Positions 1 through 64,000 of a DNA stretch of 64,000 nucleotides are shown piece after piece. Source of the DNA: Ruminiclostridium herbifermentans (lineage in GTDB: Bacteria; Bacillota; Clostridia; Acetivibrionales; DSM-1351); the NCBI RefSeq assembly GCF_005473905.2, contig NZ_CP061336.1:1728501-1792500 (forward strand). The letters run 5' to 3'. Position 1 is the first letter of the stretch, and every line of letters starts with the position of its first letter. The notes beneath the pieces were generated by a model. That model was not told the DNA's origin. It made no database searches and saw nothing but the letters and a program-made list of their open reading frames with translations. A program made the translations under genes and the position numbers.

Positions 1-942
1 CGAATTTTGGGAGTACAAAATGTAGGAGCACTAAATGACATTGTAAATGCAGGTAAAATAGGAGATTTAATAAGAGTAAGCGAAGCTATTCATGAGAAGA
101 AAATAGCTGAAATTGCTGATAAAATAACAAACCATGAGGAAGAAAAAAGAATTGTTCTTATTTCTGGACCATCCTCTTCTGGTAAAACTACCTTTGCAAA
201 TAGACTTGGTATTCAGCTTAGAGTCAATGGTTTCAATCCTCAGACTATTTCGTTAGATAATTATTTTGTAGATAGAGAAAAAACTCCAAAGGATTCAGAT
301 GGTGACTATGATTATGAAGCACTTGAAGCCATAGATGTTGATTTGTTCAATAAGCATCTTAATCAGCTATTAGAGGGCTTTGAGGTTGAAGTTCCAATTT
401 ATAATTTTGAAACAGGTTCAAGAGAGCCCTTTGGACAAAAAATGAAAATGAATAAAAATACCATTCTTGTAATAGAAGGCATACATGGTTTAAATGATAG
501 GCTTACAGCATCAATCTCACCAGAAGATAAATATAAGATTTATGTCAGTGCACTGACTTCAATGAATATTGATGATCACAATAGAATACCATCTACAGAT
601 ACCAGATTATTAAGAAGAATCGTAAGGGATAATCAATTTAGAGGATGCTCCGCGATTAATACAATAAATAGATGGCCTTCAGTGAGAAGAGGTGAGGAAA
701 AAAATATATTTCCTTATCAAGAGAATGCTGATATTATGTTTAACTCGTCGCTTGTATATGAGTTGTGTTTGTTGAAGACATATGCAGAGCCTCTTCTAAT
801 GGAATTGGGACAAGAAAATGAAAGATACTCTGAGGTTAAGAGATTGATTGAATTTTTGAGTTATTTCTTACCTATAGACGCAAAGGATGTTCCTAATAAT
901 TCTATAGTGAAGGAATTTATTGGAGGTAGTTGCTTCTTTTAG
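1..942 (+). CDS. Uridine kinase-like nucleoside kinase (5' end outside window)
   Basis: P-loop kinase of the phosphoribulokinase/uridine kinase superfamily, expected to phosphorylate a nucleoside with ATP or GTP in the cytoplasm. The reading frame is open at base 1, and family members usually carry an N-terminal TGS/threonyl-tRNA-synthetase-like region before the kinase, so this is most likely the C-terminal kinase part of a protein of about 550 residues; the TTG at position 7 is probably not the real start. Visible motifs are a Walker A loop (GPSSSGKTT, nt ~166-192), the SLDNYFVDR substrate region and the IEGIHGLN strand. The protein ends in the typical GGSCFF tail. Its exact nucleoside substrate cannot be read from sequence. 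It heads the signalling cluster that runs to 8.7 kb. Confidence 0.85.
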   Translation, partial: RILGVQNVGALNDIVNAGKIGDLIRVSEAIHEKKIAEIADKITNHEEEKRIVLISGPSSSGKTTFANRLGIQLRVNGFNPQTISLDNYFVDREKTPKDSDGDYDYEALEAIDVDLFNKHLNQLLEGFEVEVPIYNFETGSREPFGQKMKMNKNTILVIEGIHGLNDRLTASISPEDKYKIYVSALTSMNIDDHNRIPSTDTRLLRRIVRDNQFRGCSAINTINRWPSVRRGEEKNIFPYQENADIMFNSSLVYELCLLKTYAEPLLMELGQENERYSEVKRLIEFLSYFLPIDAKDVPNNSIVKEFIGGSCFF

Positions 943-960
943 GCAAAACTTAGTGAGAGT

Positions 961-1020
961 GAACCTCTAGTATATGGACGGTTAAAAAATTGGTTTATGG
1001 TGTTTAATTTCTAGAGGTTC
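961..1020. repeat. Perfect 10-bp inverted repeat after the kinase gene
   Basis: GAACCTCTAG (961-970) is exactly complementary to CTAGAGGTTC (1011-1020), with a 40-nt spacer. It begins 19 nt after the kinase stop codon. There is no T-run behind it, so it is not a canonical intrinsic terminator; it may be an mRNA 3' end structure. The rest of 943-1242 shows no gene. Confidence 0.4.
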
Positions 1021-1242
1021 TAGTAACAATCATTAAAAAGACCTTAACTTTGGCGCTAATAAAAGATTTATCGGTGCTGGAGATTTATCATTGGCTTGTT
1101 TATGCAAATTAACTTTATTTTAGCTATAATAAACTTTTCATTGATAAGTTCTCCTATACTAATAATTTTCAACTGCTAAAGTTGATTAGTCAATATATTG
1201 CAATATTATTTTTTAGGTACATACTCTATAAGGGGTGGGAAA

Positions 1243-1587
1243 ATGAAGCTACGTGAAATATCTGAAATATTGGAGGCTCAAGTAATTACTGGCGAAGATT
1301 TGTTGGAACATACTGTTACAGCGGGATGTGGTTCTGATTTAATGAGTGATGTAATGGCTTATGTAACAGAAAGTGTGTTACTGCTGACAGGACTTATTAA
1401 CTTACAGGTTATCAGAACTGCAGAAATGATGGATATAAAGGCTATTGTTTTTGTAAGAGGTAAGCTTCCATTAGATAGTATGGTTGAATTGGCAAGAGAA
1501 AAAGGGATTGTTTTAATGTCAACTAAGCTTACTATGTTTGTTTCGTGTGGCAGACTATATAATGCAGGTCTGCAAGGGAAATCTTAA
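1243..1587 (+). CDS. DRTGG domain protein
   Basis: Small (114 aa) stand-alone DRTGG-domain protein, the regulatory/ligand-binding fold also found in HPr-kinase-like and phosphotransacetylase-like proteins. The start is set at the ATG at 1243 because a strong ribosome binding site (aggggtggga) sits just before it; a longer frame from 1198 has none. Recognisable family features are the opening MKLREISEIL, CGSDLMSDVMAYV near residues 25-37, a hydrophobic strand and LLTGL, and VIRTAEMMDIKAIVFVRGK. The same gene type recurs at 4344, and both flank the ATPase and hydrogenase-like genes, an arrangement common in Clostridia. The specific ligand or partner is unknown; a sensory or regulatory role is inferred from context. 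Confidence 0.8.
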   Translation: MKLREISEILEAQVITGEDLLEHTVTAGCGSDLMSDVMAYVTESVLLLTGLINLQVIRTAEMMDIKAIVFVRGKLPLDSMVELAREKGIVLMSTKLTMFVSCGRLYNAGLQGKS

Positions 1588-1936
1588 AATGCTTGCTGAA
1601 AGGTTTGAGCTTTTTGAAATGGTATATAGATAATATATTATTCTAATTAGTGGTGAACATTAGCTTAGTAAGGGGTACACCTTATGATTAGCGGTTAAAA
1701 CAAGTTCTAGTTCGTTTGTGAAACTAGAAACACAAATAGTAACATTAAAGTGTATGCTCTGCTTTATTGCTCAAATCATGAAAAGCTGCTCGGTGCATTT
1801 TGATATGCTGTGAGAAGGATGAATGCTTGAAATGTAACTTTCATTTTTCTAGCTAGCTTTATAAAACTTTAGTATTTCTATAATCAGGTGATAGAGGAGG
1901 ACTGCGTCTGTGCCAGAATGTAAGTGGTATTGAAAA
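1588..1936. other. Intergenic region with a hairpin and a 7-codon upstream frame
   Basis: This 349-nt gap holds an 8-bp hairpin (TTCTAGTT 1705-1712, AACTAGAA 1722-1729). It also holds a strong ribosome binding site (gaggagg, 1894-1900) followed at normal spacing by GTG (1910) and a 7-codon frame ending in TGA at 1931-1933, 3 nt before the ATG of the next gene and in the same frame. This could be a translational coupling mini-gene, or the trace of an N-terminal change in the downstream gene. No other gene is visible. Confidence 0.35.
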
Positions 1937-2383
1937 ATGCTGAGCATGGATGTTAATCTAAATATGAGTACTATAAAGCTAAAGTATGAAATACCTGCAA
2001 ATGACTTTATAATCGCTGGGGAAGCCTCTAGTAATGTAAAAAACAAACTAACGCAAATTGGAGTTTCAGCCGATATAATTAAGAAGGCCGCTATTTCTAT
2101 GTATGAAGCTGAAATAAACGCAGTTATTCATGGAAATGGTGGATATGCATATGTTGAAATTTTTAGTGATAAGGTAGTTATTAAGATTGTTGATAGTGGC
2201 CCCGGAATTCCTGATGTGGAACAGGCAATGCAGGAGGGGTATTCAACGGCTCCTGATAAGATAAGAGAAATGGGCTTTGGAGCTGGAATGGGACTTCCAA
2301 ATATGAAGAAGTATGCTGACAAGCTAGAGATATATACTGAGGTTGGAAAGGGAACAACTATAATTATAACAGTTAATTTTTAG
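1937..2383 (+). CDS. Anti-sigma regulatory factor-type ATP-binding protein
   Basis: 148-aa GHKL-fold ATPase of the SpoIIAB/RsbW-like HATPase_c_2 family, expected to act as a serine kinase or anti-sigma-type switch protein in the cytoplasm. The N box (EAEINAVIHGNGG, ~57-69), G1 box (VDSGPGIPD) and G2 region (GFGAGMGLPNMKKY) are all present, so ATP binding should be intact. The stop at 1931 excludes an upstream extension in frame. The ATG at 1937 or the one at 1946 is the likely start; neither has a good ribosome binding site of its own, and the strong one lies before the 7-codon frame upstream. It sits between a DRTGG gene and the hydrogenase-like gene. No anti-anti-sigma or sigma partner is seen in the window. 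Confidence 0.85.
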   Translation: MLSMDVNLNMSTIKLKYEIPANDFIIAGEASSNVKNKLTQIGVSADIIKKAAISMYEAEINAVIHGNGGYAYVEIFSDKVVIKIVDSGPGIPDVEQAMQEGYSTAPDKIREMGFGAGMGLPNMKKYADKLEIYTEVGKGTTIIITVNF

Positions 2384-2484
2384 TTATATTGAGTTATAAA
2401 TTTAATTTTGAATTTAAGCATTATATTTAAATATTGATAGAATAAATATAAATATAAATATATAGTTTATGGTAGGGGGTTAAT

Positions 2485-3792
2485 GTGAAAGAGTATTTTC
2501 ATTCTGTTAATCTTGACAAAGACAAATGCAGAGGTTGTACTAATTGTATAAAGCGGTGTCCAACTGAGGCTATTCGTGTACGAAAAAGTAAAGCTCAGAT
2601 TATAAATGAGAGATGTATAGATTGCGGTGAATGTATACGTGTTTGTCCTTATCATGCTAAAACTGCCATAAATGATGGGCTAGATATAATTAATAATTTT
2701 AAATACAAAGTTGTTTTACCTGCACCATCTCTTTATGGTCAGTTTGATAAAAAGTATTCTAGAGACAATATTTTATTTGCATTAAAGTCAATTGGCTTTG
2801 ATTATGTTTTTGAGGTGGCAAAAGCTGCTGAAATAGTAAGTGAAGCTACAAGACAATTATTGAAAAATAATGAAATAAAAAAACCAATGATATCATCTGC
2901 TTGTCCAGCAGTTGTAAGACTTATTCAGGTTAGGTTTCCTGGATTGATTGATAATATTGTCAAATTGGAATCTCCGATGGAGGTTGCAGCTAAAATAGCA
3001 AAAAGTGAGATTCATGAAAAATATAATATACCTATGGATGATATTGGGGCATTTTTTATTTCGCCATGTGCTGCAAAGGCAACAAGTGTTAAATCTCCAT
3101 ATGAAAAGCAAAAATCAAATGTTGATGGAGTAATATTTATTAAAGATATATATTTAAAGATACTTTCTGCATTGAACAATGTAGATAATACGAAAAAGTT
3201 AGCAGAGGCCGGAGCAGACGGAATTGATTGGGCTAATTCTGGTGGCGAAAGTGGAGCGTTAGGTACTGAAAAGGTTTTATCTGTTGATGGAATTCACAAT
3301 GTTATTAAAATATTTGATGAAATTGAAGCAGACAGACTTAGTGATATTGAATTTGTTGAAGCGCTTTCATGTACAGGGGGCTGTCTGGGTGGACCATTAA
3401 CTTTGACTAATGTATTTATAGCAAAGACAACACAGAAGAAACATATGAGTGAAGCTTCAAAGAAAAGTATTAACGGTATATATAAAAGAAGCTATAAGGA
3501 TCTTGTATGGACATCAAATGTTGAATATAAGCCTGTTATGAAGCTAGATCAAAATGTTTCAAAAGCTATAGAAAAATTAGAAATGCTTGAAAAGCTATAT
3601 GAGGAGTTGCCTGGCTTGGATTGTGGTGCATGTGGATCTCCAAACTGTCGTGCACTTGCAGAAGATATTGTAAGAGGAACAGCTAATGAGACTGATTGTA
3701 TTTTTAAACTGAGAGAAAGAATACGGGGGTTAGCTGAGGAAATGGTAGAGTTAGGAGGAAAGATGCCTCCTGTTATGGATAGGGACAAATAA
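2485..3792 (+). CDS. Divergent [FeFe]-hydrogenase-like iron-sulfur protein
   Basis: 435-aa protein with an N-terminal two-cluster ferredoxin module (Cys15/18/21/25 and Cys44/47/50/54), an [FeFe]-hydrogenase H-cluster domain (~70-315) and a C-terminal four-Cys Fe-S domain of the RnfB/CO-dehydrogenase-gamma type (Cys380, 383, 388, 405). The three H-cluster motifs are altered. Motif L1 reads SSACP (ligand Cys140 kept, the preceding proton-relay Cys replaced by Ala), L2 reads SPCAAK (Cys195), and L3 reads ALSCTGGCLGG (Cys296, Cys300). All four cluster-ligand cysteines are present, but the missing relay Cys argues for poor turnover and a sensory rather than catabolic role. GTG start at 2485 after taggggg. 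Neighbours are regulatory proteins, not redox partners, which supports a sensor function by inference. Confidence 0.85.
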   Translation: MKEYFHSVNLDKDKCRGCTNCIKRCPTEAIRVRKSKAQIINERCIDCGECIRVCPYHAKTAINDGLDIINNFKYKVVLPAPSLYGQFDKKYSRDNILFALKSIGFDYVFEVAKAAEIVSEATRQLLKNNEIKKPMISSACPAVVRLIQVRFPGLIDNIVKLESPMEVAAKIAKSEIHEKYNIPMDDIGAFFISPCAAKATSVKSPYEKQKSNVDGVIFIKDIYLKILSALNNVDNTKKLAEAGADGIDWANSGGESGALGTEKVLSVDGIHNVIKIFDEIEADRLSDIEFVEALSCTGGCLGGPLTLTNVFIAKTTQKKHMSEASKKSINGIYKRSYKDLVWTSNVEYKPVMKLDQNVSKAIEKLEMLEKLYEELPGLDCGACGSPNCRALAEDIVRGTANETDCIFKLRERIRGLAEEMVELGGKMPPVMDRDK

Positions 3793-3823
3793 TTATTTGA
3801 TATAATAAAATAAAATTTGCTTA

Positions 3824-4165
3824 TTTGTCCCCGACAAGTAGCTTCGCTACTTGTCTCCGCAAATAAACTACGTTTATTTGAATTAGTTGGGCAAAGGTTG
3901 TTTGTCCCCGAAAGTAGCTTTGCTATTTATCTCAAAGAAGGGCAAAGCTTATTGGGCCCAAAAAGCAGAGTTACTTGATTTAGCAAAATAAACTTTACTT
4001 AATTTGGATTTGACAGCGGCAGAACTATTTGTCTCTGCTAATAAACATAGAATATTTGATTTAACTGTTAGGTAAAGCTTATTGTTTTTCGAAATGGTAG
4101 AGTTATTTGACTGGGCAAATAAAATAATATATTACATGTTTCAAAAATAGCGTTGCTGCTAAATT
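3824..4165. repeat. Degenerate tandem array of hairpin-bearing units
   Basis: The 551-nt gap 3793-4343 is filled by decayed repeats. The best unit has two near-perfect hairpins: 3834-3854 (acaagtagc/gctacttgt, 3-nt loop) and 3860-3880 (caaataaac/gtttatttg, 3-nt loop). The block TTTGTCCCCG recurs at 3824 and 3901. A junction motif GGcAAAGcTTaTT recurs near 3890, 3940 and 4070. Further worn copies carry gcaaaataaac, gctaataaac and gcaaataaaa. No protein frame explains it. Confidence 0.6.
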
Positions 4166-4343
4166 TAAGGCATTTGATTGGTATTTTGGACATGCCTATA
4201 TAAACTAACATTAAGTTTATATTAGTTTGATTATAAAGAGTTTTTATTTGCTAGTTATATAAAAGTGTAACCATTGACAATAGCATCGGTTATTTAGCCG
4301 ATAGTAATTGACTTTAAGCATTTTTTATAATGATGGAGGGCAA

Positions 4344-4682
4344 ATGTATATTGATGATCTAATTGCTGTAATAGATGGAAAACTTTTGACTCAAAAGGTT
4401 AAAAATGCTGTAAAAATAGAAAATGTTTATATTTGTGATTTACTTAGTTGGGTTATGTCTCATGCACAAAAAGGGGATGCATGGATTACTGTTTTAACAA
4501 ATGTTAATGTGCCTGCAGTTGCTATGTTGACTGATGTAGCATGTGTTATTATCCCAGAAGGAATAGACGTTGAAGAGTTAACGCTAAGGAAAGCGAATGA
4601 AAATGAAATAACAATAATCAGTACTAAGTACAGTGCTTTTGAGATTTGTAAGAAAATAATAAAGTCAATGGATAATAACTAA
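4344..4682 (+). CDS. DRTGG-like domain protein
   Basis: 112-aa protein, second member of the stand-alone DRTGG-like family in this cluster. The ATG at 4344 follows tggaggg at good spacing and gives the sequence MYIDDLIAVIDGKLL; a longer frame to 4308 lacks a binding site. It shares with the gene at 1243 the pattern of a short N-terminal helix, a strand with CDLLSWVMSHAQ, a hydrophobic strand leading to a VPAVAMLTDVACVIIPEG segment and a C-terminal ISTKYSAFEICKKI helix. It is followed by the PHP gene. Function is unknown beyond a probable regulatory ligand-binding role. Confidence 0.7.
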   Translation: MYIDDLIAVIDGKLLTQKVKNAVKIENVYICDLLSWVMSHAQKGDAWITVLTNVNVPAVAMLTDVACVIIPEGIDVEELTLRKANENEITIISTKYSAFEICKKIIKSMDNN

Positions 4683-4852
4683 TGATCCCTTTCTGGTAAA
4701 GAAGAGGTGGGGGGAACAGTGTGTTTTTCTTTTAAGGGAATTTTGATAATCCCTCCTTCATTGACAGAATTTATTAATATCCTTACGATGCAAAAATGGT
4801 GCAAAATTATTGTACAATAAATTAATATAGGATTCTTTTATGGAGGCAAAAA

Positions 4853-5572
4853 GTGAACGTTGCATATGATTTACATATTCATTCTTCATTATCTCCTTGT
4901 GCAGATAATGATATGACACCAAACAATATAGTCAATATGAGTATATTGAAGGGGTTGGATGTTATAGCAATAACTGATCATAACTCATGTGCAAACGTGC
5001 AGGCAATTGTAAATTGTGCAAAAAATACTTCATTACTTGTTATACCTGGTATAGAAATTGAGACTGCGGAAGAAATACATGTAATTTGTTTGTTTTCTGA
5101 TATGGAAAGAGCAGCAGAAATGCAGAAGCTAGTATACTCTAGATTACCTGATATCAAAAATAAGGAAGAAATTTTTGGTGAACAGCTCATATTTGATGAA
5201 AAAGATAATCTGATTTCAAAGGAGAGTAGACTACTTTTAACTGCAGCAGATATAACTATTAATGAGGTTTTTGATATTGTTAATAATGAACTAAACGGAA
5301 TTGCTATCCCAGCACATATTGATAGACAAGCCAATTCTATCATTTCAAGTTTTGGTACTATACCAGAGGATATAGATGTGAAATGTGTAGAGATTAGCGA
5401 TAGAAATACCGAAAGTACTATTATTTCAAATTTAATTAAATTAAATAGAACAAAAAGAATATATTCATCAGATGCACATTATTTGTGGGATATTCATGAA
5501 AGAGAGTACTTTGTAGAAGTTGAAAGTTTGACAATTACAAATGTTATCAAGACATTAGGAGTTAGTAAGTAA
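4853..5572 (+). CDS. PHP domain metal-dependent phosphoesterase
   Basis: 239-aa stand-alone PHP-family protein, expected to be a cytoplasmic metal-dependent phosphatase or nuclease-type phosphoesterase. Metal-binding motifs are visible: DLHIHSSLSPCAD (His7, His9), AITDHN near residues 40-45, a glutamate in PGIEIE, PAHID in the middle, and SSDAHYLW near the C-terminus. The GTG at 4853 is taken as start because tggaggc lies 6-12 nt before it. Family members act on substrates such as nucleoside 3',5'-bisphosphates or histidinol phosphate; the substrate here cannot be assigned. It closes the group of DRTGG, ATPase and hydrogenase-like genes. Confidence 0.85.
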   Translation: MNVAYDLHIHSSLSPCADNDMTPNNIVNMSILKGLDVIAITDHNSCANVQAIVNCAKNTSLLVIPGIEIETAEEIHVICLFSDMERAAEMQKLVYSRLPDIKNKEEIFGEQLIFDEKDNLISKESRLLLTAADITINEVFDIVNNELNGIAIPAHIDRQANSIISSFGTIPEDIDVKCVEISDRNTESTIISNLIKLNRTKRIYSSDAHYLWDIHEREYFVEVESLTITNVIKTLGVSK

Positions 5573-5612
5573 AAGATTTATAAGATTTATAATTTGTAAG
5601 TCTTTTATAAGT
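5572..5612 (+). terminator. Weak stem-loop after the PHP gene
   Basis: AAAGATTTA (5572-5580) pairs with TAAGTCTTT (5597-5605), one G-U pair, followed by TATAAGTTT. It overlaps the PHP stop codon and may end or attenuate transcription before the GGDEF-EAL gene. Confidence 0.35.
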
Positions 5613-5635
5613 TTCCTAATGAAAGGGGCTAAAGA

Positions 5636-8600
5636 ATGACATTAACTTATACTTTATCATTATTATTTTTTATATCTTTTTCTGTATATATTTTTTTGGG
5701 GCTATATATTTTTCTTCTTAATGTGAAAAGTACATTAAATAGATTGTTTCTTTTGGTTACTATTTCTCTAAGTATATGGTCGTTTGCTTTTTCAATGTGT
5801 TTTCTCACAACTGATCTTAATACAGCAGTGTCATGGAGAATGTTTGCAGCTATAGGATGGTCAACTATATTTAGTTTTTTAATACATTTTTTTATTCTAT
5901 TAACTGATAGAAGTGAGTTGTTAAAAAAAAGATGGGTTTACATATTAATTTATTTGCCAGCAGTGGTGTTTGTTATTGTTTTTTGCCTATATTTTAGCTT
6001 TGCAAGACAGCAGTATAACCTAGCTTATTCTGATGTTGGTTGGATAACTGTTGAAAAAAAGAATATTTGGGCTCAAATATATAATGTTTACTATGTATTT
6101 AGCACTATACTTGGCGTATATCTTCTGGGAAGTTGGGGAAAAAAATCAAAATCCGCAGATAAAAAAAAGATGTCATTTTTGATGATTGCTTCTTTTGCAT
6201 TTTCAGTTTTGTTAGGTACTGTAACCGAAACCATAGTTAATGTATATACGTCTGTACAATGTCCGCAGTTGGCTCCATTTCTAGCTGTTTTGCCTATTAG
6301 TGTTGTTTGCTATGTTACAAAAAAATACGGACTTTTAATCCCTAAGGATAATTTTGTAGCTGAACCAGGTAAAATATTGAATAAAGAAAATAAGGGAAGA
6401 ATACACCAGATAATGTCTGTAAGCTTTTTTATTGGAGCCCTGCTAAATTTTATATCTCAGTTTTACTTTAATAAGAGAGAAATTTCTTCTATACTATTCT
6501 TCAGTATATTTTTGATTTTTGTTGGAATATTGATTCAAATTATTCGAAAATTGCCAATGAAAGAGGATAAAAGAGGCTTGCTCTTTACGGCTACTATATC
6601 TTTAACCGTTCCAATAATTACATTTGAGTACATCAGTACTGGAAGTACAACTGTTTGGGCAGCTCCTTTCATTTTTGTTATGATTTGTGTTGTGTTTAAT
6701 AAACGTCAATTGTTATATGCTTTAGGTATATCTGTTATTATTACGCAATTTATTGTATGGATAAAGGTACCAGCTGTTTATGTGAGGGTTGATGGAGCTG
6801 ACTATCTTGTCAGAATTGCTTTTTTTGGTATAACTATTTTGATGGCTTATTATATTAATCAAATATATATTAATCGTCTGAAAGAGAACGAAAATCAAAT
6901 TAAATTTCAGAAAATGATTTCTACTATTTCAGCTGATTTAATTGGAGTTAATGAATTTAATATTGATGAGAAAATAGATTCTTTCTTAAACTACAGTGGA
7001 GATTATTTTGATTTAGACAGAATAATGTTTGTAAGTTTATCTAAAAATTTCAAAACCTATGAATGGTATAAACAAGGTATGGAATCTGCAATTGAATATA
7101 TTCCTAATATTATAGAGAATAATATGAAATGGTGGAAGAGACAGCTATATAATAAAGATATAGTGCATATTTCTGATATAGAAATGCTTCCAGAGGAAGC
7201 AACTAAAGAGAAAGCAATTTTAGAAGAGCTAAAGGTTAAATCTTTATATGCAATTCCACTGACTAGAAAAGGCCGAGCTTTAGGTTTTTTGATTTTTATT
7301 TCTAATCAAGAAAAAGAATTCTTTAATGATAATCATAAAAAATTGCTCAAAATTCTGTCAAATATATTGACAGATGGTTTAATTAAAGTGGAAGCTGAAA
7401 AAGAAATTTGCTATATGGCATATTATGATTCTTTATCGGGTATACCTAATCGTACATTATTCAAAAATAGATTAGACCAGGAAATCGCTTTAGCAAAGAG
7501 AGATAATACTTTAATAGGTGTAATTTTCATTGATCTAGATTCCTTTAAGCTTATAAATGATACCATTGGGCATTTTGGCGGAAATGAAGTAATAAAGGAG
7601 GTCGCAAACAGGCTTACAGCTTGTACACGTAAACATGATACAGTTGCACGTTTTGGTGGTGATGAATTTTTAGTACTTGTTAACCAAGTTACTGAAATAG
7701 ATGATATTGAAAAGATTGCAAATGAAATTCTTATATCTATATCAAAACCAATATCTATTCAAGATCAAGAGTTTTTCACTACTGCTAGTATGGGTATTTC
7801 TATTTATCCTTATGATGGTGAAGATACAGAAACATTAATTAAGAATGCGGACTTAGCAATGTATAGTTCTAAAGAAAATGGCAAGCATCAATATACTATA
7901 TGTTCTTCAAAGATTAAAGATGAGGTATCGAATAAGACAAAAATTACCAACCATCTATATAGAGCCATTGAAAAGAATGAATTTGTTTTATATTATCAAC
8001 CACAGATATGTACTGCTACAAAAGAAATAGTTGGTGTTGAGGCTTTGCTTCGTTGGGATAATCATGAGTTTGGAATGATTCCACCAAAGGTATTTATGCC
8101 ATTAGCCGAGCAGACAGGATTGATTGATCCTATTGGCAAATGGGTGCTTGAAACAGCATGTCGTCAGAATAAAAAGTGGCAGGAGGAGGGACTACCTCCT
8201 ATAAGAATGTCTGTAAATCTTGCTGCTGAGCAATTTCAAGATAAAAAGCTGATTAGTTTTGTCAATAAAGTGCTATGCGAAACCAAGCTGGATGCAAAGT
8301 ATCTTGAATTGGAAATTACTGAAAGTGCTGCCGTAGATAAAGAAAAATATAAGTATACAATACAGATGCTGAATGAACTAAAAGCACTGGGTGTATCTAT
8401 TTCAATAGATGATTTTGGAACGGAGTATTCCTCTTTAGGTAGATTAAAGACTTTACCTATAGATCAGCTTAAAATAGATATGCAGTTTGTTCAGAATATA
8501 TCAGAGAGTAAAAAAGATGAAGCAATTGTAAAGACTATAATTCAACTTGCAAAAAATCTCGAACTCAATGTAATTGCTGAAGGTGTAGAGAAAGAAGAAC

Positions 8601-8707
8601 AGTACGAATTTCTTAAGAGAGAAATGTGTGATGAAATACAGGGGTATTATTTTTATAAACCTATGCCTGTTTCAGAATTGGAAAAAATTCTGTTTAGTCA
8701 AAAATGA
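5636..8707 (+). CDS. Membrane GGDEF-EAL cyclic-di-GMP enzyme with 7TM-like and GAF regions
   Basis: 1023-aa protein that should make and/or break cyclic di-GMP at the membrane. An N-terminal block of about seven membrane helices (~1-235, resembling the histidine-kinase 7TM region) is followed by a second set of helices (~255-415), a GAF-like domain (~440-585), a GGDEF domain (~600-770) and an EAL domain (~780-1020). The active-site GGDEF is intact at 674-678, with an RxxD inhibitory site (RKHD) five residues before the RF preceding it. The EAL domain keeps EALLRW (802-807), ELEITES, DDFGTEYSSL, KIDMQFV and QGYYFYKP, so both activities look possible. The start is the ATG at 5636 after gaaaggggc. 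Which activity dominates cannot be decided from sequence. Confidence 0.9.
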   Translation: MTLTYTLSLLFFISFSVYIFLGLYIFLLNVKSTLNRLFLLVTISLSIWSFAFSMCFLTTDLNTAVSWRMFAAIGWSTIFSFLIHFFILLTDRSELLKKRWVYILIYLPAVVFVIVFCLYFSFARQQYNLAYSDVGWITVEKKNIWAQIYNVYYVFSTILGVYLLGSWGKKSKSADKKKMSFLMIASFAFSVLLGTVTETIVNVYTSVQCPQLAPFLAVLPISVVCYVTKKYGLLIPKDNFVAEPGKILNKENKGRIHQIMSVSFFIGALLNFISQFYFNKREISSILFFSIFLIFVGILIQIIRKLPMKEDKRGLLFTATISLTVPIITFEYISTGSTTVWAAPFIFVMICVVFNKRQLLYALGISVIITQFIVWIKVPAVYVRVDGADYLVRIAFFGITILMAYYINQIYINRLKENENQIKFQKMISTISADLIGVNEFNIDEKIDSFLNYSGDYFDLDRIMFVSLSKNFKTYEWYKQGMESAIEYIPNIIENNMKWWKRQLYNKDIVHISDIEMLPEEATKEKAILEELKVKSLYAIPLTRKGRALGFLIFISNQEKEFFNDNHKKLLKILSNILTDGLIKVEAEKEICYMAYYDSLSGIPNRTLFKNRLDQEIALAKRDNTLIGVIFIDLDSFKLINDTIGHFGGNEVIKEVANRLTACTRKHDTVARFGGDEFLVLVNQVTEIDDIEKIANEILISISKPISIQDQEFFTTASMGISIYPYDGEDTETLIKNADLAMYSSKENGKHQYTICSSKIKDEVSNKTKITNHLYRAIEKNEFVLYYQPQICTATKEIVGVEALLRWDNHEFGMIPPKVFMPLAEQTGLIDPIGKWVLETACRQNKKWQEEGLPPIRMSVNLAAEQFQDKKLISFVNKVLCETKLDAKYLELEITESAAVDKEKYKYTIQMLNELKALGVSISIDDFGTEYSSLGRLKTLPIDQLKIDMQFVQNISESKKDEAIVKTIIQLAKNLELNVIAEGVEKEEQYEFLKREMCDEIQGYYFYKPMPVSELEKILFSQK

Positions 8708-8964
8708 AACAGAACATAGATCATGATACATAACTTAATGCGTTGTACAATTTGATATTTTAACCTTATAGGAAAAAAATATTATAGTAAAATTATTATA
8801 GAAAAATTACCGTACTTTTATACTGATAACTCTGTACAAACTTATCTAAATAGAACTCTCAAGATAATTTTTGAATTAGTATTTGTTCAACAGCATCATT
8901 CTGTTTGCCTGCAAAGAGTTTTGGGCTTGCAGAATGATTTTATACATAAATGATTTTATACATA
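8708..8964. other. Intergenic region with an arm of the dispersed palindromic repeat
   Basis: No gene is visible. Bases 8834-8853 (GTACAAACTTATCTAAATAG) match the left arm of the long palindromes at 53107 and 58935, but no right arm follows, so it is a remnant. Confidence 0.45.
8895..8943 (+). terminator. Candidate terminator downstream of the GGDEF-EAL gene
   Basis: ATCATTCTG (8895-8903) is perfectly complementary to CAGAATGAT (8930-8938), followed by TTTATA. The loop is long (26 nt) and lies 190 nt after the stop codon, so the call is tentative. Confidence 0.4.
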
Positions 8965-9032
8965 TATGAATATTGATTTTGTATGAATATTGATTTTGTA
9001 TGAATATTGATTTTGTATGAATATTGATTTTG
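8965..9032. repeat. Four perfect 17-bp tandem repeats
   Basis: The unit TATGAATATTGATTTTG is repeated four times without change (8965-8981, 8982-8998, 8999-9015, 9016-9032). It lies in non-coding DNA between the GGDEF-EAL and TrmH genes. 17 bp is not a multiple of three and no frame uses it. The remainder to 9285 shows no gene. Confidence 0.9.
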
Positions 9033-9285
9033 GTTTCAAGGCAAAATTTTTGTATTCTTTAAGCAAGCGCTCTCATACAACTAATTCATGCAATTATTTT
9101 AAGACCAAAGACGATGAAAAGTAATCCATGCTTAAAATCAACAATAGTTGGATATATAATAAATTAACTTAAAGCATTATATTACAGCTAGTTTAATTTG
9201 TATTGACTCATGCAATTTTTCATGGAACAGTTTTGTTACTTGGATTTTTATGGAAAGAATTTTATAGATATAAACAGGAGATTAA

Positions 9286-10086
9286 ATGATGAACTATATA
9301 CAGAGCAATCAAAATAAGACAATAAAAGAGATTAAGGCATTGCATCTGAAAAAAAACAGAGATGCGGAAGGACTTTATTTTGTTGAAGGAATTAGGTTTG
9401 TAAACGATGCAATTGATAATGAGCAGGATATTATAAAAGTGATTATATCTGATAAACTTGAAAGTTTAAATGGAGGAAAAGAACTGATTAATAGAGTAAA
9501 TTCAGTATGTAATGAGTGTTTTCTTGTAAATGAAAAGCTTTTTAAGGAAATATCAGATACACAAACACCTCAAGGAATTCTTGCAGTGCTAAAAAAGAAA
9601 GAAAATAATCTTGATGAAATTATTAAGCAGGGAAATTCAATAGTGATATTAGATAGACTTCAGGATCCAGGAAATGTAGGAACTATAATCAGGACATCAG
9701 ATGCTGCTGGTATTTCTGCAGTTATATTGACAAAAGGCTGTGTTGACCTTTTTTCGCCAAAGGTTTTGCGTTCAACTATGGGTTCTGTTTTTCATTTACC
9801 CATTTTTGAAAATATGAAAATAGATGGATCAATTGAACTCTTAAAACAATCTAATTATAAGATAATCGCATCACATTTGAAGGGAAAAAACAATTACTAT
9901 AATGAAGACTTAACAGGTAAGATTGCAATAATAGTTGGAAATGAGGCAAATGGAATAAGTGATGAAACAGCGCAGTTATCAGATAGCTTAGTAAAGATAC
10001 CAATGCCAGGAAGGGCAGAGTCTTTAAATGCGTCTATAGCTGCTTCTATAATGATTTACGAAATAGTGCGACAGAAATTAAAATGA
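9286..10086 (+). CDS. TrmH/SpoU family RNA 2'-O-methyltransferase
   Basis: 266-aa SPOUT-class methyltransferase that should methylate a ribose 2'-OH in tRNA or rRNA using S-adenosylmethionine. An N-terminal substrate-binding region (KKNRDAEGLYFVEGIRFVNDA) is followed by the knotted catalytic domain with all three family motifs: DPGNVGTIIRTSDAAG, IVGNEANGIS and IPMPGRAESLNASIAASI. The ATG at 9286 follows caggagatt. Clostridial genomes often place this gene just upstream of pheS; here pheS lies 27 kb further on, so the DNA between may be an accessory insertion (inference). The exact target nucleotide is unknown. Confidence 0.9.
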   Translation: MMNYIQSNQNKTIKEIKALHLKKNRDAEGLYFVEGIRFVNDAIDNEQDIIKVIISDKLESLNGGKELINRVNSVCNECFLVNEKLFKEISDTQTPQGILAVLKKKENNLDEIIKQGNSIVILDRLQDPGNVGTIIRTSDAAGISAVILTKGCVDLFSPKVLRSTMGSVFHLPIFENMKIDGSIELLKQSNYKIIASHLKGKNNYYNEDLTGKIAIIVGNEANGISDETAQLSDSLVKIPMPGRAESLNASIAASIMIYEIVRQKLK

Positions 10087-10248
10087 ATGCTTGTTTCCAA
10101 ACATATATGTAGTATATAATGTTAACTGTAAAGTAATAAATTAGAAATTGATGTAATTTAGCTTTTTTGGCTTATGCGAAGCAAAAGGTTTTCCCATAAT
10201 AGTTTCATCATTTTGTGTTTGTGCACAGCGAAAGGAATGACATTTAGT

Positions 10249-11277
10249 ATGAGTAACATTTTTGATATTGCGAAATTGGCAGGAGTGTCTAAAACAACTG
10301 TTTCAAGAGTAATAAACAATAAACCTGGTGTAAAAGATGAAACTCGTATTAAGGTACTTGATGCCATAGAACAGCTGGATTACACTCCAAATCAAGCAGC
10401 TAGAAGCCTTGTTTCAAGGAAGTCGGGAGTTATAGGAGTTATTTATAATGTTTTTAATGCTTCTATATATCTAAATTTAGCTAATCTGCTTGAAAAATAC
10501 GCTGCTCAATATAATTATAATGTTGTATTTTGTAGCACAAATGATGATTGCGACTCAAAATTAAGGTATGTGCAATACTTTACAAGTGGCACAGCCGATG
10601 GGCTCATTTTATTTGGGAGTGATTGCAGGGATTCAGAGATAGTAAAAAAAATCATTGACTCAAAATATCCTTTAGTAGTAATTGAAAATTATTTTAAAGA
10701 TATAAAGGTAAATGATATTATTATTGACAATTTTAATGGAGCTAAAAAAGCTGTTCAATATTTAATAGATCTTGGACATACTAAAATAGCTCACATAACA
10801 GGAAATATAAGCCATAAAGTGGCTTTGGAAAGATTGAACGGATATAAAGAGGCACTTAAGGAAAATGGTATTGAGTATAATGAGGATTACGTGATTTTTA
10901 CTGATGCAGGCGAAAGTAGTGGTAGTGAAGCTATAGAAAAACTTATTTTTTTAAATGATCCACCTACCGCTGTGTTTACATTTAATGACATGCAGGGCTA
11001 TGATGCAATACAGAAAGCCAAAGAGATTGGGGTTCAGGTACCCCAGGATTTATCAATTATTGGATGCGATAACATATATGAGGTTTTACACTATATTTCA
11101 TCAAATCTTAGACTTACATCATTGATGCAGCCAATCGAAAAGATTGCTCAATCAGCTATCGAATTAATTATGAAGAATATAGCCAATAATAAGTCAGAGC
11201 CTCAAGTTTTATCATTTGATACTGAATTATACTATGGGGAAACATGCAGTTGTAGAGAATCTGGTTGTGATGATTAA
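10249..11277 (+). CDS. LacI family transcriptional regulator, probably of the cellobiose locus
   Basis: 342-aa LacI/GalR-type repressor: an N-terminal helix-turn-helix (residues ~3-22, IFDIAKLAGVSKTTVSRVIN) with hinge helix (YTPNQAARSLVS), then a periplasmic-binding-protein-like sugar domain. The ATG at 10249 is chosen because homologues start right before the IFDIAKLAG helix and aaagga lies 12 nt upstream; a frame to 10174 would add an unusual N-terminal tail. It is followed by a cellobiose phosphorylase gene, and the gap between them carries a 14-nt palindrome close to the CelR/CebR operator, so it is probably a cellobiose or cellodextrin-responsive repressor. Effector identity is inferred, not seen. 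Confidence 0.9.
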   Translation: MSNIFDIAKLAGVSKTTVSRVINNKPGVKDETRIKVLDAIEQLDYTPNQAARSLVSRKSGVIGVIYNVFNASIYLNLANLLEKYAAQYNYNVVFCSTNDDCDSKLRYVQYFTSGTADGLILFGSDCRDSEIVKKIIDSKYPLVVIENYFKDIKVNDIIIDNFNGAKKAVQYLIDLGHTKIAHITGNISHKVALERLNGYKEALKENGIEYNEDYVIFTDAGESSGSEAIEKLIFLNDPPTAVFTFNDMQGYDAIQKAKEIGVQVPQDLSIIGCDNIYEVLHYISSNLRLTSLMQPIEKIAQSAIELIMKNIANNKSEPQVLSFDTELYYGETCSCRESGCDD

Positions 11278-11300
11278 TAAAGAATAGAACTTTGATTTTG

Positions 11301-11329
11301 TTTACAGTTAGATTGTACATTACTATTTT
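11301..11329 (+). promoter_or_regulatory. Candidate promoter for the cellobiose phosphorylase gene
   Basis: TTTACA (11301-11306), a 17-nt spacer, then TATTTT (11324-11329). A start near 11336 would put the LacI-type operator at about +20, a classic repression position. A second -10-like TATAAT at 11555-11560 has no good -35. Confidence 0.4.
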
Positions 11330-11355
11330 CTGTAAGCTATTTTTTAAATCAAATA

Positions 11356-11369
11356 TGGGAGCGTTCCCG
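11356..11369. promoter_or_regulatory. CelR/CebR-like LacI-family operator
   Basis: TGGGAGCGTTCCCG matches the actinobacterial CelR/CebR operator palindrome TGGGAGCGCTCCCA at 12 of 14 positions. It lies between a LacI-type regulator and a cellobiose phosphorylase gene, with 253 nt of leader to the GH94 start. The rest of this 345-nt gap shows no gene. Confidence 0.65.
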
Positions 11370-11622
11370 TGTACTATATTTTCTCTTTATCTAGTTTAAA
11401 TGCATAAAAATGTCATATAATAAGGCTTATATCCTGAATTTATATAAATGAATGTTATACATAAAGCTTATGTGAACAGGTAGAGTTATAAAGACATCAA
11501 CATATGCTAGTATTGCTAAAAAATATTTATTTTATAAACCACTGCAAAATACATTATAATGTGGCCCCATATTTTATATGTAAAACCGTAATTATATGTT
11601 ATTAATGGAGGAGAATTTTTAA

Positions 11623-14031
11623 ATGAGGTATGGATATTTTGACAAAAAGAACAAAGAATATGTTGTCACTAGGCCAGACACGCCAACGCCATGGATAAAC
11701 TATATTGGAAGTGGAAATTATGGCGGTATTGTATCTAATACAGGCGGAGGTTACAGCTTTCACAAGGATCCTCAAAATAGGCGTGTAACAAGATACAGAT
11801 ATAATAGTATACCTATGGATAGACCTGGAAGGTATATATATATCAGAAATAAGGATACCGGAGAATATTGGAACCCTGGTTACCAGCCAGTATTAAAGAA
11901 AATTGACAGCTATAGTTGCCGTCATGGTATGGGGTATACTGTTTTGACAGGAGAGTATCAAGGTGTTATTGGTGAAGTAACATACTTTGTTCCGGATGAT
12001 AAAAACTTTGAAATTTGGCATGTAAAGCTATCAAATATTCGCGGTGTAGCACAAAAACTTCAAGTGTTTGCGTACTCTGAGTTTTGTTTTTGGGATGCAA
12101 TAATGGATCAGCAAAATGTTGACTGGGTTCAACAAATAAACCAAGGAAGATATGATGATGGTATAATTACATATCACCCACATCATATAACTGATAATGC
12201 AGCTTTTTTTGCTACCGGAGAAAAGGTTAGCAGTTTTGATACTAATCTTGAAACATTTATTGGGAAATACAGATCTGAAAGTAATCCTATTGCTGTTGAG
12301 CAGGGTGGGTGCAGTAACTCAATTTCCCGTAGAATGAACGGTGTTGGTGCATTTTGTATTGACGCTGATTTAGGACCAAATGAAGAAAGAGAAATGGTAT
12401 TTATTCTTGGTTTTGCAGAAGAGAGAAAGGAAATAAGACAGGATATTAAAGATTACTTATCTCCTAACAATGCAAAAGCTGCTTTAGTTCGTTTAAAAGA
12501 GTATTGGGAGAACTATATAGGAAAATTATGCGTAGATACTCCTGATGAAGAAATGAATCTTTTTGTAAATGTGTGGAATCAATACCAGTGTAAAACAACA
12601 TTTAACTGGTCTCGTTTTGTTTCTCTTTATCAGCTTGGATTAGGAAGAGGAATGGGAATTCGTGATAGTGCACAAGACAGTTTAGGAGTAATGCATACAA
12701 TACCAAGTGAAGCAAAAGAACTTATAATAAAACTTTTGAAATGTCAATTTACTGATGGTAGAGCATATCATTTGTTCTTTCCGCTTACAGGAGAGGGTGG
12801 ACAAGGTGATGCACCTGTTAAAAAATATGACTGGTATTCAGATGACCATTTGTGGCTCATTTTAGCTGTAAATGCTTATGTTAAAGAGACTGGTGACTTT
12901 AAATTCCTAAATGAACCAATTTTATATAATGATAAGACTACATCTGAAACAGTAATGAAGCATTTAGACAGGGCATTAGAATTTACTTATAATAATAGAG
13001 GACCTAATAATATAGCTTTAGCTGGACGTGCTGACTGGAACGATACATTAAATCTTGATTTAGGCAACGGCGTTGCTGAGAGTGTTTTTACATCCATGCT
13101 ATTTTGCAGGGCAGTTTTAGAAATGCTTGAATTATGTGAGTACTTGAAAAACAATGGCTTTTGCTCAGAGGATAGTGCTATGTATAAAGAAATGAGTTGT
13201 GAAGGTGTTGAACCATGCTCAAAGTTCAGTGATATGTATCAAGAAATGCGAAATGCCATTAATGAAAGTAGTTGGGATGGAGAATGGTATAAGAGAGCCT
13301 TTGACGATTATGGAAATCCTTTGGGATCAAAAGAAAACGAGTACGGTAAAATATTTATAAACTCTCAGTCTTGGGCTATTTTAGGTAAGGTTGCTGATGT
13401 GGAAAAGGCTGAAAAATGTATGGAATCAGTTGATAAGTACTTGAATTCAAAATTTGGAATTGTAACAATGTATCCATCTTATCCTGAATATGATGAGACA
13501 AAGGGAGGAATTACAACATTCCCTGTAGGTACGAAGGAGAATGGTGGAATATTCTTGCATACAAATCCATGGATGATGATTTCAGAAACTTTATTAGGTA
13601 ATGGAGACAAGGCTTTTGAATATTATAGCCAGATATTGCCAGGAAAGAGAAATGATGATGCAGAGTTATATGAAGTTGAGCCGTATGTATATTGTCAGAA
13701 TATTCTTGGGAAAGAAAATCCTCAATTTGGAGTTGGAAGAAATTCATGGCTTTCTGGTACAGCGGCTTGGAACATGGTAGCTTCTAGTCAGCATATTTTA
13801 GGAATCAGAGCTAATTATGACTGCTTGATTGTTGAACCTTGTATACCATCAAATTGGGAAGGATTTAAGGCAAAGAGAGTATTTAGAGGTGCAACTTATA
13901 ATATTGAGGTTCAGAATCCAAATGGTGTAAATTCTGGCATTGCAAAAATTACAGTAGATGGTGAAGAGGTTACCAAAATACCTGTATTTGAGGCAGGAAC
14001 TACTCATACCGTTATAGTTTTAATGAAATAG
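11623..14031 (+). CDS. Cellobiose phosphorylase (GH94)
   Basis: 802-aa glycoside hydrolase family 94 enzyme that splits cellobiose with phosphate into alpha-glucose 1-phosphate and glucose in the cytoplasm, saving ATP for cellulose users. Length fits cellobiose phosphorylases (about 810 aa) rather than cellodextrin phosphorylases (about 980 aa). The N-terminal beta-sandwich (MRYGYFDKKNKEYVVTRPDTP) is followed by the (alpha/alpha)6 barrel with GRGMGIRDSAQD, and the ADWNDTLN segment at 470-477 carries the expected catalytic aspartate. ATG at 11623 after ggaggagaa. It is probably controlled by the upstream LacI repressor through the operator at 11356. No transporter gene lies beside it. Confidence 0.93.
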   Translation: MRYGYFDKKNKEYVVTRPDTPTPWINYIGSGNYGGIVSNTGGGYSFHKDPQNRRVTRYRYNSIPMDRPGRYIYIRNKDTGEYWNPGYQPVLKKIDSYSCRHGMGYTVLTGEYQGVIGEVTYFVPDDKNFEIWHVKLSNIRGVAQKLQVFAYSEFCFWDAIMDQQNVDWVQQINQGRYDDGIITYHPHHITDNAAFFATGEKVSSFDTNLETFIGKYRSESNPIAVEQGGCSNSISRRMNGVGAFCIDADLGPNEEREMVFILGFAEERKEIRQDIKDYLSPNNAKAALVRLKEYWENYIGKLCVDTPDEEMNLFVNVWNQYQCKTTFNWSRFVSLYQLGLGRGMGIRDSAQDSLGVMHTIPSEAKELIIKLLKCQFTDGRAYHLFFPLTGEGGQGDAPVKKYDWYSDDHLWLILAVNAYVKETGDFKFLNEPILYNDKTTSETVMKHLDRALEFTYNNRGPNNIALAGRADWNDTLNLDLGNGVAESVFTSMLFCRAVLEMLELCEYLKNNGFCSEDSAMYKEMSCEGVEPCSKFSDMYQEMRNAINESSWDGEWYKRAFDDYGNPLGSKENEYGKIFINSQSWAILGKVADVEKAEKCMESVDKYLNSKFGIVTMYPSYPEYDETKGGITTFPVGTKENGGIFLHTNPWMMISETLLGNGDKAFEYYSQILPGKRNDDAELYEVEPYVYCQNILGKENPQFGVGRNSWLSGTAAWNMVASSQHILGIRANYDCLIVEPCIPSNWEGFKAKRVFRGATYNIEVQNPNGVNSGIAKITVDGEEVTKIPVFEAGTTHTVIVLMK

Positions 14032-14100
14032 TAATTTAAAATAAATATTTAGAATGCCTTTTTAGAGTAGGAATACTAAAAATATATGTTCAAAATTATT

Positions 14101-14155
14101 GGCCACAAACCGTGAAGATACTATTTAAACGAATATAATCTTTTGGTTTGTGGCC
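14101..14155. terminator. Stem-loop terminator between convergent genes
   Basis: GGCCACAAACC (14101-14111) pairs perfectly with GGTTTGTGGCC (14145-14155); flanking ATT/AAT-rich bases extend it. It lies between the phosphorylase and the oppositely oriented nitroreductase and could serve both. Confidence 0.65.
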
Positions 14156-14197
14156 ATAATTCTTATGTTTAATTTTATGTAAATACTTTTAAAAAGA

Positions 14198-14713
14198 TTA
14201 CCATTTACCGTAATGAATTTTATCTTCATTATATCTGTCTTCAGGCTCTTTTGTTTCAGCTGGATATCCAAGAGATATTAATGAGAATGGTGTAATGTGG
14301 TTTGGAATATTTAATACCTCCTTTAAGAATACACCTTTATTTTCCTCTGGATATACTCCAAGCCATACTCCTCCTAGACCAGAAGCATGTGCTGCTAGAA
14401 GTAAATTTTGTGTTGCTGCTGCACAATCCTCAGCCCAGAAATGTTTTAAAATTGCTGTCTCTATTTCACCACAAATAAGAATTGCAAGAGATGCTTCCTT
14501 TAACATTGAATAACCAGAGTTATGCGTTGAAAGCTTATCCAATGTGCTTCTGTCGTCTATTACAAGAAAATGCCATGGTTGCTGATTACACGCTGACGGA
14601 GCACTCATTGCAGCCTTTAAAAGGTTTTTTATTAAACTACTAGGTACTGCTTCATTTGTATACTTACGTATACTTCTTCTTGTAAAAATGCTGTTCAATG
14701 TACTGTTTTCCAT
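14198..14713 (-). CDS. Nitroreductase family protein
   Basis: 171-aa FMN-dependent nitroreductase-fold oxidoreductase, expected to reduce small aromatic, nitro or flavin-type substrates with NAD(P)H. The N-terminal FMN-phosphate motif RRSIRKYTNEAVP is clear, followed by SAPSACNQQPWHFLVI and GLGGVWLGVYPEE, the usual order for the short clostridial type. The start follows aaaggag on the minus strand. It faces an old-yellow-enzyme homologue across a 285-nt divergent AT-rich promoter region. Physiological substrate unknown. Confidence 0.9.
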   Translation of the reverse strand: MENSTLNSIFTRRSIRKYTNEAVPSSLIKNLLKAAMSAPSACNQQPWHFLVIDDRSTLDKLSTHNSGYSMLKEASLAILICGEIETAILKHFWAEDCAAATQNLLLAAHASGLGGVWLGVYPEENKGVFLKEVLNIPNHITPFSLISLGYPAETKEPEDRYNEDKIHYGKW

Positions 14714-14998
14714 AAAGTCAACTCCTTTATATTATGATAGTTTTGTAGATTTGAAAATACTAAAGTTAGTATGATAGATACTAAAAACTTTATATTCAAA
14801 TAGTTAATTTTATGATAAAATAATATATTAAATAGGAAAAAATACAAGCATAAACATTATATATAATTATAAAAGTTATTAAGTATAAATTACAAAAAAA
14901 TAAATACATATCCTTAAAATGGTTAAATTCATATTCTAACACATTTTGTATGCATGAATCATCTAAAGATTAATAAGTATAGAAATAGAGGGGTTATC

Positions 14999-15982
14999 AT
15001 GAGTTATTTACTTAAGCCACTAAAAATTGGAAATTTAATACTTAAAAACCGTTTAGTTATGCCACCTATGGTAACAGATAAAGCTGATGCTTATGGTAAT
15101 GTTACTGATGAGATACTTGATTTTTACAAGGATAAAACTGATGGAGGGTATATTTCACTTTTAATTGTTGAAAACTGTTATATATCAAGAGAAGGAAAAT
15201 TTGACAAAAGACAGCTTTCAATTTCGGATAACAGCACAATAGAAGGCTTAAAAAAACTGTCTGATGTTATACATAGCAATGGCTCAAAATGTATTATGCA
15301 AATTAATCATGCTGGATACAAAGCAAATGAGAAAGATATAGGTATGATACCTGTTGGTCCTTCACCTATTCCAAACTATAGAGTTAGGGAGCTAAGCTTA
15401 CCAGAGATAGAAATTCTTATTCAGAAATATGCTGATGCTGCTAGTCGAGTTAAAGCAGCTGGGTTTGATGGTGTTGAAATACATTCAGCTCATGGCTTTT
15501 TACTTAATCAATTTTATTCTCCAATCATAAATAAACGCAATGACATATATGGTGGTGATGTGTACAACCGTATTCGTCTTCATTTAGAAATTATAAAAAG
15601 GATACGATCTACTGTAGGTAAGGATTTTATCATTTCATTAAGGTTAGGTGCCTGTGACTATATTGAAGGAGGAACTACCATAGAAGATAGTCTTTTTGCT
15701 GCAGTAGAATTTGAAAAAGCTAGTGTAGATATTTTAAGTATATCAGGTGGACTTTTAGGGTTTACAATACCTGGAATTTCAACACAAGGATATTTTGCAC
15801 CACTTAGTGAAGCAATTAAGAAAGTAGTTGATTTACCAATAATTTTGACAGGAGGCATTAAAGAGGTTGAGTATGCCGAAAGGTTACTAGCTGATAATAA
15901 ATCAGACCTCATCGGCATTGGTAGAGCAATATTTATAAATTCAAGTTGGGCAAGGATGGCAATAGAATCATTAAAAGCATAG
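14999..15982 (+). CDS. Old yellow enzyme-type NADH:flavin oxidoreductase
   Basis: 327-aa FMN-binding TIM-barrel oxidoreductase of the OYE family, reducing activated double bonds with NAD(P)H. It opens with LLKPLKIGNLILKNRLVMPPM, carries the active-site region IHSAHGFLLNQFYSPIINKRND, then LRLGACDYIEGG and the FMN-phosphate motif ILTGGIK...IGIGRAIF. It is single-domain: the C-terminal 4Fe-4S/FAD half of dienoyl-CoA-reductase-like proteins is absent. The ATG at 14999 follows gaggggtt. A frame to 14954 exists but has no binding site. It is divergent from the nitroreductase, so both may serve a redox or detoxification task. Confidence 0.88.
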   Translation: MSYLLKPLKIGNLILKNRLVMPPMVTDKADAYGNVTDEILDFYKDKTDGGYISLLIVENCYISREGKFDKRQLSISDNSTIEGLKKLSDVIHSNGSKCIMQINHAGYKANEKDIGMIPVGPSPIPNYRVRELSLPEIEILIQKYADAASRVKAAGFDGVEIHSAHGFLLNQFYSPIINKRNDIYGGDVYNRIRLHLEIIKRIRSTVGKDFIISLRLGACDYIEGGTTIEDSLFAAVEFEKASVDILSISGGLLGFTIPGISTQGYFAPLSEAIKKVVDLPIILTGGIKEVEYAERLLADNKSDLIGIGRAIFINSSWARMAIESLKA

Positions 15983-16005
15983 GTAAGTAATGAAAGACAA
16001 AACAA

Positions 16006-16736
16006 TTACAAGCAATATCTTTCTTTTATTATATTACTTTTATCAAATGTCATTAATGCTGTTTCAGTACAACCGTTAAAATAAACAGTATAAGTTTTTT
16101 TGCTCATAAGGCGTATTTCATTGATGTAATTCAAGTTTATAATATAACCTTTATGTGAACGAAAAAAATTATCTGGCAGCCGTTTCTCAAGGTTCTTTAT
16201 TGAAGTCCAGATAGAATAGTTTTTATTTTTTGTCACTATAAGAACCTTTCTGTCATAGCGTGTAATAAAAATTATATCATGAATATTGATAATGTAGCTT
16301 ATTCCTTCACTTTCTATATATATCCTATCCAAAACTTCTTGAGTTTTTACTGACATATCATTTAATTCATTTTGAGATCTATTTATTTTTAAATCAGTAA
16401 ACCTGTTGAGAGTCTGCGTAATTCTTTGCAGCTTTAATGGTTTTAGCAAATAGTCATATGCATAGACATCAAAAGCATCCTTAAGATATTTTTCTTAAAT
16501 ATAATATTCGTTAATGGACTTACAACATTAATTTTTTTAGCAACTTCAATTCCATTACTTTCCCCTAATTCAATTTCAATAAAAACAATATCAGGTTTGT
16601 AAATATTAACGATTTTAAGTAATTCACTTTCATTATCTGATTCGCCAATAATACAAATATTATTAAATTTTTCTAAAAAATGTTTTAGCGTGTTTTTTGA
16701 TTCTTGCGAAACATCTGCAATTGCGATATTAATCAT
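16006..16736 (-). pseudogene. Broken LytTR-family response regulator
   Basis: Two minus-strand frames make one response regulator. 16736-16443 encodes a receiver domain up to LTNIIF; the frame then shifts, and homology resumes as EKYLKDAFDVYAYDYLLKPLK, followed by an intact LytTR DNA-binding domain ending at 16006. Compared with the usual TAxEKY region, about four codons are replaced by two bases, a net loss of about 10 nt that also removes the conserved signalling Thr/Ser. The receiver is degenerate too: the phospho-acceptor position reads FIEIEL (Glu for Asp), and the acidic pocket reads IAIADV. A TTG at 16449 could restart translation to give the LytTR half alone. It is divergent from the 17-33 kb locus and may once have controlled it. 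Confidence 0.8.
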
Positions 16737-17041
16737 AAAATCAACTCCTTATTTACAATTTATTGATAAATAATATCAAAAATAGTTAGATAAGTAATTA
16801 ATTAATGTCTTAAAATATACAATTATTGCTTAAAAGTAATTATATGGTGATTATAAATAAATGAAACATAAAAGTATATAAATAAAAAAAATATAAATTA
16901 GTAAAAAAGGAACCATAAAATATACTATTTGCACAATAAAATATTAAAATAAGACAAAATCTATTCAAAAAACAACAAATAGTGGATATTATTAACTAAA
17001 AAAAGATAGTAATTTATCAGCAATAAAGGAGAGTGTATGAA
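16737..17041. other. AT-rich divergent promoter region, no gene
   Basis: 305 nt of very AT-rich DNA between the broken regulator and the start of the heptose/NRPS locus. It should hold the divergent promoters, but I could not pick a convincing -35/-10 pair or LytTR direct repeats by eye. The only clear element is the ribosome binding site aaggagag at 17026-17033 for the next gene. Confidence 0.4.
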
Positions 17042-19789
17042 ATGAATGTTATGATTACAGGAGTAACTGGTTTTGCAGGTAGCTATTTAGCTGAATACCT
17101 AGTTAAAAAACCAGGAGTCAAAGTATTTGGACTTAAAAGATGGAATAGTCCTATGCAAGATATTAAACAAATAGAGGATAAAATAAATTTAATAAATTTC
17201 GACCTAGGTGATCCTCATTCTATTTACCGTGCTGTTAACGAAATAAAGCCAGATAAAATCTTCCATCTTGCAGCACAGTCATATGTACCTATGAGCTTTA
17301 GGGCACCAATAGATACACTTAGAGCAAATGTTTTTGGAACGGTAAGCATACTTGAAGCAGTATTGGAATCTGGGTGTAATCCAGTAATACATGTATGTAC
17401 TTCGTCAGAAGTATATGGGCAGGTAGAAGAAAAAGACTTACCAATTAATGAAGATACTCCATTTAGACCACAAAGTCCATATGGAGTGAGTAAGGTTGCA
17501 GAAGATCTTATAGCATACCAATATCATGTTACTTACGGATTAAAAATCGTCAGATCCCGTTCATTTACGCATACCGGTCCTAGAAGTAAGCAGGTCTTTG
17601 TAGCACCTTCATTTGCAAAGCAGATTGCAGATATAGAAGCAGGTATAAAAAAAGATAATACAATTTATGTAGGGAATCTTGACTCAGTCCGTACATTTCT
17701 TGATATAAGGGATATGGTGGAAGCTTACTGGCTGCTCACTGAAAAAGGTATTCCTGGTGAAGCTTATAATATTGCAGGTACTCATACATGTAAAGTGGGA
17801 GAAATGCTTAATACACTACTTAGTATGACAGATGTGAAGCTGAAATCTGGTATATATTTCATTGCAGAGGTTGGAAAGTCATGTAATGGTAACTTAGATT
17901 ATTGTTTGAAAATATTAAGGGAGTGTAAAAAATCTGGAGTAAATGCTGTAAGGTTTCACCATTTCTTTTTAGAGGAAAGCGTACATCCAAGTGTATTAAA
18001 GAAAACATCACAAACTGAACGAGCGTGGTCACTCCAGCTAAAATTACCATTTATTGATGAAATATTATTCAATGAAATGGACTATAGAACTATTCTTGAA
18101 TACTGTAGAGAACTTGGTTTAGACTTTATAGCTACTCCTTGGGATCTTAAATCTTTTGAATTATTCAAAAAAATTGGAATAACAGACTTTAAAGTACATT
18201 CAATGAATGCAATGAATATACCTCTAATATCTGCTATTCTTGAAAATAGTCATAAACTCTATCTTTCAACAGGTGGAATGACAGAAAAGCAAGTTGAAAT
18301 ATTGTGCCGCAATCTTAGACTTTCTGAATACAATGTAGTGTTGATGCACGCAGTTTGTGCATATCCTGCGCCTGAAAGTACTATAAATATGAGAGCATTA
18401 AACATACTTAAAAAATATAGTAAGTCAGTTGGTTATTCCAGTAATGATTTAAACAAAAGTTCTGTTTTATCTGCTTGTGCTTTAGGAGCAGATGTTATTG
18501 AAAAACATGTTCATTTATATGATGACCAACTTGGTTTACATAAGTCGTCTGTAAATGTAAAAAGTATTGGTGAGATGATTCGAAATATTAATGAAATTAA
18601 GACTATTATTGGTAAAGAAATCAAGTATGAATCTAGGGGCGAAATGGTAAATCAAGAAATTCTGTCAAAAAGTATTGTTCTAAAGAAAGATGTTAAACAA
18701 GGTAAAATACTCGAAGAATCTGATGTTACACTACAGCTTCCAGTAAAAGAGGTAAATGCAAAGCAGTGGTTTGATGTAATAGGAAAAGAAGTAACTAGTA
18801 ATTTGCAAAAAGGTGATTATCTGCATAGTTGCGATATTTTAAACTCAAAACTTGAGGAAGCTAAAAAGGATTCTTCTTTATCAACAAATTTAAACGAAAG
18901 AGTATTTATTCCAGGGAAAATAGGAGTAGTAGCAAGATTTAAAGACATAGATGAAATGATTAAAAACAGAAACATAGATTATGTTGAGATACATTATGCT
19001 GCTAGTGACTTAAAAAAAGAGGATGAATGCAAGGATTATGATTTAGACTTAGTTGTACATTTACCTGAATACTCAGATGGCAAGTTACTTGATTTATGTT
19101 CTTATGATGAAGAGTTTAGATTGTTTTCAGTTAGTGTAATAAACAGCGTAATGGAGAAGGCTAGAAACCTTAAACGTCACTTTAAAAAGTGTACAGGTGA
19201 TGTAAAGTTTATTGTTCACCCTGGGACAATGACATATCCTCATTTTTTAGAGGATCCAAGTAGGCAATATGAATTGTTTGAAGATTCACTGAGAAGAATG
19301 GACACCAGCGGCCTTGAGGTTTTAGTAGAAAATATGGTTACTTACCCGTGGTTTATTGATGGAGGCTGGGTACCAAAACAAGGAGTTAGCAATACCTTCC
19401 TTAGTGCTATAGATATGTATAATTTCTGTAAAAAACTAAATTTAGGGATGTGTTTGGACTTATGTCATGCAAAGTTATACACAAACTATACGGGAGAAAG
19501 TTTTCTGGAGTATATGAAAATAGTCAAACCAGTTGTAAAGCATATTCATTATTCAGATTGCTTAGGCTTAGATGGCGAGGGATTGCAAGTTGGTGAAGGT
19601 GATATGGACTGGGAAGATGTGTGTAGAGTATTCAGTGATTTCCAATTTGGCTGGACACCTGAAATTTGGAATGGACATCATGATAATGGAGAGAAATTCT
19701 ATGAAGCTCATAGAAGACTAAATGATAAATTCAAGCAGTATCGAACTAAAGCTTTATCAAGCTGCAAGGATTTTAAAGGGGATGCATAA
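17042..19789 (+). CDS. Three-domain SDR epimerase/dehydratase - NeuB-like synthase - TIM-barrel protein
   Basis: 915-aa fusion. Residues ~1-268 are a GDP-mannose-4,6-dehydratase-like SDR (GVTGFAGSYLAEYL nucleotide loop, TSSEVYG, YGVSK catalytic Tyr/Lys). Residues ~269-600 are a NeuB sialic-acid-synthase-like TIM barrel with C-terminal SAF-type segment (FIAEVGKSCNGN, ATPWD, STGGMTE, IEKHV). Residues ~620-905 resemble a xylose-isomerase/AP-endonuclease-type TIM barrel (VENMVTYPWF, CLDLCHAKL, HIHYSDC). The SDR stops about 50 residues short of usual and joins NeuB directly. The NeuB GYSDH motif reads GYSSND (464-469), losing an expected metal-ligand His. ATG at 17042 is chosen over GTG 17033 for spacing to aaggagag. 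Next to GDP-heptose genes, so a modified heptose or nonulosonate-like product is inferred. Confidence 0.85.
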   Translation: MNVMITGVTGFAGSYLAEYLVKKPGVKVFGLKRWNSPMQDIKQIEDKINLINFDLGDPHSIYRAVNEIKPDKIFHLAAQSYVPMSFRAPIDTLRANVFGTVSILEAVLESGCNPVIHVCTSSEVYGQVEEKDLPINEDTPFRPQSPYGVSKVAEDLIAYQYHVTYGLKIVRSRSFTHTGPRSKQVFVAPSFAKQIADIEAGIKKDNTIYVGNLDSVRTFLDIRDMVEAYWLLTEKGIPGEAYNIAGTHTCKVGEMLNTLLSMTDVKLKSGIYFIAEVGKSCNGNLDYCLKILRECKKSGVNAVRFHHFFLEESVHPSVLKKTSQTERAWSLQLKLPFIDEILFNEMDYRTILEYCRELGLDFIATPWDLKSFELFKKIGITDFKVHSMNAMNIPLISAILENSHKLYLSTGGMTEKQVEILCRNLRLSEYNVVLMHAVCAYPAPESTINMRALNILKKYSKSVGYSSNDLNKSSVLSACALGADVIEKHVHLYDDQLGLHKSSVNVKSIGEMIRNINEIKTIIGKEIKYESRGEMVNQEILSKSIVLKKDVKQGKILEESDVTLQLPVKEVNAKQWFDVIGKEVTSNLQKGDYLHSCDILNSKLEEAKKDSSLSTNLNERVFIPGKIGVVARFKDIDEMIKNRNIDYVEIHYAASDLKKEDECKDYDLDLVVHLPEYSDGKLLDLCSYDEEFRLFSVSVINSVMEKARNLKRHFKKCTGDVKFIVHPGTMTYPHFLEDPSRQYELFEDSLRRMDTSGLEVLVENMVTYPWFIDGGWVPKQGVSNTFLSAIDMYNFCKKLNLGMCLDLCHAKLYTNYTGESFLEYMKIVKPVVKHIHYSDCLGLDGEGLQVGEGDMDWEDVCRVFSDFQFGWTPEIWNGHHDNGEKFYEAHRRLNDKFKQYRTKALSSCKDFKGDA

Positions 19790-19790
19790 A

Positions 19791-21086
19791 ATGAAGGCAG
19801 TAATACTAGCCGGTGGGTTAGGAACCAGATTACGCGAATTTACTAAAGAAGAAGTCCCCAAGCCAATGGTTAAAATAAATGAAGAACCTATTTTACAGCA
19901 TCAAATCAAAAAACTTAAAAAATATGGAATAACGGAAATTATTTTTATTATAGGTTATCTAGGTAGCAAAATAAAAGAGTATTTTGGTGATGGAAGAAAA
20001 TTTGGCGTAACAATTCAATATTTTGAAGAAACTGAACCATTAGGAACTGCCGGAGCTTTATATTATATTAGAAACCTGTTGCATAATCAATTTCTAGTAG
20101 TGTTCGGCGATATAATATTTGATATGGATTTAGATAGATTTATTAGGTTTCACAATGAGAATGAAGCAGATTGTTCCATAGTTATCCATCCGAATAATCA
20201 TCCATATGACAGTGATGTTATTGCTTTAGACAAAAATAATAGAGTAATAAATATTCTTGAAAAAAACCAGACTAGAGATTTTTATTATAATAACTGTGTG
20301 ATTGCAGGAATGTTTCTTCTGAATATAAGTGTAATAGAGTATATTAAGGAAGGTGTAAAACAGGATCTTGTAAAGAATGTGATTTCTAATATTCTTCCAG
20401 ATAAAAAGGTTTTGGGGTATAGAACTACTGAGTATCTCAAAGACATGGGCACCCCAGATAGATATTTGCTTGTACAAAAGCATATGGTTGAAGGGATTGT
20501 GGCACAAAGGAATTTATCCAATAGGCAGAAAGCAGTTTTTATTGATAGAGATGGTACTATAAATAAGTACTGTGGTTTGGTATCAAAACCTGAGGAATTG
20601 GAAGTTTTTGAGGAAGCTTATACAGCACTAAAATTATTAAATAATTCTGAATATCTCAGCATAGTGATTACAAATCAGCCTGTTGTGGCCAGAAATCTCT
20701 GTACAATTGATGAACTTGATAATATACATAAAAAGTTGGAATATGATCTAGGCTTAAGAGGTGTATATATTGATGATTTATACTATTGTCCCCATCACCC
20801 TGACAAGGGTTATCCAGAAGAAAACAAGCTTTACAAAATAGAATGTGATTGTAGAAAGCCTAAAATTGGACTTATTCAAAGTGCTGTTGAGAAATATAAT
20901 ATCGATTTGTCTTCATCATTTATGATAGGTGATTCAACCATAGACATTCAAACAGGGAAAAATGCGGGCTTAAAAACTATTCTTCTAGGATCTGGTGTGA
21001 TTGAAAATGATGCTAAATATAAAGCTAAACCCGATTACTATTCTGCAAATATATTAGAAGCAGTAAAAATCATTATTAATAAGTAG
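19791..21086 (+). CDS. HddC-GmhB fusion: heptose-1-phosphate nucleotidyltransferase plus heptose-bisphosphate phosphatase
   Basis: 431-aa two-domain enzyme for activated heptose. Residues ~1-240 are a sugar-phosphate nucleotidyltransferase (LAGGLGTRLREFTKEEVPKP, then GDIIFDMDLD), matching HddC, which makes GDP-D-glycero-alpha-D-manno-heptose. Residues ~245-431 are a GmhB-type HAD phosphatase: nucleophile region FIDRDGTIN (Asp252, Asp254), zinc-type loop CPHHPDKGYPEE...CDCRKP and GDSTIDIQTG. The two steps are consecutive in the pathway (bisphosphate to 1-phosphate to nucleotide sugar), so the fusion is logical. The start ATG at 19791 comes one base after the previous stop, with aaagggg before it, so translation is coupled. 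GDP rather than ADP is inferred from family resemblance and the HddA partner. Confidence 0.85.
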   Translation: MKAVILAGGLGTRLREFTKEEVPKPMVKINEEPILQHQIKKLKKYGITEIIFIIGYLGSKIKEYFGDGRKFGVTIQYFEETEPLGTAGALYYIRNLLHNQFLVVFGDIIFDMDLDRFIRFHNENEADCSIVIHPNNHPYDSDVIALDKNNRVINILEKNQTRDFYYNNCVIAGMFLLNISVIEYIKEGVKQDLVKNVISNILPDKKVLGYRTTEYLKDMGTPDRYLLVQKHMVEGIVAQRNLSNRQKAVFIDRDGTINKYCGLVSKPEELEVFEEAYTALKLLNNSEYLSIVITNQPVVARNLCTIDELDNIHKKLEYDLGLRGVYIDDLYYCPHHPDKGYPEENKLYKIECDCRKPKIGLIQSAVEKYNIDLSSSFMIGDSTIDIQTGKNAGLKTILLGSGVIENDAKYKAKPDYYSANILEAVKIIINK

Positions 21087-21271
21087 TATTAGTAAATGTA
21101 ATAGTTAAATTTGATATAAATTCCAAATCACTACTATTTTATCTTATATAAGAGAATATTAACTATGTCACTAAGTATAAGATATTTATTGAACTAGGAA
21201 AGTCAAAAATCACCTGATTAAAATGCTATAAAATCCACATAAAGTATATAACTTTAAAAGGAGGAATTCTA

Positions 21272-21871
21272 ATGGAAACATCAAGTTTAGAGAAGATTGA
21301 TGTTGATTTTTATAGAAGCATCGATATGTATCTAGGCACATTAAAACTTCAAGTTGACATGTTAGATGTGAATGAAATAAATACAGTGATTTTGAAATTG
21401 CTTGAAGTATATGATAGAAAAGGATTTGTATATGTTTTTGGAAATGGAGGCAGTGCTTCAACAGCATCGCATTTTGTAAATGATTTCAATAAAGGTGTAA
21501 GTGAGAAGTTAGTTAAGAGATTCAAATTTTGCTGCCTTAATGACAATGTATCATCAATTATGGCTATTGCAAATGATATTAGCTATGATGAAATATTCAG
21601 ATTTCAATTAAAAAACTATCTGACCAAAAATGATCTTGTAATTGGAATCTCTGGAAGTGGTAATTCAAAAAATGTTGTTAATGCAATTGAATATGCAAAT
21701 TATGTTGGAGCAGAAACAATCGGATTAGTTGGATATGACGGAGGTAAGCTGAAAGAACTTGCAAAGTACTGTATCCATGTTCCAATTAGAGATATGCAAA
21801 AGGTCGAAGATATACATATGATACTTGAACATTTAATTATGAGTATAATAAAAGGATATTTAAGGGGGTGA
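21272..21871 (+). CDS. gmhA: Sedoheptulose-7-phosphate isomerase (GmhA-like SIS protein)
   Basis: 199-aa SIS-domain isomerase, first enzyme of the heptose pathway: sedoheptulose 7-phosphate to D-glycero-D-manno-heptose 7-phosphate. The phosphate-binding loop GNGGSAST sits at 57-64, a second sugar-phosphate loop GISGSGNS later, and EDIHMILEHLI near the C-terminus matches the catalytic Glu/His region of GmhA. ATG at 21272 with aggaggaat just before. A 185-nt gap with no visible gene separates it from the HddC-GmhB gene, while its stop overlaps the leader of the downstream kinase, so the two are surely co-translated. Confidence 0.88.
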   Translation: METSSLEKIDVDFYRSIDMYLGTLKLQVDMLDVNEINTVILKLLEVYDRKGFVYVFGNGGSASTASHFVNDFNKGVSEKLVKRFKFCCLNDNVSSIMAIANDISYDEIFRFQLKNYLTKNDLVIGISGSGNSKNVVNAIEYANYVGAETIGLVGYDGGKLKELAKYCIHVPIRDMQKVEDIHMILEHLIMSIIKGYLRG

Positions 21872-21876
21872 TTAAA

Positions 21877-22866
21877 TTGGTTATCAGTCAAACACCTCTT
21901 AGAGTAAGTTTTTTTGGCGGAGGGACTGATTTCAAGGCTTACTATGAAAATTATGGCGGAACAGTTTTAAGTGCTGCAATAAACAAGTATATATATGTAA
22001 TTGTCACTCCAAGAGATGATGATGATATTGTATTGAATTATTCTAAAAGAGAAAGAGTCAATAATGTTAATGATATAGAACATAAAATAATTCGAGAAGC
22101 ATTAAAAATAACTAACATAACAAGAGCAATTGAAATAACAAGTTTTTCAGATATACATTCAGATGGCAGCGGACTTGGCTCATCAAGTGCATTTACAGTT
22201 GGCTTGCTAAATTCTCTTTTTGCGTACAAGGGAGAGTATAAGAATCCAGCAGAACTTGCAGAATTTGCATGTAAGATAGAAATAGACATTTTGGGAGAAC
22301 CGATAGGTAAACAGGACCAGTATGCATCTGCTTTTGGAGGGTTAAAAAAATATAGCTTCAATAAAGATGGCACAGTTACTGCAAAGGAAATTGAAGCTAC
22401 CCCTGAAGCATTTAATACACTTAATATATGTACAAGCTTATTTTATACCGGAATTACCAGGAAGGCATCTAGCGTATTACATGATCAGAAAACAAAAATA
22501 GGTATAAATATTGAAAATCTCAATAGGCTAAAGGAAATTACATTGCAAGGTGAAGAGTACATAAGAAATGCGGATATTGAAAATATAGGGAGACTTCTTA
22601 ATGAAAATTGGGAAAATAAAAAAAGACTGTCAAATAAAATAAACAATGATAAAATTGATGCTATTTATTCTAAGGGAAGACAAGCAGGTGCCTATGGAGG
22701 TAAACTGCTAGGTGCTGGAGGTGGAGGCTATTTTCTCTTTGCATATCCGCTGGAAAACTATAAAAATATAAAGTCCGCGCTAGAAGATTTTAAGGAAATG
22801 CCATTTACTTTTGAGTTTGCAGGAAGCAGAATTGTTTTTAATAATGGCAAAAATACAGTAGTATGA
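21877..22866 (+). CDS. hddA: D-glycero-D-manno-heptose 7-phosphate kinase (HddA-like GHMP kinase)
   Basis: 329-aa GHMP-family kinase that should phosphorylate C1 of heptose 7-phosphate to the 1,7-bisphosphate. It opens with VISQTPLRVSFFGGGTDF (typical of HddA), has the ATP loop DGSGLGSSSAF at 96-106 and the C-terminal GAYGGKLLGAGGGGYFLF motif. I chose the TTG at 21877: the ribosome binding site aaggggg ends at 21868, so the GTG at 21868 is too close, and the TTG gives the usual family N-terminus. With GmhA and HddC-GmhB it completes the four steps to GDP-heptose. Confidence 0.88.
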   Translation: MVISQTPLRVSFFGGGTDFKAYYENYGGTVLSAAINKYIYVIVTPRDDDDIVLNYSKRERVNNVNDIEHKIIREALKITNITRAIEITSFSDIHSDGSGLGSSSAFTVGLLNSLFAYKGEYKNPAELAEFACKIEIDILGEPIGKQDQYASAFGGLKKYSFNKDGTVTAKEIEATPEAFNTLNICTSLFYTGITRKASSVLHDQKTKIGINIENLNRLKEITLQGEEYIRNADIENIGRLLNENWENKKRLSNKINNDKIDAIYSKGRQAGAYGGKLLGAGGGGYFLFAYPLENYKNIKSALEDFKEMPFTFEFAGSRIVFNNGKNTVV

Positions 22867-22899
22867 TAGAAACAGCATATGTTTCAGATTGGAGATACC

Positions 22900-24264
22900 A
22901 TGGCAGAGATAAAAAATACTAACTGTAGGATAGATATACTTTCAGCAGCAGAACATTTATCCCGTGCTATCCAATATAAAACCATATCTTATGAGAACAC
23001 AAATAAAATGGATAATTTGGAATTTCTAAAATTTCGATTATTTCTTGAAGATACATTTCCGCATGTGTTTAAAAATTTAAAAATTGATATTATTAACAAA
23101 ATGAGTATTCTTTTAAAATGGGAAGGCATTGGACAAAATGCAGGTGCTATACTCCTGATGGCGCATATGGATGTAGCATCGGTTGAAGCTGGAACTGAAA
23201 ATAATTGGAGCTATCCTCCGTTCTCAGGAAAAATATCAAAAGGATACATTTGGGGACGTGGTGCACTTGATATGAAAAGCCAGCTAATGGGTATCCTTGA
23301 AGCAATAGAGGAACTTTTGAAAAATAATTTTACTCCCCAAAACACTATATATCTAGCATTTGGACATGACGAAGAAATCGGAGGAAGTGGTGGTAATGCC
23401 CATATAGCAGATTATTTGAAAGAAAAAGGAGTTACTCTTTCTGCAGTGTTAGATGAAGGTGGTTTTATTTTAAAAAATGCTGTTGCAGGTGTAACTAAGC
23501 CTTTGGCAGTAATAGGTATAGCAGAAAAGGGTACTACAACATTGGAACTAACATCCTTTTCTACAGGAGGGCACTCATCTATGCCTCCGAGACATACAGC
23601 TATCGGAAAGCTAGCTACAGCTATATACAGACTAGAGAAAAAACAATTTCGCCCAAAGTTAGATGGAGCTGCAAAAGAGTTTTTAAATACAATTATAACT
23701 CAAATGCCATTAATCAAAAGAATTGTTTTAAAGAACACCTGGTTGTTTAAGCCACTTGTATTAAAAATTCTTACAAATTCTAAAACTACTAACGCTTTAG
23801 TAAGAACTACAATTGCTGTAACGATGATAGAAGGTGGGATAAAAGAAAATATACTTCCGCAAAAGGCAAAAGCAAATATTAACTTTAGAATCTTACCAGG
23901 AGAAACTATAACTAGTATAAAGGAAAAAGTAGAAAAAATTATAGGGTGTGACGGTATTGAAGTCAAAATAAAAGAAAATAGCTTTAATCCTATAGAGCCT
24001 TCCAGTAGTAGTTCAGAGGAATATAGAATTATAAGCAAAGTTGTGAAATCTGTTTTCAAGGAGACAATAGTGGCACCATATTTAACTGTTGGGTTAACTG
24101 ATTCTAGATACTATAAAAATATTGCTTCTCAAATATATAGGTTCTGCCCTATTGAAATGAGCATAGGCGATTTAAATACAATTCATGGAGTAAACGAAAA
24201 AATCAGTATAGAGGCTTATGAGAAACTTATAAAATTCTTTTATTTATTAATAAAAGAATTTTGA
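22900..24264 (+). CDS. M20 family metallopeptidase (PM20D1/CPS1-like)
   Basis: 454-aa zinc peptidase/amidase of the M20 family. Metal ligand motifs are present: MAHMDV, GRGALDMKSQ, HDEEIGGSGG with the catalytic Glu, and a late IHGVNE His; the lid domain carries GGHSSMPP. Sequence style fits the carboxypeptidase S/PM20D1 branch, whose members hydrolyse or form N-acyl amino acids. No signal peptide is visible, so it is probably cytoplasmic. In an NRPS locus that appears to make an N-acyl-aminoacyl group, it could trim, recycle or detoxify the product (inference). ATG at 22900 is preferred since ttggaga precedes it closely; an ATG at 22879 is possible. It is 33 nt after the kinase gene. Confidence 0.85.
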   Translation: MAEIKNTNCRIDILSAAEHLSRAIQYKTISYENTNKMDNLEFLKFRLFLEDTFPHVFKNLKIDIINKMSILLKWEGIGQNAGAILLMAHMDVASVEAGTENNWSYPPFSGKISKGYIWGRGALDMKSQLMGILEAIEELLKNNFTPQNTIYLAFGHDEEIGGSGGNAHIADYLKEKGVTLSAVLDEGGFILKNAVAGVTKPLAVIGIAEKGTTTLELTSFSTGGHSSMPPRHTAIGKLATAIYRLEKKQFRPKLDGAAKEFLNTIITQMPLIKRIVLKNTWLFKPLVLKILTNSKTTNALVRTTIAVTMIEGGIKENILPQKAKANINFRILPGETITSIKEKVEKIIGCDGIEVKIKENSFNPIEPSSSSSEEYRIISKVVKSVFKETIVAPYLTVGLTDSRYYKNIASQIYRFCPIEMSIGDLNTIHGVNEKISIEAYEKLIKFFYLLIKEF

Positions 24265-24338
24265 AAAGACTGTTTTGGCTTAATATTTAATTGCATGCAG
24301 AAATTTGTTTATTGTCTTAAAACAAGGGAGAGGTGAAT

Positions 24339-27300
24339 ATGTTAAAGTACAGAAACTTAATAGAATTATTTGAAGATATAAAACAGTGTGATAAAGGAAT
24401 TTATTTTATAGAAGATATTAATAAAGAAGTCTTCATTAAATATGAAGAATTGTATACTAAGTCTTTAAAAATTCTTGGCTTTTTACAAGGAAAAGGGGTA
24501 AAGCCTGGGGATGAAATTATATTCCAGATTCAGGATAATCAATCGTTTATATGTGTTTTTTGGGCATGTATATTAGGTGGAATTATTCCTGTTCCTATAC
24601 CTCTAGGTAATAATGAGGAACATAAACTTAAGATTGTGCGGATATGGAATAATCTGAATAAGCCATACCTTATTACAGAATCGAAGCTTGATAGCTATTT
24701 ATCTGAACAAGAAAGCATAAAAGAACATTCATTTTTAATAGAAGAAGCCATTGATTCGCATAGTTTAGGTAAAATATATACACCTAATTCAGATGACATA
24801 GCTTTTATACAGTTTTCTTCTGGGTCAACAAGTGATCCTAAAGGTGTCATACTTACACATGAAAATTTATTAGTAAACATAAATGCCATGTTAAATGCAG
24901 TAAAAATTTTACCGGATGATGCAACTCTTAGTTGGATGCCTCTTACACATGATTTGGGGCTTGTAGGCTTTCATATATCCTCACTCGCAGGAGGAATTAA
25001 CCAATATATTATGCCAACATCGCTGTTTATTCGACACCCTATTCTATGGATTGAAAAATCAAATGAATATAAAATATCTGTTTTAGCTTCTCCAAACTTT
25101 GGTTACAAACATTTTTTAAGTTCATTTAAGCCTGAACTTGCTTCTAATTGGGATTTATCACATATTCGTTTAATATTAAACGGTGCTGAGCCTATTTCAT
25201 CAGAACTATGCAATTTATTTATAGCTAAAATGTCAGCATATAATTTGAGAAGCAATGTTATTTTACCAGTTTATGGTCTTGCAGAGGCAAGTTTAGCAGT
25301 ATCAATACCTCCTGTTGGTGAGGAATTTGTGACGTTAAGCATTAAAAGGGAGTCTGTTTCTTTAGGTCAGAAGGCTATTTTGGATAGTTCATCATCAGAA
25401 TCAGTAAAATTCGTTGATTTAGGCTTTCCGGTACAGGATTGCTTTGTCAGAATATGTGACGAAGACAATTTAATTGTGGAGGAAAATACCGTAGGAACAA
25501 TTCAAATAACAGGCAAGAATGTTACAAGAGGATACTATAATAATCCACAGGCAACAGCTAATGCATTTACTCAAGATGGGTGGCTGGATACGGGTGATAT
25601 AGGGTTCATGAGAAATGGACGTTTGATTGTTATAGGCAGAAAAAAGGATATTATTTTTATAAATGGACAGAACTATTATCCTTATGATATTGAAAAGACG
25701 GCTGAAGGGTTAGGAATTATTGAGTCAGGGAAAGTTGCTGCTTGCAGTGTACAGGATGAGGTTAGCAAAACAGAGGAGATTTGCATTTTTGTTTTATTTG
25801 GAGGAATGCTTGAGGATTTCGTGCCTATAGCAATTGCTTTAAAAACTAATATAAATAAACTAATGGGCCTAGACATTAAGTATATAATACCTGTAGAGAA
25901 TTTGCCACTAACAGCTAGCGGAAAAGTTCAGAGATATAAGCTGGCAGAAAATTTTAAAAACGGTATGTATGCAGATGTTGTTAACAGAATAAATTGCTTT
26001 ACAGCTGAAAAAGCTCAAGCTAAAAATATTGTATTGCCTGAAAGCGAAATTGAGAAAAAAATTGTTGAACTCTGGGAAGATGTACTTGGAATAGAAAATA
26101 TCGGAGTTACAGATAACTTTTTTGAACTAGGAGGAAATTCTCTAAAAGTATCAAATTTATTGTCTAGAATAGAAGAGCAATTCAACATTAAAATACCTAT
26201 AACAACTGCTTTTGAGATTCTTACAGTAAGAAAACTTTCAGAATTTATAGAAGATGCTAAGAAGAAAGAATACTCAATAATACCTCATATTGAAAAAAGA
26301 GAATATTATCCTGTATCTTCAGCACAGAAAAGGTTAGTTATACTTAATCAAATCGACAGTGACATTACATATAATATTTCTTCGGCTATGCAAATTGAGG
26401 GGATACTGGATACTGAAAGGTTTATAAATGCCTTCAAATTACTTGTGGACAGGCATGAATCTCTAAGAACTAGTTTTGAAATTATAGATGGTGAACCTGT
26501 GCAAAAGATCAGCGAAAAGCTAGAATTTAATATGGATATAACTCTTTGCAAGGATGAGGATGTACCTGAGTTAATAAAGAACTTTATAAGACCGTTTGAT
26601 CTAAGAATAGCACCATTGATAAGAGCTAAGCTTTTGAAAATTAACAATAGAAAACATATTCTTCTATGTGATATGCATCATATAATATCTGATGGAATTT
26701 CGTGTAGCATACTATTTAATGAATTAATAAAGTCATATCAAGGTGCATCGCTTAATGAATTAAAGGTTCAGTATAAGGATTATGCAGTATGGCAGGACGA
26801 AATGCTTAAAACAGAATATACAAGCAAAGAGAAGAAATTCTGGATAAATCAATTTTCAGATGAAATACCTATACTCAATTTTCCCTGCGATTATCAAAGG
26901 CCTGCTGTCCAAAGCTTTGAAGGAAGCAGAGTTTGCTTTGAAATTAATGGGGGATTGCTAGAAAGACTAGAAAGATTGAGTATAAAAACTGGAACAACAC
27001 TATTTATGGTATTTTTGGCAGCGTACAATATACTTTTGCATAAGTATACTGGACAGGAAGACATTGTAGTGGGAACGCCTGTTTCAGGAAGAACTCGTTC
27101 CGAACTAAATAATGTTATTGGTATGTTTGTAAATACGTTGGCTTTAAGAAACTATCCTAAGAGTAATATTAAATTTAGTAGCTTCTTGCAAGATGTAAAG
27201 AATAGATTTTTAATGGCTCTTGAAAATCAAGATTATCAGTTTGAAATGCTGGTAGATGCATTAAAAATAAAAAGGAACATTGATAGAAATCCTTTGTTTG

Positions 27301-30300
27301 ATACAATGTTTGTTTTTCAGAATATGGATTGGGCTGAAGAAACATCCAGTGACATAGTATTTTCAAAATTTGATTTTGAAAGCGGAATATCAAAGTTTGA
27401 TTTTACCCTTTATTCAGTCCCTAAACAAGATAGTATTTATTTTGAATTAGAGTATGCCACTAAATTGTTCAAAAAAAGCACCATTGAACGCTTTGTGGAG
27501 CATTATCAGATTCTGTTGGATATAATATCTCAAAACACTGAAATTCTAATTTCAGATATAGATATATTATCAAAACTTGAAAAGAATCTTCTTTTACTCA
27601 AGTTTAATCAAACACAACAGGAATATCCGAAAAATAAAACAATATGTGACTTATTTGAAGAACAAGTAAAAAAATCTTATGATTGTATCGCTGTAGAAGC
27701 TGGTAATCAAAAACTCACATATGATGAACTGGATATTAAATCGAACAGCCTTGCGCATAAGTTGAGAGAACATGGTGTTACTTCAGACACAATAGTGGGA
27801 TTGTTAATTGAGCGCTCTATTGAGTTTGTAGTTGGTATAATGGCTATATTAAAGGCAGGAGGAGCTTATTTGCCGATAGATCCAGAATATCCTGAAACAA
27901 GAATTAAGTACATACTTGAAGATGCAGGTGCGAAAATTTTACTTACCACTGATTCTATAGAAGAAAGAATTGAGTTTGATGGAACAGTAATAAATCTTCG
28001 AGATAGCAATACTTATTCTGGAAACAGTCAGAAGATTGAAAATATAAATAATCCTAATGATTTAGCCTATGTAATTTATACTTCAGGCTCAACAGGTAAA
28101 CCAAAAGGAGTAATGATTCCTCACAAAGCTCTAAATAATTACTTGCATTGTATATATAAGTGGTATGACGAAGAAATTGATAAAAGAGATAAATGTTTTA
28201 GTCTTGCTAACATATCATTTGATGCAAATGTAGTGGAAATTTTCATGCCTCTTTTATTTGGTGCTACTCTTGTGCTTAACGATCAACCAATACTGATGGA
28301 TTTGGAGCATTTAGCAGACACTCTTGCAGATAAGGAAGTAACTTTTGCATTTATTCCTCCTACAATACTTCAAGATTTATGCAGGTTGCTAAAGGCTAGA
28401 AATTCAAAATTAAATAAAATACTTACAGGTCTTGAGAACATTAAAGATTATGTTCTTGAAGAATTCTTTGAGTTAAACAAAGATATGAAGGTATTAGTAG
28501 GGTATGGTCCAACAGAGGCTACAATATGTGCTTCATTTTATAGGTATAAGTCTGGCAAAACAGTAGGAAAAACTGTACCTATAGGTAAACCACTTGCAAA
28601 TACTCAAATATATCTTACAGATTCAAACTTTAAGTTAGTACCACTAGGTGTGGCTGGAGAATTATGTATTGCTGGTGAAGGCCTTTCAAGAGGTTATCTG
28701 AATAATCCTGCCCTAACTTCTGAAAAGTTTGTAGACAACCCTTTTAGTTTTGGAGAAAAAATGTATAAGACAGGAGATCTTGCAAAATGGAATAGTGATG
28801 GTGAACTGGAGTTTTTGGGTAGATCCGATTTTCAGGTTAAAATTAGAGGTTATAGGGTTGAACTAGGAGAAATCGAATCAAAGCTGCTCAAGCATGAATC
28901 AGTTAAGGAAGCTGTGGTGCTGGACAGAACAGATTCAAATGGTAATAAGTATTTATGTGCATATTTAGTGCAGGATAGAGATATATCTGCTTCTGATTTT
29001 AGAGAGTTTTTATCAAAAGATTTACCAGATTATATGATACCTTCTTATTATGTAAGGATTCAAAATATTCCTTTAACTTCCAACGGTAAAATTGATAGAA
29101 GAGCGCTGCCTGAACCTACATTAAGCTTAGAAACAAAATATGCACCACCTAGGAATGATATAGAAAAAGAACTTGTAGAAGTATGGCAGGAGGTACTAGG
29201 AATAGAGTCGGTAGGTATTTATGATAATTTCTTTGAATTAGGAGGGTCGTCCTTAAAAGCCATTCAGGTCAGTGGAAAGCTTAAGAGTTTTGGCCTAAAC
29301 ATGATGAATATACTTAGGAATCCTACAATTGCTGAACTTAGCAAATATGCTGTTCCATTTGGAGGACAAGGGGTTGAATTACCTGAACAAATGAAAAAAA
29401 ATATCGAACTGGATTATTATTTTGATACACAGGGAAATAGGGATCCTTTAACTGAAAATATGGATTGTGCAAATGTAATGCTTTATTTTATTCTTAAAAA
29501 GCAATTAGGTAATAAAGGAAACTACTCTGAGTACTTTGCACAAGGTTTTGATATGAATATAACAGAGAATCAGTACGGTGGAATATATGATATTAATTTT
29601 TCAACTTATCATTTATGGAAGGATGCTTTTGAAATCAAAAATTATAAAGAAAAGGGTACTGAGGCTATGTCTCAGATTGAGCAGTTACTAGACAAAGGAG
29701 AACAGCTAATTGTAGATATATACTGTCTCAGAAATCCTGCATTTAGAGAATTTGTAAGCTATAACGCTCCTGAAATAAAGGAAAGACGAGGACATTTATT
29801 TATGCTTGTCGCCCGTGACAGTGATAATTTATATTCTGTTGAAATGCCTGAAATGATAAATCCAGATAGATATATTCCTTATATTGAAAATAAGTCTGTA
29901 GGACTTATTCCTAAAAAAGATATACTACCAGCTTTCGAATTTGATGTTTTTTATTCTACTGTTACTGTAAATAAGCAAAAATTACAAGGAGAATCAAAGC
30001 TAAGAGAGCTTGTAGATCTAATAATAAAAAATTATAAAAGATCAGTTACAAATGAAAATGGACTTACAACCTATTACGGCGAAGCTGCACTTGATAAGCT
30101 TATAGAAATATCATGTAAAGAGTTTCAAAGACTTGATGATAAAAACAACATGCAAAACCGTATACTTCAAGAAATATTAGACTGGAAACTTATAACACTC
30201 GCACATCGTAGAAGACTATTTAAAATTACATTAGAAAACTATAGCGGAGAATGTAACAATGATATTAAATGGATGGTTATAAAGCTTTTAGAAGAATCGG

Positions 30301-30446
30301 CTCAAAGATGGAGAGACATATGCCATACTCTAACCAAAAAGTACAATCTGACAAGTGTTATTGATAAGGAGGCAGGCAGGTGCTTTACAGAAATAAAAGA
30401 ACTGGAAAAGGAGTTAATGTATCTATTGGAGAGATTATGGTCTTAA
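24339..30446 (+). CDS. NRPS: acyl-AMP ligase - PCP - C - A - PCP - BtrH-like terminal domain
   Basis: 2035-aa assembly-line enzyme. Residues ~1-575: fatty-acyl-AMP-ligase-type loader (FSSGSTSDPKG, PLTHDLGLVG, SPNFGY). PCP1 at ~580-650 (GGNSLK, Ser601). Condensation domain ~665-1095 with intact HHIISDG (780-786). Adenylation domain ~1105-1600 (YTSGSTGKPKG from 1247), specificity positions read by eye as D-A-V-F-I-T-G-I-C, not a confident match. PCP2 ~1610-1680 (GGSSLK, Ser1638). Residues ~1690-2035 resemble the butirosin BtrH acyltransferase fold, with candidate Cys1710, Asp1793 and His1819, followed by a helical region. There is no thioesterase, so the acyl-aminoacyl chain may be passed to an amine acceptor. 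ATG at 24339 after gggagagg. No phosphopantetheinyl transferase lies in the window. Confidence 0.88.
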   Translation: MLKYRNLIELFEDIKQCDKGIYFIEDINKEVFIKYEELYTKSLKILGFLQGKGVKPGDEIIFQIQDNQSFICVFWACILGGIIPVPIPLGNNEEHKLKIVRIWNNLNKPYLITESKLDSYLSEQESIKEHSFLIEEAIDSHSLGKIYTPNSDDIAFIQFSSGSTSDPKGVILTHENLLVNINAMLNAVKILPDDATLSWMPLTHDLGLVGFHISSLAGGINQYIMPTSLFIRHPILWIEKSNEYKISVLASPNFGYKHFLSSFKPELASNWDLSHIRLILNGAEPISSELCNLFIAKMSAYNLRSNVILPVYGLAEASLAVSIPPVGEEFVTLSIKRESVSLGQKAILDSSSSESVKFVDLGFPVQDCFVRICDEDNLIVEENTVGTIQITGKNVTRGYYNNPQATANAFTQDGWLDTGDIGFMRNGRLIVIGRKKDIIFINGQNYYPYDIEKTAEGLGIIESGKVAACSVQDEVSKTEEICIFVLFGGMLEDFVPIAIALKTNINKLMGLDIKYIIPVENLPLTASGKVQRYKLAENFKNGMYADVVNRINCFTAEKAQAKNIVLPESEIEKKIVELWEDVLGIENIGVTDNFFELGGNSLKVSNLLSRIEEQFNIKIPITTAFEILTVRKLSEFIEDAKKKEYSIIPHIEKREYYPVSSAQKRLVILNQIDSDITYNISSAMQIEGILDTERFINAFKLLVDRHESLRTSFEIIDGEPVQKISEKLEFNMDITLCKDEDVPELIKNFIRPFDLRIAPLIRAKLLKINNRKHILLCDMHHIISDGISCSILFNELIKSYQGASLNELKVQYKDYAVWQDEMLKTEYTSKEKKFWINQFSDEIPILNFPCDYQRPAVQSFEGSRVCFEINGGLLERLERLSIKTGTTLFMVFLAAYNILLHKYTGQEDIVVGTPVSGRTRSELNNVIGMFVNTLALRNYPKSNIKFSSFLQDVKNRFLMALENQDYQFEMLVDALKIKRNIDRNPLFDTMFVFQNMDWAEETSSDIVFSKFDFESGISKFDFTLYSVPKQDSIYFELEYATKLFKKSTIERFVEHYQILLDIISQNTEILISDIDILSKLEKNLLLLKFNQTQQEYPKNKTICDLFEEQVKKSYDCIAVEAGNQKLTYDELDIKSNSLAHKLREHGVTSDTIVGLLIERSIEFVVGIMAILKAGGAYLPIDPEYPETRIKYILEDAGAKILLTTDSIEERIEFDGTVINLRDSNTYSGNSQKIENINNPNDLAYVIYTSGSTGKPKGVMIPHKALNNYLHCIYKWYDEEIDKRDKCFSLANISFDANVVEIFMPLLFGATLVLNDQPILMDLEHLADTLADKEVTFAFIPPTILQDLCRLLKARNSKLNKILTGLENIKDYVLEEFFELNKDMKVLVGYGPTEATICASFYRYKSGKTVGKTVPIGKPLANTQIYLTDSNFKLVPLGVAGELCIAGEGLSRGYLNNPALTSEKFVDNPFSFGEKMYKTGDLAKWNSDGELEFLGRSDFQVKIRGYRVELGEIESKLLKHESVKEAVVLDRTDSNGNKYLCAYLVQDRDISASDFREFLSKDLPDYMIPSYYVRIQNIPLTSNGKIDRRALPEPTLSLETKYAPPRNDIEKELVEVWQEVLGIESVGIYDNFFELGGSSLKAIQVSGKLKSFGLNMMNILRNPTIAELSKYAVPFGGQGVELPEQMKKNIELDYYFDTQGNRDPLTENMDCANVMLYFILKKQLGNKGNYSEYFAQGFDMNITENQYGGIYDINFSTYHLWKDAFEIKNYKEKGTEAMSQIEQLLDKGEQLIVDIYCLRNPAFREFVSYNAPEIKERRGHLFMLVARDSDNLYSVEMPEMINPDRYIPYIENKSVGLIPKKDILPAFEFDVFYSTVTVNKQKLQGESKLRELVDLIIKNYKRSVTNENGLTTYYGEAALDKLIEISCKEFQRLDDKNNMQNRILQEILDWKLITLAHRRRLFKITLENYSGECNNDIKWMVIKLLEESAQRWRDICHTLTKKYNLTSVIDKEAGRCFTEIKELEKELMYLLERLWS

Positions 30447-30527
30447 GGAAATTTCTATTATAGGTATATGACTACTACTGATATTAACGATTCATTCTAA
30501 ATAAAATAAGAAAAGGAAGAATAATGA

Positions 30528-31838
30528 ATGCAAGATGCAGCGATTTTAGACAGAAACATTAGCCCAGTTAATATGAAATTGAATTTATTGCTACTTGTAT
30601 CAGGTAGATTCATATCAGGTATAGGGTCAACAGTATTAACATTTGCTTTAAGCTTATATGTATTGGACATAACCGGGACGGCAGGTACTTTTTCTTTGGT
30701 ATTGAGCCTATCCGTCCTCCCTATGATTTTCGTAAACATGTTTACAGGTGTCTTTGTTGACAGATATAACAAAAAAAGAATTATTGTCGGATCAGATATT
30801 TTAAGTGGCGTAATAGTTATTGCATACACAGGATTACTCAATTTTTATCCCAAAAGCATTGTGCTTATAGTTTTTTATGTTCTAACAATAAGCACAATTC
30901 AGTCCTTTTTCAACCTTGCAGTAAACTCGTCTATTCCGGAAATCGTAAATAAAGATAACATACCTACAGCAAATGCTGCGATTCAAGGAATATCAGCTAT
31001 AGTAAATATAATAGGACCTATAATAGGAGCTGTGCTATATACAACATTTGGAATTAAAGTGATATTTATGCTAAATGGGATAGTACTTATTCTATCTGGT
31101 ATATTTGAAATGTTTCTCAAATTCAAAAAACTTAATACTTCATCAGATGATAGTATTGGTAAAAAAGGATATCTAGCAGATTTAAAGACGACATTTAGTT
31201 ATTTGTACTCACAAAAAATTATAATTTTCTTTTTAGCCTTTGCAGCAGTAGTAAGTCTTATATATTATCCAATGGTAAGCATGGTTCTGACATATGTAAG
31301 CTACAATATTATGAAAGTTTCCGGGATTCAATTGTCTATTATACAGGCTTCGGCGGCAGTAGGTACAATAGCAGGTGCTTCTCTTATATCTTTTATAAAA
31401 TCACTTAGTAGCAATATGATTAAAAGATTTTTTACATTGTTTAAAATACAGGCAATTTTGTTTATATTGTGGCTATTGCCTTTTGGTGCTCAAACACTTA
31501 CTAAAAATATGTGGGTCATAACAATTATTTTCAGCATTATACTTGTTATATTAAGTTCAGTAAATACTTTACAAAATGTTTCTATGATTTCATATTTCCA
31601 GTTTCAGATACCAGAGGAATTGTTAGGACGTGTTTTTGGAGTATTCATGACAGCAGCATTTATATTTAGTCCTGTGGGACTTTGGTTGTATGGGGTTTTA
31701 CTGGATATATTTAAATGGTATTATTTGACTACTGCTTCTGGAATCATCTTATTACTTATAGGTATTTTTGCAGTGAAAAGTAAATATTTTCAAGACTTTA
31801 TTAATGATTTTAAAATTAAACAGGGTGAAATGTTATAG
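30528..31838 (+). CDS. MFS transporter, probable exporter
   Basis: 436-aa major facilitator superfamily permease, about 12 membrane helices, of the bacterial drug-efflux/enterobactin-exporter-like type. The N-terminal half shows SGRFISGIGSTVLTFALSLYVLDITGT and the loop motif FVDRYNKKRIIVGSD; the C-terminal half has PEELLGRVFGVFMTAAF. The ATG at 30528 follows aaaaggaag; an out-of-frame ATG overlaps at 30524. It follows the NRPS by about 80 nt in the same direction, so export of the NRPS product or self-protection is the natural guess. Substrate not deducible. Confidence 0.87.
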   Translation: MQDAAILDRNISPVNMKLNLLLLVSGRFISGIGSTVLTFALSLYVLDITGTAGTFSLVLSLSVLPMIFVNMFTGVFVDRYNKKRIIVGSDILSGVIVIAYTGLLNFYPKSIVLIVFYVLTISTIQSFFNLAVNSSIPEIVNKDNIPTANAAIQGISAIVNIIGPIIGAVLYTTFGIKVIFMLNGIVLILSGIFEMFLKFKKLNTSSDDSIGKKGYLADLKTTFSYLYSQKIIIFFLAFAAVVSLIYYPMVSMVLTYVSYNIMKVSGIQLSIIQASAAVGTIAGASLISFIKSLSSNMIKRFFTLFKIQAILFILWLLPFGAQTLTKNMWVITIIFSIILVILSSVNTLQNVSMISYFQFQIPEELLGRVFGVFMTAAFIFSPVGLWLYGVLLDIFKWYYLTTASGIILLLIGIFAVKSKYFQDFINDFKIKQGEML

Positions 31839-32329
31839 TATGAGAACTGGCATTTATCACTACAAAGGACAAGCTGTCAAGGCTTGAGTTGGTATTACAG
31901 GCTCTTGACTCATAGATAAATGGTGAGATAGAAATTATCTTTTCTTTCTATGGATTTGATAAAAGCCACAAATGGTAAACAAATACAGACGTTGCTGGTT
32001 TCTACTCCTATTAGTTTTTTATAATATGTCTATCAAGCTTTATGAGTGTATCTCTTGTATTGCCATCAAGAGATACACTCCACTGCTTGACCACATAAGC
32101 ACTACTTTCCATTATCTTCTTCTATACATTCATAGTGGATTGTATTTAGATACTATAGCCTTCTGTAATGAACTATAAGAATTGAATTGTTTCTGCTAAT
32201 GCCTGCATAGTTTTGAACATTTATTGATATCTCCGAGAACATGAGTAAACTGTTATTTTTCAAGGACTAAATTTGAAAATCAATGACCTAGAAAGAATCC
32301 GTTATGAAACTATAAGGGGGATAAAAAAT
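31839..32329. other. Intergenic region with a large imperfect hairpin
   Basis: No convincing gene. GAGTGTATCTCTTG (32044-32057) pairs perfectly over 14 bp with CAAGAGATACACTC (32067-32080) around a 9-nt loop. An outer TCAAGC/GCTTGA stem extends the structure to about 32034-32090. There is no T-run, so it is not a plain terminator. A 68-codon frame crosses the hairpin and looks accidental. Confidence 0.55.
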
Positions 32330-33172
32330 ATGAAAAGGGCTCAAATAACTACATTTTTAAAAGGAATAGTTTTTGATTTATTATTTTTGCTGATATACAC
32401 TTTAAATTCTAAATTTGTAAGTATATTAATGAGTTATGCATCTAAATCTAAATTTATGAGGGCTGTAGAATACTTAAACAATACCATATCTTTAGAAATG
32501 ATATTAAATGTTGTAATTTCTACATTAATATATATCATAATTTTTAGAATAAGAAAAATTAATATATTGACGTTCTGTAAATTTAAAATTATCTGTATAA
32601 AAAATTTAATGTTATCTATTTTTATTGGTATTTCAATATCGATTTTTATACTATGCTTTATGAATATGGAATATTTTGAACCCAATTTATACGCAGTGAT
32701 AAGCTTTTTTGATAGATTTAATAATGGCAATATTTTTTATTTTATGTTTTACAACATTGTTGTTTTTACTATTTTTGAAGAAATGCTTTTTAGGGGATTA
32801 ATATTTAATGAATTGAGGAAAGTTATGCCTCTTACAGTAGCAGTTATTATTCAAGCTTTACCGGCGGCATTTCAGTCAGACATGATGTTGAGTGTATTTG
32901 GATACATTAGCATGGTAATATATTGTCTAGCCTATATTTGCTCCGATTCTATCTGGGGTTCTATTACAGTATTGTATACTTCTCATATATTTGTGATGCT
33001 GACCAGAAGAGCAGGTATAGATAGCTACCTGCAAAGTGTTGGAGATTTTGTACTAATTATAGGAATGTGCGTTAGTGCAATAATAACATGTTTAATATAC
33101 TTTATATGGATAAGTAAAAATCTAAAGAAAAAGGGCTATGACAGCAATGGTTTAATTGGAATGCAAATTTAA
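32330..33172 (+). CDS. CPBP family membrane protein (protease/immunity type)
   Basis: 280-aa membrane protein with about seven or eight helices and a CPBP (CAAX protease/bacteriocin-processing) signature: EEMLFRG supplies the EExxxR motif and a later SHIFVML the third-motif His. The expected FxxxH second motif is not clear (the region reads AAFQSDMM), so protease activity is doubtful. The ATG at 32330 is used because aaggggg lies about 9 nt before it; a TTG at 32273 would add 19 residues. CPBP proteins often sit in antimicrobial loci as processing or immunity factors, which fits its place after the NRPS and exporter (inference). Confidence 0.72.
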   Translation: MKRAQITTFLKGIVFDLLFLLIYTLNSKFVSILMSYASKSKFMRAVEYLNNTISLEMILNVVISTLIYIIIFRIRKINILTFCKFKIICIKNLMLSIFIGISISIFILCFMNMEYFEPNLYAVISFFDRFNNGNIFYFMFYNIVVFTIFEEMLFRGLIFNELRKVMPLTVAVIIQALPAAFQSDMMLSVFGYISMVIYCLAYICSDSIWGSITVLYTSHIFVMLTRRAGIDSYLQSVGDFVLIIGMCVSAIITCLIYFIWISKNLKKKGYDSNGLIGMQI

Positions 33173-33294
33173 TTCTATTAAAATTTACTATTAACAAGCT
33201 TTTACAATTAATATTCAACATTATGAGTTCTATATTAAACTACTATAATGTAATGGCAAAGGCTAAACGTCATATAATAATAGATACCAAAACA

Positions 33295-34302
33295 TCATTC
33301 TTTGATTTTATTATATATATTATTTATCCAATCATAAAATTTCTGCTTTTCTTCAAACTGAGGATAGTGTGCAGACTCTTCAAAAACTACAAACTCCTTT
33401 GATGGGGCATTGATTGAATCAAAGTAAGCTTTAGCAGAGTTTACAGGTGTTAAATAATCATGCTTACCCATAACGAAATAGCAAGGGATCTTTAACTCAG
33501 AAACCTCATTTGGAAGATTACTTTGCATTAGTTCTGTCCAGAGTATTTTACTGGAAATGGAACGGCCTTTGCTAAAACGAATGGTATCAAGGAAATTGTA
33601 TTCAGGACTTAGCAGTAATCCCGATGCCATGTCACTTGCATCATTTATAAGACGTGACACTCCGCCATATTTTCTTACAAATTTTCTAGGAAGTGAGTCT
33701 TTATGATTAACAATATTTTCCCTGTAGGACTCAATTTCTTTAATATCTTGCAGGTGATTCTGCTGAGTTGCTTGCTTTAGACAATATTCCAGTGATTCCA
33801 ATTCTCTGCTCCAAAAGTCACCTATTTGACCTATTCCAATATAAGCTAAATATTTTTCGGGAGCCAAATTAGCTGCTTTAATTCCAATAACCGTTCCAAA
33901 GGAATGACCAGCTAAAATTATTCTATTTGTACATAGTTTTTGGCTAATATAATCTGTTAATGCAATTAAGTCCTCTACCAATAAATTAATTGACAGGTTA
34001 GAATAATCCTCTAAAAAGTGAAAAGACTTACCAGTAGCCCTTTCATCATAATGTACGATAGTGAAGTTTTGCTCCAATAAATCTTGATATTTTCTGACAT
34101 ATGGGATTTCCGTTGTTCCGGGCCCTCCATGTACAAATATGATTACAGGATTATTTTTGTCATTGCCCCTAATCATAACTCCATGTTTTGTGCCATTTAT
34201 AGGTACTAGTCCAAGAGTACTAATGCTGTTTTCGAAACCTCTTATTGCAGGTGTCCATGTCTGGAAGGGTAAACCTTTAATAACTATTTTTTTTCTCTTC
34301 AT
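33295..34302 (-). CDS. Alpha/beta hydrolase, proline iminopeptidase-like
   Basis: 335-aa serine hydrolase. Oxyanion motif FVHGGPGT (56-63), nucleophile elbow GHSFG with Ser134, and a late GKHDYLTP Asp and SAHYP His form the expected triad. The HGGPG motif points to the proline-iminopeptidase/epoxide-hydrolase-like S33 group. No signal peptide. The coding start ATG at 34302 has no adjacent ribosome binding site; a strong one (aggaggtg) lies about 60 nt upstream, beyond a GTCCATG/CATGGAC hairpin described separately. It converges on the NRPS locus from the other strand, and its substrate is unknown. Confidence 0.85.
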   Translation of the reverse strand: MKRKKIVIKGLPFQTWTPAIRGFENSISTLGLVPINGTKHGVMIRGNDKNNPVIIFVHGGPGTTEIPYVRKYQDLLEQNFTIVHYDERATGKSFHFLEDYSNLSINLLVEDLIALTDYISQKLCTNRIILAGHSFGTVIGIKAANLAPEKYLAYIGIGQIGDFWSRELESLEYCLKQATQQNHLQDIKEIESYRENIVNHKDSLPRKFVRKYGGVSRLINDASDMASGLLLSPEYNFLDTIRFSKGRSISSKILWTELMQSNLPNEVSELKIPCYFVMGKHDYLTPVNSAKAYFDSINAPSKEFVVFEESAHYPQFEEKQKFYDWINNIYNKIKE

Positions 34303-34369
34303 TAAATATGTCCATGCTGTGTATTAAGTCAAAAAATTCATAAAGCGACGACATGGACTTACACCTCCT
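34303..34369 (-). promoter_or_regulatory. Hairpin leader between Shine-Dalgarno and start codon of the hydrolase
   Basis: Read on the minus strand: AGGAGGTG, a few bases, GTCCATGT, a 33-nt loop, GCATGGAC, then ATATTTA and the ATG at 34302. The hairpin would bring the Shine-Dalgarno close to the true start. Alternatively the Shine-Dalgarno serves the ATG inside GTCCATG (34354), which opens a 25-codon frame ending at 34277 that overlaps the hydrolase start out of frame. The remaining gap to 34539 shows no gene. Confidence 0.5.
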
Positions 34370-34539
34370 ATAAAATATTTTTATAGAGTTTCCTTTAGCA
34401 ATTTAAGTCCATTATTCTTATTTTGCTAGTGTGTTTTAGATATATTATTACCAAGTGAAAAACATATAATGTTTTAACATATCAACTTATTCAAATGCTT
34501 TATATTACTTTAGTTTTACAAATAATGGCTTGGTACAAA

Positions 34540-35808
34540 TTAATTTTCAGAGTAATCAGAATTAGATAGATAGCTTGGAGCCTGATAAACCATTATTTCG
34601 CTCAATATACGAGCACCACTATCAAAATCTATATTTTCATTACTTAGGAGAATAGTGCTGTTTTTAAAAGACAGTATTCCTTTATCAATATAAATATGCT
34701 TTTGTTTAAGGATATTATCAACTTTTAAAATACTATTCCAAAACATTTTTGATTTTTTTAAATCAATTGAATTACCATCACTTAATTGTAACACATAATG
34801 AAGCTTTAATTTATTAGTAGTGCTTCTAGTCTTCAAAGATGAGTAATAGACTGAAGCCTTATTTACGCTACTCCAACCATATGTTTTGCTTTGCATAAAA
34901 TAACCTTTTTTTAATTCTATTCCGTCATCTGAAATAATTGTACATATATTAAATAATTGAGATAAAAGCATAAAGAATACAGTTGAAATGATTATTAATG
35001 AACGTTTAAATCCAAGCTTGTTATATACTTTTGTAATAAATCCCCAATAATCATCATATCCTTCAAATGTAATTAATATAAAAATAGTAAAACCAAAAAT
35101 GATAAATAACCAACCAACAAAATCGGGCTGAATAAGCATTATGTATCCTTCAGACATCAGTATTTTTGCTTGGATAAAGTTAAATACCAAATATATAATG
35201 TATAGTACACCAAATATTAGGGCACCTATAATAGTAAATATAAGTACTTGTAAAAAGCTAATATATCTATTTGAGGTTTTATTGGAATGTTCAGTATCAA
35301 TATGCTTGAAAGCAAAATTATAATATTTATTTTTTAGTTGATTTTTAGATTTAACATTGAGTTTTAATTTTTTTGATTTGCTTTTATTGTATTCTATGTC
35401 AATTAGGAGTCCTGATTCTTTATAAAATTTTACCCTATATTTTTTCCCAGGATGCATATCAACTTTTGAAAAGTCTCCGCTTAAGTGAATATATTCATCG
35501 TTATCATAGGATAAAAATGTAGCAGTAGGGATTGGAGGCATAGCACCATATTTCTCATTTCTTGTATAAAGAACATTATAATCACACAAAACTAATGTTT
35601 TTTCTAGAATACCAGTCTGCCTATCTGCCTTTATTTTTATAAATTCTTTTCGAATAAAATTGAAGCAGTACAAGAAGTAAGTCACTAGCAGTATGAATGG
35701 AAGAATATATGAAAAATCTTTGCTGGATATTTTAATTAAAAAGAAATAAAGTGGAAATAGTAAAATAAATAATGATAATACCATTGGGATTAAGCGTTTA
35801 TAACTCAT
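34540..35808 (-). CDS. Multi-pass membrane protein of unknown function
   Basis: 422-aa protein I do not recognise. Two helices at the N-terminus (~8-50) are followed by a soluble stretch of about 130 residues rich in beta-type sequence (YIHLSGDFSKVDMHPGKKYRVKF), then three or four more membrane helices (~180-295), and a C-terminal soluble region (~295-422) ending in a charged tail. No catalytic motif is evident. It lies alone on the minus strand between the hydrolase and the spore-protein gene, divergent from the latter. An envelope or sporulation role is only a guess from its neighbour. Confidence 0.6.
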   Translation of the reverse strand: MSYKRLIPMVLSLFILLFPLYFFLIKISSKDFSYILPFILLVTYFLYCFNFIRKEFIKIKADRQTGILEKTLVLCDYNVLYTRNEKYGAMPPIPTATFLSYDNDEYIHLSGDFSKVDMHPGKKYRVKFYKESGLLIDIEYNKSKSKKLKLNVKSKNQLKNKYYNFAFKHIDTEHSNKTSNRYISFLQVLIFTIIGALIFGVLYIIYLVFNFIQAKILMSEGYIMLIQPDFVGWLFIIFGFTIFILITFEGYDDYWGFITKVYNKLGFKRSLIIISTVFFMLLSQLFNICTIISDDGIELKKGYFMQSKTYGWSSVNKASVYYSSLKTRSTTNKLKLHYVLQLSDGNSIDLKKSKMFWNSILKVDNILKQKHIYIDKGILSFKNSTILLSNENIDFDSGARILSEIMVYQAPSYLSNSDYSEN

Positions 35809-35927
35809 ATGTTATCCTTTGGAATGTTATTTATATTATATTGTATTATTTGCTGAAATTATCGTCAAGTGGCTGTTTACAATTTTGTTTTGTGGACATA
35901 ATAAAAAAAGCTAATTATATATTTTTT

Positions 35928-35984
35928 AGAGGAGGTGCGAAAGTCCATGTTTCAATAGGTTTTAATGATTACATGGACATAAAT
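35928..35984 (+). promoter_or_regulatory. Hairpin leader between Shine-Dalgarno and start codon of tlp
   Basis: AGAGGAGGT (35928-35936) is followed by GTCCATGT (35943-35950), a 20-nt loop, ACATGGAC (35971-35978) and ATAAAT before the ATG at 35985. The 8-bp stem is perfect. If it forms, the Shine-Dalgarno lies about 12 nt from the start. The ATG inside GTCCATG opens only ATG-TTT-CAA-TAG. The layout repeats that of the hydrolase leader at 34303-34369. Confidence 0.55.
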
Positions 35985-36197
35985 ATGAAGCAAACTAAAA
36001 ATCCAGATAACCGTGTAGCCGAAGAAGAAAGAGTTAAAACTAAAATTAATAAGACTATGCATAATGCTGAAGTTGCTAATGAAATACTTGAAAAAACAAA
36101 TGATGATTTATTGAAAAAAAGATTAATAGAAAAAAATTCTAGAAGGCAGGATGCTGTTAGGAAAATGAAAGAGGAGATAGATGAAGATAAAACTTGA
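35985..36197 (+). CDS. tlp: Small acid-soluble spore protein Tlp
   Basis: 70-aa highly charged, mostly helical protein of the spore Tlp family, found in the core of endospores. The KNPDNR opening, the KINKTMHNAEVANEILE helix and the closing RRQDAVRKMKEEIDEDK match Tlp proteins in order and length. The ATG at 35985 gives the family N-terminus; an in-frame ATG at 35973 is possible. Neither has an adjacent Shine-Dalgarno, because a hairpin separates them from AGAGGAGGT upstream. Expression should be late in sporulation in the forespore (known for the family; no sporulation promoter was identified here). Confidence 0.85.
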   Translation: MKQTKNPDNRVAEEERVKTKINKTMHNAEVANEILEKTNDDLLKKRLIEKNSRRQDAVRKMKEEIDEDKT

Positions 36198-36211
36198 GTT
36201 AAAATATAAAT

Positions 36212-36245
36212 AATGCTGTTTTGAATATAGAATCAGCATTTTCAA
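36212..36245 (+). terminator. Weak terminator after tlp
   Basis: AATGCTG (36212-36218) pairs with CAGCATT (36234-36240), followed by TTCAA. It starts 15 nt after the tlp stop codon. Confidence 0.45.
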
Positions 36246-36301
36246 TAGCGAGGTTTTAGTAATATATTTAGAAATAAAAATATTAATTTAATTTTTTGAA
36301 T

Positions 36302-36348
36302 AAGTATAGAAATAGCCAACATCTAAGTATGGAGCTATTTCTATACTT
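36302..36348. repeat. Perfect 15-bp hairpin
   Basis: AAGTATAGAAATAGC (36302-36316) is exactly complementary to GCTATTTCTATACTT (36334-36348), with a 17-nt loop. It could be a second terminator for tlp or a barrier before the pheST promoter; the sequence after it is only moderately T-rich. A 74-codon frame through it looks accidental. Confidence 0.6.
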
Positions 36349-36625
36349 TATCGGTGTCTTCTTAATTGCTATAAACTGCAATAAAACATATGCATTTTTT
36401 GAATTGCGACATTATTATCAAAGTTGTTTCATATTTATTTTTAGTTATAATACTTTTATACTTTTTTATTATGTTGATTATTTCCACATTCCCTTATTCA
36501 TCTGGCACTACTTTTTTTAGTAATTAGTTCATGTTTTAAGTATGTTAACAATTCTTAAAATATCTTTTCAAATCTTTTTATATTTTATGGTTATAGTGTA
36601 AAGTTGAAATAATAAAAATCCACTC

Positions 36626-36654
36626 TTGAATGTTTAAATTTATATTGCTATAAT
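36626..36654 (+). promoter_or_regulatory. Promoter of the pheST T-box transcript
   Basis: TTGAAT (36626-36631), a 17-nt spacer, and a perfect TATAAT (36649-36654). It lies about 65 nt upstream of the conserved T-box leader start. Confidence 0.75.
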
Positions 36655-36721
36655 AATCTACATATAACTGGTTGTAAAAAATACCGTTTTATTGAAAGCT
36701 GGTATGATAATTAAATAAATA

Positions 36722-37090
36722 AAGGCAATGATGGAGAAAAGTAAGCGAGAGCAGGATGTTGCAGAGATAAGGTATCATCGGCTGAAAGTACCTTTAACAG
36801 ACTACTTGCCCAAGTTCCCTCCGGAGCTGCAGCTTTGAACAGTATAGTGTATATTATATGATTTGATATTTTTGTCGAATAGTTATTGTTTTATCAAATT
36901 ATACACTGTATTAATGTAGGAGCTGCCGGTTAAAGCCGTTAAAATTACAAGAGTTTAGTTTATATAGTTTTGTTGCTTGAAATAATAATCAAGCTGTGTT
37001 TTAGTAAAACTTAACTATATTGCTGAAAAATCTGGGTGGTACCGCGAAAAATGCTTTCGTCCCTTTGTTGGGATGAAGGCTTTATTTTTT
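36722..37090 (+). ncRNA. T-box leader (tRNA-Phe sensing) with terminator
   Basis: A T-box riboswitch that reads uncharged tRNA and controls pheS-pheT by antitermination. Stem I carries the ggagaaaagtaa and gagag elements. The probable specifier codon is TTC (36815-36817, Phe), set before CCTCCGGAGC. The T-box bulge TGGGTGGTACCGCG lies at 37033-37046. An intrinsic terminator follows at 37053-37090: gctttcgtccc pairs with gggatgaaggc, then a T-run. The specifier position is my reading of Stem I, but the downstream genes make Phe all but certain. Bases 37091-37303 show no further element. Confidence 0.92.
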
Positions 37091-37303
37091 GTTTTCATTT
37101 GATTTGAAATTGAAAATGAAATTGAAAAAAACTCAACTTTAAGATTTTAGTTGTTGGTATTAATTGTTGGTTTTCAAACTTATTATTTAAAAATTGGTTC
37201 AAACCTAGAATATGGGAATTGGTCTATGTCAGGAACTTGCTGGATACTATGCTTATTAAGATTGTGGATATATATGGATATAATATGAAAGGAGATAATA
37301 GAC

Positions 37304-38335
37304 GTGATTGAGAAAATCAGTAATTTAAGGGATGCGGCTCTTAGCAAAATAAAAGCAGCTGCCACAAGTAATGAGGTTGAAGAACTTAGAGTAAAACTCT
37401 TAGGAAAAAAGGGTGAATTGACAGAAATGCTCAAGGATCTCAAGAACATGGCTATTGAAGAGAGAAAGCAGTTTGGTCAAGAGGCAAATGAGCTTAAAAA
37501 TGAATTGAGTGAATTATTGGAGGCAAAATTTAAGGAGATAAGTAATAATGATGTCAAAAAGTCATTGAGCAAGGGTTCAAGCTTTGATATTTCATTACCT
37601 GGTACAAAATTCCAAGTAGGTTCACTACATCCAGTTACTATTGTTCAAAAAGAAGTAGAAAAAATATTTACAGGTATGGGCTTTAATATAGTTGACGGAC
37701 CTGAGGTAGAAGAGGAGTTTTTCAACTTTGAGGCACTCAATATACCAAAAAACCATCCTGCCAGAGATATGCAAGATACTTACTGGCTTGAAAATGGCTC
37801 GCTGCTTAGAACTCATACTTCACCATGTCAGGTAAGAGCTATGCAAAAATACGGAGCACCACTTAAGGTAATAGCTCCTGGCAGATGCTTCAGAAATGAA
37901 AGCACTGATGCTTCACATGAAAATACTTTCTTCCAGCTTGAAGGAATGATGATAGATAAAAATGTTTCTATTGCAAACTTAATATATGTAATGAAAATAC
38001 TGCTGTCAGAGATATTCAAAAGAGATGTTAAGGTTAGATTAAGACCTGGATTTTTCCCATTTGTTGAACCTGGCTTTGAATTGGATCTTAACTGTATGAT
38101 ATGTGGTGGTTCTGGTTGTCCTACTTGTAAACATTCAGGTTGGATAGAATTGTTACCTTGTGGAATGGTTCATCCGAATGTTCTGCGTGCAGGAGGTATT
38201 GACCCTGAAGAATATACGGGCTTTGCTTTTGGTGTAGGATTGACAAGACTTGCAATGATGAAATATGGAATCAGTGACATTCGTATTCTCAACTCGGGAG
38301 ATTTGAGAGCAATGGAACAATTTTCGGTAAGATAG
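37304..38335 (+). CDS. pheS: Phenylalanine--tRNA ligase alpha subunit
   Basis: 343-aa class II aminoacyl-tRNA synthetase catalytic subunit that, as an alpha2-beta2 complex with PheT, charges tRNA-Phe. An N-terminal coiled coil (~1-90) precedes the catalytic core, with motif 2 (PGRCFRNESTDASHENTFFQLEG) and motif 3 (GFAFGVGLTRLAMMKYGI). A CMICGGSGCPTC cysteine cluster, common in this family, lies near residue 265. GTG start at 37304 with aaaggagat before it. Controlled by the T-box upstream and followed at 12 nt by pheT. Confidence 0.97.
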   Translation: MIEKISNLRDAALSKIKAAATSNEVEELRVKLLGKKGELTEMLKDLKNMAIEERKQFGQEANELKNELSELLEAKFKEISNNDVKKSLSKGSSFDISLPGTKFQVGSLHPVTIVQKEVEKIFTGMGFNIVDGPEVEEEFFNFEALNIPKNHPARDMQDTYWLENGSLLRTHTSPCQVRAMQKYGAPLKVIAPGRCFRNESTDASHENTFFQLEGMMIDKNVSIANLIYVMKILLSEIFKRDVKVRLRPGFFPFVEPGFELDLNCMICGGSGCPTCKHSGWIELLPCGMVHPNVLRAGGIDPEEYTGFAFGVGLTRLAMMKYGISDIRILNSGDLRAMEQFSVR

Positions 38336-38347
38336 GGGGAAAGTAAA

Positions 38348-40729
38348 TTGAAAATTTCATTAAATTGGATAAAGGATTATGTTAATTTAGATGGTATAGA
38401 TATAAAAGAACTTTGGTATAGATTCACAATGTCTACAGCAGAAGTTGAAGATGTAGAATTTGTTGGTCAGGACATTCAGAATGTTGTAGTTGGCAAGGTA
38501 ATCAGCGTTGTTCCACATCCAGAGTCTAAAAAGCTTAAAATTACTCAAGTTGATTCAGGTGACGGAATACTGCAAGTAGTATGCGGAGCTCCAAATGTTA
38601 CAGAAGGCATTTTAGTTCCATTAGCAAAAATAGGCGGTTCTGTTAAAAAGCTTCCTAAGCTTGGAAAAGTGAAATTGGTAGGGGTAGAAAGCTATGGTAT
38701 GCTTTGTTCAGCTCAAGAATTGGGCATTAGCGATGACCACAGTGGACTTTTGATTTTAGAAGGAGATTATGCACCAGGTACAGACATTAAATCTATAATT
38801 GATATTGATGATGTTATTATAGAGATAGACAATAAATCTCTAACAAACAGACCAGATTTATGGGGACATTATGGTATTGCGCGTGAAATTGCAGCTATTT
38901 ATGGCAGAGAACTAAAGCCAATGCAACTAGACAGCTTAGCTGGTTCAGAGGGTAAGGATAAAGTTGATATTAATGTTGAAGATACAGAAAAATGTCTCAG
39001 ATATTCCAGCATAAAAATAGATGGAGCCACTAATTTACAAACATCAATGAACATGAAGGTAAGACTGTTTTACTGTGGAATGAGACCAATTTCACCATTA
39101 GTTGATTTGACCAACTACTTAATGCTTGAACTTGGACAGCCAATGCACGCATTTGACAGCAGACAGGTGGAAAGCGGAATTGTTGTTAGGTCTACAAAAG
39201 AACCTACTCTGTTCAAGACACTTGACGGCACTGAAAGAAATTTGCCTGAGGATGTATTGCTTATTTGTAATAAGGAAAGACCAGTAGCTATAGCTGGTAT
39301 TATGGGGGGAGAAAACTCCGAAGTGTTGGAGGACACAACATCTATTTTACTAGAATCGGCTACATTTGATGGTCCTTCAATAAGAAAGGGTTCAACAAAA
39401 ATTGGACTTCGTACTGAGGCAAGTGCTCGTTATGAAAAGTGCCTTGACCCTAATATTACAGTTACTGCAATTCAACGATTTGTTAAACTGTTAAAGGATA
39501 TGAACCCAAATATTAATTTTGCTTCAGCTTTATCTGATGTTTATTGCCAAAAGCTAGAGCCGATTGACATCACAATTACAAAGCCTTATATTGACAGGTA
39601 TATTGGAAACGACCTACCTCAAGAAAAAATGGTTGAAATATTGAGATCATTGGAATTCAAAGTGGATGTTGAGGGTGATACTTTCAAAATAAAAGTCCCA
39701 ACCTTCAGAGCAACAAAGGATATTACAATGAAGGTTGATATTATAGAAGAAATCACTAGAATATATGGCTATGATAATATAGTTCCACAAACCTTGGATA
39801 TCGCTTTAAAGCCTCTTGAATATAACGAGGATAGGCTTTTAGACCACAAAATTAAAGAACTGCTTTCTGAGAGATTTGGTGCAAGCGAGGTAATGAGTTA
39901 TATTTGGTATGACAATACCTATAATGCCAAGATGGGAATTGAAACTAATGGACAGGTAAAAATTCTGAATCCACAAGCACAGGACGCTAACACCTTAAGG
40001 GAAAGCATGGTTCCTTGTATGTTGGGCTTTGCTGAGAAAAATGAAAAGGTATATGAGGAATTTTCTATTTTTGAAATTGGAAGTGTATTTACTGCTGCAA
40101 ATCCAAAGGAAAAATGTGAACAACACAAAAATGTTTGTATATTGCTAGGAAGTAAGATTAAGAGTGAAGATGAATTGTTCTATGATTTGAAGGGAATAAT
40201 GACTTATTTAGCTAAGACCTTAAAAAATATTACACCTGAGTTTACTGCATGTACAAGTGCATTTAATTGGGTTCATCCAATGAAATCTGTTGATATAAGT
40301 TATAATGGTAAGTTAATGGGTTATATAAGTGTAGTGCATCCTTCAATTAAGAAGAATATCGGTAAAAAGATAAATGTAGCAGTATTGGAAATAAACAGAG
40401 AACTTCTGCAAGCTATAGACTATGCTTCAATTAAATATAAGGATTTATCAAAATTCCCTGAAGTTAAGCTTGACTACAGCTTCTTAGTTGATAATGGAGT
40501 TACATTTGACAAGCTGGTTGAAGATATTCGCGGATTTAAGTCTGAACTTTTAAATAGCTTTGAGTTTGTGACCATTTATACAGGCAAAGGCTTACCAGAA
40601 GGCAAGAAGAGTATGACCTTCAGATTTGTTATAGGCTCTAACGAAAAGACTCTTACCAGCGATGAAATAAATGGATTTGCGAAGAGTATAATAGATTATA
40701 TGGCTGGATTGGGCTATACGTTGAGATAA
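38348..40729 (+). CDS. pheT: Phenylalanine--tRNA ligase beta subunit
   Basis: 793-aa partner of PheS. Domains in order: OB-fold tRNA-binding domain (~40-150, VVGKVISVVPHPESKKLKITQVD), B3/B4 editing region (~215-390), B5 DNA-binding-like domain (~405-475), a catalytic-like core, and the C-terminal FDX-ACB anticodon-binding domain (~700-793, KFPEVKLDYSFLVD). TTG start at 38348 after gataggggga, so initiation is by a rare codon at ideal spacing, common for pheT. Length is normal (about 790-800 aa). Confidence 0.97.
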   Translation: MKISLNWIKDYVNLDGIDIKELWYRFTMSTAEVEDVEFVGQDIQNVVVGKVISVVPHPESKKLKITQVDSGDGILQVVCGAPNVTEGILVPLAKIGGSVKKLPKLGKVKLVGVESYGMLCSAQELGISDDHSGLLILEGDYAPGTDIKSIIDIDDVIIEIDNKSLTNRPDLWGHYGIAREIAAIYGRELKPMQLDSLAGSEGKDKVDINVEDTEKCLRYSSIKIDGATNLQTSMNMKVRLFYCGMRPISPLVDLTNYLMLELGQPMHAFDSRQVESGIVVRSTKEPTLFKTLDGTERNLPEDVLLICNKERPVAIAGIMGGENSEVLEDTTSILLESATFDGPSIRKGSTKIGLRTEASARYEKCLDPNITVTAIQRFVKLLKDMNPNINFASALSDVYCQKLEPIDITITKPYIDRYIGNDLPQEKMVEILRSLEFKVDVEGDTFKIKVPTFRATKDITMKVDIIEEITRIYGYDNIVPQTLDIALKPLEYNEDRLLDHKIKELLSERFGASEVMSYIWYDNTYNAKMGIETNGQVKILNPQAQDANTLRESMVPCMLGFAEKNEKVYEEFSIFEIGSVFTAANPKEKCEQHKNVCILLGSKIKSEDELFYDLKGIMTYLAKTLKNITPEFTACTSAFNWVHPMKSVDISYNGKLMGYISVVHPSIKKNIGKKINVAVLEINRELLQAIDYASIKYKDLSKFPEVKLDYSFLVDNGVTFDKLVEDIRGFKSELLNSFEFVTIYTGKGLPEGKKSMTFRFVIGSNEKTLTSDEINGFAKSIIDYMAGLGYTLR

Positions 40730-40841
40730 CAGAAGAAAAAATATAAAATTATTTGAATAAAAATCATATCTCAAATGGCACTTAAATGTTTTACGTTAGG
40801 TAGAAATATAAATATGTATTGATAAAAATACTAGGTTTTAA

Positions 40842-40890
40842 AAAGCCTCTAAAAGATTAGTGATTAATACATCATTTAGAGGCTTTCTAG
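40842..40890 (+). terminator. Intrinsic terminator of pheST
   Basis: AAAGCCTCTAAA (40842-40853) pairs with TTTAGAGGCTTT (40875-40886), 12 bp, followed by a short T-rich tail. It lies 113 nt after the pheT stop. Confidence 0.8.
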
Positions 40891-40981
40891 TTATTTGAAA
40901 TTAACTATTATAGAATTAACTACTATGAGAATAACTACTATAGAATAACTACCCTTAGTTGAAAATCTCCAGTATCAAAAT

Positions 40982-43780
40982 TTATCTTACTGTCCAAACT
41001 TTGTCTGATAAATACATGTTACCTGAATAATCTGAAATATTATTAACTTGTCTTACTGTTGTTTTTGCTGGAGTATTGTCTTTATTTGCTTTTATAGATA
41101 ATACTACTTCATTTTTATTTACAGCATTTGAAATAGATGTTACAGTATATCCCTCAACCTCAAAAGTCAAAACAGAAAGAGAAAATTCTAAAATTGGTTC
41201 GCTAAAGGTTATAGTTATTGTTCCAGTTGTATTTTTTGATACTTTGCCATCAATCATAGAAGTCAAAATATTTCCTGATAAAACAACCTTTTCTACCGGT
41301 TCTGTTAAAGAATTTGAATCATGGTCATAGGTGATAATTTCTGGAGCAACCATGTCATTAATGGAAATAGATTGTGATGGAGTCAATTTAGTTCCTAAAA
41401 CTGACTTTGAATTGCAGTTTTCTTTGGTAATTACTGATACAACAGAACCATTGTATTTTACATCAGCGCTAAGTTCTTTATTAAGAACTATTACTACTTC
41501 AGTTTTATCATTGTCGTTATTTATCAGTGACTCAATTTCTGCCACAAGTATTGTATTGTTGGTAACTCCAGCAAATGAAATGTCATTTGTACTAAACGTT
41601 TGTAGCACTCTGTTGAAAGTAACCTTAACTTTGTTTTTTGCTATTAAATCTATTGATTCTACCATTACTGTTTCTTCTTCTATATCCTTTATATAAACAG
41701 GCGCTATTGAGTTATACAATCTATTTCCTTTTAAGTCCATAATAGGTGCTAGCATGACGCTGGGCGAATTAACTGTTTTTGACAAATCAATTAGAACTGA
41801 CCTGTCTGATATTTTAGAAACTGTATCACCAGCTCCTAAAGAGGCAAAAATAGCACCAGAAGTTATAGCAACCTTGTAACTAGATTTGTCAAGCATCTGG
41901 GTTTCGTTCATTGGTTCGCTGAAGTATATAAATATTTTGCCTTCAGTATTATTGGTAAAGGATTTATTTACTTCTAGCGATGGAGTTGAATGTTCACCAT
42001 TAGTATATGTTAATTGAATATCTGAAGTTGTTTTGTTTCCAGAAATGTCTTCTGCATTTCTAATAACTATCCTATACTTAGTATTATCACGAAGACCTTT
42101 TGGTAAATATAAATTCACACTTTTACCATCATTGCTTAATGAAGGTACAAAGGATACAGTAGTGTAATAGTCAAAGGTTGTGAAGTCATAATTTGCGGAG
42201 TTCTCTGCAAAATCTTTACTTACTTTTTCATTAAAGAATATTGTGTAAGTGTTATTATTAATCAAAACAGAATCTATAACTTTTGGTGGGTTTTTTTCAG
42301 GTGCTACATCAGCAACCAGAGTCTGGTCTGGAACATATTCACCAAATATATTAAACATTTTACAGCTTGGGTCGGTGCTGTTTACCAAAAATAAATCAGT
42401 TGTACCCATAGGAATTTTGTTAGGAAATTCAAATGTAATTTCATTTACAAATGTTCCTTTGTTTATAGAAACTGGGGTTGACATATTAGCTGCAATAGTT
42501 TTATCTGTATGGAATAGTTTTAAGTCTGATGCGGTTACTGGTTTTGAAAAGCTTAATGTTACCATATCTTCATCGGCTTTTTCGACACTAACCTGTGAAG
42601 ATGTATCTCCTGTTTTTACATAATTAAATGTGGCTTCACAGTTGGATAGTATGTTGCCTGCATAGTCCTGAATAGGATTTTCGGTTATAGAGCTATTTAT
42701 ATTAACCTTTATGGTACCTTCAGAAAGAGCTTCTGATAAGTTCAGAATTATAGTGCTTCCTATTAATTCTGCACTTTGTACGGTATATGTATAAGCTTCC
42801 AAAAGTTTAATACCTGTAGATGTTAAATCCTCAACATACGCTGGTTTTAAATAATTAACTCTAAAGTTTTCGGTATTAAGGAAGTTGTTATTTGTGCCAT
42901 CATAAACAGGTTCTGAGAAAGGAATTTTTATTGTTTTTTCACCAATTACTTCTGGGTTTTTAAATGTTGCTATTTCCAAATCCTCTACTTTAACATTAAA
43001 TTCCATATTGTTAGCTTGTTCAGAGCCATCAATAAACTTAATTCCTTTCTTAACAGTAATCTTTGCTATTGTAAGGTTAGTCAGTTTGTCACTTATCTTA
43101 TTGTTTAGTGTAATGACTGCAGTTTTTGTAGGCTCATCATAAATTACAGCACCTTGAGCAAGACTAATAACATCAGTACCCTTATCCTTTATTTCATAAA
43201 AGTTTATATCCTCGACTGACGACTTACTCATTTCTTTATTGAATACTATTTGTATTTGCTTTGCATTTATTGCGGTTACTGAATCTACAGCCTGAGAAGG
43301 CTTAGGAGTAGGTGATGGCGTAGATGAATATGTAGAAATCTGAGTATAGCCAGAAAAGCTTCCTGTAAGCCTTGGTATAATATTTCCATTTGAATCTTTG
43401 ATATTAATTAATTCTACATTGTAACTTTTTTTTGGTACCTGTGTGCCTGTTTTTATTATCAATTTAGTACCTGTAGAAGTTACAGAGTATATTTTTAATT
43501 TATTGTTTTCATTACCTGCTTCATATATTAATATATTGCTATTGCTGATTGACTTAAGCTCTGTATTTAAATAAACTGCTATTTCTATTTCGCTAACAGA
43601 AAGAATTTCATTGATTTTCACAGAAATAGTTTCTTTAGGTGTATCTGTATTATCTGTTTTTTCAACAGTATCATACCCTAGTGATTTCGCAATATCTGCG
43701 TTAACAGCACCATCATTTATTAAAAGTTGAATTAAGGTCTCACTTTGACCATTAATTTTGGTACTTAGAGCTGTATTCAT
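40982..43780 (-). pseudogene. Headless SLH/Ig-like surface protein (C-terminal part)
   Basis: 932-codon frame encoding a chain of bacterial Ig-like (SbsA-type) domains, with a Pro/Ser/Thr linker (STPSPTPKP) near residue 165. It has no signal peptide: the frame starts abruptly at YMNTALSTKING, which matches the end of an SLH repeat in the paralogue at 43769 on the other strand (YMNAALNAKING). The first 145 residues and later repeats are clear relatives of that paralogue (e.g. SSVEDINFYEI, AVITLNNKIS). A secreted S-layer-like function is expected for the complete protein, but in this arrangement the fragment lacks its export and SLH anchoring region. The ATG at 43780 abuts the ATGTAG rearrangement point. 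No ribosome binding site is seen. Confidence 0.75.
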
Positions 43781-46177
43781 GTAGGTTTCTGTTATTCAAA
43801 CAACATTGTTTCAGGCTATAGTGATGAATTATTCGGTTCTAAGGATAAAATTACAGAACAGTCTTATTTGGTTTTGCTTTTAAAGCTATTAAAATATGAT
43901 GATATTAAATGGAATAGCAATGTCTTTAAAAAAGCCTATGAAGCAGGTCTTGCAGCTGATACCTCCTATTTGTCAAAAACAAAGGATTCTGATAGCAGCT
44001 TTACTAGAGGTGATGCCGCAATTTATATGAATGCTGCTTTAAATGCAAAAATAAACGGAGAAAATAACACTCTAATTCAAACCCTAATTAATGAAGGTGC
44101 CATAAACGCTGATATTGCAAAGTCTCTGGGATATGAAACCGAATCTAATTCCCAAGAATTTATCAATTCTATAAAATCCTTAAATGCAAAGCAGCTTCAA
44201 GTAGTATTCAGTACTCCTATGGATAAATCATCAGTTGAGGATATTAACTATTATGAAATAAGGAATAAAGGAACAGAAGTAATTAAGCTTGCCCAAGGTG
44301 CTGTTAATTATAATGAACTCAAACAAACGGCAGTTATTACACTTAACAATAAAATTAGTGATAGGTTGTCTAACCTAACAACTGCTAAGGTTATAATAAA
44401 AAAAGGATTAAAAGCACCTAACGAAAATGTACTAGCTAAGAATCTTGAATATAATGTAAAGGTTGAAGATTTTGAAAGTCCTAAACTTATAAGTATAGAA
44501 AAATTAGATGAAAAAACTATTGAACTTATTTTCTCTGAACCTATTTATGATGGTAATAATTCTGACACTCTTTCTTCTGTAGAAAATTTTACTGTTTATT
44601 CTCACTATAAGGAATATACAATCAGTAAAGCTACACTATCTGGTAACATAATTTCTCTTTCTTTATCAGAAAGTTTGGAAAACACTACTATATTTGTAAG
44701 ATTTCAAAATAATACTCTAAGTACAACTAATATAATTAGAGATTATGCTGAAAATAGCGTAAAAGATAACACTTATTCATTCGTATTAGAAAATAAAATA
44801 ACTCAACCAGATGTTATTTCAGTCAGATCAACTAATTTAAAACAGATTCAAATTGATTTTAACATGGCGATGGATAAAGACTCAATTCAAAATATAGATT
44901 TTTATGAAATAAAAGATAATTTGGGAAATACTATATCTATTTCACCTGACTCAATAAAAGCCGAAGATATAAAAACAGCACTTATTACATTAAATGATAC
45001 TAAATTAAAAGGAATAACTGTAAAGGTAACGGTAAAAAATGGAATTAGAGCAGAAAATGGTCAAACAATTTCCAAAGATAAAGACTTCTTTGTCACTATA
45101 TTGGATAATTTCACACCATTTATTTCAAGTGCAGAAATAATTGGTGAAAAAACTTTTCAACTCATTTTCTCAGAACCAGTTTATGACGGAACTAATTCCG
45201 ACTCACTTAATCCTGAAAACTTCCGCATAACTCATAATACTGATTCAGATGAAAAAACCCCTATTACCAAAGAACTCAAAGTAAAAAGTGCAAAGCTGTC
45301 TGATAATATTATAACGCTTACATTAGATGAAGCCCTGCCTGAAGGAATGTGCATTGTTACGGTGAATGCTGCAAGTACCGATGCTCCTAATGCTATCCAG
45401 GATTATGCAGGCAAAAAAGTTCCTTCCTCAAAATTTGCCTTTAACTACATAAAAGAAGTTAAAGTGAGGGTTCTCTCTTTAAATAAAATAGAAGTTAAAT
45501 TTCCTATAGAGGTGGATAGTGTATATGCAAAAAACATAGCTTTTTATGAAGTAAAAGATAAGGGGACTGACTTAATTTCTGCTATTCCTGGCGGTATCAC
45601 TTACAGTAAAGATTACTCAACGTTTTCAAATATTTACGACATTGAAAAAAAACAGATATCAAACCAATTACCAGAAAATGCTTCCTATCATATCACAAGT
45701 AATAATTATACGGTAATTACTTTAAGTAAAAACCTAACTATAGGAACAACTGCAAAATTACTAATTAAAAAGGGTATTAAAACTGCAAACGGCGAAACAT
45801 TATTCGAAGATACAGAAATTGAATTCCCTGTATCAGATACAGTACAACCTAAGATTATAAGTTATGAAGTAATAGGAGAACAAAAAATCAAATTAACTTT
45901 ATCAGAACCAGTTCAGACTAACACTAATAACAATATTCTTGATAATACAATCTTCGATGTTGGAAATTATAAAACCAACAAGGTAAAATACAATGTTGAT
46001 ATAATCAGCGATATTATTACTATTGATTCTATTAAAAATAAAGATTATGAATCTGAAATAATTAATTATACCGCACCAAATAAAATATACACATATTTCG
46101 TAAGTAGGGCTGAATTATCGGGTAACACCATAACTCTACATATGGGGCAAACCAATCTGTTTCAGCAACATCTTTAA
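43769..46177 (+). pseudogene. Inverted middle part of an SLH/Ig-like surface protein
   Basis: Plus-strand frame open from 43769. It starts in mid-SLH-domain (GFCYSNNIVSGYSDELFGS from 43784) with no start codon or ribosome binding site, continues through SLH residues to YMNAALNAKING and then several Ig-like repeats. It ends at ITLHM, after which it runs into the reverse complement of the N-terminal fragment at 46142 and stops at 46177. Flipping 43779-46141 joins it in frame to the signal-peptide/SLH fragment, giving WFAPYVGFCYSNNIVSGYSD, a normal SLH core. It is therefore the displaced body of the gene that begins at 46454. Confidence 0.8.
43779..46141. other. Inverted DNA segment bounded by ATGTAG / CTACAT
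   Basis: The left edge holds ATGTAG (43779-43784) and the right edge its reverse complement CTACAT (46136-46141). Inversion at these 6-bp sites rebuilds a perfect in-frame SLH repeat at the right-hand junction. The left-hand junction is not restored: the body would then end after about ten novel codons. No recombinase gene lies nearby. Confidence 0.65.
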
Positions 46178-46454
46178 ATTTAGTTTTCTTTAAGGTGTCT
46201 TTGTTTTTCTGTATGTACTCATTTTTGCCCATTAATTTTGCTATAAAAGTCATGGCTTCTGTTCTTTTCAGAGTGCTGTCAATATTGTAATTGCCATTGC
46301 CGTCACCTGATAGAAGTCCTAATTTATTTAAGCTATCGCAAATTGAAGCTAAAGAATTATCTGTTTGCTGTGCATTAATTTGAACTGAGTAGGACAAGAA
46401 AATGCTTATTATAAGAAAAAAGGGTACTATTTTTTTGCTTGTTGTGTACCACAT
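46062..46454 (-). pseudogene. N-terminal fragment (signal peptide and SLH) of the surface protein
   Basis: A Sec signal peptide (MWYTTSKKIVPFFLIISIFLSYSVQINA, cleaved near the last Ala) is followed by SLH-type sequence: DSLNKLGLLSGDGNGNYN, KRTEAMTFIAKLM and TKFKDVAETDWFAPYV. The genuine part ends at 46142; the next 20-odd residues to 46062 (ELWCYPIIQPYLR...) are read from the inverted segment and make no sense as SLH. ATG at 46454 is chosen because aaggag (46464-46470 complement) sits at proper spacing; an ATG at 46463 touches the binding site. In this orientation the locus makes only a short secreted stub. Confidence 0.8.
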
Positions 46455-46463
46455 AAAAATCAT

Positions 46464-47258
46464 CTCCTTAGAGTACTAATATTAATTTATTATATCAGAT
46501 ATATAAAAATTTTTATATGCTTAAATGAGCATTAGATAATAAACTAACTAGCAGGGACAGATGAATTAATGTTACAACAATAAAAATATAAAATAAATAA
46601 ACCAGATATAGCAAAAAACAAAAGTTACCGCTTAAATAAAATAGAAGAGTTCACGTATGGAATGTAAATAATTTAAAAAGTACTATTTTTTGATTAATAA
46701 ATAGTCATAAGGAGAAAAGCCTAAGGTTGACCTCTCACCATAGATATCCCACTTTTTTATAAATACTTCCAATGTATTGTTAAAATCTTTGAATGTCATA
46801 TTTGAATTAATGCTATGCTCCTCTTCGCTTAATCATTAAAGATAAGAAAGCATCATAATAGCTTGAAGAACTGGAGTAGTTATTATCTAGTATGAGTATA
46901 CACACAACAATGGAAATGGCATATATTATACAAGGCTAACTATGTTGGATGTTACACTACTTAAATTCTTCTCATGTTTCTCATGCTTTTCTCCTTAATA
47001 ATATGATTTATTACTTGAGTAACACATTAATATAGTTACATAAATTAAATAAAATGAAAATAAAAAACAAAAAATCAATAAAATAGAATTATGTGTTAAT
47101 TTAATATATATCAAGAGAAAAATAAAAAGTTTAAGATTCTCTGTAATTGTTTATATAAATATAATTTATAAATTATTTACACAAACATTAAGATTTTCTT
47201 AAACTTTTTATTTTATGCTTCAGACTTCAAAGCTTTTAAGCAATATTACAAGTAAATA
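46464..47258. other. Long AT-rich gap without an intact gene
   Basis: 795 nt between the SLH fragment and the spore-protein gene. Apart from the possible transposase remnant at 46683-46835, nothing coding is visible. The segment 46990-47215 is extremely AT-rich with several stretches of T and A. Confidence 0.5.
46683..46835 (-). pseudogene. Possible C-terminal remnant of an integrase-core transposase
   Basis: The minus strand reads a short frame ending at 46683, with MTFKDFNNTLEVFIKKW followed by IYGERSTLGFSPYDYLL. The order of a helix, W, then ER...LGF.PYDYL resembles the end of DDE integrase-core transposases (ERPHxxLGYxTPxEYL). Stops lie directly upstream. Too short for a firm call. Confidence 0.35.
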
Positions 47259-47486
47259 CTATTGCTGTGTTATGTTTTGTTCATACATTTCAATCATTTT
47301 TTTTACCATCTGTCCACCTATAGGACCGCCCTCAGACCCGTTTTGTCTTGCAGTTAAGTCACCCTTGTAGTGATCGTTATTTTCTTTGCAGTACTGAAGT
47401 CTTCCAATTTCAGCTGCACATTCAAGCTTGAATTTTGTTAAGGCATCTCTACTTTCTGGAACTAATGGTTTTTTTGGATTTGACAT
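47259..47486 (-). CDS. Alpha/beta-type small acid-soluble spore protein
   Basis: 75-aa DNA-protecting protein of the spore core. It shows the family layout: LVPESRDALTKFKLECAAEIGR (first helix with the germination-protease-type Glu region), then LTARQNGSEGGPIGGQMVKKMIEMYEQ (second helix, with TARxNGxxGG). The middle linker is longer than in Bacillus SspA-like proteins. The start is the ATG at 47486, with aaaaggag at good spacing; six more codons upstream are open but lie over the binding site. Expected to be made in the forespore; I did not find a convincing sigma-G promoter by eye. Confidence 0.88.
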   Translation of the reverse strand: MSNPKKPLVPESRDALTKFKLECAAEIGRLQYCKENNDHYKGDLTARQNGSEGGPIGGQMVKKMIEMYEQNITQQ

Positions 47487-47831
47487 AATTTTTCTCCTTT
47501 TCAAGATAGAATTATTTAACTTTTTAATGATTTTTGTAAAGTTGAATGATTTATAACAACATTAATTGTCTTTGATACTATTGTTGTCAAAAAAATAAAT
47601 TTCTTACCAAGAAAATATTATTAGAATTGGTTTTAATAAGAAAATATACTTTAAATTCAACAAAATTTGAATACTCATAGACAGAGTTTATTTAAATAAG
47701 ATTGTTTAAATAGTAAGAAAATAAGTAAAAGTCCATAAAAAAACAGTAATTTAGCTTTTAAATAATGAAATCGAATGATATACTATTAAAGGTAAAATTT
47801 ATAAATTGAATAGTGCAAATAGGAGGCAGTT

Positions 47832-49184
47832 ATGAATAAAATAACATTTGACAGCTCTAAAGCATCATGCTTTTTGAGTGATTATGAGATTGATTATTTA
47901 GAGGGACAGGTTAAGCTTGCACATGATATGCTGCACAATAAAACCGGTGCCGGAAATGATTATGTAGGCTGGGTTGACCTGCCAGTAAATTATGATAAAG
48001 AAGAATTTGCTAGAATTAAGAAGGCTGCTGAAAAAATAAAGGCAGATTCAGATGTATTGGTTGTAATTGGTATTGGAGGCTCATACTTAGGAGCTAGGGC
48101 AGCAATTGAAATACTTTCACATTCATTCTATAATATGCTTCCAAAGGACAAGCGTAAAACTCCTGAAATTTATTTTGTAGGAAACAATATTAGTTCAACA
48201 TATGTGGCAGATTTATTAGAGTTAATAGAAGGAAAAGAAATTTCTGTTAATGTAATATCAAAATCAGGAACTACTACTGAGCCTGCTGTTGCATTTAGAA
48301 TTTTCAAGGAGTACATGGAAAATAAATATGGCAAACAGGAAGCTCAAAAGAGAATATATGCAACTACTGATAAAGCTAGAGGAGCATTGAAAAAGCTGGC
48401 AGATGAAGAAGGCTATGAGACTTTTGTGATACCTGATGATGTTGGTGGCAGATTCTCTGTTTTAACTGCTGTTGGTTTATTGCCAATTGCTGTTTCTGGT
48501 GCAGACATCGACAAAATTATGCAGGGTGCTTTAGATGCATATAATTTATACAAGGACAGCGATTTTAAAAATAATGACTGCTACAGATATGCTGCAGCAA
48601 GAAATGCATTATACAATAAGAATAAAACAATAGAAATAATGGTAAATTATGAGCCATCCCTTCACTTTTTTACTGAATGGTGGAAGCAGCTTTTTGGTGA
48701 GAGCGAAGGTAAGGATCAGAAGGGAATATTCCCAGCTGGCGTAGATTTTACAACAGATTTACATTCAATGGGTCAATATGTACAGGATGGACTTAGAAAT
48801 ATATTTGAGACTGTCATAAATGTTGAAAAGGCAAGAAAGAGCATTATAATAAAAGAAGACAAAGATAATGTTGATGGTCTTAATTTCTTAGCAGGAAAAG
48901 AGATGGATTTTGTTAATAAGAAAGCCTTTGAGGGTACGCTTCTTGCACATACTGATGGCGGAGTACCCAATTTAATAGTTAATGTGCCCGAATTAAACGA
49001 GTACTACTTCGGAAGCATGGTATATTTCTTTGAAAAGGCATGTGGTATAAGTGGATACTTGCTAGCGGTAAATCCATTTAATCAGCCAGGTGTAGAGGCT
49101 TATAAGAAAAACATGTTTGCATTGCTTGGAAAGCCTGGATATGAAGAACAGAAAGCAGAATTAGAAGCTAGGTTGGCAAAGTAA
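47832..49184 (+). CDS. pgi: Glucose-6-phosphate isomerase
   Basis: 450-aa phosphoglucose isomerase interconverting glucose 6-phosphate and fructose 6-phosphate in glycolysis. The family marks are [14 protein letters not shown] (~79-92), [29 protein letters not shown] and [14 protein letters not shown] at 47832 after taggaggca. It stands alone with its own terminator. In a cellobiose phosphorylase user it would take glucose 6-phosphate from both halves of the disaccharide into glycolysis. Confidence 0.97.
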
Positions 49185-49258
49185 GAATAAAAACTTTTCC
49201 ACAACTACAATTTATTTAGTTGAAAAATATTAGTGGATAATATAGTATAAATAAAATT

Positions 49259-49311
49259 AAAGAAACTGTCTTAAAACAATGTTTTTGAATTGTTAATTGG
49301 GCAGTTTCTTT
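49259..49311 (+). terminator. Terminator of pgi
   Basis: AAAGAAACTG (49259-49268) pairs with CAGTTTCTTT (49302-49311), loop 33 nt with an inner partial stem. It lies 75 nt after the pgi stop. The rest of the gap to 49644 has two near-identical 19-nt segments (catatt-cttttt type, near 49362 and 49427) but no gene. Confidence 0.65.
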
Positions 49312-49644
49312 AATATAGTTTACTTTTATTTTAAAAATTGAAGTTTTATAGTGAAACCTAACATCATATTCTTTTTAGTTGTGCGTGTTAATAATGCTTA
49401 GGGCGAAGGACAGGTAAAAAACTAACCTCATATTCTTTTAAGCCCAAATCGACAGGTTTATTTATGGGAATAATTGAAATTATTACCATTATAATATACA
49501 ATTTTCATAAGGGAAGCTGGAGGGCTTATAAAAAGTATATTTCCTTTTTTATTAAAGCATTTTTATTAATAAACTTCGTTTCCTGGTTAAAATTGAAGTG
49601 TTCTTGGATAAAGAGGTAAATAAAAGATACCAAGGAGTAGAAAA

Positions 49645-50232
49645 ATGATCAAAAATATTAAAATAAAATTATCAGATATTTCAAATAAAAGGGATTCTAT
49701 TTCAAAGTTTACTCTATCGTATTCAGCAAAAAACATGAGTAACTCACAAATAAGTTACGAAATTGTATCTTCATTAAAGGCAGAGAATGATATAATTATT
49801 GAGATAAACTGTTCTTTTTTAAAATTAAGTGAGAAGGAAAGTAAATTGCTTTTATCAAGACTTACAAACGAATTAGATAACTTTGGAGTTTTGTACAAAA
49901 AAAGAAAAGTATTAGTACACACTAGACGCACAATGCTGTCTATTTCTCTAAAGACTGAAGTAATTGAAGGATTTGAGTTGTTTGCTGTTATACCTGATGA
50001 GGTTTGGAAAAATGAAATATTTAGAAGTATTATTCCTAATATGGGTGTTAGATATTATTTACCAACATCAATAAAAGATGTCAATTTAGATGAATTTATT
50101 GACTTAGAAGAAGACGAAAGAATTTCCCAATGTAATTTGGTAATTTTTGATTATATATTATCAGGCAGTATGGGAATAAATACTTGTAAGATGAAAAAAG
50201 AAGATATTCAAGCATTATTGAATAGAATTTAA
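49645..50232 (+). CDS. Hypothetical protein
   Basis: 195-aa soluble protein I do not recognise. It is lysine- and serine-rich, without signal peptide or membrane helix, with alternating strands and helices (e.g. NDIIIEINCSFLKLSEKESKLLLSRL and KVLVHTRRTMLSISL). The ATG at 49645 has aaggag at good spacing (caaggagtagaaaa), which supports a real gene. It is 80 nt upstream of folC in the same direction, without a terminator between, so the two may be co-transcribed. No function is proposed. Confidence 0.6.
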   Translation: MIKNIKIKLSDISNKRDSISKFTLSYSAKNMSNSQISYEIVSSLKAENDIIIEINCSFLKLSEKESKLLLSRLTNELDNFGVLYKKRKVLVHTRRTMLSISLKTEVIEGFELFAVIPDEVWKNEIFRSIIPNMGVRYYLPTSIKDVNLDEFIDLEEDERISQCNLVIFDYILSGSMGINTCKMKKEDIQALLNRI

Positions 50233-50312
50233 ATACTAATTTCAATTGACTCCATTGATAAAAACTGATATTGTTTTCTTGCATAATACATATTTGGAGG
50301 TAACAATTTACC

Positions 50313-51587
50313 GTGAACTATGAAGAAGCTATGGAGTACATACATGGTACCCTTAAATTTGGAAGTAAACTAGGTTTGGAGAGAATTGACAAACTAATGG
50401 AATTTATGGGGAATCCCCAAAAAAAATTAAGATTTGTTCATGTAGCAGGTACAAATGGAAAAGGGTCTACCACTTCATTTATAAGTAATATATTGATTAG
50501 CGCCGGATATAAAACAGGAGTATTTACTTCACCATATATACAGAGATTTACAGAAAGAATCAAAATAAATAATACTGAAATAGAACAACGGGAATTAACA
50601 GAAATAATTAATTATGTAAAGTCTAAAATTGACATAATGATTGAAGAAGGATTTGAGAACCCTACAGAATTTGAAATTATTACCGCTGTAGCATTTGAGT
50701 ATTTCTATAGGAATAACTGCGATATAGTAGTTTTGGAGGTAGGCCTTGGTGGAAGATATGACTCAACAAATGTCATTGAACCGCCAGAGGTATGTGTTAT
50801 TACTACTATTAGCTTAGATCACACAGACAGGCTTGGAAATACTATTGCTGAAATTGCTTATCAGAAGGCCGGAATAATTAAGCCAAATTGTGATACTGTT
50901 ATATATCCTCAAAAGCCAGAAGCTGAAAAAGTATTTGAGAAAGTGTGCGAAAGTCAGAATGCTGTATTACACAAAACTTGCTTAGAATCAGTGAAGTTAG
51001 TTGAGCATAGCCTAGAGGGGCAATTATTTAATTATAAAAACTATAAAAGTTTGAACATTAGGCTTTTAGGGGATCATCAAATTTTTAATGCTGCATTAGC
51101 CATTGATGCATGTGAAATTTTAATTAATAAAGGTTTTAATATTGATTATAATAATATTAAGGACGGTTTATCAAAAACAACATGGCCTGGAAGACTTGAA
51201 ATAATTAATAAAAAACCTTTGATTTTAATTGATGGTGCACATAATTTTGAAGGCGGGCAGGCTTTGGATGCGGCACTTGACAAGTACTTTGCGGATAAAA
51301 ACAAAATATTTATTGTGGGCTTCCTTAGAGACAAGGATTATCGAAAGACTATGGACTTGCTGGCTAAAAAAGCAAAGCTAATCATAACAGTAACTCCAAA
51401 CAATGAACGGGCATTACCTTCTAGCGAGCTTGCTGCGGTTTTAAAGGAATATTCAGGTAATGTTAAGGATGGAATTACTTTAGAGAAGAGCTTAGAGTTA
51501 GCATATAATAACATTGATGAGCATAGTATAATTTGTGTTTTTGGATCGTTATATATGATTGGAGAAATAAGAAAATTATATATATGA
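50313..51587 (+). CDS. folC: Folylpolyglutamate synthase / dihydrofolate synthase
   Basis: 424-aa Mur-ligase-family enzyme that adds glutamate to folates (and in many bacteria also forms dihydrofolate from dihydropteroate). ATP loop GTNGKGST at 46-53, the EVGLGGRYDSTNVI segment, SLDHTDRLG, and the C-terminal GRLEIINKKPLILIDGAHN are diagnostic. GTG start at 50313 after tttggaggtaac. Length is normal for the family. Confidence 0.95.
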   Translation: MNYEEAMEYIHGTLKFGSKLGLERIDKLMEFMGNPQKKLRFVHVAGTNGKGSTTSFISNILISAGYKTGVFTSPYIQRFTERIKINNTEIEQRELTEIINYVKSKIDIMIEEGFENPTEFEIITAVAFEYFYRNNCDIVVLEVGLGGRYDSTNVIEPPEVCVITTISLDHTDRLGNTIAEIAYQKAGIIKPNCDTVIYPQKPEAEKVFEKVCESQNAVLHKTCLESVKLVEHSLEGQLFNYKNYKSLNIRLLGDHQIFNAALAIDACEILINKGFNIDYNNIKDGLSKTTWPGRLEIINKKPLILIDGAHNFEGGQALDAALDKYFADKNKIFIVGFLRDKDYRKTMDLLAKKAKLIITVTPNNERALPSSELAAVLKEYSGNVKDGITLEKSLELAYNNIDEHSIICVFGSLYMIGEIRKLYI

Positions 51588-51645
51588 TCAATGCTTTATA
51601 TGTGAAGTTTTACCGGGTATTTTAGATAAACTAGATTGATAACAA

Positions 51646-51680
51646 TATATGCTTCCAAATTAATGCAATGGGAGCATATA
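51646..51680. terminator. Stem-loop after folC
   Basis: TATATGCTTCC (51646-51656) pairs with GGGAGCATATA (51670-51680), 11 bp with one G-U. There is no T-run on the plus strand, so termination is uncertain. The rest of 51588-51827 shows no gene. Confidence 0.45.
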
Positions 51681-51827
51681 AACATTGGTATACTTCTGGG
51701 AACAAAGGATTATAGTTAATTTATCTTTTTATTTTACGTAAAGGATAAATAATATTATTACTAGATGTATTTTCCGATGTAAAGTTAAATTTCATTTTAA
51801 TTGATTTGCTTGAGGTGGGAATAAGAA

Positions 51828-51905
51828 ATGGTTATCCAGTGTTGCGACTGCCCTAATACGATAATATGGCTGTTTGAAGGAATATGGGCAATAGACATGG
51901 GATAA
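51828..51905 (+). CDS. Candidate small protein or leader peptide (25 aa, Cys-rich start)
   Basis: ATG at 51828 with a good ribosome binding site (gaggtggg, 8 nt away) opens a 25-codon frame with three Cys near its start (MVIQCCDCPN) and a hydrophobic, Trp-containing rest, ending at TAA 51905. It lies 32 nt before the TPR gene start and in the same direction, so it could be a leader peptide or a real small protein. No homologue is recalled. Confidence 0.45.
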   Translation: MVIQCCDCPNTIIWLFEGIWAIDMG

Positions 51906-51937
51906 AAGTATTTATACTTTGAAAGGAGCTAATGTTC

Positions 51938-53065
51938 ATGGATCTAAAACAAGAGATAAAAAGCTTCGGACCTATCGACATCGAAAAATTTGCCCCAAAT
52001 AGTGGAAAAACTGATAAGGTCATAAATTCTGTAGAACTGTATAATAAAGCAATTGAGTATCTAAAATCAGGTAATGAAGATATTGCGATGATTGAACTTA
52101 AAAAAGTTGTATCTATTAATCCAGTTTTCTACGAGGCAATAAATCTATTGGGTTTATGTTATGCATGTACAAATCAATTGGATAAAGCAGAAGAACTTTT
52201 TAGAAGTATTGTGGAGAAAGAGAACAATGCTATAAAAGCAGCAGATTATCTTAATTTTATTAGTATATCAGAAAATGCTTCTAACAAGAAAATAGTCAAA
52301 TCAAAAAATAAGTTAGCTAATAATACATTAAAAAAGCAAGTGAAAGAACCCGTACAAAAAAACAGCTATATTTCAAACGATGTACTTGCTGAGAACATCG
52401 TATTAGAAAAAATAGGTTCACAGTTAAAAAAACCATTTACTGCAGTAATTTTTAGTGTATTTAGTTTAATTTGCCTTATAGCTGCAATAATTCTTTTTAT
52501 TGGAACGGCAAAGGAGACGAGAGATGTTGATGCCGCTGAGCAAAACGCTGCAGGGCAACAGCAGCAGGTTATGGCTGAAAATAATTCAGTTGCAGAATTG
52601 GATAGATTAAAAGAACAGCTTGAAGCTGCAAACACAAAGCTAAGGCGATATGAGATATCAACTCAAATTTCTCAAATATCAGCTCTATATAATCAAAAAA
52701 AATATATTGAAGCTGCAGACAATTTAATGTCTCTTAATGTTGATGAATTTTCGGAAGATTTAAAAGAAAAATATAGTTCAATAAAAGACAAGGTACTTTT
52801 AGGTGCTGCTAATCAATTGGTTACAGATGGGAATACGCTTTATAAAAATAAAAAGTATGCTGAAGCAGTTAAAAAGCTTGAAAAGCTATTTGTTCTAGGC
52901 GATAATTGGGACTTTGCTGATAAAGCGCTATATATTTTAGGAAAAAGCTACGTTGAAGTTAACGATTTACAAAAGGCTGCTGTAACATATGAGAAGCTCA
53001 TAAAGGAATATCCTAATTCATCCTATATAAAGTATGCTAAAGAAAGACTTAAAGCAATACAATAG
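51938..53065 (+). CDS. Membrane-anchored TPR protein
   Basis: 375-aa protein. An N-terminal TPR pair (~25-105, SVELYNKAIEYLKSG...AINLLGLCYACTNQLDKAEELF) is followed by a basic linker, one membrane helix (~167-190, FTAVIFSVFSLICLIAAIILF), a glutamine/alanine-rich stretch with coiled coil (~200-235) and a C-terminal TPR array (~290-372, NTLYKNKKYAEAVKKLEKLF). The cytoplasmic TPRs and outer TPRs sit on opposite sides of the membrane if the single helix is real. ATG at 51938 gives better spacing to aaggag than the ATG at 51932. A scaffold role is inferred; partners are unknown. Confidence 0.82.
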   Translation: MDLKQEIKSFGPIDIEKFAPNSGKTDKVINSVELYNKAIEYLKSGNEDIAMIELKKVVSINPVFYEAINLLGLCYACTNQLDKAEELFRSIVEKENNAIKAADYLNFISISENASNKKIVKSKNKLANNTLKKQVKEPVQKNSYISNDVLAENIVLEKIGSQLKKPFTAVIFSVFSLICLIAAIILFIGTAKETRDVDAAEQNAAGQQQQVMAENNSVAELDRLKEQLEAANTKLRRYEISTQISQISALYNQKKYIEAADNLMSLNVDEFSEDLKEKYSSIKDKVLLGAANQLVTDGNTLYKNKKYAEAVKKLEKLFVLGDNWDFADKALYILGKSYVEVNDLQKAAVTYEKLIKEYPNSSYIKYAKERLKAIQ

Positions 53066-53106
53066 GCTGAATTGAACTTTGCAGGTAAATACAAAGTACT
53101 GACTTA

Positions 53107-53184
53107 CTGGTACGCCCGTACAAACTTATCTAAATGGAATTACCACCAAGTAACCCATTTATCTAAGTTGTACTCGCGTACCAG
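53107..53184. repeat. Dispersed long palindromic repeat, copy A
   Basis: Arms of about 35 nt, CTGGTACGC...AATTAC and GTAACCC...GCGTACCAG, fold back with a 6-nt loop; shared core blocks are CCGTACAAACTTATCTAAATGG and its partner. It is followed by ATTTTTTT, so here it could act as the terminator of the TPR gene. A second copy lies at 58935. The rest of 53066-53392 shows no gene. Confidence 0.7.
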
Positions 53185-53392
53185 ATTTTTTTGCTTGTCA
53201 AAACAATAATTTTATTTATTGCTAATTTTATGATGCTTTTATTAATCTGCAACATTTTTCTATATAATATAGCCAATAAACAAGTCTTACTTAAAAAATC
53301 AAATACTTAGGATTGTACAATATACTAATTAGCAAATATCAGTAATATATATACATTAGATACATTTCATTATGTTCTGAGGGGATTTGTGA

Positions 53393-54478
53393 ATGAGTGC
53401 TGCCAATCGTGCGTTAAATATCGTATTTAGTGGAGGAGAAGTTAATTCAGTTGCTTTTATTGGTGCATATGAAGAACTTGAAAAGAAGTATAGTATTCTT
53501 GGGAATATTGCAGGTGTATCTACAGGAGCACTTACTGCTGCGCTAATTGGTGCTGGATATTCAGCAAAAGAGTTAATGAAACTGATAAATGAATTTGATT
53601 TTAATAGTTTAAAGCTTAGGGAGGACAAATACTTAGATATATCAATTGCAGATAAAATAAGAAATATGACAGAGAGTAAAAAATTTTTTAACGATAATGA
53701 TATTTTCACATTATTGCATAAGCAAGACTACCCAGAACTTCAGCTTATTGAGAGGGATAACCAAGATTTTAAGGGGACAAGAGGTAATTTTCTGATAAAT
53801 TTAATTGCCTTTAGTATAAAGAATGCTTTTTTAAGTGGTGAACTTTTCGAAGAATGGGTGGCAAATCTACTTGCAAGCAAAGGTATTTATACTTTTAGTG
53901 ATTTTAGAGGGGGAATTGCTGATAAGGTAAATCCACGTGGATACAAGGTAAGAATGACGGCAGTTGATGCAAATATGGGAAAGGTAATTGTTCTTCCAGA
54001 TGATATTGCTATTTATAATATTGAACCAGATAAACTAGAGGTGGCAAGAGCTGTTAGAATGAGTATGTCTATACCATTTATATTTGAGCCTGTTACTCAA
54101 ATGAAAAAAGAAAACAATATCATTAAGCCTCATTATATAATTGATGGGGGGGTTTTAGATAATTTTCCTGTTTGGCTCATTGACAGTACTCAATTAAATA
54201 CTATTATTGGTTTAAAATTGATGGGAAAGTGTGCTAAAGATTTCCTTAAAGATGAAAATTTACTTAAAAAATTGCTCTTTGTATCCCATGATACGGGTGT
54301 ACCTAAAAATTCATATAATATTGATAACATTGCACATATTATTACTGGAAATCAACCTAGTTTGAATTTTAATAAATCTGAAGATGAACTGGAGTTTCTA
54401 TATAATCTGGGCAGAACATCGGTACAAAAGCTTATTTATGGTATGCAAAAGAAAAATCAAGTGTGGAGAGTGTTTTAA
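53393..54478 (+). CDS. Patatin-like phospholipase
   Basis: 361-aa patatin-family serine acyl hydrolase with a Ser-Asp dyad. The oxyanion region SGGEVNSVAFIGAY (13-26), nucleophile GVSTG (Ser43) and DGGVLDNFP (Asp251) are in the right order and spacing. It should hydrolyse phospholipid or other acyl esters in the cytoplasm or at the membrane; no signal peptide. ATG at 53393 after gaggggatt. It stands between the TPR and threonine synthase genes with its own gaps on both sides. Substrate unknown. Confidence 0.87.
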   Translation: MSAANRALNIVFSGGEVNSVAFIGAYEELEKKYSILGNIAGVSTGALTAALIGAGYSAKELMKLINEFDFNSLKLREDKYLDISIADKIRNMTESKKFFNDNDIFTLLHKQDYPELQLIERDNQDFKGTRGNFLINLIAFSIKNAFLSGELFEEWVANLLASKGIYTFSDFRGGIADKVNPRGYKVRMTAVDANMGKVIVLPDDIAIYNIEPDKLEVARAVRMSMSIPFIFEPVTQMKKENNIIKPHYIIDGGVLDNFPVWLIDSTQLNTIIGLKLMGKCAKDFLKDENLLKKLLFVSHDTGVPKNSYNIDNIAHIITGNQPSLNFNKSEDELEFLYNLGRTSVQKLIYGMQKKNQVWRVF

Positions 54479-54636
54479 ATAAAGCTATATTAGCTTCAAA
54501 TTGCTTATATTGAGATTGCATTTTTTTTGGATTTATTATATCATTTAGTCTAATAGGATTTGATAATATTTGTTATTTATAGATTGTAAATTGATCCTAA
54601 TATCCAAATAGGGTGTTTATTTTGTGGGAGGTAAAA

Positions 54637-56142
54637 ATGTTATATAGAAGTACCAGAGGAAATTGTGCAAGCGTCAGTTCAGCAGAAGCTATAAAGAAAG
54701 GACTTGCTGAAGACGGAGGGCTATTTGTACCCGAAAATATAATTCACTTTAGTAATGAGCAAATCTTGAAAATGAGTGAACAAAGTTACCAAGAAAGAGC
54801 TTTAAATATATTAGAAGGATATTTAGATGATTATACCTTAAGTGAATTAAAGGATTGTGTCAGTCAGGCGTATACTGCTAAAAAATTTGAATCAGATAGC
54901 ATAGCACCAATACACAAATTATATGAATCAGTAAATATACTAGAACTGTGGCATGGACCTACAAGTGCATTTAAAGATATGGCACTTCAAATTCTCCCAC
55001 ATTTTCTTGTAAAAGCATTAAAGAAGACAGGTGAAAACAAAGAAATTGTTATACTTGTTGCTACTTCAGGAGATACAGGAAAAGCAGCTCTTGAAGGGTT
55101 TAAAGATGTTGAAGGCACAAAGATTATTGTATTTTTCCCAAATCAGGGTGTTAGTGAAATTCAAAGAATGCAAATGGTAACTCAAGAGGGAAATAATACT
55201 TTTTCAGTCGCTGTAAACGGTAATTTTGATGATGCACAGAATGGTGTAAAGCGCATATTTAATGATAAAGATGTTATGGCTTTGATGGAGGAAAATGGAT
55301 ATAAATTTTCTTCTGCAAACTCCATAAACTGGGGAAGATTGGTGCCTCAGATAGTTTATTATTTTTCTGCATACGCAGATATGCTTAAGAATAAGGAAAT
55401 TGAGATTGGCGACAAAATTAACTTCGTAGTACCAACAGGTAATTTTGGTAATATTCTAGCTGCATATTACGCAAAGGAAATGGGTTTACCAATAAATAAG
55501 TTAATATGTGCGTCAAATGATAATAATGTTTTAACAGATTTTATTAATACTGGTATATACAATAAAAACAGAGAGTTCAAGAAGACTCTTTCACCGTCTA
55601 TGGATATCTTGATTTCTAGTAATCTTGAAAGACTTTTATACCTAATTACTGAAGGTAATTCAGAGATGGTATGTGAATGGATGAGCAAGCTAAATACTGA
55701 AGGCTCATATGAGGTAGACCAAGAGACAAAAAAGAAAATTCAAAATATATTTTGGGCAGACTATTCAAATGATAGTGATACTCTTAAAACAATTGAGAGT
55801 GTGTATTTAGAAACTGGATATGTGTTGGATACTCATACTGCTGTTGCGGTTGATGTATATGACAAATATGTAATTTCAACAAGTGATATTACAAAGACTG
55901 TAATAGTTTCAACAGCTAGCCCATACAAATTTAATGAGAGTGTTGTTAAAGCTATTTTAGGGGAGGACGCCATTGCTGGTAAGTCCGAATTTGAACTTTT
56001 ATCAGTGCTTAATGAAAAGTCTGGACTGAAGATTCCTGAACCGCTTAGAGAACTTAAAGACAAACCAGTTCTTCATAAGGAGACATGTGAGCCTGCAAAA
56101 ATGATAGATAAAGTAAAAGAAACTCTTAAAATAGAAGCATAA
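54637..56142 (+). CDS. thrC: Threonine synthase
   Basis: 501-aa PLP enzyme converting O-phosphohomoserine to threonine. The PLP lysine is Lys113 in TSAFKDMA; the phosphate-binding loop ATSGDTGKAALEG and VPTGNFGNILAAYYAKEMG are clear. Its length places it with the longer, yeast/E. coli-like type. ATG at 54637 (MLYRSTRG) is chosen: tgtgggaggt precedes it, while an in-frame ATG at 54613 has none. Homoserine dehydrogenase follows 0.9 kb downstream. Confidence 0.95.
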   Translation: MLYRSTRGNCASVSSAEAIKKGLAEDGGLFVPENIIHFSNEQILKMSEQSYQERALNILEGYLDDYTLSELKDCVSQAYTAKKFESDSIAPIHKLYESVNILELWHGPTSAFKDMALQILPHFLVKALKKTGENKEIVILVATSGDTGKAALEGFKDVEGTKIIVFFPNQGVSEIQRMQMVTQEGNNTFSVAVNGNFDDAQNGVKRIFNDKDVMALMEENGYKFSSANSINWGRLVPQIVYYFSAYADMLKNKEIEIGDKINFVVPTGNFGNILAAYYAKEMGLPINKLICASNDNNVLTDFINTGIYNKNREFKKTLSPSMDILISSNLERLLYLITEGNSEMVCEWMSKLNTEGSYEVDQETKKKIQNIFWADYSNDSDTLKTIESVYLETGYVLDTHTAVAVDVYDKYVISTSDITKTVIVSTASPYKFNESVVKAILGEDAIAGKSEFELLSVLNEKSGLKIPEPLRELKDKPVLHKETCEPAKMIDKVKETLKIEA

Positions 56143-56346
56143 GATATTGTCTTCTGTATATTGTAATAGCAAGATTTCTGTGGTTTTTGCTTTGCAAATA
56201 ATATTTAAAATTATAGCGTAAAGGTAAAAGATATATTAATCGGATAATTTGATTAATATATCTTTTTTGGTTGCAAAGAAAATTAAAATGTGCTAATATA
56301 TCACCAAGGGAATACAATTGTACGTATGACACGGACAGGAGGGCGT

Positions 56347-56787
56347 ATGAAACAGGAATCAGTTTTTTTTCTAGTTGATTCGTATATCTTACCTGAAGTA
56401 TTTTCTAAGGTTATAGAGGTTAAGAAAATATTAAGTACTGGCAAGATAAAAACTGTCAACGATGCTGTTAAAGAGGTCGGAATTAGCAGGAGTGCTTATT
56501 ATAAATATAAAGACTATATTTTTCCTTTTTACGAAACTTCAAGAGGAAAGGTCTTAACACTTTTTTTTGTAGTTGAAGACTTTTCAGGAATACTTTCAAG
56601 CATTATAAATAAAATAGCTTCTGCCAAGGCTAATATCTTAACTATTAATCAGAATATTCCCATTAATGGATTAGCTGATGTAACTGTTTCTATTGAAACC
56701 TTTGAAATGAAGGATGATATGCAAAAGTTGATGAGTGAAATTGAAAAAATAGAGGGCGTCAGAAGATGCGAAATATTGGCAAGATAA
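56347..56787 (+). CDS. ACT domain protein (PheB/UPF0735-like)
   Basis: 146-aa protein with an N-terminal helix-turn-helix-like part (TVNDAVKEVGISRSAYYKYKDYIFPF, residues ~38-65) and a C-terminal ACT domain (~70-146, LTLFFVVEDFSGILSSIINKIA), as in Bacillus PheB and UPF0735 proteins. Such proteins bind amino acids and are often placed next to hom, as here. ATG at 56347 after caggagggc; frames to 56290 are open but lack a binding site. A regulatory role in the threonine/aspartate branch is inferred. Confidence 0.88.
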   Translation: MKQESVFFLVDSYILPEVFSKVIEVKKILSTGKIKTVNDAVKEVGISRSAYYKYKDYIFPFYETSRGKVLTLFFVVEDFSGILSSIINKIASAKANILTINQNIPINGLADVTVSIETFEMKDDMQKLMSEIEKIEGVRRCEILAR

Positions 56788-56830
56788 CAGCTTGAAAATT
56801 AAGTTTTTAATAAGAATCTAACATTGTGCA

Positions 56831-56940
56831 TTTTCAAGCTCCAAAAACGCAAGCGTTTTTGCTAGTGTATTAATGTTACTGCATATATGGTGCGATTTCA
56901 AGCTAAAAAATACAAATGGGTTTTGCTAGTGTAGAGATGT
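56831..56940. repeat. Two related direct repeats, one with a perfect hairpin
   Basis: Copy 1 (56831-56870) has TTTCAAGCT, a hairpin AAAAACGC/GCGTTTTT (56843-56860) and GCTAGTGTA. Copy 2 (56896-56934) repeats TTTCAAGCT and GCTAGTGTA with a decayed middle. Copy 1 may act as a terminator after the ACT gene. Confidence 0.55.
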
Positions 56941-57024
56941 AATTAGATTAGTAGGTTATTAGAGGGGTTAATTAACGTAATAATTTAAGTATATTTTGTG
57001 AGATGGTGAACATGGGAGGTAAAT

Positions 57025-58272
57025 ATGATTAATGTAGCTATTTTAGGATTTGGGGTAGTAGGATGTGGAGTCGCTGAGGTTCTTAAAATTAACAGTGAAA
57101 GCATAGCACATCGTGCAGGTCAAGAAATTAAAGTTAAGTGGATTTTAGACATTCGTGATTTTCCTGACAGCCCTTATGCAGACATTTTAACAAAAAACGC
57201 AGATGATGTATTTAATGATGATAGTGTAGATATTGTTGTAGAGACTATAGGTGGGGTAACATTTGCAGCTGATTTTACAAGAAGGGCTTTAATGTCAGGT
57301 AAAAGTGTAGTAACTTCAAATAAAGAACTTGTAGCAACACAAGGACCGGAACTTTTACAGTTGGCAAAGGAAAACGGAGTAAGTTATCTCTTTGAGGCAA
57401 GTGTAGGCGGTGGAATACCTATTATACGTCCACTTAATCAATGTCTAGCAGCTAACGAGATTAATGGAATTACTGGTATTCTAAACGGAACTACAAATTA
57501 TATTTTGACTCATATGAAAAAGGATGGAAAAAGTTTTGAAGAAGCACTAAAGGAAGCTCAGAAAAACGGTTATGCGGAACAAAATCCAACAGCCGATGTT
57601 GAGGGACACGATACTTGCAGAAAACTTGCTATTTTATCTTCAATAGCGTACAACGAATATGTTAATCCTGAAAATATATACACTGAGGGAATTACAAAGA
57701 TTACTACAGACGATATGAAATATGCGGAGGCAATTGACAGTGTAATTAAGCTAATAGCTATCAGTAGAAAGGTTAATGGCAAAATTTTTACTAGAGTTAG
57801 CCCTGCAATTATTTCAAAAGAACATCCATTAGCTAATGTTGAAGACGTATTCAATGCCATCGTTGTAAAAGGTAATGCTATTGGAGATGCAATGTTTTAT
57901 GGAAGAGGAGCGGGCAAGATGCCTACAGCAAGCGCAGTTGTAGCAGATATAATAGATATTGCCAAGCATCCAGATTTTGGTACTAACAACGTATGGGTTA
58001 GAAATAATGATAACAACATTCTTGCTATTGGAGATAGTATGTCGAAATTCTTGGTGGTAGTTGAGGCTGGTAATATTGAAGAAGCCAAGAAAGATATCTG
58101 CACTGTATTTGATCAAGAGTTAAAGTTTGTTGAAATAGGTTCAAAAAATAATCAGTTTGCTTTTATTACTCCAGTAGTTGTGGAGAAAGAGTTAAAAAGT
58201 AACATTTCAAGGTTAAAAGAACTGAACTCGATTGATAGTGTATTAAATGCAATTAGAATAGAAGAAGAGTAA
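57025..58272 (+). CDS. hom: Homoserine dehydrogenase
   Basis: 415-aa enzyme reducing aspartate semialdehyde to homoserine with NAD(P)H, the branch to threonine and methionine. N-terminal Rossmann loop GFGVVGCGVAEVL (8-20), the NKELVATQG segment, catalytic-region EASVGGGIPIIRPL, then GILNGTTNYILT; a C-terminal ACT-type regulatory domain (~335-415) suggests feedback control by threonine. ATG at 57025 after gggaggtaa. It follows the ACT-domain gene and precedes an ECF transporter component. Confidence 0.96.
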   Translation: MINVAILGFGVVGCGVAEVLKINSESIAHRAGQEIKVKWILDIRDFPDSPYADILTKNADDVFNDDSVDIVVETIGGVTFAADFTRRALMSGKSVVTSNKELVATQGPELLQLAKENGVSYLFEASVGGGIPIIRPLNQCLAANEINGITGILNGTTNYILTHMKKDGKSFEEALKEAQKNGYAEQNPTADVEGHDTCRKLAILSSIAYNEYVNPENIYTEGITKITTDDMKYAEAIDSVIKLIAISRKVNGKIFTRVSPAIISKEHPLANVEDVFNAIVVKGNAIGDAMFYGRGAGKMPTASAVVADIIDIAKHPDFGTNNVWVRNNDNNILAIGDSMSKFLVVVEAGNIEEAKKDICTVFDQELKFVEIGSKNNQFAFITPVVVEKELKSNISRLKELNSIDSVLNAIRIEEE

Positions 58273-58327
58273 AAATGCAAAATTTGCTTTAGACTCTTTA
58301 CTATTATTTAAGCTAGGGGATTGATAA

Positions 58328-58870
58328 ATGAATAAAATTTCTACAAAAAAACTAGTTGTTAATGCATTAATGACTGCTTTGGTGTTTTTAATTACTTTTT
58401 TGCCATTTTTGCATATACCAAGTCCAATAGCACAAGGATATTTTAATGTAGGAGATGCTGTAATTATGATTACAGCAATACTTCTAGGCAGAAAATCAGG
58501 TTTTATTGCAGGTGCATTTGGCTCTGCTTTGGCAGATTTGGTATTGGGTGCTTTTATATTTGCTCCTATTACATTCATTGTGAAAGGGCTCGAGGGATAT
58601 ATAGTTGGTGCTATTGCAAATAAAAGTAACAATGATTCAAAATCAGTTATAAGAAGAATAATTGCATTAGCTGTTGGAGTTTTGGTTATGGCTTCAGGGT
58701 ATTTAATTTTTGAACTTTTGGTATTAAGGTTAATTGATGAAAATTTAGCGCTTATGACTATAGTTTCAGAGTTGCCAGGTAACCTAATCCAAGGAACTAT
58801 CAGCGCTTTATTAGCATATGTATTCATTACTATAATCAATAGGACTAATATTATATATAAATTAAGATAA
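58328..58870 (+). CDS. ECF transporter S component
   Basis: 180-aa membrane protein with about six helices, the substrate-capture (S) subunit of an energy-coupling-factor vitamin importer. The N-terminal STKKLVVNALMTALVFLITF matches the Ala-rich first helix, followed by the Gly-rich DLVLGAFIF region of this family. It needs the shared EcfA/A'/T module, not encoded here. ATG at 58328 after ctagggg. The vitamin cannot be deduced; no riboswitch lies in the 55-nt leader. Confidence 0.85.
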   Translation: MNKISTKKLVVNALMTALVFLITFLPFLHIPSPIAQGYFNVGDAVIMITAILLGRKSGFIAGAFGSALADLVLGAFIFAPITFIVKGLEGYIVGAIANKSNNDSKSVIRRIIALAVGVLVMASGYLIFELLVLRLIDENLALMTIVSELPGNLIQGTISALLAYVFITIINRTNIIYKLR

Positions 58871-58934
58871 TTATTAATATTCAACGCGATGTTCTAATTA
58901 TTTTATATAACACACAGAAAAAATTACTCCTTTA

Positions 58935-59054
58935 CTTATACTTCCGTACAAACTTATTTAAATGGGATACTGCTAAGAAATTTGATAAAACTATATCAAA
59001 TTTCTTTGACCAAGTATCCCATTTATCTATTCTATACTCGTGTACAAGTATAAG
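58935..59054. repeat. Dispersed long palindromic repeat, copy B
   Basis: Outer arms CTTATACTT (58935-58943) and AAGTATAAG (59046-59054), middle arms with AAATGGGATACT and AGTATCCCATTT, and an inner perfect stem AAGAAATTTGATA/TATCAAATTTCTT make one long hairpin of 120 nt. It shares the CCGTACAAACTTAT...AAATGG and ...TACTCGYGTAC blocks with copy A. The rest of 58871-59186 shows no gene. Confidence 0.75.
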
Positions 59055-59186
59055 CTATGGTTATAATTTTAGTACAGCTTTAGTTAAATTATTTCTTGTT
59101 TTACAACAGGCCATAGCAGACTTAACTGTTATTCGCCAATAAATTGAAACAATTTCTGTTCAGAATCAATTGCACGATGGGCTAAT

Positions 59187-60590
59187 TTAGTTTTTTATGA
59201 CATCTACATCTATTTCACACAGGTCTTTTGTTACTAATCTAACAGCGTATTCCTTGTGTTTCTTTAATTTTTCTTTATCTAAGCCAACTACTTGAATTCC
59301 TGTTCTAGATGGACTTCCAGATAATAAAATATTATCTTCAAATATATGTGCTGCTGACACAGAAAAATTACTTACAAGTAGTCCCACTTGATTTTCACTA
59401 ATGTCAGGGAATTCCTCAAAAAATCCTAATTCGGCGCACAAATCAAAGGCGACATCCTTATCTGAGGACAGAACAAACAGCTTTTTCATGTTAAGATACA
59501 TTTTTCGTGGAATATAACACCAATCCTTGTCAGAATGCTTCTTCCATTCGGGATGAAAAATAGGACTAACATACTTTTTATTATCGTATAAAATACTATA
59601 GTTTATGGGAGAAGAACAATTTATGGCATTTTCCAAGTCTATAATTTCACTTAATATATTAGCGGTTTGATACCCTCCATTATATTGGAAATATATAGGG
59701 CTTGGTGAATCTGAGATATAGTGTTTAAGTTCCTGCTTAAGAATTGTATTCTCGTCTACTATATTACTAACACTGCTCAAATTCAAAAAAGTTTCTTCCA
59801 CAGCACCAAAATCATCTGTACCATTTGGAACTTGAGGGAAGTTTATGGTTTGATAATCTAGTTCTAACCCTTTTGGAGTACATAATTGTATTGAAAGCTG
59901 TTCATCTTCATTTTGGATAGCAATATCATTTGTTTTTATTGATATTATCTGAACGCCTTTTTTTGCAGGAATTCCAGAAAGGACTATTTGGTTTTCCAAT
60001 TGAACTACTTTCTGCAAATCAAAATTATAAATCATTATATTAATATAGTTCTGGTCATCAATTGACAAAGATGGATTAAATCCTAATTCACCTTCCATAT
60101 TAAAAATATCATTTGAATTGTCTGGATATATAAAAAGATTATGTCTAGCAGATATTATTTTGCGCGGAAGATACAGCCAACCTTGATAATATGCCTGTTT
60201 CCATGTGTCTGAGTAAATTGGGCGAAGATAATCCTCATTTGTATATGTAAAAATAAAAGACAAAGTCTTTCCTTTTTCAAGAACCTCTTTAGGTGTAATT
60301 GAAGGAGGTTCACTTGGAGTATATACATCTGAGATTCCTCTTGAACTGTTTTCGAATAATAATTTGCTCTCTGATGGAAGAATACTGGATAATATGCCTT
60401 TTAATTGTCTGTTTTCATTTTCAGGTGATATGACTGGCTTAGTTATAGAATTGTCAACCTCTATCACTTGAGCAGTATGAGGATAATTTAGCTTTGAAAT
60501 AGAAAATGCAGCAAGTATAATAAATAATATTAAAATTATACAAAGAAATAGTTTTTTTCTGCTTGTTATTATAAAAGTAAATCTACTCAT
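59187..60590 (-). CDS. Membrane-anchored protein with two tandem repeats, unknown function
   Basis: 467-aa protein with an N-terminal anchor helix (~9-31, KLFLCIILILFIILAAF), so mostly outside the membrane. Two copies of a domain of about 110 residues follow. Repeat 1 has IYSDTWKQ, LYLPRKI, ELGFNPSLS and QIVLSGIPAKKGVQI; repeat 2 has IFHPEWKK, CYIPRKM, ELGFFEEFP and NILLSGSPSRTGIQVV. The paired order shows an internal duplication. I do not recognise the fold. The start is the ATG at 60590 (MSRFTF), with ggaggt just upstream; nine more codons are open above it. Confidence 0.75.
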   Translation of the reverse strand: MSRFTFIITSRKKLFLCIILILFIILAAFSISKLNYPHTAQVIEVDNSITKPVISPENENRQLKGILSSILPSESKLLFENSSRGISDVYTPSEPPSITPKEVLEKGKTLSFIFTYTNEDYLRPIYSDTWKQAYYQGWLYLPRKIISARHNLFIYPDNSNDIFNMEGELGFNPSLSIDDQNYINIMIYNFDLQKVVQLENQIVLSGIPAKKGVQIISIKTNDIAIQNEDEQLSIQLCTPKGLELDYQTINFPQVPNGTDDFGAVEETFLNLSSVSNIVDENTILKQELKHYISDSPSPIYFQYNGGYQTANILSEIIDLENAINCSSPINYSILYDNKKYVSPIFHPEWKKHSDKDWCYIPRKMYLNMKKLFVLSSDKDVAFDLCAELGFFEEFPDISENQVGLLVSNFSVSAAHIFEDNILLSGSPSRTGIQVVGLDKEKLKKHKEYAVRLVTKDLCEIDVDVIKN

Positions 60591-61010
60591 ATTGACCTCC
60601 AACGCCATTCTAGGCATAATATGTTAAATTGAATTTTACATTAATCATATTTAATGCATTGGCAAAATTTATTTGTGATTATTTGAGGACTGACCTTTTT
60701 AGATTACTCCTGCTTTGAATATAGAAGCATCAAAATATCTAGAAGAGATAGTTTGTTGAAAACTAACCTCCTTGATATATTTGTATTCATAAGGGCAATA
60801 AGATAGAATTAAAATGTATTCTAAAGCATATAAATGAATAAAGATGGGTGGTAGACATGGAAGGATTTGTGATATATAATAACTGATGTCTGTCGAGTTA
60901 ATTTGATGGGATAGAAACTATTGCAATTATATATTGTTGCTCAATAGTTTCAAATCAGTACTTCAAAGAAATTTAATTTAACCATAACATAAAAATCGGG
61001 GCGTGATATT
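60591..61010. other. Intergenic region, no gene
   Basis: 420 nt between divergent genes. The only coding-like item is a 9-codon frame at 60857-60886 (MEGFVIYNN) behind gatgggtgg. No repeats of note. Confidence 0.4.
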
Positions 61011-61805
61011 TTGGGTAAGCAATTTTTTAATGGAGATAAGTATCAGACAAGCGGAAGCAAAAGAATTATTTTTGATAAGATATTTTTGAATACTAGATGG
61101 TATTTTGTATATACTTATGTGAAAGTAATTATACAAGCAAGACGGTTAGTGGGTAAAGGCAGCTTTAATATGGAGAAGTTCGCCAATTCAAGCTATAAAA
61201 TTCTTCAAAATATTGAGAACTGTGGCGGAAAAGTATTTATTGACGGAATTGAAAATATAAAAAAAGCAAAAGGTCCTGTTGTATTTGTAAGTAACCATAT
61301 GAGTGTATTAGAAACCTTTGTTTTTCCTTGCATCATAGTACCTATGAAAAAAATAACTTTTGTTATTAAGGATGTTCTAACTTCAATTCCTGCTTTTGGA
61401 CCAATTATGAAAAGTCTTGATCCCATTGTTGTTTCAAGAAAGAATTCTAGGCAAGACTTAATTAACGTAATTAATCAAGGAAAAGATAGAATTGCAAATG
61501 GTACATCAGTTGTTTTATTTCCAGAAGGTACAAGACGCGTAGAGTTTGATCCAGAAAAGTTTAATTCATTGGGGATTAAGCTGGCAAAGGAGGCAGGTGT
61601 TCCTATTATACCCATTGCTATTAAGACCGATTTTTGGGGGAATGGAAAGCTGATTAAGGATATAGGCCCAATTAGAAGAAAAGAGCCTATATGTATATCT
61701 TTTGGAGAGCCTATTATAATATCCGGCAATGGAAAAGCAGAACACAAGCAAATAATAGAATTTATAACTAATAGGATAAATGACTTTAAGAATATAAAAA
61801 TTTAA
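61011..61805 (+). CDS. PlsC-type lysophospholipid acyltransferase
   Basis: 264-aa glycerolipid acyltransferase, probably 1-acyl-glycerol-3-phosphate acyltransferase, making phosphatidic acid at the membrane. The catalytic motif is unusual: NHMSVLE places a Glu (101) where HX4D normally has Asp (His96). The second motif FPEGTRR (170-176) and the PIIPIAI strand are normal. TTG start at 61011 with cggggcg upstream; an in-frame ATG at 61170 would remove about 50 residues ahead of the catalytic motif. Runs divergently from the repeat protein. Confidence 0.85.
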   Translation: MGKQFFNGDKYQTSGSKRIIFDKIFLNTRWYFVYTYVKVIIQARRLVGKGSFNMEKFANSSYKILQNIENCGGKVFIDGIENIKKAKGPVVFVSNHMSVLETFVFPCIIVPMKKITFVIKDVLTSIPAFGPIMKSLDPIVVSRKNSRQDLINVINQGKDRIANGTSVVLFPEGTRRVEFDPEKFNSLGIKLAKEAGVPIIPIAIKTDFWGNGKLIKDIGPIRRKEPICISFGEPIIISGNGKAEHKQIIEFITNRINDFKNIKI

Positions 61806-62023
61806 TATGGTTCTGTGGTGTAAAATTACGAGAATATTTCCTTGTGATAAGTTGTGATAAGAATGTAGAAAAATAATAAATAAACTAAAGTCTAATTTCA
61901 TGCAGAACCCTATTGTTTGTATTGCAAATTACAAAGCTTAGATATAAAATATAAGAGTTGGAGAAATTATGGTTATTATCTTCGATATATATGATAAATG
62001 ATAAAACATTATTTCAAATATTT

Positions 62024-62098
62024 CGGGGTGTAGCCCAACGGTAGGGTGCTTGCTTCGGGAGCAAGAGGTTGTGCGTTCAAATCGCATCACTCCGACCA
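62024..62098 (+). tRNA. tRNA-Pro (CGG)
   Basis: Full cloverleaf: acceptor CGGGGTG/CACTCCG (one G-U pair), D arm, anticodon stem CTTGC/GCAAG with loop TTCGGGA (anticodon CGG), T arm GTGCG-TTCAAAT-CGCAT, and an encoded CCA end. 75 nt. Confidence 0.95.
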
Positions 62099-62105
62099 TT
62101 AATTT

Positions 62106-62140
62106 AAGCGACTTTCTTGATTTTGAGAGTTGCTTTTTTG
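62106..62140 (+). terminator. Terminator of the tRNA-Pro gene
   Basis: AAGCGACTTTC (62106-62116) pairs over 11 bp (some G-U) with GAGAGTTGCTT (62125-62135), then a T-run. Confidence 0.85.
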
Positions 62141-62476
62141 TTTGCTTTGTTTATGGACATAACTCTGTCATAAATTTATTTGTGCGTTTTATTTTCAAAT
62201 AATCATTATATTGTCAGAACAAAAAGATTGCTAAAAAATTACATAAAACTGCATATTAAAAATGATATGCAGTATTTTTTATATTCAATTATTTATTACC
62301 ATAAAATTTATATATCAAAATAGTATCTAAATACTTATATTTGTACTGTTTTGATTTATAACAGCACACTAATCAATTGACGAAATATAAAAAATCTGAT
62401 ATCTTTTATTAGGTAAACTTCCGTGTTAGAATAGGTTGAGAATTTAACGTTACATAATTTATATACGTTATTTGGA

Positions 62477-62570
62477 CTTGCTTAGGGAGCAAGAGATTGT
62501 GCGTTCAAATCGCATCACTTAGGCCATTATTTAAGCGACTTCATAAGATGGAGAGCGCTTATATTTTTGA
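62477..62570 (+). pseudogene. Partial copy of the tRNA-Pro 3' half and its terminator
   Basis: Bases 62477-62526 repeat the anticodon arm, T arm and 3' end of tRNA-Pro (CTTGC-TTAGGGA-GCAAG, then GTGCGTTCAAATCGCAT and GGCCA). The anticodon reads AGG, and the acceptor 5' side and D arm are missing. A worn copy of the terminator follows (AAGCGACTTC...GAGAGCGCTT). Offset from the true gene is 428 nt; the DNA between shows no gene. Confidence 0.8.
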
Positions 62571-63012
62571 CAAAATAGCATTATTGAATAAAAGATTGAT
62601 AACCCGATGAAACTAGTAAATATAGATTAAATTAATTTATGAAAGCTTTATAAGTTATATATTAAAACAATACAAACAAAATTTTATTAACTGAAAATGT
62701 AGAGCTTAAAGCCTATTATCACAACTTTTTCAATTGAAGATGGGAGGATATATAAATGGAAGGTTGGGTTAGAAATAGTTGCATGAATGATTAATAAATT
62801 CTGCAATTATTTTGTCAGCAAACCATTAATAAATTTGAACCCTCATAGACTAAGCTTATTTAATAGGCTGAAAAATGCTAGTTAAGTTATTAATAAAGAC
62901 TAAGTTGTTAATTATACATGCACATATAAAAGTAAGTTTTATGCTGTTATAGGTGTGTGTTTAATATAAAAATTTATAAAAGTTATCATTAACAAATGAA
63001 ATGGAGATAAAA
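62571..63012. other. Intergenic region with one short frame
   Basis: No normal gene. ATG at 62756, with gggagga at ideal spacing, opens a 12-codon frame (MEGWVRNSCMND) ending at 62794. It may be a vestige of a lost gene. Confidence 0.4.
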
Positions 63013-64000
63013 ATGAGCATTAGGCTGTCAGATGGATTACTGAAAAGTGTAGAGAAACCCTCAAGATATACTGGGAATGAATGGAATAGTGTTATTAAAG
63101 ATCCAAAAACTGTAGATATACGGTTTGCATTTTGTTTTCCCGATACTTATGAAATTGGAATGTCGCATCTTGGTATGAAAATACTGTATCATCTGTTAAA
63201 CGAAAGACAAGACTGTTATTGTGAAAGGGTATTTGCGCCATGGACAGACATGGAAGCTAAGATGCGTGAGAATAATATACCTTTATACGCTCTCGAAACT
63301 AAAGACGAAATAAAAAACTTTGACTTTATTGGATTTACTCTTCAATATGAAATGAGTTTTACTAATATAGTAAACATGCTTGATTTGGCGGGCGTACCGC
63401 TGACAACAGCCGATAGAAAGGATAATGATCCATTTGTTTGTGCAGGCGGACCATGTGCATATAATCCAGAGCCACTTGCTGATATAATTGATTTCTTTAT
63501 GCTTGGTGAAGGTGAAGAAATTATTAATGAAGTTATGGATGAATATGTAAAATGGAAGGGCACAGGAAAATCAAGAATTGCTTTTCTTGAAGAAATAGCA
63601 AAGCTAGAAGGTATTTATGTACCTTCATTTTATGAGTTTGACTATAATGAAGATGGCACTATTAAAAGTTTTACACCAATAAAGCCACAGTACCCTGTAA
63701 AGATAAAAAAACGCATTATAAAGGACATGGATAAGGTATATTATCCAGAAAAAATGATTGTTCCATATACAGATATTGTGCATGACAGAATAATGTTAGA
63801 GGTTTTCAGAGGCTGTATCAGAGGCTGTAGATTTTGTCAGGCTGGTTTTATTTATAGACCTGTAAGAGAAAAAAGCCATGAAAGATTAATGGAGTTAGCT
63901 AAAAAGCTTGAGGAAAGCACTGGCTATGAGGAAATATCACTAACATCACTTAGTACTAGTGATTACAGCCAATTAGAAGAATTCACAACAGAACTTCTTG
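63013..64000 (+). CDS. B12-binding radical SAM protein, TIGR03960-like (3' end outside window)
   Basis: Open frame from ATG 63013 (tggagat upstream) to the window end, 329 codons seen. An N-terminal B12-binding-like region (~25-180: FCFPDTYEIGMSHLGMKILY, DFIGFTLQYEMSF, DFFMLGEGE) is followed by a radical SAM core with the cluster motif CIRGCRFCQ (CX3CX2C, near residue 272). It matches the family that in Clostridia lies next to a DUF2344 protein and the ribosomal protein L21 region. Its substrate is not established. Confidence 0.9.
   Translation, partial: MSIRLSDGLLKSVEKPSRYTGNEWNSVIKDPKTVDIRFAFCFPDTYEIGMSHLGMKILYHLLNERQDCYCERVFAPWTDMEAKMRENNIPLYALETKDEIKNFDFIGFTLQYEMSFTNIVNMLDLAGVPLTTADRKDNDPFVCAGGPCAYNPEPLADIIDFFMLGEGEEIINEVMDEYVKWKGTGKSRIAFLEEIAKLEGIYVPSFYEFDYNEDGTIKSFTPIKPQYPVKIKKRIIKDMDKVYYPEKMIVPYTDIVHDRIMLEVFRGCIRGCRFCQAGFIYRPVREKSHERLMELAKKLEESTGYEEISLTSLSTSDYSQLEEFTTELL

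Follow-up and report, generated by a model that had tools for sequence, protein, structure and literature searches.

Within a window of 64,000 nt of the Ruminiclostridium herbifermentans chromosome (all coordinates below are positions within this stretch), predicted genes for GDP-heptose synthesis share an operon with an NRPS, and the same gene order is found in R. hungatei. We tentatively read this as a specialised-metabolite operon, at somewhat less than an even chance, in which the NRPS would assemble a fatty-acyl amino acid and its C-terminal domain would transfer this to an amine, which probably belongs to a sugar derived from GDP-6-deoxy-heptose.

Conservation of the gene set in two Ruminiclostridium species

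From the LytTR regulator to the CPBP protein the R. herbifermentans unit comprises ten units, which occur in identical order in R. hungatei, and therefore the gene set is not a product of chance; its presence in a second species also rules out an artefact as its origin. From SDR-NeuB-SAF-TIM to CPBP all ORFs are on the + strand with matching Pfam families, which bears out the earlier note in placing GmhA, HddA, HddC-GmhB, M20, NRPS, MFS and CPBP on one strand. Pairwise dN/dS values between the two operons are 0.06-0.26, and are rough because dS is 0.66-1.48; judging from these comparisons, the gene set has been kept by purifying selection across both species. The complete unit was found in these two species only, where it occupies different chromosomal sites; in five other genomes compared, the interval from GH94 to pheS gave no matches to the unit. 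Since the identities between the two operons (66-92%, most 76-85%) resemble those of GH94 (80%) and pheS (91%), the data fit an early transfer and an ancestral presence followed by losses equally well; a recent transfer was also considered.

Three genes adjoin the operon in both species. A nitroreductase-family protein (14198..14713, − strand, PF00881) and an old-yellow-enzyme family flavin oxidoreductase (14954..15982, + strand, PF00724) are probable members of the unit, with neighbours in R. hungatei L034 that are 82% and 77% identical, respectively. The REC-LytTR response regulator (16006..16740, − strand, LytTR PF04397) is an open 250-aa frame in R. hungatei (L033:19242-19994), and is split into two frames in R. 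herbifermentans. The remaining accessory genes are all on the + strand: an M20 metallopeptidase/amidohydrolase (22879..24264, PF01546) with HMD and DEE motifs and matches to PRK08262 models below cut-off, an MFS transporter and probable exporter (30528..31838, PF07690, TIGR00900 below cut-off), and a CPBP/Rce1-like membrane protein (32273..33172, PF02517), which may start at 32330 according to the alignment with R. hungatei.

As the earlier note had remarked, no glycosyltransferase or aminotransferase families were among the Pfam matches of the unit, while aminotransferase family PF01041 has 13 matches elsewhere in the R. herbifermentans genome, three of them strong. The Pfam scan of the unit and nine flanking ORFs likewise gave no glycosyltransferase, flippase or polymerase families, and nucleoside-pathway families were absent from the matches of the unit and flanking ORFs. 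A surface-glycan locus as a complete account was rejected, as none of the ORFs scanned beside it is a glycan gene. Literature searches combining Ruminiclostridium, nonribosomal peptide and heptose found nothing, and no description of the cluster was among the matches listed (titles and abstract openings).

GDP-heptose cassette and SDR

The cassette consists of an HddC-GmhB fusion of a sugar-1-phosphate nucleotidyltransferase and a HAD phosphatase (19791..21086, with the ORF opening at 19722), a GmhA-like SIS isomerase (21272..21871) and an HddA-like GHMP kinase (21868..22866), all on the + strand and assigned with Pfam and NCBIfam. All four activities are thus encoded together, as the earlier note had claimed for every step to GDP-heptose. 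The heptose-specific part of that claim fared less well, with all NCBIfam equivalog scores below their cut-offs (GmhA 114.5 vs 209.45, HddA 163.4 vs 600, HddC 102.5 vs 300, GmhB 144 vs 178), so the heptose substrate assignment rests on the four activities being co-encoded, which supports GDP-heptose as the predicted product of the cassette. The earlier note had made its reading depend on whether heptose genes occur with the NRPS or rather with glycan genes, and here the picture is divided: in heptose-cassette neighbourhoods from other Clostridia there was no NRPS match among the ORFs listed (8/8), and glycan genes lie beside the cassette in 7/8 (judged by eye), yet cassette and NRPS stand together in R. 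hungatei.

The SDR (17033..17840, + strand, PF16363) is GDP-heptose 4,6-dehydratase-like and lacks approximately 50 C-terminal residues. It forms a single ORF with NeuB-SAF-TIM in R. herbifermentans (17033-19789), the fusion pointed out in the earlier note, whereas R. hungatei encodes an SDR of 320 aa and a NeuB-TIM protein of 655 aa in two distinct genes. By this comparison the fusion appears to be local to the R. herbifermentans copy, arising from a deletion relative to R. hungatei in which the reading frame was kept at the SDR-NeuB junction. Compared with solved structures, the R. hungatei SDR scores almost equally with 2pk3, a reductase (226.6 bits), and 7us5, a GDP-heptose 4,6-dehydratase (224.8 bits), and its Tyr-x3-Lys motif reads YGVSK. 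In L174, an SDR at 49% adjoins GmhA, HddC-GmhB and HddA. No relatives of the fused protein were found in viral_contigs. Given the shortened SDR and the regulator in two frames, pathway function may be compromised in R. herbifermentans.

An altered NeuB joined to a TIM barrel

The remainder of the fused ORF encodes NeuB and SAF domains with altered active-site residues (17841..18829, + strand, PF03102 and PF08666), followed by an AP_endonuc_2 (xylose-isomerase-like) TIM barrel (18860..19789, + strand, PF01261), which keeps 31/36 conserved positions. In the NeuB half of both species the K-x-Q motif has Lys replaced by Arg and Gln by His, and one site His is replaced by Asn, all three being residues which we take to belong to the active site. 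The lost residues are invariant in 46/46 aligned relatives, in three LegI-type proteins and in the other NeuB of the genome; the NeuB motifs retain their first Glu, together with a Lys and one His. The NeuB core keeps 27-28 of 47 conserved columns, a count which is uninformative by itself because the other NeuB of the genome, our control, keeps just 30/47; the telling changes appear to be the lost K, Q and His rather than the column count. The NeuB core has a dN/dS of 0.083. Elsewhere, 40/48 stretches with NeuB-TIM have a NeuA-like match, and there is no local NeuA at the R. herbifermentans locus. Together with the active-site changes this disfavours the nonulosonate-like product that the earlier note had offered as its alternative, and a classical nonulosonate is an unlikely product. 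A search of plasmids with NeuB-TIM gave one distant relative, near full length. The retention of an altered NeuB in two species makes a direct case for seeking a new reaction in the NeuB family.

The NRPS and its C-terminal domain

The NRPS (24333..30446, + strand) has the predicted order FAAL-PCP-C-A-PCP followed by an amide-synthase-like domain, based on Pfam, fatty-acyl-AMP ligase models and motifs. The fatty-acyl loader noticed earlier holds, supported by an HDLGL motif and by fatty-acyl-AMP ligase models that match below their cut-offs. The sequence also contains HHIISDG and the serine motif of each PCP. Using what we assume to be the pocket positions, the A domain reads D-A-V-F-L-G-G-I-C by eye, which gives no confident amino acid, and the anchors are present in both species. 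These features support an acyl-aminoacyl product.

At its C-terminus the NRPS carries a domain of 348 residues (residues 1690-2037, 29400..30446, + strand), absent from the earlier note, that resembles BtrH, CtaG and CcbD, with C1712, H1821 and E1837 as putative catalytic set. Pfam gave no BtrH_N match and leaves the domain unnamed; its sole match, IZUMO (E 0.07), was treated as noise. Two paralogues match BtrH_N (E 0.15) and DUF4872 (0.12), respectively. Phmmer returned nothing usable, and a PDB-sequence profile search with a 13-row alignment gave only six matches (E 0.41-3.7), mostly designed helical proteins. Profile comparison using hhalign matched the domain to BtrH_N proteins (Prob 94.9, E 4.2e-8, vs 0.3 for a NeuB control), leaving the Cys helix uncovered. 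With 4 sequences AlphaFold (AF2) gave a poor model (pLDDT 53), which was kept out of the fold search, while the model from 13 sequences reached pLDDT 78.9 and pTM 0.79. Foldseek gave 12 PDB matches at E<=0.001 (3 AziU2-U3, 8 CtaG and 1 CcbD chains), with TM-scores of 0.40-0.56, rmsd of 6.5-8.5 and AziU2-U3 as top match; AziU2-U3 serves aziridine formation and is not known for amide synthesis. Together, model and profile comparison place the domain in the BtrH/CtaG/AziU2-U3/CcbD group, with a predicted papain-like fold and a helical C-terminal half. Cys and His are conserved in 13/13 relatives and the acid is Glu in 12/13 and Asp in 1/13; the His-to-acid spacing of 16 equals that of the mutated CtaG residues H128 and D144 (from structure titles). 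NRPSs from two related Ruminiclostridium genomes (L156, L157) terminate in this domain as well, as does a short PCP-like protein from a different family (L158); a search of plasmids gave no relatives of the domain. BtrH_N proteins are present in 11/11 genomes of the genus. The C-terminal domain is therefore a candidate for the enzyme joining the acyl-aminoacyl chain to a heptose-derived sugar, the step needed for the acyl-aminoacyl heptose proposed in the earlier note, of which the two halves are supported and the joining is conjectural.

Proposed pathway and alternatives

In the proposed pathway, S7P would be isomerised by GmhA, phosphorylated by HddA, dephosphorylated by GmhB and activated by HddC to GDP-D-glycero-manno-heptose, which the SDR would convert to GDP-6-deoxy-4-keto-heptose. 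The altered NeuB-TIM may modify this further, most likely via its TIM barrel as isomerase or epimerase. The FAAL would load a fatty acid onto PCP1, and the C domain would couple it with the A-selected amino acid on PCP2, after which the C-terminal Cys-His-Glu domain could accept the N-acyl-aminoacyl chain as a thioester and transfer it to an amine that probably sits on the heptose-derived sugar, in the manner of CcbD in lincosamide synthesis. The MFS transporter would export the product, and M20 may trim or detoxify it. Counting against this are the lack of aminotransferase and glycosyltransferase among the Pfam matches, the finding of the complete unit in two species only, the equivalog scores, the truncated SDR and split regulator in R. 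herbifermentans, and, for the C-terminal domain, the modest Foldseek scores, the lack of a PDB sequence match, the Cys helix omitted by hhalign and a top fold match, AziU2-U3, that is not known to make amides. In addition, the acceptor proposed for CtaG is a carrier-bound peptide and not a sugar (PMC6772006, in excerpt).

This last point also favours a different acceptor: the NRPS and its C-terminal domain could form an amide between the N-acyl-aminoacyl chain and an amine other than a sugar (a diamine, an amino acid or a carrier-bound peptide), in which case the sugar would be attached afterwards by the product of a gene outside the unit, or never. The occurrence of BtrH_N proteins throughout the genus and the lack of an amino-sugar gene among the Pfam matches of the unit fit this, but use of the GDP-sugar would then need a glycosyltransferase, which the unit lacks, and we hold such an acceptor to be unlikely, if still worth considering. 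The operon could also combine two unrelated modules, a surface-glycan heptose cassette and a lipopeptide NRPS, in line with the eight clostridial neighbourhoods and the frequent NeuA-like matches near NeuB-TIM; the identical order of ten units at another site in a second species, and the lack of glycosyltransferase, flippase and polymerase families in and around the unit, make this improbable.

For NeuB-TIM, purifying selection on the NeuB core and the retained Glu, Lys and His would be consistent with a true ulosonic-acid synthase acting on the heptose to give a ten-carbon keto acid, subsequently acylated, but with invariant K, Q and His replaced in both species, and only 27-28/47 core columns kept (30/47 in the control), this has very little likelihood. 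A separate question is whether the R. herbifermentans copy is decaying, as the SDR deletion and the two-frame regulator suggest. The other frames are open and similar in length to those of R. hungatei, the SDR-NeuB frame is kept, an assembly error is possible, and the low dN/dS values also speak against decay, though they are compatible with recent loss; we see decay as a real but minority possibility.

Comparison with known systems

With regard to the preferred reading, a fatty-acyl amino acid joined to a heptose-derived sugar, the closest logic appears to be that of the lincosamides (lincomycin/celesticetin; CcbD/LmbD). Their kinase and guanylyltransferase are LmbP and LmbO, and LmbR, LmbS and LmbT are a transaldolase, an aminotransferase and an S-glycosyltransferase; genes of the latter three types were absent from the Pfam matches of the unit and flanks. 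The lincosamide sugar is a GDP-octose, and CcbD, which joins carrier-bound proline to the amino-octose, is reported to rely on a Cys-His-Glu set and to take both fatty-acyl and aminoacyl groups (PMC12945683, in excerpt); octulose-8-phosphate isomerase is LmbN and the C8 phosphatase LmbK (PMC4351081, in excerpt). Shared features are a higher-carbon GDP-sugar with isomerase and phosphatase, the sugar enzymes being likened by description, and a cysteine-protease-like enzyme with a Cys-His-Glu set which joins, or here would join, an acyl group bound to a carrier. The sugar here would be a heptose, however, and the synthase-like domain forms part of a FAAL-NRPS. A bolder and rather doubtful extension is that a lincosamide-like line arose independently in anaerobic Clostridia, where a FAAL-NRPS with its own CcbD-type amide synthase links an amino acid bearing a fatty-acyl group with a GDP-heptose-derived amino sugar, via a NeuB-TIM recruited from sialic-acid-type pathways for new chemistry, giving a new lipo-aminoacyl-heptose class. 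If true, GDP-heptose, NeuB-type enzymes and papain-fold NRPS release would be linked in one small operon, with a release domain that may form amides with free amines, in the genus from which the antibiotic closthioamide is known.

Septacidin and spicamycin, to which the earlier note had compared the locus, are nucleosides in which a heptose carries an acyl-aminoacyl side chain. That side chain is the likeness, but as there are no nucleoside genes among the Pfam matches of the unit, the comparison is weaker than that with lincosamides. BtrH of butirosin, which is not known to be NRPS-fused, has profile-level similarity to the C-terminal domain, which itself is below Pfam detection. BtrH (BtrH_N, PF14399) acylates an aminoglycoside with an acyl group delivered by a carrier protein (PMC10318531, in excerpt). 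CtaG, from closthioamide synthesis in R. cellulolyticum, shares genus, fold group and Cys-His-acid set with equal His-acid spacing, and differs in having Asp instead of Glu and in a pathway that the excerpted source describes as NRPS-independent and without a sugar (PMC6772006). The characterised Campylobacter route to GDP-6-deoxy-heptose has the same GmhA, HddA, GmhB, guanylyltransferase and 4,6-dehydratase steps, but there the sugar goes to the capsule (PMC10680097, in excerpt), and its C3/C5 epimerase and C4 reductase lack a named equivalent at this locus. Finally, nonulosonate-type loci such as that of Ensifer (L071) share the NeuB-SAF-TIM order, with intact NeuB motifs and, in 40/48, the NeuA-like match, and the Ensifer protein differs further in carrying N-terminal CBS domains.

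Conservation and genomic location of the unit

The window covers positions 1728501-1792500 of G000:C1, the only contig of a 4.82-Mb genome. The genes listed in the earlier note, which proposed an acyl-aminoacyl heptose locus, are all present on a single strand and belong to the families stated there. The same gene order (LytTR, SDR, NeuB-TIM, HddC-GmhB, GmhA, HddA, M20, NRPS, MFS, CPBP) was found in Ruminiclostridium hungatei DSM 14427, and in both species a nitroreductase and an OYE gene adjoin the unit. Pairwise dN/dS between the two species was 0.06-0.26 for every gene or domain and 0.083 for the NeuB core, values which are rough since dS ranged from 0.66 to 1.48. All 11 family genomes matched the fused protein via its SDR part, but the NeuB and TIM part was matched only in R. 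herbifermentans and R. hungatei (2/11), and these were also the only two of 391 class genomes with a match over most of the 655-residue NeuB-TIM sequence; a NeuB-type match at 1e-20 was present in 56 of the 391. Queried alone, the TIM part matched one genome of the 398 in the phylum set, namely the one containing the window; R. hungatei was not listed in that search. The spacer between MFS and CPBP (window 31839-32272) is approximately 300 bases longer than its R. hungatei counterpart.

In the window, the unit lies between GH94 and pheS, which are 23 kb apart, versus approximately 0.66 kb in G009, a genome with a 96% identical pheS. The gap was 1.9-9.9 kb in four other fetched genomes, without matches to the unit (E 1e-15, 40% identity), and in R. 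hungatei the unit is located at another site. The GH94-pheS interval (window 14031-37304) is a variable site, measuring 0.66, 1.9, 2.6, 3.6, 9.9 and 23 kb in six genomes. The window also encodes a 422-aa protein (34540-35808, minus strand) without a Pfam match at 0.001.

The SDR and NeuB-TIM are two genes separated by 200 bases in R. hungatei, while the window has an in-frame read-through from SDR residue ~268 into NeuB, so that roughly 50 residues of the SDR are missing, as is the spacer. In the SDR family these C-terminal residues complete the substrate-binding half, and judged from the sequence SDR function in the window strain is therefore doubtful. The REC-LytTR response regulator (window 16006-16740, minus strand) is split over two frames here and open in R. 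hungatei; both the split and the SDR-NeuB junction may be due to assembly error.

The C-terminal domain of the NRPS

Pfam and PDB sequence searches gave no usable match for the 348 residues following the second PCP of the NRPS. A profile of this domain matched 4/391 class genomes, including stand-alone paralogues in R. herbifermentans and G009, of which one matched DUF4872 (E 0.12) and the other BtrH_N (E 0.15), far below cut-off; these families are the two halves of BtrH. A broader profile matched 10/58 order genomes; its targets included NRPSs from two related genomes and a short protein that begins with a PCP-like segment. Comparison by hhalign with BtrH_N proteins from the order (10 of the 16 extracted) gave Prob 94.9 (E 4.2e-8 for a single comparison) over 246 columns, which begin upstream of the His strand and reach the C-terminus, with the Cys helix outside; a second set of eight gave Prob 89.9, and NeuB, the one control, 0.3. 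An AlphaFold model from 13 sequences (pLDDT 78.9) had 12 Foldseek matches in the PDB at E≤0.001, these being three AziU2-U3, eight CtaG and one CcbD, with the next at E 0.13; TM-scores of 0.40-0.56 indicate kinship at fold level. The Cys and His are conserved in 13/13 sequences, and the acid is Glu (12 sequences) or Asp (one sequence). We consider this fold assignment very probable. AziU2-U3 functions in aziridine formation, and the fold therefore leaves the reaction of the domain unfixed. Three of the four named relatives form amides from carrier-bound acyl groups, one of these by proposal only: CcbD is described as having a Cys-His-Glu triad and using carrier protein-bound proline and an amino-octose, while also accepting fatty-acyl and aminoacyl groups (PMC12945683), BtrH as an ACP:aminoglycoside acyltransferase (PMC10318531), and CtaG as a proposed peptidyl transferase (PMC6772006). 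Amide release onto an amine is the reaction we favour for the NRPS domain, with less confidence than its fold.

BtrH_N matches were found in all 11 genomes of the genus Ruminiclostridium (up to 17 per genome), some within open frames of 1600-4300 aa. In two genomes (L040:9226-11659 and L041:8704-11099) a stand-alone paralogue of the NRPS domain lies beside an Orn/DAP/Arg-decarboxylase-like PLP enzyme, the type to which BtrK of butirosin belongs. Loci L156 and L157, from two related genomes, hold a PKS/NRPS-type cluster in which a C-A-PCP protein ends in the same domain, together with BtrH_N-like proteins.

The NeuB-TIM protein

A three-sequence TIM alignment, used to scan genome_contigs, matched 49 loci, of which one was that of R. 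hungatei. NeuB was in the TIM open frame in 46 of the other 48 (split in L081, locus cut in L111), and 40/48 stretches carried a NeuA-like hit at E≤1e-4, in some cases a short one. M20, C domain and NRPS C-terminal domain were found on none of the 48, FAAL- or A-type ligase matches on six, and GmhA and HddA on one each. A copy on an Ensifer plasmid reads CBS-NeuB-SAF-TIM and adjoins a cytidylyltransferase, and in a deltaproteobacterial MAG (L074:3003-6001), which also has a NeuA-like gene, a 47% identical SDR immediately precedes a NeuB-TIM with the usual NeuB motifs.

The roles of NeuB active-site residues are known from NeuB structures. Compared in one alignment with 46 relatives and three proteins of LegI type, as well as the genome's other NeuB, both Ruminiclostridium proteins have replacements in VKxQ (K to R, Q to H), at one active-site His (to Asn) and in NHNG (H to C). 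Of the 47 core columns conserved at ≥95%, the two proteins retain 27-28, versus 38-41 in the LegI-type proteins and 30 in the other NeuB; their TIM halves keep 31/36 conserved columns. As the change is common to both species and the genes are under purifying selection, the replacements look like altered chemistry more than decay, as far as sequences can tell. An ulosonic acid product is very unlikely. A second NeuB at G000:C1:173450-179279, close to which a DegT-type aminotransferase was matched strongly, probably represents a separate nonulosonate locus.

The heptose cassette and the product

GDP-heptose supply, as claimed earlier, was borne out in part: the four activities are side by side, but the proteins score under the heptose-specific NCBIfam cut-offs, so that this reading rests on the adjacency of the activities. 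HddC-GmhB relatives occur in 99/291 class genomes at 1e-25, mostly matching the nucleotidyltransferase half. Eight neighbourhoods with fused or paired HddC and GmhB matches were fetched, and all eight contained GmhA, HddA, HddC and GmhB, which is partly a selection effect of choosing loci by HddC/GmhB matches. Among their listed ORFs (starts 3-17.5 kb) there was no NRPS, M20 or NeuB match, and seven of the eight (all except L180) contained ORFs resembling, by eye, glycosyltransferases, flippases or polysaccharide exporters; an SDR also lies near the cassette in L174 (49%) and L175 (36%). From these contents, the operon seems to share its cassette with glycan loci, as a module of theirs.

With regard to the product, lincosamide biosynthesis is described as including an octulose-8-phosphate isomerase (LmbN) and a C8 phosphatase (LmbK) (PMC4351081). 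The unit's predicted sugar arm, like that of lincosamides, where the sugar is an octose, would lead to a GDP-activated higher-carbon sugar, a parallel that is functional and drawn from enzyme descriptions. We rejected the unit as a lincosamide cluster because lincosamide-specific genes are absent from the Pfam matches of the unit and its flanks. That the sugar is the acceptor is a tentative reading, to which we give somewhat less than even weight. None of the unit's genes encodes an aminotransferase; PF01041 has 13 matches, three of them strong, in the rest of the genome, and these show only that an aminotransferase could act in trans.
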